Source: Anaerolineales bacterium
GTDB lineage: Bacteria; Chloroflexota; Anaerolineae; Anaerolineales; UBA6663
Direction: 5' to 3'
Assembly (NCBI GenBank): GCA_020845955.1
Contig: JADLEU010000128.1
Location: 1-34,678 of the forward strand
Length of the DNA: 34,678 bases
Below, piece by piece: positions 1 through 34,678 of the stretch. The position numbers were made by a program, and so were the translations under genes. The notes beneath the pieces were generated by a model. That model was given only the letters and a program-made list of their open reading frames with translations, made no database searches and was not told the DNA's origin. Within the stretch, counting starts at the first letter, position 1. The number at the start of each line of letters is the position of its first letter.

Positions 1-255
1 CTTTACTGCCGTGGCGCTGCCGGCACGGCGCCTGTGCCTGCCACTCAACCACCCACACCCCCACACACGGCTCTACCCAGCCGGTTTGCGCCCCGCGCGG
101 CTCGGGCGTATCATGCCGCGCCTCATCACCCGCAAGCGGCCGAAGGCGCCTCGCATTAACGCTGCCGCCAGGCGCTGACAGCGCCGGCCGCCTCGTGCTG
201 CGCCGGTCATCTTCAGCCTCGCTGCCCTCGCCCAGGGCTCAACCTCCAACCGCTG
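1..255. other. Non-coding stretch before the GH31 gene
   Basis: No convincing gene is seen. The first part is C-rich (CCACCCACACCCCCACACAC type) and a TATCAT hexamer at 109-114 could serve as a weak -10 element for the downstream plus-strand gene, but no matching -35 is visible. A long open frame on the minus strand runs through here; it is the antisense shadow of the GH31 gene. Confidence 0.4.
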
Positions 256-2595
256 ATGCCTCCTACCTATCGCCCATTCCGGCCCTTCCAGACCCTGACT
301 GACGACCAGAGCCGGGTCGTGCTCCAGACCGGCCGCGGCCCGATCGAGCTGCTGCCGGTGGCGCCCGGCATCCTGCGCCTGCGCGCCGGGCGGCGCCGGC
401 GCCTGCCGGCCTACCAGTCGCCGGTCGTGCCCGCCCAGCCGCGCTTGAGCGACTACCGGCTGGAGCCGGGCGCGACGGGCGCGCATCTGGAAATGCCGGG
501 GCTGGCGCTCGCCCTGGAGTTCGAGCCGCTCCGGCTGACTGGCCTGTGGCCCGGCGGCACGCCCTTCGTGGAGGGCCTGGAGATCGGCCAGCGCGGCGAG
601 TTCCTGACCGCGCGGGCGGCACTGCCGCCCGGCTCTGCCGTCTATGGGCTGGGCGAGAAGACCGGCTGGCTCGACAAGCGCCACCGGCGCTACCGCATGC
701 GCACCACCGACGTCCTGCTGGAGATCCCCGAGGGCATTGGGGCGGCCACCGACCCGCTCTATGCCAGCTTCCCAGTCTTCGTCGTCCACAGCGCCGCCGG
801 CAGCTATGGCGTCTTCGTCGACAACGCCGAGTTCACCACCTTTGACTTCAGCGGCGAGGCCTATGAGTTCGCGGCGCCGGCCGCCACGCTCAACGTCTAC
901 CTTCTGGCCGGGCCCAGCCTGCCGGAGGTGGTCCGGCAGTACACGCACCTGACCGGCCGCGTGCCCCTGCCCCCGCTGTGGGCGCTGGGCTATCACCAAT
1001 GCCGCTGGGGCTACCGCAGCGAAGCCGAGTTCCGCGCCATCGCCGCCGAGCTGCGCGCGCGCCAGATCCCGGCCGACGCGCTCTGGTTCGACATCGACTA
1101 CATGGACGGCTACCGGGTCTTCACCTGGGACACGCGGCGCTTCCCCCGGCCGGCCCATCTCATTGCGGAGTTGAAGCAGCAGGGCCTGCAGAGCGTCACC
1201 ATCATCGATCCGGGCGTCAAGGTCGATCCCGACTACGAGGTCTACCAGCAGGGCCAGGCCGGCGGCCACTTCATCCAGCACCTCGACGGCCGCGAGTACA
1301 ACGGCAGCGTCTGGCCAGGGCGCAGCGCCTTCCCCGACTTCCACCAGGCCGAGACGCGCGCCTGGTGGGGCGAGCACGTGCAGCATTGGCAGGCCAGCAC
1401 TGGCGTGGCCGGCATCTGGAACGACATGAACGAGCCGGCCAGCACCGACCTCAGCGGGCCGATCGCGGAAGTTTTGCACGCCGGCGGCCGCTTGCCCCAC
1501 CCGGCGGCGCGCAACACCTACGCGCTGCACATGGCCCGCGCCACCTACGACGCCCTGCTGGCCCGCGACCCGCAAGCGCGGCCGTTCGTGCTGACGCGCG
1601 CGGCCTTTAGCGGGGCGCAGGCCGTCAGCGCCCTGTGGGGCGGCGACAACCACCCGCACTGGGAACACCTGGCCGGCAGCCTGCCCATGCTGATGAACCT
1701 GGGCCTGTCGGGGATGCCGTTCGTGGGCGTCGACATCGGCGGCTTCGGCGGCGACACGCACGCCGAGCTGCTGGCGCGCTGGTTCCAGGCGGGCGCGTTC
1801 TACCCCTTCTGCCGCAACCACGCCATGACCGGCGCCAACCCGCACGAGCCGTGGGCCTTCGGCCCGGAGGTGGAGGCCATCGCCCGGCGCTGGCTGCGGC
1901 TGCGCTACGAGCTGCTGCCCTACACCTACAACCTGTTCTACGAGGCGGCGCAGACCGGCGCGCCCCTGATGCGGCCGCTGGCCTGGCACTACCCACGCGA
2001 CCCGCAGACGTTCAACCTGAGCGACCAGTTCCTCTATGGCCGCGAGCTGCTGGTGGCGCCGGTGACGCAGCCGGGGCAGTCGGCGCGGGCGGTCTACCTG
2101 CCGGAGGGGGTGTGGTACCGCTGGGGCAGCGACGCCCGCCTGGAAGGTCCGGGCCACGTGCTGGCCGACGCCCCGCTCGACGATCTGCCGCTGTACGCGC
2201 GGGCGGGCGCGATCGTGCCGATGTGGCCGGCCGCGGCCCATACCGGCGCTATCCAGCGCGAGCAATTGCGGTTGCACCTGTGGCCCGGCCGGGGCGAGAC
2301 AGCTTACTACGAGGACGACGGCGTCACGCGCGCCTACACCCGCGGCGAGCACCGGCTGACGCGCTTCAACTGGCGCGCCGAGGGCGCCAGCGGCACGCTG
2401 CGCTGGAGCGCCGGCGAAGGCCCCTACCGCGACGGCCGCACCCACTGGACGTTTGTGTTCCACGCGCTGGCCGGCCTGCGGGCGCAAGTGGACGGCAAGC
2501 CGGCGCGCGGCCGGCGCGAGGGCGACACCTTCGTGGTCAGCGTGCCCGACGACGGCCGGGCGCACACCCTCCGGCTTTCCAGCCGGGCGGGCTAG
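256..2595 (+). CDS. Glycoside hydrolase family 31 (alpha-glucosidase type)
   Basis: This 779-residue protein is predicted to hydrolyse terminal alpha-linked glucose (or xylose) from oligosaccharides. An N-terminal beta-sandwich (about 1-240) includes the LGEKTG motif of GH31. A TIM barrel follows: the segment WFDIDYMDGY is typical of the family, the nucleophile is D390 in WNDMNEP, and the acid/base is D464 in WGGDN. A C-terminal beta domain carries YEDDG. No signal peptide is visible, so it is probably cytosolic. Length is normal for the family. The ATG at 256 has no strong Shine-Dalgarno sequence. The stop codon TAG lies in a CTAG shared with the convergent AAC(3)-like gene. The exact substrate (maltose-type versus xyloside) cannot be read from the sequence. 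Confidence 0.93.
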   Translation: MPPTYRPFRPFQTLTDDQSRVVLQTGRGPIELLPVAPGILRLRAGRRRRLPAYQSPVVPAQPRLSDYRLEPGATGAHLEMPGLALALEFEPLRLTGLWPGGTPFVEGLEIGQRGEFLTARAALPPGSAVYGLGEKTGWLDKRHRRYRMRTTDVLLEIPEGIGAATDPLYASFPVFVVHSAAGSYGVFVDNAEFTTFDFSGEAYEFAAPAATLNVYLLAGPSLPEVVRQYTHLTGRVPLPPLWALGYHQCRWGYRSEAEFRAIAAELRARQIPADALWFDIDYMDGYRVFTWDTRRFPRPAHLIAELKQQGLQSVTIIDPGVKVDPDYEVYQQGQAGGHFIQHLDGREYNGSVWPGRSAFPDFHQAETRAWWGEHVQHWQASTGVAGIWNDMNEPASTDLSGPIAEVLHAGGRLPHPAARNTYALHMARATYDALLARDPQARPFVLTRAAFSGAQAVSALWGGDNHPHWEHLAGSLPMLMNLGLSGMPFVGVDIGGFGGDTHAELLARWFQAGAFYPFCRNHAMTGANPHEPWAFGPEVEAIARRWLRLRYELLPYTYNLFYEAAQTGAPLMRPLAWHYPRDPQTFNLSDQFLYGRELLVAPVTQPGQSARAVYLPEGVWYRWGSDARLEGPGHVLADAPLDDLPLYARAGAIVPMWPAAAHTGAIQREQLRLHLWPGRGETAYYEDDGVTRAYTRGEHRLTRFNWRAEGASGTLRWSAGEGPYRDGRTHWTFVFHALAGLRAQVDGKPARGRREGDTFVVSVPDDGRAHTLRLSSRAG

Positions 2596-3410
2596 GCCGC
2601 CGGCGCCAGCACCGCGCGCACCGCCGCGCAGCGCTCGCAGCCCGGCCGACGGCAGAGCAAAGCGGCCGGGTCGCGCCGCATGCGGTCCACCGCCACCTGC
2701 AGCAGTGAGCGCAGCGGAATCCGCTCCGCTCGCGCCAGGCCGATCCGCGCCACGCGCGACACCCCCCGCAGGTAGGGCGCGATGGCGGGGAAGCCATCCG
2801 GACAGCCAGGGCAGGCCGGGCACTCCACCACCCCGCCGGGCGCCAGCGCCCAGCGCACGAACTGCTTGCGGCCGGCGCGGGCCTCGGCGAAGTGCAGCGC
2901 CACATTCGAGGCGTGATCGGCGCCCAGCAGCAGCAGGTCCGCGCCGGCTTCGACTTCGGCCAGGCGCGCGATCGGCCCGAGCGGCTCGGCCAGCGATTGG
3001 GCCAGGAGCGTATGCTCGGCCTCCGGCCCCACGGCCACGAACGAGTAGAGCGGGTGCCGTGAGCGCTGAGCGCCGCGCGCGTGGCGCATGGCCTCGGCCA
3101 CCGGCCCCAGGTCAACATCAACCGGCAAGTCGGGCCGGAAGATCTCGGCGCTGGCATTCTCGTCGTCGTGGCCGTGGTAGAGAGCGCCGTTGTTGGGCGG
3201 GCCAACCAGGGGCCACACGCGGCAGAGCGGCGTGAAGGCGGGCGAGAGCACCAGCCGGCAGAGCGAGGTGACGGCCCCGGCCACCGCCTCGGCGCCGCCG
3301 CGCACCGGCCCAAAAGCGGGCAGCGACGCGGCCAAGATCACCTGGCTGCCGGGCGTCAGGCCAATCTCGCGCAGGCCCTTCTGGATGTCGCGAAAGCTGA
3401 CGGGCTGCAT
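2592..3410 (-). CDS. AAC(3)-family N-acetyltransferase-like protein
   Basis: The 272-residue product resembles aminoglycoside 3-N-acetyltransferases (YokD/AAC(3) fold), which use acetyl-CoA. Visible family signatures are the N-terminal DIQKGLREIGLTPGSQV segment, the LPAFGPVRGGAEAV stretch, RSRHP at 116-120 followed by FVAVGPEA, and LLLGADHASNVALHFAEA containing H173 and E176. Chromosomal members often do not give aminoglycoside resistance, so the substrate is unknown. The C-terminal part is unusually Cys-rich: CxxCxxC at 197-203 and CxxxxCxxC at 253-261, which could bind a metal. It starts 15 nt after the upstream crotonase stop and is probably the last gene of that operon. Its stop overlaps the GH31 stop by convergent transcription. 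Confidence 0.8.
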   Translation of the reverse strand: MQPVSFRDIQKGLREIGLTPGSQVILAASLPAFGPVRGGAEAVAGAVTSLCRLVLSPAFTPLCRVWPLVGPPNNGALYHGHDDENASAEIFRPDLPVDVDLGPVAEAMRHARGAQRSRHPLYSFVAVGPEAEHTLLAQSLAEPLGPIARLAEVEAGADLLLLGADHASNVALHFAEARAGRKQFVRWALAPGGVVECPACPGCPDGFPAIAPYLRGVSRVARIGLARAERIPLRSLLQVAVDRMRRDPAALLCRRPGCERCAAVRAVLAPAA

Positions 3411-3425
3411 GGCCTTGGCCGGCAG

Positions 3426-4202
3426 TTAGCTGCCCGTCCAGCGGGCCGGCCGTTTCTCGACGAACGCCCGCATGCCTTCCTTTTGGTCTTCCGTGCTGAA
3501 CAGAAAATAGAAGGCGCGGCGCTCGTCGGCCAGCCCATCGGCCAGGTAGGTCTCAAAGGCGTTGTTGACCGCCTCCTTGGCCAGGCGCACGGCCAGCGGG
3601 GCGCGCGCGGCGATGGCCTGCGCCAGGGCCAGCGCTTCCTCCAGATAGGTCTCCACCGGCGCGACCCGGTTGACCAGGCCAAAGCGCGCGGCCTCCTCGG
3701 CGGTGAGGAAGCGCGCGTTGAGGATCATCTCCATGGCCAGGGGCTTGCCCACGGCGCGCGTCAGGCGCTGCGTGCCGCCGGCGCCGGGGATCACGCCCAG
3801 GTTGATCTCGGGCTGGCCGAAGCGCGCGCTCTCCGAGGCCACGATCATATCGCAGCCCATCGCCAGTTCGCAGCCGCCGCCCAGGCAGAAGCCCGAGACG
3901 GCCGCGATGAGGGGTTTCTTGAGGCGCCGCAGGCGGTCCCAGCGCGCGCCGTTGTCGCGCAGCAGCATGTCCACGGCCGACGCCTCGGCCATCTCGGTGA
4001 TGTCGGCCCCCGCCGCGAACGCGCGCTCGCTGCCGGTGACCACCAGGCACCCGATCTCCGCGTCGCGGTCGAAAGCCTCCAGCGCCATGAACATCTCTTC
4101 CATGAGCACGCTGTTGAGGGCGTTCAGCGCCTTGGGACGATTGAAGCGCACCAGCCCCACGCGGCCGTGGGTCTCGCTGAGGATGTGTTGGTAATCCGGC
4201 AT
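3426..4202 (-). CDS. Enoyl-CoA hydratase/isomerase (crotonase)
   Basis: This 258-residue crotonase is expected to hydrate 2-enoyl-CoA to 3-hydroxyacyl-CoA in beta-oxidation or a related acyl-CoA route. The oxyanion-hole signature AFAAGADITEM is at 61-71. Both catalytic glutamates are present: E112 in GGGCELAMGCD and E132 in QPEINLGVIPGAGGTQRL, so it should be a true hydratase. Length and C-terminal helix (FVEKRPARWTG) are normal. The ATG at 4202 is preceded by a strong Shine-Dalgarno (AGAAGGAGAT on the minus strand). It sits 28 nt after the DinB gene and 15 nt before the AAC(3)-like gene, probably in one transcription unit. The acyl chain specificity cannot be read. Confidence 0.93.
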   Translation of the reverse strand: MPDYQHILSETHGRVGLVRFNRPKALNALNSVLMEEMFMALEAFDRDAEIGCLVVTGSERAFAAGADITEMAEASAVDMLLRDNGARWDRLRRLKKPLIAAVSGFCLGGGCELAMGCDMIVASESARFGQPEINLGVIPGAGGTQRLTRAVGKPLAMEMILNARFLTAEEAARFGLVNRVAPVETYLEEALALAQAIAARAPLAVRLAKEAVNNAFETYLADGLADERRAFYFLFSTEDQKEGMRAFVEKRPARWTGS

Positions 4203-4230
4203 CAGATCTCCTTCTGGAAGTCACGCAGGG

Positions 4231-4740
4231 TCAGGCGGCGGCGCGCAGCGCGCTCAGGTGCTCGCTGGCATGGGCGTACGCCCGCTCTGCCCACCACTGC
4301 AGTGTGCGGTTGCCCGAGGGCGGGTGAAAGCCGGCCCGCGACCAGCCGGCCGAATCCAGCGGCCGCGCCAGCGCCAGCAGCTCGCCGCGCGCCCGCGACC
4401 ACTCGGCCAGGATCGCGTCCATGGACTCGCCGGGGTCATAGTCGGCCGCCGACCAATCGTGATGAGAAAAGGGCGTCAGCACCGGCCGGTCTTCAGCCAG
4501 GATGCGCTGGACGCGCGGCAGGAAGGCACGCGCTTCCAGGTCGCGCACGTGCGCGGCGATCAGGTGCGGCGTGCGGCCTTGGGCGTCCCGGCGCTGGCGC
4601 CGCTGCTCGGCCGGGATCGCGGCCATCACCGCCGCGAACTCGCCCGGTTGGCTCTCCAGCCGCTGCAGCAGCCGGGCGCGATACTCCAGCAGTTGATCCA
4701 GCGCAAGCGGGTAGAGCGGCTGGCCGGCGGTGGTGGCCAT
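4231..4740 (-). CDS. DinB/YfiT-family four-helix protein (first of a pair)
   Basis: The 169-residue protein fits the DinB/YfiT putative metal-dependent hydrolase family, a four-helix bundle with a three-histidine metal site. The candidate ligands are H64 (LIAAHVRDLE) and H157 and H161 (YAHASEHLSAL). Members of this superfamily include thiol-dependent transferases (maleylpyruvate isomerase, bacillithiol S-transferase), so such a role is possible but not shown. The ATG at 4740 lies 10 nt after the stop of a second DinB gene, which indicates one operon and probably an ancient duplication, although the two proteins are strongly diverged. Confidence 0.8.
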   Translation of the reverse strand: MATTAGQPLYPLALDQLLEYRARLLQRLESQPGEFAAVMAAIPAEQRRQRRDAQGRTPHLIAAHVRDLEARAFLPRVQRILAEDRPVLTPFSHHDWSAADYDPGESMDAILAEWSRARGELLALARPLDSAGWSRAGFHPPSGNRTLQWWAERAYAHASEHLSALRAAA

Positions 4741-4750
4741 GGCAGTGACC

Positions 4751-5236
4751 TCAAGCAGCGCGGCCCGGCCCGCGCGCGGCGTAGTAGAGGCGCACCTTCA
4801 GCATCTGGCTGAGGTGTTCCCAGGTGTGGCCCAAGGCATACTGCGCCACCCAGCCCATCGAGATCGGCCCCAGGGCCGCGTGCAGGCCGGGCCGGTCCCA
4901 CGAGTGCGCCGGCAACAGCGCCAGTTCGGCCCGGCGGTCGGCCAGGAAGCTGGCCAGCAGGTCGTCACGCGGCCGGCCGGGGTCCCACTCGCCGCGCTGC
5001 AGCGCCGCCTCGTCGACGACGGGCAGCGGCGGGTTGTCCCGGGCGGCCATGGCCTGCAGGCGCGGTAGAAAAATGAAGTGTTCGGCAATCCACAGGTGGG
5101 TCAGGGTCTCGTGCTGGCTCCACTCGCCTTCGGCGGGCCGCCACAACGCGGCCTCGGCCGGAAGCCGCGCGACTTCCCGCGCCAGGTCGTCGGCGGATTG
5201 GCGCAGCGCGGCGAGGATGGACCCTGGCTCAAGCAT
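4751..5236 (-). CDS. DinB/YfiT-family four-helix protein (second of a pair)
   Basis: This 161-residue protein has the DinB layout: H47 in HETLTHLWIAEH and the pair H137/H141 in LGHTWEHLSQML, which together form the expected metal triad. The start was placed at ATG 5236 because the protein then begins with helix 1 (MLEPGSILAAL); the open frame upstream to 5323 has no family resemblance. A GGCAGG sequence lies just before this ATG. The gene is directly followed by the first DinB gene. Substrate unknown; a metal-dependent thiol transferase or hydrolase is the usual guess for the family. Confidence 0.82.
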   Translation of the reverse strand: MLEPGSILAALRQSADDLAREVARLPAEAALWRPAEGEWSQHETLTHLWIAEHFIFLPRLQAMAARDNPPLPVVDEAALQRGEWDPGRPRDDLLASFLADRRAELALLPAHSWDRPGLHAALGPISMGWVAQYALGHTWEHLSQMLKVRLYYAARGPGRAA

Positions 5237-5359
5237 CGGCACCTGCCTTTGTGTGTGTGCGCAACCGGCCAATGTGCCGCGCGCGGCCAGCGCCTCCCCG
5301 GCGCGGCTTGACTGGCGAAGCACCTCGGCAGCGCCGCCGCCGGCGCGATCCAGCGAGCC

Positions 5360-6214
5360 TCACTCGAGCCGAGATTGACGCGACAGGACGTGCAGCATGG
5401 CTTCGCTGGCGGCCAACCGCGGCTGGCCGGCCAGCGCCGCGACCACGGCCGGCAAACTCGGCAGTCCGCGCGCGCGCTGCTCCATCAGCATAAGCTGATC
5501 GCCCGCGGCCGGTCCTTCGGCTTGGCGCAGAAACAGCACGGCGGCCGCCAGGCCCAGCACCGGCGCATACGGGCTCAGCGCAGTGTGCTCCGCGGGCAGC
5601 GCCTGCTGGATCAACGTGCGCGCCAGGGTCTCCGCCATGGCGCCCAGGACCTCATCCGGCCGCTCGTCGTAGCGCCAGGGCGGCGAGGCGCCCCAGGCGG
5701 CCGGCGGAGGCTGGCACAGCCACACGGCCCCCGCGCGGCCGCGCACCGCCAACGCCTGCCGGCCCGGGTATAACAGGTTCGGAAAGACCGCCAAACGCGG
5801 CAGCGCGGCCGGCAGCAGAGCAGCCAGGAACCGCGCCAGGTCGGCGCGGGCCAGCACCGCCCGCAATTCAGCTTCAGCGGCCTGCCAGTCGGCCGCCGCT
5901 TGCGCCCAATCGGCGGCCGGCTGGGCCACGGCCACGAAATCGTCCACGCAGGCCGCCAACTCCGCTGGCCAGGCGCCCGCTAAAGCGGCCGCGAACAGCG
6001 CCTCGGCGCCGCCGGGGCTGGGAGCGCCGGCCAGGGCCTGCGCCGCCTGCACGGCCGGGTGAGTGCGCCAGGCCCCCAGGCGGCGCCGCGCGCTCTGGGC
6101 CGCGCGGTGCGGCTTGTATGGCCGGGCGGCCTGCTCGCGCTCGGGCCAGGCGCCCGCCGCCAGCAGGCTGCCCGCCAGCCGCAGGCCGTCGTGGAGGACG
6201 ACCTCGATCACCAT
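5360..6214 (-). CDS. Hypothetical protein, alanine-rich, not recognised
   Basis: The 284-residue protein matches no family I recognise. It is strongly alanine- and leucine-rich and looks all-helical, with no signal peptide or transmembrane segment. A possible short beta region surrounds LAVFPNLLYPG and GAVWLCQPPPAAWG at about 165-200, which resembles the middle of a soluble enzyme or chaperone-like fold. The ATG at 6214 was chosen because the protein then begins with a plausible beta strand (MVIEVVLHDG). A TATGAT hexamer on the minus strand (6242-6247) could be its -10. It sits between an SDR-like gene and a DinB gene in the same orientation, 28 nt after the SDR-like gene. Confidence 0.6.
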   Translation of the reverse strand: MVIEVVLHDGLRLAGSLLAAGAWPEREQAARPYKPHRAAQSARRRLGAWRTHPAVQAAQALAGAPSPGGAEALFAAALAGAWPAELAACVDDFVAVAQPAADWAQAAADWQAAEAELRAVLARADLARFLAALLPAALPRLAVFPNLLYPGRQALAVRGRAGAVWLCQPPPAAWGASPPWRYDERPDEVLGAMAETLARTLIQQALPAEHTALSPYAPVLGLAAAVLFLRQAEGPAAGDQLMLMEQRARGLPSLPAVVAALAGQPRLAASEAMLHVLSRQSRLE

Positions 6215-6242
6215 CGGTAGGCCGGCACCACGGGTGCCGCGA

Positions 6243-6872
6243 TCATACGCCCGGCGCTCCGTGAGCGCCAAAGAAGTCCCGGGCGCGCCGCGCCACTGCC
6301 GCCGCGGTTTCGGCCGCCGTGTCGAGGGCAGGCAGCAATTCGACCCGCACACCGCTCGCGGCCCATTCGGCGGCCAGTGCCTCGGTCAGGCCAGGCAGGC
6401 CTGCGCGGGCGGCCCACACCGCGGCGTGCGGCGGGCCGGCCGCGCGCTGGATGGTGAGGATCAGCCCCCCGCCCGTCTGGCGCATGGCGCGGGCCGCCGA
6501 CTGGCTCATGAGAAAGACGCCCTTGAGGTTGACCTCCAGGGTGCGGTTCCACTCCCATTCGTCCAGCGTGAGGGCCGGGCTGGCGGGCGCAACGTGCGCC
6601 GCGTTGACGAGCAGGTCCAGGCGTTCACCCCTTTCCAGCAGCGTGTAGAGCAGCGTCTGCGCCGCCAGTTTGTTGGAGACATCGACTGCCTCGGCCTGGG
6701 CGCGCCCGCCGGCCTGCTGGATCGCCGCGGCCGTGCGCCCGGCGCCGTCGGGGTTGACGTCGACGGCCACCACGCGCGCTCCGGCCGCGCCCAGCGCCAG
6801 CGCCAGCGCCTGCCCAATACCTCGGCCGGTCCCGGTCACCAGCGCCAGCCGCTCTGCCAACCCCGCCGCCAT
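6243..6872 (-). CDS. SDR-fold protein with degenerate catalytic site
   Basis: This 209-residue protein has the Rossmann core of short-chain dehydrogenases/reductases: TGxxxGIG at 13-20, an acidic D38 after beta-2 (NAD preference is possible), NAAH at 90-93 in place of NAAG, and the structural N115 in LEVNLKG. The active site is not intact. Where classical SDRs have Ser, Tyr and Lys, this protein reads R143 (ILTIQRAAG), V152 and R156 (AVWAARAGLPGL), with a shorter loop between them. It may therefore be a non-catalytic nucleotide-binding protein or use other chemistry. It is 15 nt downstream of the membrane-protein gene and upstream of an unrecognised gene on the same strand. A few wrong bases would not explain three replaced residues. 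Confidence 0.85.
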   Translation of the reverse strand: MAAGLAERLALVTGTGRGIGQALALALGAAGARVVAVDVNPDGAGRTAAAIQQAGGRAQAEAVDVSNKLAAQTLLYTLLERGERLDLLVNAAHVAPASPALTLDEWEWNRTLEVNLKGVFLMSQSAARAMRQTGGGLILTIQRAAGPPHAAVWAARAGLPGLTEALAAEWAASGVRVELLPALDTAAETAAAVARRARDFFGAHGAPGV

Positions 6873-6887
6873 TGCCTGCCGGCCCGC

Positions 6888-7715
6888 TTAGCCCTCAGAA
6901 CCGGCGCGCCCGGCCGACGACCACCAGATGAGGCCTAAGCCCGTCACGAACTGGATCGCAAACAAGGCCAGCCACAGCCACACCCCCGCGTTGCCCCAGG
7001 CGACCACGTGGCGCGAGGCGTCGACGATGACGACGCCAAAGATCGCAAAGAGGCCCATTAGGCTGGTGGCCAGGCCCAGGGCCATTCGTTCGCCAGGGGC
7101 CGAGAACTGCGCCAGGCCCAACAGGCCGATGGCGCCCACGGTAAAGATGACGCTGTAGGCGCGGCCGTGAAATTCATCCAATGGCCAGGGCCAATATGCG
7201 CCGATCACCGTCGGGAAAAGGAACAGGACGAAACCGTAGAGGCCCATCACGGCCATCACGCCCAAGAGCCAGTTGCGCCAGCCTGGCGGCGTCGGATAGG
7301 CTTGCGGCGCGGGCCAATCTCGGCAGCGCCACAGCGCCAGGCCGGTGATGATGGGCAGTCCAAGATAGATGAGAAACCAGCCATACGTTGCCCAGCGGGT
7401 GAAGATGAAACGGCGCGCTTCGAGAAGCGAGAACAGCAGCAGCGTAGCCGTGAAGACGAATATCATCGGCAGGATAACGCGCGCGGGCCACCAGGCGCCG
7501 GCGAAGGCGAGCACCGCGACCCCCGCGCCAGCCGACAGGTAGAACGCGCCCAGGAAGGCGGCGTTGAAAGGCGCCAACTCCCACGGCCAGCGCGGCCGCG
7601 CCCAGTCCGGGAAGAAGAACAGCGCGCCGCCGGCGCCCAACAGGATGGGCACCGTCAGCCAGAGCAGCGCGCGCAGCAGCGGCGCGAGCGGCCGATTGCC
7701 GATTTTGGACTGCAT
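6888..7715 (-). CDS. Polytopic membrane protein, unknown function
   Basis: The 275-residue product is highly hydrophobic with about eight predicted transmembrane segments: near 15-35, 47-72, 80-100, 108-128, 149-172, 186-205, 212-232 and 241-264. No catalytic motif or transporter signature is recognised; there are paired aromatic residues (PRWPW, YWPWP) at loop positions. The ATG at 7715 is supported by GGGAGG seven to twelve bases upstream; the open frame extending to 7940 lacks any hydrophobic character and overlaps the flavoprotein gene. It precedes the SDR-like gene by 15 nt, so the two are probably cotranscribed. Confidence 0.75.
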   Translation of the reverse strand: MQSKIGNRPLAPLLRALLWLTVPILLGAGGALFFFPDWARPRWPWELAPFNAAFLGAFYLSAGAGVAVLAFAGAWWPARVILPMIFVFTATLLLFSLLEARRFIFTRWATYGWFLIYLGLPIITGLALWRCRDWPAPQAYPTPPGWRNWLLGVMAVMGLYGFVLFLFPTVIGAYWPWPLDEFHGRAYSVIFTVGAIGLLGLAQFSAPGERMALGLATSLMGLFAIFGVVIVDASRHVVAWGNAGVWLWLALFAIQFVTGLGLIWWSSAGRAGSEG

Positions 7716-7801
7716 GCGACCTCCCGGCTCGACGCCGACGTGCGCGGCCGGGACTGTAGCACCAAGCGCGAGGGAGGGCAATTGCGCGGCCTCGGTCAAG
7801 G

Positions 7802-9016
7802 CTAGCCCACGGCAATTCGCAGCAGCATCTTCGGCGAAATGCCCTGGCCGGGATCGATGTTGCCCAGGCAAACGTTGACGAGTGTCGTGCGGAAGTCCGC
7901 GTGCCGCCGGGCCGCCCGGCCGGCACGATTGAGCAACCACGGACGGAAGTAGAAGTCGCGCACCCGGCAGATGGTGAGGAACGCGCGCTGGAACCGCGCC
8001 CGCATGGCGGCGGTGAAGCGGGCCGCCACTGCCTCGGGCGCAGCGCCGCGTTGCAGCGCCTCGTCCAGCGCCTCGGCCGCCACCTCGGCCGACTCAAGCG
8101 CGTAATCGATCCCTTCGCCTGTCAGGGGGTTGACCAGACCGGCCGCCTCGCCCACCAGCAGCAGACCCGGAAACGCCAGGCGGGCCGTCGGGAAGTCAAA
8201 GCGCAGCGGGTAACCCTTGACCGGCCCATTCATCGTAGCCCGCGCCACACGCCGGGCCATGAGCGGATTGGCCAGAAAGGTGTCGAGCACCTGGCGTGGC
8301 GAGTTGCGCAGCGGCGGCTGGCCGCGGCTGACGAAGTATCCCGCGCCCACGTTGGCGGCCCTGGCCGAGATGGGGAAGACCCAGCCATAGCCGGGCAGCG
8401 GCACCGACTCGAGGTGGAACTCGATATAGTCGCTGACCTGGCCCAGACCCTCGTAATAGGCGCGCGCCGCGCGGCCAAAGAGCGGTGGACCGGCCAACAG
8501 CTTGGCCCGCTCCTGCAGCGCCACGGAGGCGCCCGTGGCCAGCACGGTGTGGCGCGCGCGCAGCTCCAGCGGCCCGGCGGCCGAGCGCGCCTGGACCCCC
8601 ACAATGCGATCGCCGTCGCGCAGCACGTCGAGGGCTTCTACCCGGTCGCGATAGGCCGCGCCCGCGGCCAGGGCCTGCCGGCGCAGCAGATCGTCGAGCT
8701 GATAACGCGGCAGCACCACGATGAAGCGCGGCAGATCGCCGCGCGACGGGATCGGCGCGGAGACCGGCAGGCCATCGGGCGTGAACAGGTGGATGCCGTT
8801 GATCCGGCAGCCGGCCGCGGCTACCCGGTCGAGCAAGCCCAGCGTGCGCAGCACGGCCAGGGCACGCGGGGTCAACCCGTCGCCGCAAGTCTTGTCGCGC
8901 GGAAAGGGGCTCTTATCGATCAAGAGCACGTCGCGCCCCTGGCGGGCCAGGAAGTGAGCGAGGCTCGATCCGGCCGGGCCGGCGCCGACGATGACCACAT
9001 CGTGGATGGGCGTCAT
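7802..9016 (-). CDS. Geranylgeranyl reductase family FAD-dependent oxidoreductase
   Basis: This 404-residue flavoprotein resembles the geranylgeranyl/digeranylgeranyl reductase group (FixC/ChlP-like), which saturates isoprenoid double bonds in lipids, quinones or carotenoid-type side chains. It has the FAD dinucleotide motif GAGPAG at 11-16, the family motif PFPRDKTCGDGLTPRAL, and the second FAD motif LLVGEAAGLVNPLTGEGIDYALES. The ATG at 9016 gives a protein that starts with beta-1; the open frame upstream is antisense to a crotonase and was excluded. A TATAAT lies on the minus strand only 7 nt before this ATG, so the mRNA may be leaderless. The isoprenoid substrate is not readable; a membrane-lipid or menaquinone precursor is plausible. 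Confidence 0.9.
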   Translation of the reverse strand: MTPIHDVVIVGAGPAGSSLAHFLARQGRDVLLIDKSPFPRDKTCGDGLTPRALAVLRTLGLLDRVAAAGCRINGIHLFTPDGLPVSAPIPSRGDLPRFIVVLPRYQLDDLLRRQALAAGAAYRDRVEALDVLRDGDRIVGVQARSAAGPLELRARHTVLATGASVALQERAKLLAGPPLFGRAARAYYEGLGQVSDYIEFHLESVPLPGYGWVFPISARAANVGAGYFVSRGQPPLRNSPRQVLDTFLANPLMARRVARATMNGPVKGYPLRFDFPTARLAFPGLLLVGEAAGLVNPLTGEGIDYALESAEVAAEALDEALQRGAAPEAVAARFTAAMRARFQRAFLTICRVRDFYFRPWLLNRAGRAARRHADFRTTLVNVCLGNIDPGQGISPKMLLRIAVG

Positions 9017-9023
9017 GGACGAG

Positions 9024-9029
9024 ATTATA
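9024..9029 (-). promoter_or_regulatory. Perfect -10 box, probable leaderless start of the flavoprotein gene
   Basis: On the minus strand the hexamer TATAAT is followed by seven bases (CTCGTCC) and then the ATG at 9016. A transcript starting 6-7 nt after this box would begin at or next to the ATG. No clear -35 is seen. Confidence 0.5.
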
Positions 9030-9137
9030 CGCGAATGGGCGCGGCGGGAGCTTTGCCCGCCAGCGGCGCCGCGGCACGCGGTGACCATCCTTGGCCCGCG
9101 GCCGCGGCGATCACGCTGCCACTGCCGCGCTGAGCCT

Positions 9138-10103
9138 CTAGTCCTCGGACAAGCCCTTTCCGCACCGGCCGCAAAATGTGAACTCTTCAGGCAGGTTCTG
9201 CGCACCGCAGTGGGGGCAGGCGGCCAACGGCGGGCCCCAGAAGTACTCCGGGTGCTGGTCAGCGGCATAGGCGCGGCGCAGCGCGTCGTAGTCGGGGCGC
9301 CGTTTCTCGATGAAAGAGCGTTCACCTTCGTGGGTCTCGGGCGCCAGGTTGTGGATCGCCAACCAGTCACGGGCGTGGCCGATGGTGATGCTCCAGATGA
9401 AATCGCGCCAGGTGTTCAACTGCTGTTTCGTGTAGCGCGTGGCTTCGGGCAGTTTGCGGTAGAGCTTCTCGGCCATGCTGTCCACGGCCGCGTCGAGCCG
9501 CGCGCGGGGCACAACTTGGTTGACCAGGCCCCACTCCAGCGCCTTGGCCGCCGAGATCTCCTCGTTGAGCAGCAAGACCTCGCGCGCCCGCCGGTCACCG
9601 ACGATGAGGGGCAGAAACTGAGTGGCGCCGGCCGCGGCCACGCTGCCGTGGCTGGCGCCAATCTGGCGGATGTAGATGTCGTCGGCGGCGATGGCCAGGT
9701 CGCAGGACAGATTGAACTCATTGCCGCCGCCGACCACGATGCCGTTGAGGCGGGCCAGGGTGGGCTTGCCCAGGTTGCGCAGGCGGTCGTGGCACTCGAT
9801 GAAATCGGCCATCCATTTGTGGTAGTCGCGCGGGCGGGCCAGGAAGGCCTGCTGTTCTTTCAGGTCGGCGCCGGTGCAGAAAGCGCGTTCGCCGGCCCCG
9901 GTTAGCACCAGCACGGCGATCGCGTCGTCGTAGCCGGCGTCGCGCAGCGCCAGGCTGATCTCGCGCAGCATGGGGCCGTTAACGCAGTTGTGAACTTCCG
10001 GGCGGTTGAAGGTCAGCGTGGCACGATAGCCGCTTTTTTCATAGCGGATGTGCTGGAAGCCGAAAGACTCGGCCGGCTGGCCAGCATATAGGCGATCGGA
10101 CAT
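9138..10103 (-). CDS. Crotonase with C-terminal zinc ribbon (BamA-like)
   Basis: This 321-residue protein is a crotonase (AFCTGADLKEQ at 75-84; E129 in VVGGGNEFNLSCD) with an extra C-terminal zinc ribbon, C296-x2-C299 and C311-x2-C314. The second catalytic glutamate of hydratases is absent: the equivalent region reads RQIGASHGSVAAAGATQFLP, with Gly149 or a neighbour at that position. In wording this region resembles 6-oxocyclohex-1-ene-1-carbonyl-CoA hydrolases (BamA/Oah) more than EchA, so it may hydrolyse a ring or C-C bond rather than hydrate an enoyl-CoA; this is inference from memory of the family. The ATG at 10103 follows AGAAAGG, 15 nt after the YbaK stop, so it belongs to the operon that starts with peptidase-MA. 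Confidence 0.85.
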   Translation of the reverse strand: MSDRLYAGQPAESFGFQHIRYEKSGYRATLTFNRPEVHNCVNGPMLREISLALRDAGYDDAIAVLVLTGAGERAFCTGADLKEQQAFLARPRDYHKWMADFIECHDRLRNLGKPTLARLNGIVVGGGNEFNLSCDLAIAADDIYIRQIGASHGSVAAAGATQFLPLIVGDRRAREVLLLNEEISAAKALEWGLVNQVVPRARLDAAVDSMAEKLYRKLPEATRYTKQQLNTWRDFIWSITIGHARDWLAIHNLAPETHEGERSFIEKRRPDYDALRRAYAADQHPEYFWGPPLAACPHCGAQNLPEEFTFCGRCGKGLSED

Positions 10104-10118
10104 GGCAACCTTTCTGGG

Positions 10119-10628
10119 CTAGGCTTGCGCGGCGGCCGGCCGTGGGCCGGCGACCTCTACGATCTCGGCCGGCGTGACGCGCAGGAGCTCGGCCGGCGTA
10201 ATGCGCAGCAGGGCGTCGAGCGCGCCGCCGCCGGCATACACTTCGGGCTGCGCCAAAACGCGCGCGTCCATCAAGGTGCGCAGCGGGCGCGGATAGCCCA
10301 GGGGCGGCACGGCGCCGACCGCATAGCCGGTCAGGGCCAGCACTTGCGCCGGGCCGGCCAGCTTGAGGCGGCGGCGCGAGATGCCCAGGCTGCCGGCGAC
10401 GCGCCGGTAATCGACCCGGTGGGCGCCGTTGGCCACGACGATGACGGCCGGCGTCTCGCCGCCGTCCGGCCCCTCCACCAGAAACAAAACGGACTTCGCG
10501 ATGCGTTCGACCGGGACGCCCAGCACCCGCGCGGCTGCCTCGACGGTGGGGGTAGGCTCGGGCAGGCGCAGGAGTTCAGCCTGCACCCCCCGCGCGCGGA
10601 GGAAGGCTTCCAGGTCGCGGTCGTCCAT
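10119..10628 (-). CDS. YbaK/ProX-domain aminoacyl-tRNA deacylase
   Basis: The 169-residue protein has the YbaK/Cys-tRNA(Pro)-deacylase fold, which removes wrongly attached amino acids from tRNA. Signatures seen: PTPTVEAAARVLGVPVERIAKSVLF with the conserved K45, VIVVANGAHRVDYRRVA, and the GYAVGAVPPLG loop at 101-111. The start codon was placed at ATG 10628 because it overlaps the upstream stop (TGATG) and the protein then begins in phase with the family. The C-terminal tail contains a duplicated octapeptide (LLRITPAE/LLRVTPAE) encoded by a 24-bp tandem repeat. Which tRNA it edits cannot be deduced. Confidence 0.88.
   Translation of the reverse strand: MDDRDLEAFLRARGVQAELLRLPEPTPTVEAAARVLGVPVERIAKSVLFLVEGPDGGETPAVIVVANGAHRVDYRRVAGSLGISRRRLKLAGPAQVLALTGYAVGAVPPLGYPRPLRTLMDARVLAQPEVYAGGGALDALLRITPAELLRVTPAEIVEVAGPRPAAAQA
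10164..10211 (-). repeat. 24-bp tandem duplication inside the YbaK-type gene
   Basis: Two adjacent 24-bp units (10164-10187 and 10188-10211, each beginning CTCGGCCGGCGT on the plus strand) differ at a few bases and encode LLRITPAE then LLRVTPAE. The duplication is in frame. Confidence 0.7.
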
Positions 10629-10996
10629 CAGCGCTTGGGCGCGACGCCCGCGGCCAGCGGCTGCTGGCCCGGCGCCGGGACATCCTCCATGTGCTCGGCA
10701 AACAAGAGCGTGGCTAGCTTGGGCGCCAACTGCACCAGGCACTGCCCGGCCGCCACGCCCTCGGGCGAAGCCATGGCAGCCGCCAGCGCCGCCCGGCTGG
10801 CGAAGTGCAGTTCATGCACCAGATAGATTTCGACTGGCCCGGCCGGGCCGCCGTGCGTGTGGCTGACGACGACCCGCTTCAAGCCCGGCAGGCGCTCAGC
10901 CAGCGGGACAAACTGCTCCGACCAGCGCCGCTCAAACGCGGGCGGATCGGGCGGTTGGCTGAAAAGGATGACCAGCTTGTAGGTGTTGGCCGTCAT
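10628..10996 (-). CDS. EthD-like dimeric alpha/beta-barrel protein
   Basis: This 122-residue protein resembles the EthD family (small ferredoxin-like dimeric barrel). It has the expected start (YKLVILFSQPPDPPAFERRW), the central PGLKRVVVSH strand, and a YLVHELHFASRAALAAAMASPEG segment followed by a terminal strand ending near LLFAEH. Family members act in small-molecule degradation or as accessory proteins, but no active residue can be assigned. Its ATG overlaps the peptidase-MA stop (ATGA) and its TGA overlaps the ATG of the YbaK-type gene, so the three are probably translated together. A proline/alanine-rich tail follows the fold. Confidence 0.78.
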   Translation of the reverse strand: MTANTYKLVILFSQPPDPPAFERRWSEQFVPLAERLPGLKRVVVSHTHGGPAGPVEIYLVHELHFASRAALAAAMASPEGVAAGQCLVQLAPKLATLLFAEHMEDVPAPGQQPLAAGVAPKR

Positions 10997-12786
10997 CGCT
11001 CAGTCCCGAGCCCGCGCGGGCGCGGCCAGGAGCGGCTGCCAGCCAGCAGCTCCCAGCCACCGGCGGCGCGCACCAGCGTCAGGCGGTCAAGCCGCGGCCA
11101 CTCGCGAATGGCAGCCACTTCGGCCGACCGGCCGTTGAGGGAGATGGCCTGCGCTTCGTAACCAGCCAGCAACAGCTCCGAGACCAGGCGCAGGTGGTCG
11201 GCGGCCAGGGGCACGGCCAGCAGATCGCCGGTATCGAGGGCGGCGTTGACAGCGGCGAGCAGGTCCGACGCGCGGCCATAATCGGCGGCGTACAGCGCGC
11301 GGCCGGCCCCGACCAGCATGACTTCCAGCGCGATGTTGTCGGGGGCGCGTGGGTGGCGCAGGAAGTCGGCCACCAGTCCGCGCTGCCGGGCGCTTCGGGC
11401 GTCGGGCAGCCAGGCGGCCAGGAAATAGGCGGAGGGGTCCTTAAGGTACTGATAGCGGCGCAGCGTATCGAAAAAGGCAACCGTCAGGCGCAGATCCTCG
11501 ATCTCGGCGGCGGTAGGCCGCAGCCCAGCCAGATAGCCCAGCCATTCGGTTTCCATCTCTGCGAGCGTGAGGCCGTAATGCGCGCGCAGCCCGGCATCCA
11601 GAATGGCCGCATCGGACGGCGCCGGCTGGAACGAGGCGTACATCTCCAGGAATCGGTCCCAGCCGTCGCGATCGACCAGGTACTGGATAAAGGCGCCAGC
11701 CTGGAGATAGCCAATCTCGTGCTGGGCGGGGTAAAAGCGGTTGGCCAGCACTGCCAGCGGGACGTATTGATTGAGGGCCACGGCCGCGGCGGCGCGCTCG
11801 GGGAGCGGCTCGAGCTTGAAGTGGCCGCCCGCCACGTACACCGCCAGGCCCTCCGTCATCATGGTCGGCCTGGATTGCGAGAGGCGGCGGTCGAGGATGT
11901 GAGTGCTTTCGTGAGCAAAGATGCTGAAGAGCTCGGTGACGGCCGGGTTACGATCGAGATAGCTCAGCGCGATTTCGCTGGAGGCAAAACCGCCGTGACC
12001 TAGCAGGCGGCTGACCAGGTTGAAGACGACCTTTTGCTGCTGGGTAACGTCCAGCACTTGGGCCACGTGGGCAAAGGCCGCATCGGCCTCGGCGCGGATC
12101 AGGTCAAGGTCACGCGCCGCGGCAGTGCCGGTCAGGTAGTGAAAGATGCAGCAGGCGCTCTCGGCCTGTGCCCACCTGGCCGCCGGCTCAGGATCAAGGC
12201 GCTCGGCCGCCGGAAGTAAGGTGACGGTTACGGCCAACTCTTGCTCAGGCGGCGGGTCGCCCTCGCCGGCCGAGGCCGGGGCCACCACCACCACCAGCGT
12301 CTGCGCGCCCTCGCGGCCGGTGGTGTCCCATACCCACGTAAACGTCGCCTGAAGCCGCCCCCCCAAGCCAAATGGGCGGAAGTTGGCGATCGCCAGGGGC
12401 GGGCCGGAGCGAGAGTCGAGGTAGAGCCTCACTGGCGCGCCATCCCAGTTGTGGGGCGCATCATGGGCCAGCACCTCAATGCTGACGACATCGCCTGAGT
12501 AAAGGCGCGGGTCGGGGTGAAAACGCACGCTCTCGGCGGTGAGGCGGTACTCGCCCGTGAGCGTGGAAGGCGCGGCCCGGGTTGGCGCGGGCCGGGTGGC
12601 GGCCGGCGTTGCCGTGGGCGCCAGCGCCAAGGTGGGCTGCACGGCGAGGGTGAGCGCCGGCGCTGGCGTGGAGGACGGCACTGCGACAGAGGCTGTCGAG
12701 GCGGCCGGGGTGGGCGTTGGCGGCGTGGGCAGCAGAAAGCTGCAGGCCAGCGTCGCGACCAGAAGCAGGGGCAGCCACTTGCGCAT
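10993..12786 (-). CDS. Secreted peptidase-MA-like gluzincin metalloprotease
   Basis: The 597-residue protein has an N-terminal hydrophobic signal (about 4-19) ending at C15, a weak lipobox context (TLAC), followed by a Pro/Thr/Ala-rich linker to residue 75. A beta-rich domain covers about 78-195. The catalytic part carries HESTH at 292-296 with a third ligand E312 in EGLAVY, typical of peptidase-MA zinc proteases acting outside the membrane. A helical C-terminal half follows. The start at ATG 12786 is chosen over the GTG at 12804 because the signal peptide then begins correctly and a TAGAAT box lies 8 nt before it. First gene of an overlapping set with EthD-like and YbaK-type genes. Substrate unknown. 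Confidence 0.85.
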   Translation of the reverse strand: MRKWLPLLLVATLACSFLLPTPPTPTPAASTASVAVPSSTPAPALTLAVQPTLALAPTATPAATRPAPTRAAPSTLTGEYRLTAESVRFHPDPRLYSGDVVSIEVLAHDAPHNWDGAPVRLYLDSRSGPPLAIANFRPFGLGGRLQATFTWVWDTTGREGAQTLVVVVAPASAGEGDPPPEQELAVTVTLLPAAERLDPEPAARWAQAESACCIFHYLTGTAAARDLDLIRAEADAAFAHVAQVLDVTQQQKVVFNLVSRLLGHGGFASSEIALSYLDRNPAVTELFSIFAHESTHILDRRLSQSRPTMMTEGLAVYVAGGHFKLEPLPERAAAAVALNQYVPLAVLANRFYPAQHEIGYLQAGAFIQYLVDRDGWDRFLEMYASFQPAPSDAAILDAGLRAHYGLTLAEMETEWLGYLAGLRPTAAEIEDLRLTVAFFDTLRRYQYLKDPSAYFLAAWLPDARSARQRGLVADFLRHPRAPDNIALEVMLVGAGRALYAADYGRASDLLAAVNAALDTGDLLAVPLAADHLRLVSELLLAGYEAQAISLNGRSAEVAAIREWPRLDRLTLVRAAGGWELLAGSRSWPRPRGLGTER

Positions 12787-12794
12787 CTTGACCG

Positions 12795-12800
12795 ATTCTA
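12795..12800 (-). promoter_or_regulatory. -10 box TAGAAT (extended TGC) before peptidase-MA gene
   Basis: On the minus strand TGCTAGAAT matches an extended -10 (five of six hexamer bases plus TGn). It ends eight bases before the ATG at 12786, which places the transcription start at or next to the start codon. Confidence 0.45.
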
Positions 12801-12808
12801 GCACGCTC

Positions 12809-14158
12809 TCAACTGCAGTAGCGAGTCACCACGTCGTAGAGCACCTGCAGGCCCCACCCCAGGCCCTCGATGGGCGCGCGCTCGTCATGGGCGTGGAACA
12901 TTTCCATCAACTTCATGCCCGGTGGCAGCTTCATCGGTGCAAATCCGTACGTGGGCACGCCCAGGGGAGCCAGATACTTGGCATCGGTCGCGGCAGACAT
13001 CATGTAGGGCAGCACGGCCGCCGCTTGGGGATCGTGGGCGCGCAGGCTGTCGGCCATGAGCTTGAACAGCGGCGTGTCGTGCGTGATCTGCAAGGGCGGC
13101 GCCTCGAGCGCGACCTCGAACTCGAATTGGGCTCCCAGCAGGCCGCGCAACTCGGCCAGAAAGCTGTCGGTGGTAAAACCGGGCAGGATGCGGCCGTCGA
13201 GCGTCGCCTCGGCCACGGCCGGGATCACGTTGGTCTTGTAGCCGGCCGCCAGGCCAGTGGGCGTGGCCGTGTTGTGCAGCAGCGCGTACAAGAAGGGTTG
13301 GAGGTCGTTGTCCTTGAGCTCTACCTGGAAGGCCCGCTCGGCTTCCACCGGCGACTTGAGGCTGTGCAGCAGCCGCCCCATCGGCGAGGCGCCAGCCGCC
13401 CGGCTGGCCGCCTCAAGAAAGCCGGCCGCTGGGTTGGTGAGGTGGTAAGGCAATCCCTCTACGGCCAGACGGCGCAGCCCGCGCGCTAGATGCACCACGG
13501 CGTTATCCTGGTGCGGCATGGAGCCGTGGCCAGGACGGCCCCGGACCCGCGCCTTGAGCCAGCAGGTGCCCTTCTCGGCGACCTGGATCAGGTAGACCGG
13601 CCGCCCAGCAAAGTCCATGTTGTAGCCGCCAACCTCGCTGAGGGCAAATTCGGCCCGCAGCAGATCAGCGTGATGGCGCGCCAGCCAGGCGACGCCGTAA
13701 CCGGCTGGCCCACCGATCTCTTCGTCGGCCGTGGCGGCGAAGATCACGTCACGCTTGAGCGCCACGCCCTGGCGCTTGAGCAGCAGCATCACCATCAACT
13801 GCTCGGCCACCGTGTCTTTCATGTCGGCCGCGCCGCGCCCCCACACGCAGCCATCATGGACCTCGCCCGCAAAGGGCGGATGGGCCCAGGCCGAAGCCTC
13901 GGCTGGGACCACGTCGGTATGGCTGAAGAGCAGCAGAGGCGGAGCCTGGCCGCTGCCGGCCAGCCGCACGACCAGGTTGCCGCGGCCCGGCGCCGACTCA
14001 AGCACCAGCGGGTCGAGGCCCTCGGCGCGCAGCACACCAGCCAGATATTCGGCGGCCAGGGTCTCGTTGCCGGGGGGGTTGGTCGTGTCGAGCCGCAACA
14101 ACGCCTGCAGGTGCCGCACGACTTCGGCCGTTACGGCCGGCCAGTTCGGAGAGGACAT
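12809..14158 (-). CDS. M20-family zinc metallopeptidase
   Basis: This 449-residue protein is an M20 dipeptidase/deacylase of the CPG2/DapE/PepV type. Metal-binding residues are recognisable: H80 and D82 in LLFSHTDVVPAE, bridging D112 in GRGAADMKD, general base E146 with ligand E147 in TADEEIGG, and a C-terminal His in MFHAHDER. The lid domain lies between about 185 and 310 (GHGSMPHQDNAVVHLARGL). There is no signal peptide, so it is cytosolic. ATG 14158 is preferred over GTG 14203, because it has GGAG eleven bases upstream and a candidate -10 at 14194-14199. Its substrate (dipeptides or N-acyl amino acids) is not readable. It is divergent from the NB-ARC/TPR gene. Confidence 0.92.
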   Translation of the reverse strand: MSSPNWPAVTAEVVRHLQALLRLDTTNPPGNETLAAEYLAGVLRAEGLDPLVLESAPGRGNLVVRLAGSGQAPPLLLFSHTDVVPAEASAWAHPPFAGEVHDGCVWGRGAADMKDTVAEQLMVMLLLKRQGVALKRDVIFAATADEEIGGPAGYGVAWLARHHADLLRAEFALSEVGGYNMDFAGRPVYLIQVAEKGTCWLKARVRGRPGHGSMPHQDNAVVHLARGLRRLAVEGLPYHLTNPAAGFLEAASRAAGASPMGRLLHSLKSPVEAERAFQVELKDNDLQPFLYALLHNTATPTGLAAGYKTNVIPAVAEATLDGRILPGFTTDSFLAELRGLLGAQFEFEVALEAPPLQITHDTPLFKLMADSLRAHDPQAAAVLPYMMSAATDAKYLAPLGVPTYGFAPMKLPPGMKLMEMFHAHDERAPIEGLGWGLQVLYDVVTRYCS

Positions 14159-14193
14159 GCCGCTTGTGCTCCAATTTGGAAGGGAATGAAGGC

Positions 14194-14199
14194 ATTTTA
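14194..14199 (-). promoter_or_regulatory. Candidate -10 (TAAAAT) for the M20 peptidase
   Basis: TAAAAT on the minus strand, five of six consensus bases, about 35 nt before the ATG at 14158, with a GGAG ribosome site between them. No good -35 is present. Confidence 0.3.
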
Positions 14200-14225
14200 G
14201 CACGAGGCCGCGAAGACGAACATAT

Positions 14226-14241
14226 TAACCGACCGCTAACC
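14226..14241. promoter_or_regulatory. Direct repeat with 11-bp period between divergent genes
   Basis: The sequence TAACC occurs at 14226-14230 and again at 14237-14241, exactly one helical turn apart (on the minus strand GGTTA-N6-GGTTA). It lies just upstream of the expected -35 positions of both divergent promoters, a usual place for an OmpR/PhoB-type regulator. A third TAACC follows the plus-strand -10 at 14270-14274. Confidence 0.35.
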
Positions 14242-14263
14242 ACGAGGTATTTTGGCTCGGGTC

Positions 14264-14269
14264 TATAAT
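14264..14269 (+). promoter_or_regulatory. Perfect -10 box upstream of the NB-ARC/TPR gene
   Basis: TATAAT matches the consensus exactly in an otherwise GC-rich region; no good -35 is found 16-18 bp upstream, so an activator may be needed. Transcription from here would give a leader of about 150 nt containing two inverted repeats. Confidence 0.45.
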
Positions 14270-14290
14270 TAACCTCTCGGGCAGCCTCTC

Positions 14291-14322
14291 ACAGCGCTGC
14301 GCCCCTGGGCGAAGGGCGCTGT
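14291..14322 (+). repeat. Nested hairpin in the NB-ARC/TPR leader
   Basis: ACAGCGC at 14291-14297 pairs with GCGCTGT at 14316-14322, and inside it GCCC pairs with GGGC at 14301-14310. It can fold in the predicted leader RNA. There is no U-run behind it, so it is not a simple terminator. Confidence 0.45.
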
Positions 14323-14373
14323 TCTCCAGGCAGGCGGCTGGTAGGGCTGACACAACCAATACTTCATGCTTGG

Positions 14374-14393
14374 GCCAGGCGGATCCGCCTGGC
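14374..14393. repeat. 20-bp perfect palindrome
   Basis: GCCAGGCGGATCCGCCTGGC is its own reverse complement over all 20 bases, centred at 14383/14384 and 36 bp before the start codon at 14429. It can act as a dimer-binding operator or form an RNA stem in the leader. Confidence 0.7.
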
Positions 14394-14428
14394 GGCCAGT
14401 CACGTGATACGCGCGGAGAACGGTGCGT

Positions 14429-17092
14429 ATGGCCAGCGCAGCCACTCGATCGCCCCAGCCGGAGTCCGGCCGGGCGGACAGCCTAACGCTAGGCGGCCAG
14501 GCCGCGGTGACGCCGTACACGGGCGTGGCGCCGCTGGTCGTGGAGGCCGAGCGGCTGCGCGCCGCCGAAGCCCGGTTGGCGCGCCTGCCCACCAGTGTGC
14601 GGCCACAAACCGGCCACCTGGCGTCTGGCTCGCGCCTGCCCTTCCCGCGCAACCCGCTCTTCACGGGCCGCGATGCTGACCTGCGCGCCCTGGCTCAGCA
14701 GTTGGCGGCTGGGCCAGACGCGAACGGACAAGCGGCGGCCGCGGTTGGCCCGGGCGGTATTGGCAAGAGCCAACTGGCGCTCGAATTCGCGCTTCGGTAC
14801 GGCCAGTTTTTCGCCGGCGGGGTGTTCTGGCTGGATCTCAGCACGGCCAGCAACGTCCCGGCCGAAATTTGCCAGTGCCAGGGCGCCGTGGAGCCTGAGC
14901 ATCAGGCCGATTTCGGCCGTCTGCCGCAGGGCGTCCAGCTCAAGCTGATCCTGGCAGCGTGGCAGAGCCCGCTCCCGCGGCTGCTGATCTTCGACAACTG
15001 TCTCAGCGATCACCTGCTGGAAACCTGGCGCCCACCCGTCGGCGGCTGCCGAATCTTGATCACGAGCCGCCACCTGGTGTGGCCGATGGCCGTCGGAGTT
15101 CAATCGCAGGTGCTGGGCGTGCTGCCGCGCGCCGACAGCCTGGCCCTGCTGCGCAAGTTCCGCCCAGATCTGCCGCCCACCGACCCGGGCCTCAACGCGC
15201 TGGCCGAGGAGGCCGGCGATCACCCATTAGCTCTGTACCTGGCTGGACGCTACCTGGAGCATTATCGAGATGTGGCGCTGGGTCAGCCGACTGCCTATCT
15301 GACCACGCTGCGCCAGGCCCTACGCCAGGACGGCAACCGATCGGTAGGCGCGGGGCACGAACCAAAGATCGCGGCGGCGTTTCGAATCAACAGCGCCGTC
15401 CTTGACCCGATCCACCCAGTCGATGCGCTGGCCAGCCAAGCGCTGGCGCAGGCCGCCTGCTTGGCGCCTGACCTGCCCATTCCGCGCGCGGTGTTGCCGC
15501 TCGCCCGTCAGATCGACCCGCAGAGCGACGCGGCCCGGTTGTTCGAAGAGGCCTTGCGCCGCCTGGCGCGGCTGGGCCTGATCGAGGAGGGCGCGCAAGG
15601 GGGGCTGTGGCTTCCGCGCGTGCTGGCGCGCCTGGTGTTGGCCCAAATCGCCGGCACCACGCTGCCAGAACAGGTCGAGCTCGCGCTGCTGAGTGAGGCG
15701 GAACGCCTCAACGCCGCCGGACAAGCGGCGGCCTTGCAGAGCTGGCAGGCTCACCTGGCCTGGGTGGCCCGATCGGCGGAACGACGCCGCAGCCCCCTGG
15801 CCGCGCGGCTTTACAACGAGCTGGGCTATCACGCCCGGCTGCGCGGCGCGCTGGCCCAGGCCCGAATCTATCACGAGCGATCCGTGAGCCTCGGCGAGGC
15901 GACGCTGGGCCGCGACCACCCCGACCTGGTCACCTGGCACAACAACCTGGGACGGGTGCTGAAGCTCCTGGGTGATTTGCCCGGCGCCCGGCAGAAGCTC
16001 GAACGGGCGCTCGCGATCGGCCAGCAGGTGTTCGGGCCCGCATCGGAGGAGGTGGCCACGCTGCATAACAACCTGGGCCTGCTGCTGCACGATCAGGGCG
16101 ACCTGGCCAACGCGCTGCCCCACTTCGAGCAGGCCGTCGCCATCGGCGCGCGGACGCTGGGGCCCGATCACCCGGCCATGGCGATCCGCCACAGCAATCT
16201 CGGCCGGTTGTGGTTCAACCTGCGGGGCCTGGCAAACGCGCGCGCGCACTTTGAGCGCGCCCTGGCCATCGGCGAGCAAGCTCTGGGCGCAGACCATCCG
16301 GACCTGGCAGCCCGGCACGACAGCCTGGGGCAGGTACTGCATGCCCTCGGCGACCTGGACGGCGCCCGGACGCACTTCGAGCGGGCCCTGGCACTGGGCG
16401 CGCCAGCGCTGGGTCCGGTGCACCCGGAGGTCATGACGTGGCAGTCGCACCTGGGGCGGGTGCGGCGCGAATTCGTCAGCTGGTACGACAACGAGGGCCG
16501 AGGCGCGTACGATCAGGGCGACCTGGCGGGCGCCCGCGGGCACTTTGAGAAGGCGCTGGCGCTCGGCGCACAGGCGCTCGGCCCTGAGCATCCCGACGTG
16601 GCGACCCTGCACAACAACCTCGGCCGGGTGCTGCACAACCTGGGCGACACAACGACGGCGCGCTTTCACATCGAGCGCGCCCTGGCCATCGGCGAACAGA
16701 GCCTTGGCCCGGAGCATCCCGCCATTGCTTACCGGCACAGCAACCTGGGCCGGGTGCTGCACGACCTGGGTGATATGGGCGGCGCGCAGCTGCACTACGA
16801 GCGCGCCCTGCGCATCGGCGCCGCCGCCCTGGGGCCAAATCACCCCGACATGGCCACCTGGCACAACAACCTGGGCCGGGTATTGCACGACCTGGGTGAC
16901 CTGACGGTGGCCCGTATTCACTTTGAGCGCGCCCTGGCAATCGCCCGACAAACGCTCGGTCCCGATCACCCTGACGTCACCACGCTGCACAGGAACCTCG
17001 AGCCGCTCATGACGGCCGATAACGGCGCCGCCAAGCCGCCGCCGCGGATCTTGGACCGCCTGACGCGTTTTATTCGCCCCCCGCGCCGATAG
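14429..17092 (+). CDS. NB-ARC (STAND) ATPase with nine TPR units
   Basis: This 887-residue protein has a short N-terminal region (1-75) with no recognisable effector domain and then an NB-ARC ATPase. Walker A is GPGGIGKS at 107-114, Walker B is RLLIFD ending at D189, the sensor-like ILITSR is at 209-214, and GDHPLAL follows. A helical winged-helix-like segment leads into nine 42-residue TPR units (463-854) of the kinesin-light-chain type (NNLGRVLHDLGD...HFERALAIGEQ..LGPDHP). Such STAND proteins oligomerise when the repeats sense a ligand. Between units 5 and 6 there is an extra one-third repeat. A GTG at 14423 is an alternative start; GGAG at 14415-14418 fits the ATG at 14429 better. No signal peptide: cytosolic. 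Confidence 0.88.
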   Translation: MASAATRSPQPESGRADSLTLGGQAAVTPYTGVAPLVVEAERLRAAEARLARLPTSVRPQTGHLASGSRLPFPRNPLFTGRDADLRALAQQLAAGPDANGQAAAAVGPGGIGKSQLALEFALRYGQFFAGGVFWLDLSTASNVPAEICQCQGAVEPEHQADFGRLPQGVQLKLILAAWQSPLPRLLIFDNCLSDHLLETWRPPVGGCRILITSRHLVWPMAVGVQSQVLGVLPRADSLALLRKFRPDLPPTDPGLNALAEEAGDHPLALYLAGRYLEHYRDVALGQPTAYLTTLRQALRQDGNRSVGAGHEPKIAAAFRINSAVLDPIHPVDALASQALAQAACLAPDLPIPRAVLPLARQIDPQSDAARLFEEALRRLARLGLIEEGAQGGLWLPRVLARLVLAQIAGTTLPEQVELALLSEAERLNAAGQAAALQSWQAHLAWVARSAERRRSPLAARLYNELGYHARLRGALAQARIYHERSVSLGEATLGRDHPDLVTWHNNLGRVLKLLGDLPGARQKLERALAIGQQVFGPASEEVATLHNNLGLLLHDQGDLANALPHFEQAVAIGARTLGPDHPAMAIRHSNLGRLWFNLRGLANARAHFERALAIGEQALGADHPDLAARHDSLGQVLHALGDLDGARTHFERALALGAPALGPVHPEVMTWQSHLGRVRREFVSWYDNEGRGAYDQGDLAGARGHFEKALALGAQALGPEHPDVATLHNNLGRVLHNLGDTTTARFHIERALAIGEQSLGPEHPAIAYRHSNLGRVLHDLGDMGGAQLHYERALRIGAAALGPNHPDMATWHNNLGRVLHDLGDLTVARIHFERALAIARQTLGPDHPDVTTLHRNLEPLMTADNGAAKPPPRILDRLTRFIRPPRR
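15815..16990 (+). repeat. Tandem 126-bp units encoding TPRs, with one truncated unit
   Basis: Nine 126-bp units start at 15815, 15941, 16067, 16193, 16319, 16487, 16613, 16739 and 16865. A 42-bp remnant (16445-16486, encoding SHLGRVRREFVSWY) lies between units 5 and 6 and equals exactly one third of a unit. Units 7-9 are the most alike at DNA level. Confidence 0.85.
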
Positions 17093-17149
17093 CAGCTCGG
17101 GCCATCCGGATCATACCGAGCGCCGCTGGCGCAGTGCCCCGCCCGGCGT

Positions 17150-17155
17150 TATACT
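17150..17155 (+). promoter_or_regulatory. Candidate -10 (TATACT) for the kinase-glycosidase cluster
   Basis: TATACT matches five of six -10 bases in the 108-bp gap between the TPR gene and the kinase gene. The -35 at 17 bp spacing (TGGCGC) is poor. Transcription would start near 17162, about 40 nt before the ATG at 17201. Confidence 0.4.
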
Positions 17156-17200
17156 TGCGCCCGCGCCGTGGTCGTTTGGCCGCGGCCCGCCTTTATCGGC

Positions 17201-18400
17201 ATGCCCCCTCAATCTTCTCCCGAGACGGCTCCCCTGTTTGGCTGCCCACAGTGCCAGACGCCCGTGCGGGCCGGCGACACGACCTGCCGGGCCTGCGGCA
17301 TCAATCTGGCCTTGGCAGCCGTGCTGTTCGAGCGCTACGCTGCCAGCAGCGCGGGGAGCGCGGCAGCCCGGCCGGCGCCCACCGCCGGGCTGCCGCGTTT
17401 CGGGGAGTTTCTCGTCAGCCAGGGTCTAATCACCGGCGCGCAGCTGCGCGCCGGGCTGGCGCGCCAGCGGGAATTGGCGGCCTTGGGTTTGAACAAGACC
17501 ATCGGCCAAACCCTGCTGACCATGGGTGTAGTCACCCGGGAAGCCCTCGAACAGGCCAGCATCCAGCAAGTCAAGCAGCTGCAGGCCGCGCTGGAACAAA
17601 ACAACCGGGAGCTGGAGCAGCGCGTGGCTGAGCGCACTGAGGCGCTCGAAGCCGCGCTGCGCCGATTAACCGAGCTGAATGAGCTGAAGGCCAACTTCAT
17701 TGCCAACATTTCGCACGAGCTGCGGACGCCGCTGGTGCCTCTCAAAGGCTATGCAGATTTGCTGCTGGCTGGCAGCCTGGGGGCGCTCAGCGCGGCGCAA
17801 CAGCAGGCCGTGGAAACGATCAGCCGCTCCACCGAGCGGCTGGCGGCGCTGATCAACTCCTTAATCCAGTTCGCGTCGAGCGTAAAGGGCAAGCTCACCA
17901 TCAACGCTACGCTGGTTGACCTGGGCGACCTGGCCGGGCCCCTGTGGGACTACTTTGAGCCTCGCGCCAGCGACAAGCAGCTGGCGCTGCGCCAGGCGCT
18001 GCCCGACGCCTTGCCGCCAGCCTACGCCGACGCGGAGAAAATCTACTGGGTGCTGTACCAACTGCTCGACAACGCAATCAAGTTCACGCCGGCCGGCGGC
18101 GAAGTAGAGTTGAAGGCCGAGGTGCGCGCGGCCAGCCTGCGCGTCAGTGTGCGCGATACCGGCCCCGGCGTGCCACCCGAGCAGGTGGGTCTGATCTTCC
18201 GGCCTTTTGCGCAGGCGACGGAAATGCCCGAAACCTATGACGGCGCCGGTCTGGGTCTTGCCCTAGTCAAGCGCATCATCGAAGCGCACAACTCGCGGGT
18301 GGACGTGGACAGCCAGCCAAACGTGGGCAGCACCTTCGCCTTTGACCTGCCGCTGGCCCGGCCAGGGACCCTGCCGCCGCCGGCGGCGGCCGCCCCATGA
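17201..18400 (+). CDS. Soluble histidine kinase with zinc ribbon and MshEN-like domain
   Basis: This 399-residue kinase has no transmembrane segment. In order it has: a zinc ribbon (C15, C18, C29, C32); a domain at 67-123 with two copies of an MshEN/T2SSE-N-type pattern (FGEFLVSQGLITGAQLRAGLARQ and IGQTLLTMGVVTREALEQASIQQ), a fold known to bind cyclic-di-GMP in MshE; a coiled coil (124-160); HisKA with H172 in NISHELRTPL; and HATPase_c with LLDNAIKFTPAGG, DTGPGVPPEQ and GAGLGLALVKRI. The phosphorylation partner is not adjacent. ATG 17201 was preferred to GTG 17168 for domain phase; neither has a clear Shine-Dalgarno. Its stop overlaps the glycosidase start (ATGA), which implies coupled translation. 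Confidence 0.87.
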   Translation: MPPQSSPETAPLFGCPQCQTPVRAGDTTCRACGINLALAAVLFERYAASSAGSAAARPAPTAGLPRFGEFLVSQGLITGAQLRAGLARQRELAALGLNKTIGQTLLTMGVVTREALEQASIQQVKQLQAALEQNNRELEQRVAERTEALEAALRRLTELNELKANFIANISHELRTPLVPLKGYADLLLAGSLGALSAAQQQAVETISRSTERLAALINSLIQFASSVKGKLTINATLVDLGDLAGPLWDYFEPRASDKQLALRQALPDALPPAYADAEKIYWVLYQLLDNAIKFTPAGGEVELKAEVRAASLRVSVRDTGPGVPPEQVGLIFRPFAQATEMPETYDGAGLGLALVKRIIEAHNSRVDVDSQPNVGSTFAFDLPLARPGTLPPPAAAAP

Positions 18401-20118
18401 GGGCGGGCCGGGGCTGGGCGGCCCTGGCCGGGCTGGCGCTGGCGGCCGCCGCCTGCCTAGTCACGCAGTGGGCCAGCCTGCACGCCTGGTTGTTCGCGCT
18501 GACCGGCGAGGAAAACGGCTTTGCGCAGGTGCGCGCCGCGGGCCACCTGCTGGGCGACCTGGTCCAGCCGCCACTCAACCTACAGGCCGAAGTCCCTATC
18601 GCGGGCAACGGCGTCAACCCTTTTGGAATCAACACCTTTCTTCAGCAGGAGGTCGAGCCGGCCAAGCGCGAGCGGCAGGTGCAGCTGATCGCCGAGGCCG
18701 GGTTCCACTGGCTGCGGCAGGAATTCCCCTGGGCCGACATCGAGATCCACGGCCGCGGCAACTTCGACGATTGCCGCAACCCGCCTGGGTGTATTTCAGC
18801 TTGGAGCAAGTATGACCAGATCGTTGACCTGGCCGAGCAGGCCGGGCTTGAGCTGCTGGTGCGGCTGTCATCGCCGCCCGATTGGTCGCGGGCCGACGGC
18901 GGGCGGCGCGGACCATTTGCCCCGCCCGACGACTTCAACGACTTTGCGGCGTATGCGGCCGCGGTGGCCGAGCGCTACCGCGGGCGCGTGCGCTATTACC
19001 AGATCTGGAATGAGCCGAACGGCAACGACGAGTGGGGCTATCAGCCGGTAGACCCGGAGGCGTATACGCGGCTGCTGTGCCTGACTTACCACCGGTTGAA
19101 AGCCGTCGACCCCGGCAACGTGGTGCTGGCGGCGGCGCTGACACCGACCAACGAACTGGGAGGCGCCAATCCGAATGGCCTGGGCGGCGACAACCTGAAC
19201 GACCTCATCTATCTGCAGCGCATGTATGCGGCCGGCGCCAAGCCGTGCTTCGATGTGCTTTCGGTGCAGGGCTACGGTCTGTGGAGCGCGCCCGGCGACC
19301 ACCGCAGCCGGCCGATCGTGATCAATTTCGGCCGCAACCTGTTTGTGCGGGACCTGATGGTGGCGAACAACGATGCGCACAAGGCGATCTGGATCGCCGA
19401 GATGAACTGGAACGCCGTGCCGCTCGATAGCGGGATCCTGCCCAGCTTCGGGCAGGTGACGTTAGAGCAGCAGGCGCGTTACGCGCCGCTGGCCTATGCG
19501 CGCGCCCAAGCCGAATGGCCCTGGGTGGGCATGACGGCCTTCTGGTTCTTCAAGCGCGCCGACGATTCCGAACGCAACCAGAGCTGGTACTACTTCCGCA
19601 TGGCCGAGCCCGACTTTACACTGCTGCCAGTCTACGCGGCCATGCAGGCGTACACCCGCCAACCACCAACGATGTACCCGGGCTACTTCCAGGAAGACCA
19701 TTGGGCCGTTAGCTGGAGCGACGGATGGCGGGCTACCGCGGACGCGAGCGCCGTGCTGGGCGCCTATCAACTGGCCACGCGGGCAGGAGCCACGGCCAGT
19801 TTCAGGTTCGACGGCAGTGGGCTGGTCCTGGTGACCCGCCAGGGACCTGACGCCGGACAAATCGCCGTGCGCCTCGACGGCGGCCCACAGCGCGTGGTTG
19901 ACCTGCGGGCGGCGGCTCTCACCGGCCCCGCGCCCGTGTCCCTGGCAGCCAACTTGCCCTCCGGAGCGCATACGGTGGAGATCGCCAGTCTGGCCGGGGC
20001 CAACAGCATCGACGGATTCATCGTGCGCCGCGCCCCCGACCGGACGGGGCTGTACCTGGCGGTGCTGGCCGCCGGCCTGGGCGCGGCGTGGTATCTGGCA
20101 CGAAGGGGCAACGGATGA
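18397..20118 (+). CDS. Membrane-tethered clan-A glycoside hydrolase (GH39/GH5-like)
   Basis: The 573-residue protein starts with a hydrophobic segment (about 6-36) and ends with another (about 551-568), so it is anchored in the membrane with its catalytic part outside. The TIM barrel has the clan-A signature: the acid/base E206 in YYQIWNEPNG and the candidate nucleophile E335 in IWIAEMNW; RLSSPPDW and DVLSVQGYG are further barrel strands. A beta-sandwich at about 435-545 may bind carbohydrate. It is probably a beta-glycosidase acting on surface polysaccharide; substrate unknown. The start overlaps the kinase stop by ATGA, and its own stop TGA overlaps another ATG at 20115 that opens only a five-codon frame. 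Confidence 0.85.
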   Translation: MRAGRGWAALAGLALAAAACLVTQWASLHAWLFALTGEENGFAQVRAAGHLLGDLVQPPLNLQAEVPIAGNGVNPFGINTFLQQEVEPAKRERQVQLIAEAGFHWLRQEFPWADIEIHGRGNFDDCRNPPGCISAWSKYDQIVDLAEQAGLELLVRLSSPPDWSRADGGRRGPFAPPDDFNDFAAYAAAVAERYRGRVRYYQIWNEPNGNDEWGYQPVDPEAYTRLLCLTYHRLKAVDPGNVVLAAALTPTNELGGANPNGLGGDNLNDLIYLQRMYAAGAKPCFDVLSVQGYGLWSAPGDHRSRPIVINFGRNLFVRDLMVANNDAHKAIWIAEMNWNAVPLDSGILPSFGQVTLEQQARYAPLAYARAQAEWPWVGMTAFWFFKRADDSERNQSWYYFRMAEPDFTLLPVYAAMQAYTRQPPTMYPGYFQEDHWAVSWSDGWRATADASAVLGAYQLATRAGATASFRFDGSGLVLVTRQGPDAGQIAVRLDGGPQRVVDLRAAALTGPAPVSLAANLPSGAHTVEIASLAGANSIDGFIVRRAPDRTGLYLAVLAAGLGAAWYLARRGNG

Positions 20119-20191
20119 GGCGGCACTGGTAGGCGGACAGGTCTGGAGACCACCCAAGCACCAGGCGCCAAGCACCGATTGCCGTTTTGGT

Positions 20192-22126
20192 TTGCGCCGC
20201 CACCCACGCTTCACCAGCCTGCTGCTGCTCTGCCTGTGCCTGGGCGCCTGGCTGCGCTTCTACCGGCTTGGCTACCAGAGCTACTGGAACGACGAGGGCA
20301 ACTCGCTGCGCCTGGCTGCGCGCTCCGCGGGCGACATCACGCGCGCGGCCGCGGCCGATATCCATCCGCCCGGCTACTACCTGGCGCTCAAGGCCTGGCG
20401 AGTGCTGGCTGGCGAAAGCGAGGCGGCGCTGCGCGGCTTTTCGGCGCTGGCCGGGGTGATCACGGTGGCGCTAATCTATCGGCTGGGCCGGCTGTACTTT
20501 AGCCCGGCCGCCGGGCTGGGCGCCGCGCTGCTGGGCGCGCTGAACCCCTTCTTAGTCTACTATGCTCAAGAGGCGCGCATGTATGCGCTGCTGGCGGCGC
20601 TGAGCGCGGCCTCGTTTCTACTGTTCTCGCTGTGGCTGCGCTCCACGCGGCCGCCGGGGCCGCCGCGCGGAGGCGCGCGCCTGGCCGGCGCGTATCTCGT
20701 GACAACCGCCGCGGGGCTCTATACACACTACGCCTTCGGCTTTGTGGTGCTAGCGCAGAACCTGGCAGCGCTGGGCGGGCTGGCTGCGCACGCCCGGGGG
20801 CGCGCGGGCACGCGGTTGGCTGCCTGGCTGGGGCTGCAAGCCGCCACCCTGCTCCTCTTCCTGCCCTGGCTGCCAATTGCACTGCGGCAGATCAGCAGTT
20901 GGCCGGCCGAGCGGGCGGCCCAGCCCGTTTGGACTGCGCTGGCCGAGCTGGCGCGTTACTTGGTCTTGGGCCGCACCTTGCCCCTCGACGCGGCCGGGCT
21001 GGGGCTGCTGGGCGCCGGCGGCCTGCTGCTGTTCAGCCTGCAGCAACGCGGGCAGACCATCACGCCCATCATCTGGCTGCTGGTCCCGGCCGCGTTAACC
21101 GTTGGCCTGGGGCTGTTGACCGAGGCGTTTGCCAAGTTCTTGCTGGTGGCAGTGCCGCCCGCCTGCCTGCTGCTCGGCCAGGGATTGGCCGCCATGCCAT
21201 GGAGGGCCGGCGGTCTCAACAAACTGGCGCAGGCCTCGTTGGCCCGGCGTCTGGGGGCCGGCGTCCGGCTGGCGCTGTGGGCGGCGGCAGCCGGCGCCCT
21301 GGCCAGCGGCACCGCCATGTCGCTCAGTAACCTGTACTTCAACCCGGCCTTTTTCCGTGACGACTACCGGGGCATCGCCCGCTATCTGTCGGAGGTCTAC
21401 CGGCCGGGCGATGCAGTCATCACGCTCGCGCCTAACCAGGTGGAAGTCTTCAGCTACTACCATCGCGAGGGCGCCACGGTCTACCCGCTTCCGGAAACGC
21501 GCCCCCTGGATCCGGCCGGCACGGTCGCCAGGCTGGCTGAAATCGCGGCCCGCCATCCGCGGCTCTTCGTGCTTTTTTGGGGCGACGCGCAGGCCGACCC
21601 GGAGCGCGTCGTGGAACGCTGGCTGAACGAGCATACGTTCAAGGCCAGCGACGCCTGGTTTGGCCAGGTCCGGCTGGCCATGTATGCTGCGCCGGCCTCG
21701 GCGCCCCAGCCGGAAACCCGGCTGCAGGCGCGCTTCGGGGACGTGATTCGCCTGGAGGGCTACGCCCTAAAGCCGGAGCGGCTGGCGCCCGGCGACATCC
21801 TGCAGGTGACGCTCTTCTGGACGACGGACGAGCCGCTGGAAGCGCGATATAAAGTATTTGTCCACGTTTACGCAGATGAAGCCCAGCCGCCAGCGGCCCA
21901 GCAAGACGGGGAGCCGGGGGGCGGTCTGGTAGTCACGACGGGCTGGGCGCCGGGCGCGATCGTGGCCGACAACCACGGCGTGCCGCTGCCGGCCAACCTG
22001 CCGCCTGGTAACTATGCGGTCATGGTGGGCTTGTACGAGCTCTTTACAGGCAGCCGGCTGCCGGTGACTGTCGATAACGCCGGAGTGGGCGATCGCCTGC
22101 GGCTGGCGAGCATCACGGTTGAGTAG
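20192..22126 (+). CDS. GT39/ArnT-like membrane glycosyltransferase
   Basis: This protein of about 644 residues is a polytopic glycosyltransferase of the PMT/ArnT (GT-C) type, which uses polyprenyl-phosphate sugars. Visible are the first helix (SLLLLCLCLGAWLRFYRLG), the acidic first loop YWNDEGNSL, D-IHPPGYY, and PFLVYYAQEARMYALLAAL, all typical of the group. About ten hydrophobic segments reach residue ~390; a soluble extracytoplasmic domain follows, with a final beta-rich part (RLEGYALKPERLAPGDILQVTLFW) as in similar proteins. There is no in-frame ATG or GTG near the N-terminus. TTG 20192 gives the expected N-terminus; CTG 20126 or TTG 19898 are alternatives. It follows the glycosidase on the same transcript. 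Confidence 0.82.
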   Translation: MRRHPRFTSLLLLCLCLGAWLRFYRLGYQSYWNDEGNSLRLAARSAGDITRAAAADIHPPGYYLALKAWRVLAGESEAALRGFSALAGVITVALIYRLGRLYFSPAAGLGAALLGALNPFLVYYAQEARMYALLAALSAASFLLFSLWLRSTRPPGPPRGGARLAGAYLVTTAAGLYTHYAFGFVVLAQNLAALGGLAAHARGRAGTRLAAWLGLQAATLLLFLPWLPIALRQISSWPAERAAQPVWTALAELARYLVLGRTLPLDAAGLGLLGAGGLLLFSLQQRGQTITPIIWLLVPAALTVGLGLLTEAFAKFLLVAVPPACLLLGQGLAAMPWRAGGLNKLAQASLARRLGAGVRLALWAAAAGALASGTAMSLSNLYFNPAFFRDDYRGIARYLSEVYRPGDAVITLAPNQVEVFSYYHREGATVYPLPETRPLDPAGTVARLAEIAARHPRLFVLFWGDAQADPERVVERWLNEHTFKASDAWFGQVRLAMYAAPASAPQPETRLQARFGDVIRLEGYALKPERLAPGDILQVTLFWTTDEPLEARYKVFVHVYADEAQPPAAQQDGEPGGGLVVTTGWAPGAIVADNHGVPLPANLPPGNYAVMVGLYELFTGSRLPVTVDNAGVGDRLRLASITVE

Positions 22127-22166
22127 GACACGGCCGTGGCCGCGCGCCGCGGCGCGGGAGGCAGCC

Positions 22167-23108
22167 ATGCGAGTCATCATTACGGGCGGCAGCGGACACG
22201 TTGGGTCGCGCCTGACCAAAAACCTGGCCGCCGACGGCCACGAAGTCATCCAGCTCAGCCGCGACCCGGCGCGGACCGCGCACGTCAGGCGGCCGGCCGG
22301 GGTGCGCCTTGAGCGTTGGGACGCCCGCACGGCCGAAGGCTGGGGACAGTGGGCCGATGGCGCCGATGTCATCGTCAACCTGGCCGGCGAGAGCATTGCG
22401 GGCAATGGGCTGGTCCCCGCGCGCTGGACGGCGGCGCGCCAGCGCCTGATCCGCGAGAGCCGCCTGGAGGCCGGCCGCGCCGTGGTGGCCGCGGTGGAGG
22501 CCGCGCGCCAGAAGCCCAAGCTCGTGGTCCAGCAGTCGGCGGTCGGATACTACGGCCACCACGGCGACGAGGAATTGCCGGAAAGCACGCCTCCCGGCGA
22601 CGACTTCTTGGCGCGCGTCGCCGTAGCGTGGGAGCAGTCAACCCAGCCGGTGGAGGCGCTCGGCGTACGGCGGGTCATCCCGCGCACCGGCGTGCGCCTG
22701 CTGACGGGCCGGGGGGGATTCCTGCGGCCGCTGCAGCTGGTCTTCAACCTGATGGCCGGCGGGCCAATGGGCAGCGGGCGCCAGTACTGGCCTTGGATCC
22801 ACCCAACGGATGAAGTCCGCGCCCTGCGTTTTCTGATGGGCGACGAGCAGGCCAGCGGGGTATTCAATATGACGGCGCCCAATCCGGTCACGAACCGCGA
22901 GTTCGCGCGCATCTTCGGCCGGGTGGCCGGGCGGCCGGCGGTCTTTCCCGCGCCGGCCTTCGCCGTGCGCCTGGTGCTGGGCGAGCTGGCCGACGCACTG
23001 ATCCTGAATGGGCAGCGCGCCGTGCCAGCGCGGCTGCTCGAGCGCGGTTTCCGGTTTCAGTTCCCCGACCTGGAGCCCGCGCTGCGCGATGTCTTGAAGC
23101 GCTCATAG
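22167..23108 (+). CDS. TIGR01777-type NAD(P)-dependent epimerase (extended SDR)
   Basis: The 313-residue protein has the extended-SDR layout of the YfcH/TIGR01777 group: GGSGHVGS at 7-14, VNLAGESI, a QQSAVGYYG active-site region, the WIHPTDEV signature and a C-terminal DUF1731-like part (APAFAVRLVLGELADALILNGQRAVPARLLERGFRFQFPDLEPAL). These proteins are annotated as nucleotide-sugar epimerases, but their substrate is unsettled. The ATG at 22167 is preceded by GGGAGG. It starts 40 nt after the glycosyltransferase stop, probably on the same mRNA, and is the last plus-strand gene before a convergent peptidase gene. Confidence 0.9.
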   Translation: MRVIITGGSGHVGSRLTKNLAADGHEVIQLSRDPARTAHVRRPAGVRLERWDARTAEGWGQWADGADVIVNLAGESIAGNGLVPARWTAARQRLIRESRLEAGRAVVAAVEAARQKPKLVVQQSAVGYYGHHGDEELPESTPPGDDFLARVAVAWEQSTQPVEALGVRRVIPRTGVRLLTGRGGFLRPLQLVFNLMAGGPMGSGRQYWPWIHPTDEVRALRFLMGDEQASGVFNMTAPNPVTNREFARIFGRVAGRPAVFPAPAFAVRLVLGELADALILNGQRAVPARLLERGFRFQFPDLEPALRDVLKRS

Positions 23109-23169
23109 GCGTGCCTACGCCGCCAAACCGGCCGCCAGGCCGCTTTGAGGCGCAGTCCGGCCAGCGGGT

Positions 23170-24978
<1,809 letters not shown>

Positions 24979-25088
24979 AGGCTGGCTCCTTCGAGGCAGT
25001 GCATGGGTGATTTGAATCAACGCAGCCAGGCCGCCGGGAAGAAAACACCCAGGCGTAGCGCGGATGGTGGAAGGCCCCCTGGCTCCGC

Positions 25089-25094
25089 ATTATA
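25089..25094 (-). promoter_or_regulatory. Perfect -10 box for pepF next to homopolymer tracts
   Basis: TATAAT on the minus strand lies about 105 nt before the GTG at 24978. On the plus strand an A7 tract (25107-25113) and a G9 tract (25117-25125) sit right where its -35 would be. Confidence 0.45.
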
Positions 25095-25185
25095 GCGAGG
25101 ATTCACAAAAAAAGCCGGGGGGGGGCGACCGCGGGCGGCCGTGGCCGCCGAGACCGAAATCCACGCCCAGCAGAGCTGACCCGAA

Positions 25186-26208
25186 TCAGTCTTCGGTATT
25201 TCCGGAGGCGACTGGGCCGGGCTTAACACCGCTGGGCGTGACCCGCGGCCTGCCGCGCGCCCCGCGTGTGAGACGCCAGTAAACGCCAACTGGATATCCC
25301 AGCATTTTTGCCGCGTCGCCCACGAAACGAATCAGCGGCACGTAGACCAACGCGCGCAGCCGATCAAGCGGCGGCATGCCTGACAGCCGAGGCCACAGGC
25401 GTCGCAAAGGCAGCCGCAAGTAGGCCAGGCCGGCCAAGACGCCCACCAGCCACAGCCAGGGGTTGACCCCGACCGCCGTGTAGACCAAGGCGGGCGCCAG
25501 CAGGAGGTAAGCGCAGTAGCGGATGGCGTGCAGCCGGGGGAATAGGTTGGCCTTGCCGTCGCCGCGCGCGTATTGAAAGTACTGGCGCGCCAGCGCAGCC
25601 AGGCTGCCGCGCGGGCGGAAATGAACCAGCGCCTCGGGCACGAAGGCGAACGGCCCAAAATGGGCGCGCAGAGCCAGATCGAAGACGACGTCCTCTGAAA
25701 AATCCAACCACTCGGGGTAGCCGCCCACGGCCTCCCAGGCCGCGCGCCGGAAGGCCACGCTACGGCTCGAGGGCAGAAAGGTCGCCGGGTTTACGTCGCG
25801 GGCCTCGGGCAGCACGGTGGCCCCCATGGCCGTCTCCAGCGCATTGCGCGGATCAGCCCGGAAGAAACCAGCGACGCTCATGACGGCCGGGTTGGCAAAG
25901 GGCCCGGTCAGGCGCTCCAACCAGTCTGGCTGGCAGCGGACACCCGCATCGGTCGCGGCAATCACGTCGCCACAGGCCGCCCCGATAGCGAGGTTGCGGC
26001 CCTGGGAGATGTTGCTGCCCGGCGCTGCTATGACGTGGAGCGGCAGCCGCCTGGCATACTCCTGCAAGATCGCGGGGGTGCGGTCGCGCGAGCCACCCTC
26101 GGCGACCACAATTTCGTCGGGCGGACGGGTCTGCTGAGCCAGGGAGTCGAGCAGGGCCGGCAGTGACTCGGCTTCGTTGAGAACCGTTAGGATCACGGAA
26201 ACTGGCAT
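25186..26208 (-). CDS. Family-2 glycosyltransferase with C-terminal membrane segments
   Basis: This 340-residue protein is a GT-A-fold family-2 glycosyltransferase, expected to transfer a sugar from a nucleotide donor to a lipid or glycan at the cytoplasmic face. The N-terminal strand (VSVILTVLNEAESLPALLDSL), D31 region (PPDEIVVAEGGSRDRT) and the DXD-equivalent TDAG at 86-89 are clear. A SEDVVFDLALR segment (ED motif) follows. Two hydrophobic segments around 240-280 (LLLAPALVYTAV and WLWLVGVLAGLAY) tether it to the membrane. ATG 26208 is used: it lies 8 nt after a TATAAT box, which suggests a leaderless message. It is not in an operon with pepF, which has its own -10. Confidence 0.9.
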   Translation of the reverse strand: MPVSVILTVLNEAESLPALLDSLAQQTRPPDEIVVAEGGSRDRTPAILQEYARRLPLHVIAAPGSNISQGRNLAIGAACGDVIAATDAGVRCQPDWLERLTGPFANPAVMSVAGFFRADPRNALETAMGATVLPEARDVNPATFLPSSRSVAFRRAAWEAVGGYPEWLDFSEDVVFDLALRAHFGPFAFVPEALVHFRPRGSLAALARQYFQYARGDGKANLFPRLHAIRYCAYLLLAPALVYTAVGVNPWLWLVGVLAGLAYLRLPLRRLWPRLSGMPPLDRLRALVYVPLIRFVGDAAKMLGYPVGVYWRLTRGARGRPRVTPSGVKPGPVASGNTED

Positions 26209-26216
26209 GCGGTTGG

Positions 26217-26222
26217 ATTATA
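26217..26222 (-). promoter_or_regulatory. Perfect -10 box, probable leaderless start of the GT2 gene
   Basis: TATAAT on the minus strand is followed by eight bases and then the ATG at 26208. The direct repeats at 26244-26274 cover the expected -35 area. Confidence 0.5.
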
Positions 26223-26243
26223 CAAGCACACCCTCGTCTCTAG

Positions 26244-26274
26244 ATTCTAACGTGAATCTAACGTATTCTAGGTA
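26244..26274. promoter_or_regulatory. Three helically phased direct repeats between divergent genes
   Basis: ATTCTAACGT (26244-26253), AATCTAACGT (26255-26264) and ATTCTAGGTA (26265-26274) are spaced 11 and 10 bp apart. They lie in the AT-rich region between the divergent GT2 gene and membrane-protein gene and look like binding sites for a response regulator or similar dimer. Confidence 0.45.
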
Positions 26275-26353
26275 TGATTAGGCTGCCCAGGCTGTGCGCA
26301 TCGGCTCATATTGCCCTCTGAACAGCACGCTTTGCGGTGCGCTGTTGTTGCGC

Positions 26354-26382
26354 TTGACTTACTAGAACAAGTGTACTAGTAT
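26354..26382 (+). promoter_or_regulatory. Promoter with an inverted repeat in its spacer
   Basis: TTGACT (26354-26359), 17 bp, TAGTAT (26377-26382): a sigma-70-like promoter for the membrane-protein gene, with about 60 nt of leader. The spacer is almost filled by TACTAG-N10-CTAGTA (26360-26381), so a repressor bound there would block polymerase. The form is similar to operators of GntR/YtrA-type repressors, but no such gene lies in the window. Confidence 0.6.
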
Positions 26383-26451
26383 CGTGCATACCGCTTTATT
26401 GGGTGGCAAAAGGGGCCGGACCAACGGCGCCACACAGCCTGGAGGTAGCGC

Positions 26452-27417
26452 ATGCACAAGGGAGAGACGGCCGGACAGTCACACGACCCGGCCATCCGCC
26501 GCGGTGTGAAGTTGTTGGAGGATACGTCAATGAGACGCGGGCTGGTATTTGGCAGCATCATCGTCGCCGCGATGCTGGCCTTTGAGTTATTCAATTACAC
26601 TACGACAGATTACGCGCTCACGAACCTGCTGGGCGATCTGCGCTTCTTTGAGATACGATGGGCGACGATTCTGGCGATCGCGTTTTGTGCCATAGACTTT
26701 GCCGGCATTGCCCGCCTGTTTACGCCCGAACGGGGCAAGGGCGAGCACGTCGAGGTCTGGTACCTGCTGGCGGCTTGGTTTCTGGCCGCCACGATGAACG
26801 CCATGCTTACCTGGTGGGGGGTATCGCTGGCGCTGCTCACGCACTCTGGGCTTGGCAACGAGATCTTGGGCCGTGAGACGCTGCTGGCGGTGGTGCCAGT
26901 ATTCGTGGCGATATTGGTCTGGCTGATCCGCATTTTGCTGATCGGCCTGCTTGCGATGGCCGGCGAGCGGCTGTTCACCTTCATGGAAGAGGCAGTGCGC
27001 GTTGCTGACGTGAGCGCGGCGGTCCTGCCGGGCGTGCCCGCGGCCCAAGCGCGGGTTGCCCTCGCGCCAGCCCGGCTGCCAACGGCTGACTGGGCGGGCG
27101 GCAGCCGGTCCAGCCCAGCGCCGGGCAAGCCCGCGCGGGTCATTGGGAGTGCCGCCGATGACGCCGGCCGGTCCAACACGGTGGCCGAACGGCATGGTTA
27201 TGGAAGGTTTGCGCAGGACAACAACCGGCCGGCCCGCGCAAACCAACCGCCACCTCTGGCCAACACGGTGCGCCCGGCGCCCAAGCCCTCGGCCAGCACG
27301 GCGCACACCAACCCCGCCGGCGGCGTGCGGCCCGTCCCGGCCCGTATGTCCAGCGGCAGCGGCAACGGAAACGGGAATGGGCACAACCATAACAGCGATG
27401 TCGATTTCGACGACTAG
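26452..27417 (+). CDS. Four-helix membrane protein with disordered cytoplasmic tail
   Basis: The 321-residue product has four hydrophobic segments (about 30-48, 70-90, 102-130, 144-170) and then a long Pro/Ala/Asn/Gly-rich tail (195-321) ending in a GNGNGNGHNHN stretch and acidic VDFDD. No known family is recognised. ATG 26452 has GGAGG six bases upstream; a second in-frame ATG at 26530 has its own GGAGG eight bases upstream and would remove 26 hydrophilic residues. The gene has a well-formed promoter with an operator-like inverted repeat. It is followed after 71 bp by a lytic transglycosylase, so a role at the cell envelope is possible. Confidence 0.75.
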   Translation: MHKGETAGQSHDPAIRRGVKLLEDTSMRRGLVFGSIIVAAMLAFELFNYTTTDYALTNLLGDLRFFEIRWATILAIAFCAIDFAGIARLFTPERGKGEHVEVWYLLAAWFLAATMNAMLTWWGVSLALLTHSGLGNEILGRETLLAVVPVFVAILVWLIRILLIGLLAMAGERLFTFMEEAVRVADVSAAVLPGVPAAQARVALAPARLPTADWAGGSRSSPAPGKPARVIGSAADDAGRSNTVAERHGYGRFAQDNNRPARANQPPPLANTVRPAPKPSASTAHTNPAGGVRPVPARMSSGSGNGNGNGHNHNSDVDFDD

Positions 27418-27488
27418 CTTGGACTGGCAGCCTCGGCTGAGGCTGGCCGGGCCTTGCCAACCCGCAAATCACCCGAAAGGACCGCCCG

Positions 27489-28175
27489 ATGTCGCAGCGC
27501 ATCGTGATCCGCCTGATCCCAATCGAAATCTTCGCCTTCTGTGTGCTGTTCGGCTGGCTGGCCATCGGCGCGCTGCGCGGCCTGATGACTGCCGGCGCCT
27601 CCCTGCCGCGCAGCGCGGCGGCCGAGGCTGGCGACCTCGAGGCAGCCGCGCCGGGAGGAGCGGCCGCGCCGTCCAGCCTGGCGCCGGTGTTTACGCCGGA
27701 GGTGCAGCATTGGGCGCCGCAGATCCAGACCTGGGCCCAAACTTACCAGCTTGATCCCAATTTGATTGCCACCGTCATGCAGATCGAGTCGTGCGGGGCG
27801 CCGGGCGTCGTCTCCAGTTCGGGAGCGCAGGGCCTCTTCCAAGTCATGCCCTTTCATTTCAGCGCCGGGGAGAATATGCAGGATCCCGCGACCAACGCTC
27901 TGCGCGGTCTGAGCTATTTGTCGTTGGGGCTGCAGCGCGCCAGCGGCAACGTCGGCCTGGCCTTGGCCGGCTACAACGGCGGCCACGGCCAAATTGGCAA
28001 GGACAGCTCGCTCTGGCCTAGCCAGACCCAGCGCTACTGGTATTGGGGCACCGGCATCTACGAGCAGGCCGCCAGCGGCGCGGCGCAAAGCAGCCGGCTG
28101 CAGGAATGGCTGCAGGCCGGCGGCGCCAGCCTGTGCCGCCGAGCCGCCGAGCAGATCGGGCTGGCAGCCGAGTAA
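27489..28175 (+). CDS. Membrane-anchored lytic transglycosylase (SLT domain)
   Basis: The 228-residue protein has one N-terminal membrane anchor (about 9-31), an Ala/Gly/Pro-rich linker, and a C-terminal SLT (GH23-type) domain that cleaves the MurNAc-GlcNAc bond of peptidoglycan. The catalytic glutamate is E100 in LIATVMQIESCG; the other signatures are SSGAQGLFQVMP at 110-121 and AGYNGG at 160-165. The ATG at 27489 follows GAAAGG at 27475-27480. It is cotranscribed with, or directly follows, the four-helix membrane protein and ends just before a strong terminator. Lysozyme-like proteins of this size trim the wall during envelope assembly or secretion. Confidence 0.9.
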   Translation: MSQRIVIRLIPIEIFAFCVLFGWLAIGALRGLMTAGASLPRSAAAEAGDLEAAAPGGAAAPSSLAPVFTPEVQHWAPQIQTWAQTYQLDPNLIATVMQIESCGAPGVVSSSGAQGLFQVMPFHFSAGENMQDPATNALRGLSYLSLGLQRASGNVGLALAGYNGGHGQIGKDSSLWPSQTQRYWYWGTGIYEQAASGAAQSSRLQEWLQAGGASLCRRAAEQIGLAAE

Positions 28176-28205
28176 GGGTTGTAGGGCAGTGAGCGGCCGA
28201 TCGCG

Positions 28206-28239
28206 AAAGGCCGGCAGCGGCTTAGCTGCCGGCCTTTTT
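28206..28239 (+). terminator. Strong intrinsic terminator, overlapping the end of the kinase gene
   Basis: AAAGGCCGGCAGC (28206-28218) pairs perfectly over 13 bp with GCTGCCGGCCTTT (28225-28237), loop GGCTTA, followed by T5 (28235-28239). It ends transcription of the lytic transglycosylase. On the other strand the loop contains the TAA of the convergent histidine kinase and one arm encodes its last residues. Confidence 0.9.
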
Positions 28240-29766
28240 CATGGCGAGCGGGGAGGGCGCCGGGCGCGTGTCCGACAGCTTAGGCGCTTCGCTGGCGGCG
28301 CGCTCGGGCGCCAGCGGCAGCCACACACAGAAGGTAGATCCCTTACCGTTGGTGCCGTCGGAAGAGGCCTCAATCCGGCCGCCGTGCATGTGGGCGATGC
28401 GCTGAGCAATGGCCAGGCCCAGCCCGGCGCCGCCCTGGGCGCGCGCGCGCGCTTTGTCCACCCGGTAGAACCGGTCGAAGATGTGCGGCAGCTCGTCGGC
28501 CGGGATGCCGGCGCCGGTATCGGTGATCACCACGCGCGCCCAGCCGCTAGCCGCGCGCGCCAGCCCAAGCGTTACCCGCCCCCCGTCGGGCGTGAACTTG
28601 AGGCCGTTGCTGACCAGGTTGAGCAAGAGCTGCTTGAGCCGGTCGCGGTCGCCAAGGACCACGGCCTGATCGATCTCGCCAATCGTTAGGTGAACGCCGC
28701 CGGCCAGCACTTGCGCTTCGCGATAAACCTCCAGCAAGAGCGTGTCGAGCTCGACTGGTTGGCGCGCCATGGGCAGGGTGCCGGCATCGGATTGAGCCAG
28801 CAGCAGCAGGTCGCGCACCAGCCGGCTCATGCGTTCGGACTCGGACTGGATGGCGTCCAGCGAAGTCGTGTCGACCCCGCCCATCCGCCGCAGCAGGTCG
28901 ACGTTGCCCCGGATGGTCGTCAGCGGGGTGCGCAGCTCGTGGGACACGTCGGCCAGAAAGCGGCGCTGAGCATAGAACAGCCGCTCCAGGCGCTCCAGGG
29001 TGGCGTTGAAGACCTGCGCCAACCGGCCGACCTCATCGTTGGGCACGCCGGTCAGCGGGATGCGGCGCGACAGGTCGTCAGCGCGCGTGATCTGCAAGGC
29101 GGTCTGCGTGATCGTGTCGAGCGGGCGCAGGGCGCGGTTGGCCGACAGCCAGCCCACCCCGGCCGCCAGCAGCACCGCGGCGACGGATCCCAGCACCAAC
29201 ACCACCAGCAGCACGCTGGTGGCCAGATCGACCTGGTCGCGCGATTGAGCCAGCTGAATAAAACCCAACAGCTGGCCCTCGGCGGTTTTGATCGGCACCG
29301 TCACCACGCGCAGGTGCGAGCCGGCGATAAGCACGTTGCGGCTGGAGCGGCCGGCACGTTCCAGGCCGCGTTCGTCCAGGGGCTGCTTGTAGGCCAGGTT
29401 CTCAGAATTGGCGAGCCAGGTGCCGTCGGCGCGCCAGACCTGAACGTAGACGCGCGAGGCGCCGAAGCGGTCGACTTCTTCGCGCGGGATGGTGAGGATC
29501 TGAACGTTTAGCAGGCGCTGCAGACTGCTGGCGGCGATGATGTCCTCGGCCGTGGTGGTCAGGCTGTCGTCGATCGAGTTGACAAGTGTGTAGGCCGTGA
29601 GGCCGTAGACCACCACCCCAAACAGAGCGATGATCAACGCCAGCACGGCCGAATACAAAATCGTCAGTCGCAGGCGGAGGGTCAACGGAAAGTGGTGGAT
29701 ACCGAGCTCCTGGTCCGCCTTAGCCTGGTGAACGGCGCCAGGCCCAAGCCGAGCCATGCCCAGCAT
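28222..29766 (-). CDS. Membrane sensor histidine kinase (HAMP-HisKA-HATPase)
   Basis: The 514-residue protein is a classical sensor kinase: TM1 at about 33-57, an extracytoplasmic sensor region (58-180, containing RVYVQVWRADGTWLANSENL, PAS/Cache-like), TM2 at about 183-207, HAMP (209-262), HisKA with H276 in FLADVSHELRTPL, and HATPase_c with LLLNLVSNGLKFTPDGG, DTGAGIP and GAGLGLAIAQRI. It should phosphorylate the OmpR-type regulator encoded 123 bp upstream. The start at 29766 has CGAGG shortly before it; ATG 29757 is possible. Its final codons and stop lie within the terminator hairpin of the convergent gene. The signal it senses is unknown. Confidence 0.93.
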   Translation of the reverse strand: MLGMARLGPGAVHQAKADQELGIHHFPLTLRLRLTILYSAVLALIIALFGVVVYGLTAYTLVNSIDDSLTTTAEDIIAASSLQRLLNVQILTIPREEVDRFGASRVYVQVWRADGTWLANSENLAYKQPLDERGLERAGRSSRNVLIAGSHLRVVTVPIKTAEGQLLGFIQLAQSRDQVDLATSVLLVVLVLGSVAAVLLAAGVGWLSANRALRPLDTITQTALQITRADDLSRRIPLTGVPNDEVGRLAQVFNATLERLERLFYAQRRFLADVSHELRTPLTTIRGNVDLLRRMGGVDTTSLDAIQSESERMSRLVRDLLLLAQSDAGTLPMARQPVELDTLLLEVYREAQVLAGGVHLTIGEIDQAVVLGDRDRLKQLLLNLVSNGLKFTPDGGRVTLGLARAASGWARVVITDTGAGIPADELPHIFDRFYRVDKARARAQGGAGLGLAIAQRIAHMHGGRIEASSDGTNGKGSTFCVWLPLAPERAASEAPKLSDTRPAPSPLAMKKAGS

Positions 29767-29889
29767 CCGGCCTCGATTTGAGATCGATATTAAGTCCGTG
29801 TGAGCGTCTTATGAGAAAGCCCAGCCGGCAGCGCGCCGCGGCCCCCCCATGGCCAACAGCCGGCGCCGTCTGCCGGCGGGCGGCGGCTT

Positions 29890-30564
29890 TCACTCCTCGC
29901 GCAGCACGTAGCCGACGCCGCGCACAGTGTGGACCAGGCGCGGCTCCTGCGCAGCCTCGGTTTTCTGGCGCAGATAGCGGACGTAGACCTCGATGATGTT
30001 GCTTTCGCCGCCGAAATCGTAGCCCCACACCCGGTCAAAAATCACCTCGCGCGTCAGCACCTGGCGCGGGTGGCGCATAAACAGCTCCAACAACTCATAT
30101 TCCTTGGCGGTCAGCTCGATGGGGCGCTCGCGCCGGAATGCCTGGCGCGTGCCGGTGTCGAGGGACAGATCGGAAAACTTCAGCACCTCCGGCGAGGCAG
30201 GCGCGGCCCGGCGCAGGAGGGCGCGCATCCGGGCGAGCAGCTCATCAAAGGCAAAGGGCTTGACCAGGTAGTCGTCGGCGCCGGCGTCCAGACCCATCAC
30301 TCGGTCGCTGACGGTGTCCTTGGCCGTCAGCATCAGGATGGGCACCGAGCTCGCGGCCCGCAAGCGCCGGCAGACTTCCAGGCCATCCATCCCCGGCATC
30401 ATCCAGTCCAGGATGACAATATCAGGTGGGTTTTCGCGGGCCAGCGCCAGCCCGGCGGTCCCGTCGGGGGCGACGTCGACGCGGTAGTTCTCGTAGGCGA
30501 GCCCGCGCTGCAGGAACTGGCGAATGCGATCTTCGTCTTCGATGACCAGCACCCGGTTGCTCAT
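29890..30564 (-). CDS. OmpR/PhoB-family response regulator
   Basis: The 224-residue regulator has a receiver domain with acidic E9/D10/E11, the phosphoacceptor D53 ([11 protein letters not shown]), T80 and K102 (YLVKPFAF), followed by an OmpR-type winged helix ([41 protein letters not shown], then [18 protein letters not shown] and [10 protein letters not shown]). It is the partner of the kinase encoded downstream. Start ATG 30564 (MSNRVLV) fits the family; ATG 30576 would add four residues. A TATGAT box seven bases before 30564 suggests a leaderless mRNA. The gene lies directly after the terminator of the ribosomal cluster. Confidence 0.94.
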
Positions 30565-30571
30565 GGCCTGA

Positions 30572-30577
30572 ATCATA
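30572..30577 (-). promoter_or_regulatory. -10 box TATGAT before the response regulator
   Basis: TATGAT on the minus strand ends seven bases before the ATG at 30564. The region where a -35 would lie is the rplL terminator hairpin. Confidence 0.4.
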
Positions 30578-30581
30578 CACG

Positions 30582-30605
30582 AAAAACAGCCCTTAGCCAG
30601 GGCTG
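30582..30605 (-). terminator. Intrinsic terminator of the rplJ-rplL unit
   Basis: On the minus strand CAGCCCT-GGCTA-AGGGCTG (30587-30605) is followed by TTTTT (30582-30586). Confidence 0.85.
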
Positions 30606-30612
30606 CTCACGC

Positions 30613-30644
30613 ACACCGGGCTGACCTCGCGGCCAGCCCGGTGT
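30613..30644 (-). repeat. 11-bp hairpin upstream of the rplL terminator
   Basis: ACACCGGGCTG (30613-30623) pairs with CAGCCCGGTGT (30634-30644) over 11 bp, loop 10 nt. It lies between the rplL stop and the terminator and may protect the mRNA 3' end; no U-run follows it directly. Confidence 0.6.
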
Positions 30645-30666
30645 CGGCCGGCCTCTGCGGCGGGCG

Positions 30667-31053
30667 CTAGGTCAGGTCGATCGTGGCGCCGGCCTCGGTC
30701 AGCTTTTTCTTGGCGTCTTCAGCCGCTTCCTTGGCCACGGCTTCGAGCACCTTGGCGCTGGGGGTCTCGGCCAGGTCTTTGGCCTCTTTCAGGCCCAGAT
30801 TGGTCAACTGGCGGATGACCTTGATCACCTCGATCTTCTTGGGGCCGACGTCCTTGAGCACTACGGTGAACTCGGTCTTTTCTTCAACCGGGGCGGCCGC
30901 GGCGGCCGCGGCGCCCGCGGCCGGCAGGGCGGCCATGGCGACCGGGGCCGCGGCCGAAACGCCCCACTTCTCTTCCAACAGCTTGGTGAGCTGAGCGGCT
31001 TCGAGCACCGACAGGGTGCTGAGCTCATCCATGAGTTTCTCCAAATCAGCCAT
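30667..31053 (-). CDS. rplL: Ribosomal protein bL12 (L7/L12)
   Basis: The 128-residue stalk protein has the N-terminal dimerisation helices ([22 protein letters not shown]), an Ala/Pro-rich hinge (about 33-55), and the C-terminal factor-binding domain ([21 protein letters not shown] and [10 protein letters not shown]). Four dimers or so bind uL10 and recruit elongation factors. AAGGAG precedes the ATG at 31053. The end of the protein (GATIDLT) differs slightly from the usual VEIK. It follows rplJ by 90 bp, which contain a GC-rich 7-bp stem (31081-31097), and ends before a double hairpin/terminator. Confidence 0.97.
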
Positions 31054-31143
31054 GAGACAGTCTCCTTAGGTCTACAGCCTGGCGCGCGCAGCGCGCCTCA
31101 GGTCCAAACGAGCCAATCCAGCTGCGGCCGGCTGGCCGCCCAC

Positions 31144-31686
31144 TCAGGCAGACGCCTCGGCCGGCGCTGCCTCCTTGTCGGCATACGCCTTGACCACGTT
31201 GACCACCTGGCGCACACCGCTGGCAATGGCGCCAGTCAGGCGGGTGGCCGGGGTCGCGAGCAGGCCCAGCAGCGTGGCGCGCACCACGGGCAGCGGCGGA
31301 AGATCGGCGAGCGCTTCGACGTCCTTGGCGGTCAAGACGCGCCCGCCGAGCAAGGCGCCCTTGATCTTGACGAATTCGTTTTCCTTGGCGAAGGTCGTCA
31401 GCGCTTTGGCCACGCCGGGCATGTCTGAAAACGCGAACCCGATGGCCGTGGTCTGTGAAAAGAGTGCCTGCGGCGCGTCGCGCCCAGCCGCCTTGAGCGC
31501 CTTGTGGGCCAGGGTGTTCTTGACGACGTGCAGCTCGCCGGCGGCCGCGCGCACCCGGCCGCGCAGCGGGTCCATGCCCTTCATATTCAGACCGCGGTAC
31601 TCGACCAGGATCATGCCCTCGCTCTTGCCGATCAACTCGGCATACGCCTCGAGCAGTTCCGTCTTGCGTTGCTTGCTAATAGCCAA
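31144..31686 (-). CDS. rplJ: Ribosomal protein uL10
   Basis: This 180-residue protein anchors the L7/L12 stalk to 23S rRNA. It begins AISKQRKTELLEAYAELIGKSEG, continues with YRGLNMKGMDPLRGRVR and VVKNTLAHKALKAAG, and ends with a helix for L12 binding rich in Ala/Glu. The start is a TTG (31684-31686) with a near-perfect AAGGAGGTGA ten bases upstream; no in-frame ATG is near, and the open frame above it runs through the attenuator. A rare start codon together with the leader structure fits feedback control by the L10(L12) complex. Confidence 0.96.
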   Translation of the reverse strand: MAISKQRKTELLEAYAELIGKSEGMILVEYRGLNMKGMDPLRGRVRAAAGELHVVKNTLAHKALKAAGRDAPQALFSQTTAIGFAFSDMPGVAKALTTFAKENEFVKIKGALLGGRVLTAKDVEALADLPPLPVVRATLLGLLATPATRLTGAIASGVRQVVNVVKAYADKEAAPAEASA

Positions 31687-31740
31687 TTGTGTTTCACCTC
31701 CTTCCGTGGTCCGGATTCGGCCTGCGCGCGGGGCGCAGGC

Positions 31741-31778
31741 AAAAAATAAAGTCTTTGCCCAAGACTGAGGCAAAGACT
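31741..31778 (-). terminator. Attenuator-like hairpin with U-run before rplJ
   Basis: On the minus strand AGTCTTTGCC (31769-31778) pairs over 10 bp with GGCAAAGACT (31750-31759), loop 9 nt, followed by TTATTTTTT (31741-31749). It lies in the rplA-rplJ spacer 55 bp before the rplJ start and can work as a transcription attenuator. Confidence 0.8.
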
Positions 31779-31829
31779 AGAAGAGCGCCGAAAACTCGCT
31801 CCAGCCGGCGCGGGGACGCCGGCCGCAGT

Positions 31830-31880
31830 CTTCACCTCGGCAGGTCTTCTGGGGGCGGCCCCGGCCTGCTGTCTGCGGCG
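31830..31880 (-). ncRNA. Ribosomal L10 leader
   Basis: On the minus strand the elements AGACAGCAGG (31865-31874) and CCTGCCGAGG (31835-31844) match the conserved pairing partners of the L10 leader RNA (GCAGG with CCTGC), just upstream of the attenuator hairpin. In Bacillus the L10(L12)4 complex binds this leader and causes attenuation of rplJL; the layout here is the same. Boundaries are approximate. Confidence 0.75.
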
Positions 31881-31931
31881 AAGCTAGGTTGTGCGCAGCG
31901 CTGAGACGTCTGGTCGAACGCCCCAGCCCGG

Positions 31932-32642
31932 TCAGGCCGCCTCGCTGGCGGCCATGTTCGGATCGACGTGCACGCCGGGCCCCATGGTGGCGGCCACAAC
32001 GACCTTGCGCAGGTAAGTGCCCTTGGCCGTGGCCGGCTTGGCCTTCATCACGGCCTGCATCAGGGCGGACATGTTCTCGCGCAGCTGCTGCTCGCTAAAC
32101 GACACCTTGCCAATCGGCACATGCAGGTTGCCGGTCTTGTCAACGCGGAACTCCACGCGCCCGGCCTTGGCCTCACGGATGGCGCGCGGCAGATCGGCCG
32201 CGGGTACCACCGTGCCGGTCTTGGGGTTGGGCATCAGCCCGCGCGGGCCAAGCACACGGCCCAGGCGGCCGACCTTGCCCATCATCTCCGGCGTGGCGAT
32301 GGCCACGTCGAACTCGGCCCAGCCATCCTGGATGCGCTTGATCGTCTCGTCGTCAGCGATGACGTCGGCCCCCGCCTCCTGCGCCAGGCGGCCGCCTTCG
32401 CCATCGGCAAAGACCAACACCCGCACGACCTTGCCCAAGCCGTGCGGCAGCACCACCACGTCACGCACGTTCTGGTCGGCGTGCTTGGGGTCAACGCCCA
32501 GCCGGATGTGCACCTCCAGCGTCCCGTCGAACTTCGAATAGGAGGTGCTCTTAGCCAGGCCGATGGCCTCGCCGGGCGGATAGTGCTTGAGCGGGTCGAC
32601 GCGCGCCGCCTGTTCGCGATACTTCTTGCCGTGTTTGTGCAT
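31932..32642 (-). CDS. rplA: Ribosomal protein uL1
   Basis: The 236-residue L1-stalk protein starts [16 protein letters not shown], with the [18 protein letters not shown] and VLPHGLGK segments, the [25 protein letters not shown] signature and the [18 protein letters not shown] strand. It binds 23S rRNA and helps release of the E-site tRNA. AGGAG lies nine bases before the ATG at 32642. The open frame continues upstream, but it overlaps the rplK spacer and has no similarity. Normal length, 73 bp after rplK. Confidence 0.97.
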
Positions 32643-32715
32643 AGCTGTGACTCCTGGTGGTTCTGGCGGACGGCGCACGGCCGCCCTCCCACGCGTGGCT
32701 GAGCCTGGCGGACGC

Positions 32716-33141
32716 CTAGCCTTCCACCACAATGCCCATGTTGCGGGCCGTGCCTTCCACCTGCTTCATGGCGCCTTCGAGATCGATGGCGTTCAGGTCC
32801 TTCATCTTGATCTCCGCGATCTCGCGGACCTGCTGGCGCGTCACCCGGCCGACCTTGTTGCGGTTGGGCTGCGGCGAACCTTTATCGATCTTGGCCGCCT
32901 TCCGCAGCAGCACCGCGGTCGGGGAGGTCTTGAGAACAAAGGTAAACGAGCCATCGGTGAAGATGGTGATCTCGGCTGGAATGACCTCGCCCGGGCGGTT
33001 GGCCGTGCGGGCGTTGTACTCCTTGCAGAAGGCCATGATGTTGATGCCATAGCCGGCCAGCGCCGGGCCGATCGGCGGCGCCGGGTTGGCCTTGCCGGCC
33101 TCAATCTGCAGCTTGGTAACGCCTTTGACTTTCTTTGCCAT
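32716..33141 (-). CDS. rplK: Ribosomal protein uL11
   Basis: This 141-residue protein forms the GTPase-associated centre with 23S rRNA. Signatures: [37 protein letters not shown] (proline-rich factor-binding loop) and the C-terminal RNA-binding part ([31 protein letters not shown] with GTARNMGI). AAGGAG precedes the ATG at 33141 at normal spacing. Located after nusG, as in most bacteria. Confidence 0.98.
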
Positions 33142-33190
33142 ACAAGCTTCTCCTTGGTGGTCCTAGCGGGCGACAGCGGCGCCCTCCCAC

Positions 33191-33850
33191 CTAGACTTTT
33201 TCGACCTGCAGAAAATCCAGCTCCACCGGCGTCTCGCGGCCGAAGAACGACACCATCACACGCACCTTGGCGCGGTCCATGTCGATCTCGGCCACGGTGC
33301 CGATAAAGTCGTTGAAGGGCCCGTCGACGATGCGGACCTTCTGGCCGGGCTTGAAGGTCACCTTCACCTTGGGCGCCTCGGCCTCCATGCGCCGCAGGAT
33401 CTGGGCTACCTCTTCCGGGCGCAGCGGAGTGGGCACATTGCCCATGCCCACGAACCCGGTCACACCGGGCGTGTTGCGCACGACGTACCACGAGTCTTCG
33501 CTCATGATCATCTGCACCAGCAGATAGCCGGGGAACACCCGGCGCTCGACCGTGCGGCGCTTGCCGTCCTTGACCTCGATCTCCTCCTCCGTGGGCACGA
33601 CCACGTCGAAGATCTTGCCCTTCATGCCCATCGACTCGATGCGCTGCTCGAGGTTGTGGCGGACCTTGTTCTCGTAACCGGAATAGCAGTGGATCACGTA
33701 CCAATTCCGGCCGTCGTCGGCCGCTTCGGCGGCCGGCTCGGGCGTTTCACCTGCGGCGGACGAGGCCGAGGCGGGCTCGCGCGCCTCGTCGGCGCGCCGA
33801 TCCATGTCGTCATCGCCGTAGGCGAACTCGTCGTCAGCCTCAACCGCCAT
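33191..33850 (-). CDS. nusG: Transcription termination/antitermination factor NusG
   Basis: This 219-residue protein couples RNA polymerase to the ribosome and to Rho. The NGN domain begins at about 48 (RNWYVIHCYSGYENKVRHNLEQRI) and includes RRVFPGYLLVQM and PGVTGFVG; the KOW domain is FKPGQKVRIVDGPFNDFIGTVAEID. Compared with E. coli NusG it has an extra acidic N-terminal stretch of about 40 residues (ADDEFAYGDDDMDRRADEARE and an Ala/Pro/Glu section). Start: ATG 33850 with AAAGGTGAG seven bases upstream; a GTG at 33862 overlaps that site and is less likely. It follows secE by 40 bp. Confidence 0.96.
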   Translation of the reverse strand: MAVEADDEFAYGDDDMDRRADEAREPASASSAAGETPEPAAEAADDGRNWYVIHCYSGYENKVRHNLEQRIESMGMKGKIFDVVVPTEEEIEVKDGKRRTVERRVFPGYLLVQMIMSEDSWYVVRNTPGVTGFVGMGNVPTPLRPEEVAQILRRMEAEAPKVKVTFKPGQKVRIVDGPFNDFIGTVAEIDMDRAKVRVMVSFFGRETPVELDFLQVEKV

Positions 33851-33890
33851 GGAGTCACTCACCTTTCAAACCAACCGTTTCTCCGGGCGT

Positions 33891-34103
33891 CTACAGGCTG
33901 ATCAGGAACCTGATCAGCTGCGAAAAGAGATAGTCAAAAGTGCCCAACCCAATGGCGCTGACGGTGATCACGACCAGCACGATCCAGGTCAGGCGCAACG
34001 CCTCTTCGCGGGTCGGCCAGACGACCTTCTTCAGTTCACCCACCGTTTCGCGGTAGAAGCGGACGATGGCATTGGGTTCTTTGACTGTCTGCACTTTCGC
34101 CAT
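33891..34103 (-). CDS. secE: Preprotein translocase subunit SecE
   Basis: The 70-residue single-span SecE has the amphipathic helix (FYRETVGELKKVVWPTREEAL) and one transmembrane segment (TWIVLVVITVSAIGLGTFDYLF), the minimal form that clamps SecY. AGGAGG lies six bases before the ATG at 34103. A perfect 11-bp stem and a second hairpin lie between it and tRNA-Trp upstream. Confidence 0.96.
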   Translation of the reverse strand: MAKVQTVKEPNAIVRFYRETVGELKKVVWPTREEALRLTWIVLVVITVSAIGLGTFDYLFSQLIRFLISL

Positions 34104-34126
34104 GCACCACCTCCTCTTCTGGACAG

Positions 34127-34178
34127 GCAAGACACCGCCCCCACCTGCAGCGGTGTCTTGCGGAGGGGTCAGCACCCC
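34127..34178 (-). repeat. Two hairpins between tRNA-Trp and secE
   Basis: GCAAGACACCG (34127-34137) pairs perfectly with CGGTGTCTTGC (34151-34161), loop 13 nt. GGGGT (34165-34169) pairs with ACCCC (34174-34178). There is no U-run, so they look like processing or 5'-stabilising structures of the secE-nusG mRNA rather than terminators. Confidence 0.6.
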
Positions 34179-34187
34179 GGGATCAGG

Positions 34188-34260
34188 CAGGCCAGGCAAG
34201 AATCGAACTCGCAACCCCCGCTTTTGGAGAGCGGTGCTCTGCCAATTGAGCTACTGGCCT
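34188..34260 (-). tRNA. trnW: tRNA-Trp (anticodon CCA)
   Basis: A 73-nt cloverleaf. The acceptor arm AGGCCAG pairs with CTGGCCT, discriminator base G; D arm GCTC/GAGC; anticodon stem CCGCT/AGCGG with loop CTCCAAA, anticodon CCA; T arm GCGAG-TTCGATT-CTTGC. The 3' CCA is not encoded. Its position between rpmG and secE is common in bacteria. Confidence 0.96.
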
Positions 34261-34336
34261 AAAACCGGCCAAAGCGGGGCTGGCTGGCCAGCGCCCCCAG
34301 CCCGCGGCTTTGGTCCTGCGTCTTACACAGCGGTCC

Positions 34337-34504
34337 TTACTTCGTCTCGCGATGGATCCGGTGGCAGCGGCAGCGCGGGCAGAACTTCTTCAGCTCGAGC
34401 CGGTTCGGATCATTGCGGCGGTTCTTCTGGGTCGTGTAGTTCCGCTCTTTACACTCAGTGCAGGCCAGTGTAATCACCGGCCGGATGTCTTTCGCCTTAG
34501 CCAT
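34337..34504 (-). CDS. rpmG: Ribosomal protein bL33, zinc-binding form
   Basis: The 55-residue protein begins [18 protein letters not shown] and ends [15 protein letters not shown]. It has the four cysteines of the zinc-containing (C+) form in CTEC and CPRC; an extra cysteine gives CPRCRC where CPRCRK is usual. The middle ([19 protein letters not shown]) is canonical. The ATG at 34504 follows a weak AGG. Located between tuf and tRNA-Trp. Confidence 0.95.
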
Positions 34505-34544
34505 GCTTTACCTGCGCGCGTCCTCAACGGCGCCCGCCAGGCGC

Positions 34545-34678
34545 CTAATCGATCACCTTGGTAATGACGCCGGCGCCGACGGTCAGGCCGCCTTCGCGGA
34601 TGGCGAAGTGGCCGCCGGCTTCCAGGGCGACGGGCGTGATCAACTCGACCGCCATGTTGATGTTGTCGCCGGGCATGA
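34545..34678 (-). CDS. tuf: Elongation factor Tu, C-terminal end (partial)
   Basis: Only the last 43 codons and the stop are in the window; the gene continues past 34678. The reading is [18 protein letters not shown], then [23 protein letters not shown], the well-known C-terminal barrel of EF-Tu, which delivers aminoacyl-tRNA to the ribosome. Confidence 0.96.

Follow-up and report, generated by a model that had tools for sequence, protein, structure and literature searches.

A crotonase with a zinc ribbon from an Anaerolineales bacterium as a candidate ring-opening acyl-CoA hydrolase

What might a crotonase do that has a glycine in place of its second catalytic glutamate and a zinc ribbon at its C-terminus? 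Such a gene lies in the window analysed here, a stretch of 34,678 nucleotides that corresponds to contig C128 in the 6.06 Mb assembly of an Anaerolineales bacterium. The original prediction, made from the letters alone, had described a crotonase that is fused to a ribbon and lacks the second glutamate. This description was borne out by the ORF (with an ATG start), its domains and its residues (Table 1). The interpretation offered with it, a role in alicyclic or aromatic acyl-CoA breakdown, was supported in part.

Table 1. Features of the crotonase gene and its surroundings in the window
Feature	Position	Strand	Evidence
321-aa crotonase ending in a zinc ribbon, candidate ring-opening acyl-CoA hydrolase (oxepin-CoA hydrolase candidate)	9138..10103	-	
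Crotonase core, residues 16-273	9285..10058	-	Pfam PF00378, AlphaFold2, PDB matches
Zinc ribbon, residues 294-318, CxxC-x11-CxxC	9150..9224	-	DUF7577 over cut-off, Cys spacing, pLDDT
E129, first catalytic glutamate, kept (GGGNE)	9717..9719	-	Column comparison with PaaF, PaaG, MenB, BadI-type, BamA
G149 replacing second glutamate (RQIG)	9657..9659	-	Same column as second Glu of E. coli PaaF
EthD-family protein, two genes upstream of crotonase	10628..10996	-	TIGR02118 57 bits vs cut-off 30.5
Protein with a YbaK-type aminoacyl-tRNA editing domain, located between the EthD and crotonase genes	10119..10742	-	PF04073 97 bits
Second crotonase, PaaF-type enoyl-CoA hydratase, further down strand	3426..4202	-	PRK05862 364/396, PaaF model 316/371 bits

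Residues 28-273 of the protein match ECH_1 (PF00378) with 163 bits. The AlphaFold2 model, made from a 39-row alignment, has a mean pLDDT of 91.6 and a pTM of 0.88, with a pLDDT of about 88-89 in the ribbon region. The top Foldseek match to the model is E. coli MenB, and enoyl-CoA hydratases are also among the top PDB matches; VIA-align gave Z 33 against enoyl-CoA hydratases (model residues 15-276) and Z 31 against MenB (residues 9-234). The fold matches listed cover the crotonase part only (residues about 9-276), and the ribbon lies outside them.

The catalytic residues are more telling when compared column by column. The labels first and second glutamate follow the numbering of the rat hydratase. 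In the window protein E129 is kept and G149 occupies the column of the second glutamate of E. coli PaaF, so the two catalytic glutamates of a classical enoyl-CoA hydratase (PaaF/ECH) are not both present. Glutamate and glycine occupy these columns in all 97 family rows of the alignment, and also the equivalent columns of L152-L154, three BamA proteins that score above the cut-off of TIGR03200, the Oah/BamA model. The window protein thus shares with Oah/BamA the crotonase family, glutamate and then glycine at the catalytic positions, and GS next, and the predicted resemblance of its active-site region to BamA/Oah holds. Three PaaF rows have two glutamates, three PaaG rows have serine or threonine and then phenylalanine, and valine and glycine are found in E. 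coli MenB and in two BadI-type proteins of Paracoccus, one of which is annotated badI. Oah hydrates a cyclic enone and opens its ring. A glycine at the second position would leave space for a ring rather than for a linear enoyl chain.

None of the named NCBIfam models accounts for the protein. Its best scores were 160 bits for MenB, the top score of any model, 155 bits each for BadI and DpgD, and 142 bits for Oah, all far under the cut-offs. Is it then a MenB- or BadI-type enzyme, a naphthoate synthase or a 2-ketocyclohexanecarboxyl-CoA hydrolase? By raw score these named models come closest, MenB is also the first Foldseek match, and both types have the glycine at the second position. However, the two scores are under half of the cut-offs (343 for TIGR01929 and 468 for TIGR03210), valine takes the place of the glutamate that is invariant in the family, and the MenB and BadI-type rows compared lack a ribbon and form a separate branch outside the family. 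Membership in either model was therefore rejected, and a function of this type is highly improbable. The protein also falls short of TIGR03200 (142 bits, cut-off 464) and differs from Oah/BamA in having only 29-33% local identity to the three over-cut-off BamA proteins.

How widespread is this kind of crotonase? One contig scan found 225 relatives, of which 80 loci were kept at 55-83% identity (best segment). According to the record titles, they belong to Chloroflexota, Planctomycetota, Ignavibacteria, Vampirovibrionales, Melainabacteria, Bacillota, Acidobacteria, Actinobacteria, Armatimonadetes, and others. A careful tree was built from 100 rows, 97 of the family and 3 of BamA. The PaaF, PaaG and MenB rows, the two BadI-type rows, L128-L130, L155 and L156 were left out of it, as were duplicates of named loci, partial rows (L132), and identical sequences. 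L128, L129 and L130 (from genomes G169, G188 and G150) form a second, distant set of ribboned crotonases with 36-38% identity, whose active-site context differs (GGGFE and SPG). One branch (support 100/99) divides the family into 24 rows outside and 73 rows inside, the latter including the window gene. The gene contexts follow this division. Among the 24 outside rows, 16 are labelled as having bcr/bzd neighbours and none as paa-type; among the 73 inside rows, 43 are labelled as having paa-type neighbours and none as bcr. The minimum number of changes of gene context on the tree is 1. The labels were taken from clustering and contig coordinates, independently of the neighbour survey by tblastn.

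That survey covered 81 loci, 72 of the paa-type clade (the window included) and 9 of the benzoyl type. In the 72 loci, matches were found to PaaF (38), EthD (34), PaaG (28), HADH and thiolase (22 each), PaaA (19), PaaK (12), PaaB and PaaC (10 each), ALDH (6), and Had-like proteins (3), and to Bcr subunits in none. At least one of PaaA, PaaG, PaaK and EthD lies in 51 of them, and PaaF and PaaG occur together in 28. The nine benzoyl-type loci gave BcrB and BcrC (7 each), BcrA/D and Had (6 each), thiolase (5), and PaaF (2); no match to PaaA, PaaG or EthD was found in these nine by tblastn. Near L064, for example, lie the reductase subunits bzdN (504 bits) and bzdO (722 bits) and a benzoate-CoA ligase family protein (662 bits), all over cut-off. 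Benzoyl-type members thus sit in bcr/bzd clusters, where an Oah is needed (7 of the 9 loci), and the window clade differs from Oah/BamA in having paa-type rather than bcr genes beside it. The first branch of the clade consists of L070 and L071 of Bacillus, which have a PaaK-like ligase, a Had-like dehydrogenase, HADH, PaaF and thiolase nearby and no PaaG or PaaA match by tblastn; this gene set looks more like the lower pathway of the benzoyl type.

In 19 of the 72 clade loci, mostly of Ignavibacteria and Planctomycetota, none of the sought genes was found nearby. Such loci, together with the predicted crotonase fold, would suit an ordinary beta-oxidation enoyl-CoA hydratase or isomerase with a decorative ribbon. 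Against this stand the glycine that replaces the second catalytic glutamate in every family row and the hydratase models listed, all of which score far under their cut-offs, so that no ordinary EchA family is a clear best match. I regard this alternative as quite improbable.

Within the window, the YbaK-type editing protein is probably a mere neighbour, and no match to a paa oxygenase gene was found by tblastn in window positions 1001-18200. PaaA of this genome (505 bits, over cut-off) is on contig C327 (7.6 kb), not beside the window gene; C327 also has a PaaB-like frame and an aldehyde dehydrogenase, which may serve another pathway. What ties the window gene itself to paa is its clade, an EthD gene nearby, and the PaaA elsewhere in the genome. 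Two other genes of the window were noted. An Antibiotic_NAT family protein (2592-3410, minus strand, 91.7 bits, cut-off 25), whose C-terminal part is rich in Cys, adjoins the PaaF-type hydratase, and an ORF at 17168-18400 (plus strand), which by eye resembles a sensor histidine kinase, has an N-terminal four-Cys motif, CPQC...CRAC, perhaps a ribbon on an unrelated domain.

The search for benzoyl-CoA pathway genes suggested by the original prediction was rewarded on another contig. Contig C68 has a cluster with BcrC (254 bits), BcrB (221 bits), two BcrA/D-type activases, a Had-like dehydrogenase (TIGR03201 is its best model, 244 bits), and a Dch candidate (TIGR03189 is its third best, 160 bits); the equivalog scores of this cluster are all below cut-off. 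It also encodes a ribboned crotonase that is 48% identical to the window protein and has Oah as its best model (204 bits, likewise below 464). The cluster corresponds to L104 8056-15373, and beside it are two PaaK-like ligase frames and ABC-transport-like frames, named by resemblance (L104 1-5698). A place beside bcr/bzd, had and dch was thus found for the C68 protein and not for the window gene or its clade. The benzoyl-pathway copy is the C68 protein, and the window gene is its paralogue.

Could the window protein be a second Oah of the benzoyl-CoA pathway in addition to the C68 copy, acting perhaps in the breakdown of a substituted benzoyl-CoA? It shares the glutamate and glycine signature with the over-cut-off BamA proteins, its own genome has a benzoyl-CoA cluster, and among the crotonases of the genome it ranks next after the C68 copy as the most Oah-like (172 bits for the C68 copy, 119 for the window protein, and 58 for the next). 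On the other hand, the labelled contexts divide cleanly on the tree, Bcr subunits are absent from all 72 clade loci surveyed, and in five genomes (G000, G034, G093, G106 and G611) both types occur, with one member each, which would suit two separate tasks. A second Oah is unlikely. Of the two roles first predicted, alicyclic breakdown found no support, and the aromatic role stood in altered form, with the benzoyl copy being the C68 paralogue and the window clade being paa-type.

Which step of a paa pathway would need such an enzyme? In E. coli, PaaZ covers both middle steps of the pathway, as oxepin-CoA hydrolase and as semialdehyde dehydrogenase. As laid out in passages of PMC4498308, the pathway needs the epoxidase PaaABCE, the isomerase PaaG, an oxepin-CoA hydrolase, a semialdehyde dehydrogenase, and then PaaJ, PaaF and PaaH. 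The same passages state that in many bacteria PaaZ is the dehydrogenase part only, and the identity of the ring-opening enzyme is questioned there. Passages of PMC9007349 likewise describe a separate dehydrogenase in many bacteria, with a hydrolase that is, to the knowledge of its authors, unidentified. In passages of PMC13186573, PaaZ is treated as the ring-opening enzyme, and the string 'chloroflex' does not occur.

No match to the PaaZ hydratase domain was found by tblastn in the 81 loci. The locus L036 illustrates what remains. It has PaaA (524 bits, over cut-off), PaaF-like (310/371), PaaG-like (308/345) and PaaH-like (371/669) proteins, and L043 has PaaA-like (131/280), PaaF-like (309/371) and PaaG-like (300/345) proteins and EthD (106.5 bits, over cut-off). 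For the other crotonases of these two loci, PaaF is the second and third best model and PaaG the best. Since those two score as PaaF and PaaG, the family member is the spare crotonase. The fullest paa clusters have PaaF and PaaG and no PaaZ; thus the family crotonase is left for the ring-opening step. For an enzyme with an Oah-like signature, oxepin-CoA hydrolysis would be the nearest reaction available in the paa pathway. I infer the substrate, the reaction and the mechanism, the reaction from gene context and signature: the protein would be a ring-opening acyl-CoA hydrolase of the crotonase fold with Oah/BamA-like chemistry, and the window clade likely the oxepin-CoA hydrolase where the fused PaaZ is missing. 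I place this proposal just on the probable side.

At some loci the oxygenase itself is unusual. At L043 (3623-4426), L048, L059, L063, L089 and L091, the phenylacetate-type cluster has a PaaA-like oxygenase subunit that is divergent, and no match to PaaB or PaaC was found in these six loci. In addition to the low score at L043 given above, the genomes of L048, L059, L063 and L091 have PaaA scores of only 108-139 bits. These loci may suggest that the ring to be opened comes from another aromatic-CoA oxidation product, made by PaaA-like oxygenases, rather than from phenylacetate as oxepin-CoA. However, PaaA is accompanied by PaaB and/or PaaC at L032, L035-L042, L045 and L047, PaaA of L036 is over cut-off, and the clusters with PaaA-like subunits also have PaaG and PaaF. 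Another oxidation product is thus an unlikely substrate, and oxepin-CoA is preferred. At L032, the family member has kept its ribbon and directly precedes PaaF, PaaA and PaaC. There, at 7998-9815, the ribboned member runs without a stop into a PaaF-like crotonase in a frame of 605 aa; the record has ambiguous bases, and a fusion and a hidden stop are both possible. A frame of 494 aa, which I take to be HpaB-like (4-hydroxyphenylacetate monooxygenase), lies near an aldehyde dehydrogenase and paa genes at L135 (2077-3561) and L161 (3838-5322).

Do PaaA and PaaZ follow the family across whole genomes? I searched 49 genomes, which lie behind 50 of the 80 loci. PaaA (E<=1e-20) was found in 35 of the 40 paa-type-clade genomes and is over cut-off in 23; the other 12 matches are sub-cut-off, 11 of them at 76-138 bits, and five genomes have no match. 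At the same threshold, none of the eight benzoyl-type-only genomes gave a match, nor did the single genome that has both types. PaaZ was found in none of the 49 genomes at E<=1e-80 with all candidates scored, and the controls Thermus and Deinobacterium were positive. In the genome of the window, no PaaZ over cut-off was found among the 4 of 16 candidates scored. The combination expected of an oxepin-CoA hydrolase of this kind, a genome with PaaA and without PaaZ, was therefore observed both here and in the clade.

A survey of 249 genomes of the class adds a caution. PaaA is over cut-off in 46 of them, and no PaaZ over cut-off was found in any of the 249 with up to 4 candidates scored per genome. 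Family members were sought among up to 9 candidates per genome. PaaA is over cut-off in 9 of the 14 genomes with a paa-type-clade member vs 37 of the 235 without (one-sided Fisher p 1.2e-4), and BcrC exceeds 240 bits in 4 of the 14 vs 12 of the 235 (p 0.008); G611, which has both types, was excluded from these tests, and the p values overstate independence because the genomes are related, a factor that the counts of this survey do not allow for either. BcrC over 240 bits was found in all five genomes with a benzoyl-type member above 390 bits vs 11 of the 244 others; in 9 of these 16 genomes, a family member lies within about 5 kb of BcrC. PaaA is present in three of the five benzoyl-type genomes and BcrC, as given above, in 4 of the 14 paa-type genomes, which means that the types are not exclusive genome-wide in the class.

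The remaining 37 of the 46 genomes with PaaA over cut-off have no paa-type-clade member. Since PaaZ is missing from them too within the candidates scored, another hydrolase must exist, and the window-type gene is not obligatory. For the same reason, the absence of PaaZ is a weak argument for the family, because it extends to these 37 PaaA-bearing genomes. Sixteen paaA regions were examined. Ten of them, from genomes without a family match (E<=1e-50), showed no match to the window gene or to the PaaZ hydratase domain; among the other six, the gene is present in the region of G164 only. Nor was a protein over the NF046063 cut-off (300 bits) found in any of the 249 genomes, that of the window among them, with up to 10 candidates scored per genome.

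What of the ribbon? The four cysteines predicted at 296-314 are there (296, 299, 311 and 314), and residues 295-318 score 33.0 bits with DUF7577 (cut-off 28) and 23.5 bits with Zn_Ribbon_1, just under its cut-off of 25. A ChsH2-type rubredoxin-like ribbon was rejected (zf-ChsH2, 14.3 bits vs cut-off 23.2). The ribbon is no accident of one assembly or trait of a single sequence: it was found in 55 of the 97 family rows used for the tree and is absent from 42, a count made without the distant ribboned rows L128-L130. All 24 rows outside the main branch have it; inside, 31 of the 73 rows have it and 42 do not. The minimum number of changes of ribbon state is 6. With BamA as the outgroup, the ribbon looks ancestral in the family and repeatedly lost, although the very long branch that leads to BamA (4.93 changes per column on either side) makes the root unsure. 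Nor is it a general BamA trait. The frames of the three over-cut-off BamA proteins end without a ribbon, another difference from the window protein, and in the C68 protein the TIGR03200 model reaches position 349/360 ahead of it. Codon-position changes in the ribbon were compared with L024-L027 over only 25-27 codons.

Since the 42 clade rows without a ribbon keep the glutamate and the glycine, the ribbon is not required for catalysis in many members. This points to a structural or partner role, dispensable in some lineages. The four-Cys ribbon probably binds zinc and may serve stability or partner contact rather than catalysis. For partner binding, as envisaged in the original prediction, the DUF35 domain of a hydratase-aldolase pair described in the abstract of PMC11321319 offers an analogy only.

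How does the family compare with the enzymes described or proposed for this step? A model named 'oxepin_alt' (NF046063), which I take to represent the enzyme H281DRAFT_04594, is not matched over its cut-off by the window protein. PaaZ would share with the window clade the pathway step proposed here; its hydrolase domain differs in having a hot-dog fold rather than the crotonase fold, according to passages of PMC4498308. The window protein is not a fused dehydrogenase and hot-dog hydratase but a single crotonase domain with a ribbon. ECH-Aa of Aromatoleum, a hydratase with oxepin-CoA hydrolase activity, resembles the candidate in being a separate enzyme that was offered for this step where PaaZ is the dehydrogenase only. 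However, it also has a hot-dog fold and its activity with crotonyl-CoA is about 1,000-fold higher, as passages of PMC4498308 and PMC9007349 state, and its physiological role is doubted in the latter. H281DRAFT_04594, which Price et al. 2022 put forward as an alternative oxepin-CoA hydrolase, is likewise an S-type hydratase-like candidate for a pathway without PaaZ and lacks the standard hydratase residues. In passages of PMC9007349, this Paraburkholderia protein is proposed as the hydrolase with serine and methionine at the named catalytic positions, in contrast to the glutamate and glycine of the window family.

The single change of gene context on the tree allows an evolutionary reading. It is conceivable, though I would stop short of calling it probable, that a ring hydrolase of anaerobic benzoyl-CoA breakdown was recruited once to the O2-dependent phenylacetyl-CoA route as the missing oxepin-CoA hydrolase (in PaaZ-less Chloroflexota, Vampirovibrionales/related Cyanobacteriota, Planctomycetota, and others), and that part of the clade retains the inherited zinc ribbon. 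In the open-licence literature of PubMed Central, I found no paper joining oxepin with 6-oxocyclohex-1-ene-1-carbonyl, none on BamA with a zinc finger, and nothing for Vampirovibrio and phenylacetate, Planctomycetes and oxepin-CoA, or Chloroflexi and benzoyl- or phenylacetyl-CoA; the papers listed for Oah and zinc did not bear on the question.

The window-type family is a further concrete oxepin-CoA hydrolase candidate in several phyla, beside the partial answers given by ECH-Aa and the one Paraburkholderia crotonase. Chloroflexota, Bacillota and Acidobacteria that bear a benzoyl-CoA reductase can have an Oah-like enzyme that scores far below the cut-off of the BamA model; thus, surveys based on that cut-off would miss it. 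If the evolutionary reading is true, one hydrolase scaffold connects the anaerobic and the aerobic breakdown of aromatic rings.

Follow-up and report, generated by a model that had tools for sequence, protein, structure and literature searches.

The window, the whole stretch of 34,678 nucleotides of an Anaerolineales contig that was analysed, carries on its forward strand a gene for a histidine kinase. Its features are listed below, with residues numbered from the ATG at 17201.

17201–18400, + strand: MshEN_N-type histidine kinase gene, an ORF with an ATG start, 399 aa
17168–18400, + strand: the same ORF from an alternative, in-frame GTG start at 17168, giving 410 aa
17243–17296, + strand: zinc ribbon CxxC-x10-CxxC, residues 15–32 (PF13248, E 2.6e-4, under the curated cut-off; alignment)
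17396–17467, + strand: MshEN motif 1, RFGEFLVSQGLITGAQLRAGLARQ, residues 66–89 (family profile, canonical HMM, residue mapping)
17468–17497, + strand: spacer of 10 residues between the motifs (sequence, kinase alignment)
17498–17569, + strand: MshEN motif 2, TIGQTLLTMGVVTREALEQASIQQ, residues 100–123, without the equivalents of Arg38 and Leu58
17570–17686, + strand: signalling helix or coiled-coil linker of constant length (AF2 helix 113–189; 38-kinase alignment)
17687–17878, + strand: HisKA dimerisation and phosphoacceptor domain (Pfam), with the His172 codon at 17714–17716
18029–18358, + strand: HATPase_c catalytic domain (Pfam)

Pfam identifies HisKA at residues 163–226 (E 9.5e-17) and HATPase_c at residues 277–386 (E 3.4e-26). 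The phosphoacceptor histidine and the N, G1, F and G2 boxes are all present, with intact SHELRTP (containing His172), DNAIKFTP, DTGPGVP and GAGLGLAL sequences, and a Foldseek search with the kinase returned matches to HK853, GacS and others. The window protein is a soluble, cytoplasmic histidine kinase with an MshEN_N-type domain as its probable input. For its zinc ribbon the Pfam match spans residues 15–36; the first CxxC recurs in 32 of 38 relatives, and the ribbon probably has a structural role or one in interactions. Pfam and motif mapping confirmed the order of parts proposed in an earlier, sequence-only reading of this DNA (zinc ribbon, MshEN motifs, HisKA/HATPase), the coordinates of which were right. 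A C-terminal zinc ribbon was also seen in an enoyl-CoA hydratase-family protein encoded at 9141–10103 on the minus strand of the window.

The 5′ neighbour of the kinase gene encodes a TPR protein; directly upstream, at 14423–17092, lies the gene for this 889-aa protein, whose N-terminus is NTPase-like and whose many TPR repeats closely resemble one another. On the 3′ side the kinase stop overlaps by four bases (ATGA) with a glycoside-hydrolase-like gene, which is followed by one for a PMT_2-type membrane protein. No regulator gene is adjacent to the window kinase, and the genes for a HAMP kinase and an OmpR regulator at 28225–30576 form a pair of their own.

Identity of the N-terminal region

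MshEN_N consists of two 24-residue motifs that bind cyclic-di-GMP (c-di-GMP), and in the pilus ATPases it is followed by a second half, MshEN_C (Wang et al. 2016, PMC5013675). The consensus RLGxx(L/V/I)(L/V/I)xxG(L/V/I)(L/V/I)xxxxLxxxLxxQ is found twice in the window kinase, motif 1 matching it in full with an L to F change and motif 2 in full except for changes of R to T, L to I and L to S. The sequence-only reading had recognised two copies of the simpler pattern LxxxGxxxxxxLxxxLxxQ within residues 67–123; motif 1 fits it exactly, but Ser120 takes the place of the second Leu of LxxxLxxQ in motif 2.

Searched at a threshold of E 10, PF05157, the Pfam model for MshEN, finds nothing in the window protein or elsewhere in its genome, and the kinase does not exceed the Pfam cut-off. 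Genuine ATPases of this phylum do match PF05157, with matches that start right after motif 2; in one such ATPase (G228:C1) the match to our family profile lies at 1887783–1887938 and that to PF05157 follows at 1887942–1888199. Because the model describes MshEN_C, the half that follows the motifs, its silence does not refute them, and the motif region was therefore tested directly with profiles of our own. PF05157 was dropped as a motif test, being both silent and a model of the wrong half of the domain. Since MshEN_N escapes the Pfam model named after it, annotation may have passed over many receptors of this kind.

A family profile was built from 50 homologous N-terminal segments and searched against all PDB sequences. 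It returned PilF of T. thermophilus (1.7e-21), MshE (5HTL, E 9.3e-11), several PilB proteins at about 2e-10 and c-di-GMP-binding fragments of PilF, and the only rows that were not MshEN were two weak ones (0.012 and 0.27). With the window sequence alone, the same database gave PilF at 1.5e-4 and 5HTL at 0.025. A second, canonical HMM was built solely from 19 MshEN_N domains of T2SS/T4P ATPases. Against this model the window protein, which is among the lowest scorers of its family, reached 24.5 bits, compared with a maximum of 11.5 over about 2000 shuffled versions of the N-terminal region, and HHalign with canonical MshEN_N gave a probability of 99.1. The comparison with an MshEN profile that had been proposed as a check on the assignment is therefore positive, with only the Pfam model silent.

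The AlphaFold model of the N-terminal region, made without templates, is a four-helix bundle with a pLDDT of 93.8, and by this predicted structure the region has the four-helix MshEN_N fold. In a Foldseek search of the PDB the top nine matches to the model were all c-di-GMP-bound MshEN structures, 5HTL first, with a deviation of 1.0 A over 62 columns, a likeness that is not wholly independent of the known MshEN structures because AlphaFold was trained when 5HTL was public. With VIA-align the Z score was 10.9 for 5HTL, falling to 5.0 at the first unrelated chain. Because the search of the PDB with the family profile, the profile-profile and canonical-HMM tests and the predicted fold agree, the earlier assignment to the T2SSE-N/MshEN fold is borne out, and we regard the identity of the domain as MshEN_N as well established, with very little room for doubt. 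It might be argued that Leu/Gly/Gln-rich amphipathic helices placed before a coiled coil would resemble MshEN by chance, without homology, and the absence of a PF05157 match and the modest score of the single sequence would fit this notion. However, PF05157 cannot test the motifs, its matches starting beyond them in genuine ATPases, and family profile, HMM, shuffles and fold all yield MshEN, so that a chance likeness seems extremely improbable.

Ligand contacts and cyclic-di-GMP

Each of the 12 guanine-contact positions of MshE can be located in the window kinase. In motif 1, R9, L10, G11, L25, L29 and Q32 correspond to R66, F67, G68, L82, L86 and Q89, and in motif 2, R38, L39, G40, L54, L58 and Q61 correspond to T100, I101, G102, L116, S120 and Q123. 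Eight are therefore identical and two conservative (Phe for Leu10, Ile for Leu39), while two are lost, both in motif 2 (Arg38 to Thr and Leu58 to Ser). The inspection of ligand-contact residues suggested by the sequence-only reading thus has a divided outcome: Arg9, Gly11, Leu25, Leu29, Gln32, Gly40, Leu54 and Gln61 are in place, and Arg38 and Leu58 are not. Loss of the two weakens the second half-site of the window copy and may reduce its affinity for c-di-GMP; in MshE, L58A alone lowers affinity about tenfold (PMC5013675). The loss of Arg38 is not specific to this protein, because 40 of the 50 family sequences lack the residue, as do several canonical ATPases from the phylum. Among the same 50 sequences, G11 and G40 are invariant, R9 is Arg in 48 and Lys in 2, Q32 is kept in 46 and Q61 in 42, whereas the turn glycines are less conserved (G18 in 37, G47 in 33). 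This conservation of the contacts above that of the turn glycines suggests that ligand binding, and not the fold alone, has been under selection. The C282 paralogue, encoded in the same genome, and most relatives keep 11 or all 12 contacts. Between the motifs lie 5 residues in MshE (PMC5013675) and 10 in the window kinase; in the solved PilB and PilF domains the spacer is longer than in MshE, of intermediate length, and because of these other lengths a 5-residue spacer was not taken as defining MshEN_N.

Diguanylate cyclases, the presence of which in the genome had been named as a further check, were found: the genome encodes eight strong GGDEF domains, seven of them with GGDEF or GGEEF. A search of it for PilZ, EAL and PF05157 detected none. 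Relatives of the N-terminal module occur in 50 of 61 related genomes, or in 49 if one weak match in a 1242-aa frame is left out. GGDEF is present in all 49 genomes with the module and absent from 9 of the 12 without it (P = 1.3e-8, 61 genomes). The 9 genomes that lack both have few histidine kinases, and when genomes are matched for kinase number the association is weak, being non-significant at 12–20 HisKA matches (P = 0.33) and having P = 0.02 at 10–30. Co-occurrence is therefore confounded by a general loss of histidine kinases; we rejected it as independent proof and count it as weak support.

We consider it quite likely that the family binds c-di-GMP, and somewhat less likely, while still probable, that the window copy does so. 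Its domain might instead have degenerated into a relic that no longer binds, or serve for protein interaction, docking for example on a pilus ATPase or on its own paralogue, in which case the kinase would answer to something else. The missing Arg38 and Leu58 equivalents are what such a relic would display, the window copy is among the most divergent members of the family, its nearest clade-mate (G008:C1) lacks the HATPase domain and the histidine, and MshEN domains that do not bind exist, XpsE being a homologue in which binding has been lost (PMC5013675). Set against this, the window copy retains both invariant glycines, both glutamines, Arg9 and three of the four LxxxL leucines, and nearly all contacts persist in the paralogue and most relatives, so we judge loss of binding unlikely. 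It is less probable again, to the point of being quite doubtful, that the domain senses cGAMP or another related cyclic dinucleotide, or some other ligand, in place of c-di-GMP. MshEN does bind cGAMP weakly, motif 2 is altered in the clade of the window copy and the longer spacer could reshape the pocket, but the V. cholerae domain prefers c-di-GMP about 600-fold (0.5 uM compared with 330 uM; PMC5013675), and the genome encodes typical GGDEF domains.

Proposed coupling to the kinase, and known systems

In the full-length model (pLDDT 86) a single unbroken helix, residues 113–189, is predicted to run from MshEN helix 4, which bears the equivalents of L54, L58 and Q61, through the linker and into the first DHp helix with His172. 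The stretch between Gln123 and His172 is exactly 48 residues long in every one of the 38 kinases aligned, a step of 49 residues from Gln to His, and the linker has no indels; the spacer between the motifs, unlike this linker, varies in length. Since 49 residues equal seven heptads, the phosphoacceptor His falls in the same register as the ligand-contact Gln. Common descent may also explain the invariant length.

These features suggest a model in which c-di-GMP would bind across both motifs and close the bundle, repacking or rotating helix 4. The change in helix 4 would pass down the coiled coil and shift the signalling helix, and the balance of kinase and phosphatase activities toward a response regulator would switch, turning the kinase either on or off. 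On this model, which suggests a direct route from c-di-GMP to protein phosphorylation, the protein is reasonably likely to be a c-di-GMP-regulated histidine kinase, with MshEN_N as its receptor and helix 4 continuous with the signalling helix.

With the MshEN domains of MshE, PilB and PilF (5HTL, 8PFA) the window kinase shares the two 24-residue motifs, the four-helix bundle (here predicted) and most contacts. It differs in lacking the MshEN_C half and the ATPase, in place of which a zinc ribbon and a HisKA-type kinase are fused, and from MshE in its spacer of 10 and not 5 residues and in the absence of Arg38 and Leu58. The fusions of MshEN given by Wang et al. 2016 are to REC, HD-GYP, CheA, CheX, cyclase and Ser/Thr kinase domains (PMC5013675); they likewise use MshEN as an input to other signalling outputs, and CheA is also a histidine kinase, but the main text names no orthodox HisKA/HATPase kinase. 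Nor was any description of an MshEN_N-HisKA kinase found in the literature that was examined. Few histidine kinases are known to read c-di-GMP directly, and those that do so bind it at other sites. The activities of CckA and ShkA of Caulobacter are set directly by c-di-GMP (PMC7010744, PMC12564702), CckA binding it through its catalytic domain and ShkA through a pseudo-receiver, whereas in the window kinase the candidate site is an MshEN domain at the N-terminus, attached to the signalling helix. Here a receptor domain already known appears in a kinase architecture that is new and conserved, joined through a helix predicted to be continuous. If real, such a compact, soluble kinase with its input on a continuous helix would provide a simple route from a second messenger to a phosphorelay, and would supply a c-di-GMP receptor in a lineage rich in diguanylate cyclases, in a genome where searches for PilZ, EAL and PF05157 were negative.

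The kinase family and related proteins

Most relatives have the same order of parts as the window kinase, and the architecture is conserved through the order. They were found with the N-terminal region; a search with the whole protein had returned only ordinary kinases matching in the catalytic core and was abandoned, and the N-terminal region had no match among plasmid records. We surveyed 20 larger neighbourhoods, which were those of relatives and of the C282 paralogue; beside this paralogue, as beside many orthologues, lies a CpaF-like ATPase. A cluster with a CpaF-like T2SSE ATPase near the kinase was seen in 12 of the 20, a GAF histidine kinase stood directly beside it in 8, and 9 had genes for response regulators of OmpR type or REC-AAA_31 nearby; genes for DUF6812, HTH, TPR and GNAT proteins also recur. 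At two loci (L139:7672-10637 and L154:9697-15466) the MshEN kinase, GAF kinase, OmpR-type regulator, REC-AAA_31, DUF6812 and CpaF-like ATPase recur together. DUF6812 may be part of the MshEN-kinase pathway, and the C282 paralogue, from its position beside the ATPase, may control a pilus or secretion locus.

The window copy lies outside the CpaF-like ATPase locus, and its TPR, glycoside-hydrolase-like and PMT_2-like neighbours do not recur consistently around relatives' kinases, which gives no indication of a conserved operon there. The description of this kinase as an orphan is thus apt for the window copy itself but does not extend to orthologues, which often adjoin a GAF kinase and an OmpR-type regulator. 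The window copy appears to be a paralogue with, by its contacts, a weakened second half-site. In the tree it falls on a separate branch with the G008 protein, a placement that is unsure because the latter has a long branch. This 213-aa relative (L060:1721-2359) keeps the zinc ribbon and MshEN_N and has lost the phosphoacceptor histidine and the catalytic domain; it may act as a receptor on its own or stem from a gene in decay.

A broader proposal, which we put forward tentatively and rate as somewhat short of probable, is that these kinases form a new class throughout the order, in which receptor helix 4 would be the start of the signalling helix, phase-locked 49 residues from the phosphoacceptor His. 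The orthologues would couple c-di-GMP to the CpaF-like ATPase locus, and the window gene would be a diverged second copy with different sensitivity.

Within the phylum, long-spacer MshEN_N is a widely reused input module. TPR proteins with one or two such domains are encoded at L138:8352-8954 (a small protein at C198 of the genome that carries the window), L175, L180 and L188. The domain was also seen in L174, L178 (with an N-terminus that is FHA-like by eye), L186 (receiver-like by eye) and L173, coiled-coil proteins included, and in L059 it is joined to a CheA, with Hpt, P2, dimerisation, HATPase and CheW domains by Pfam.
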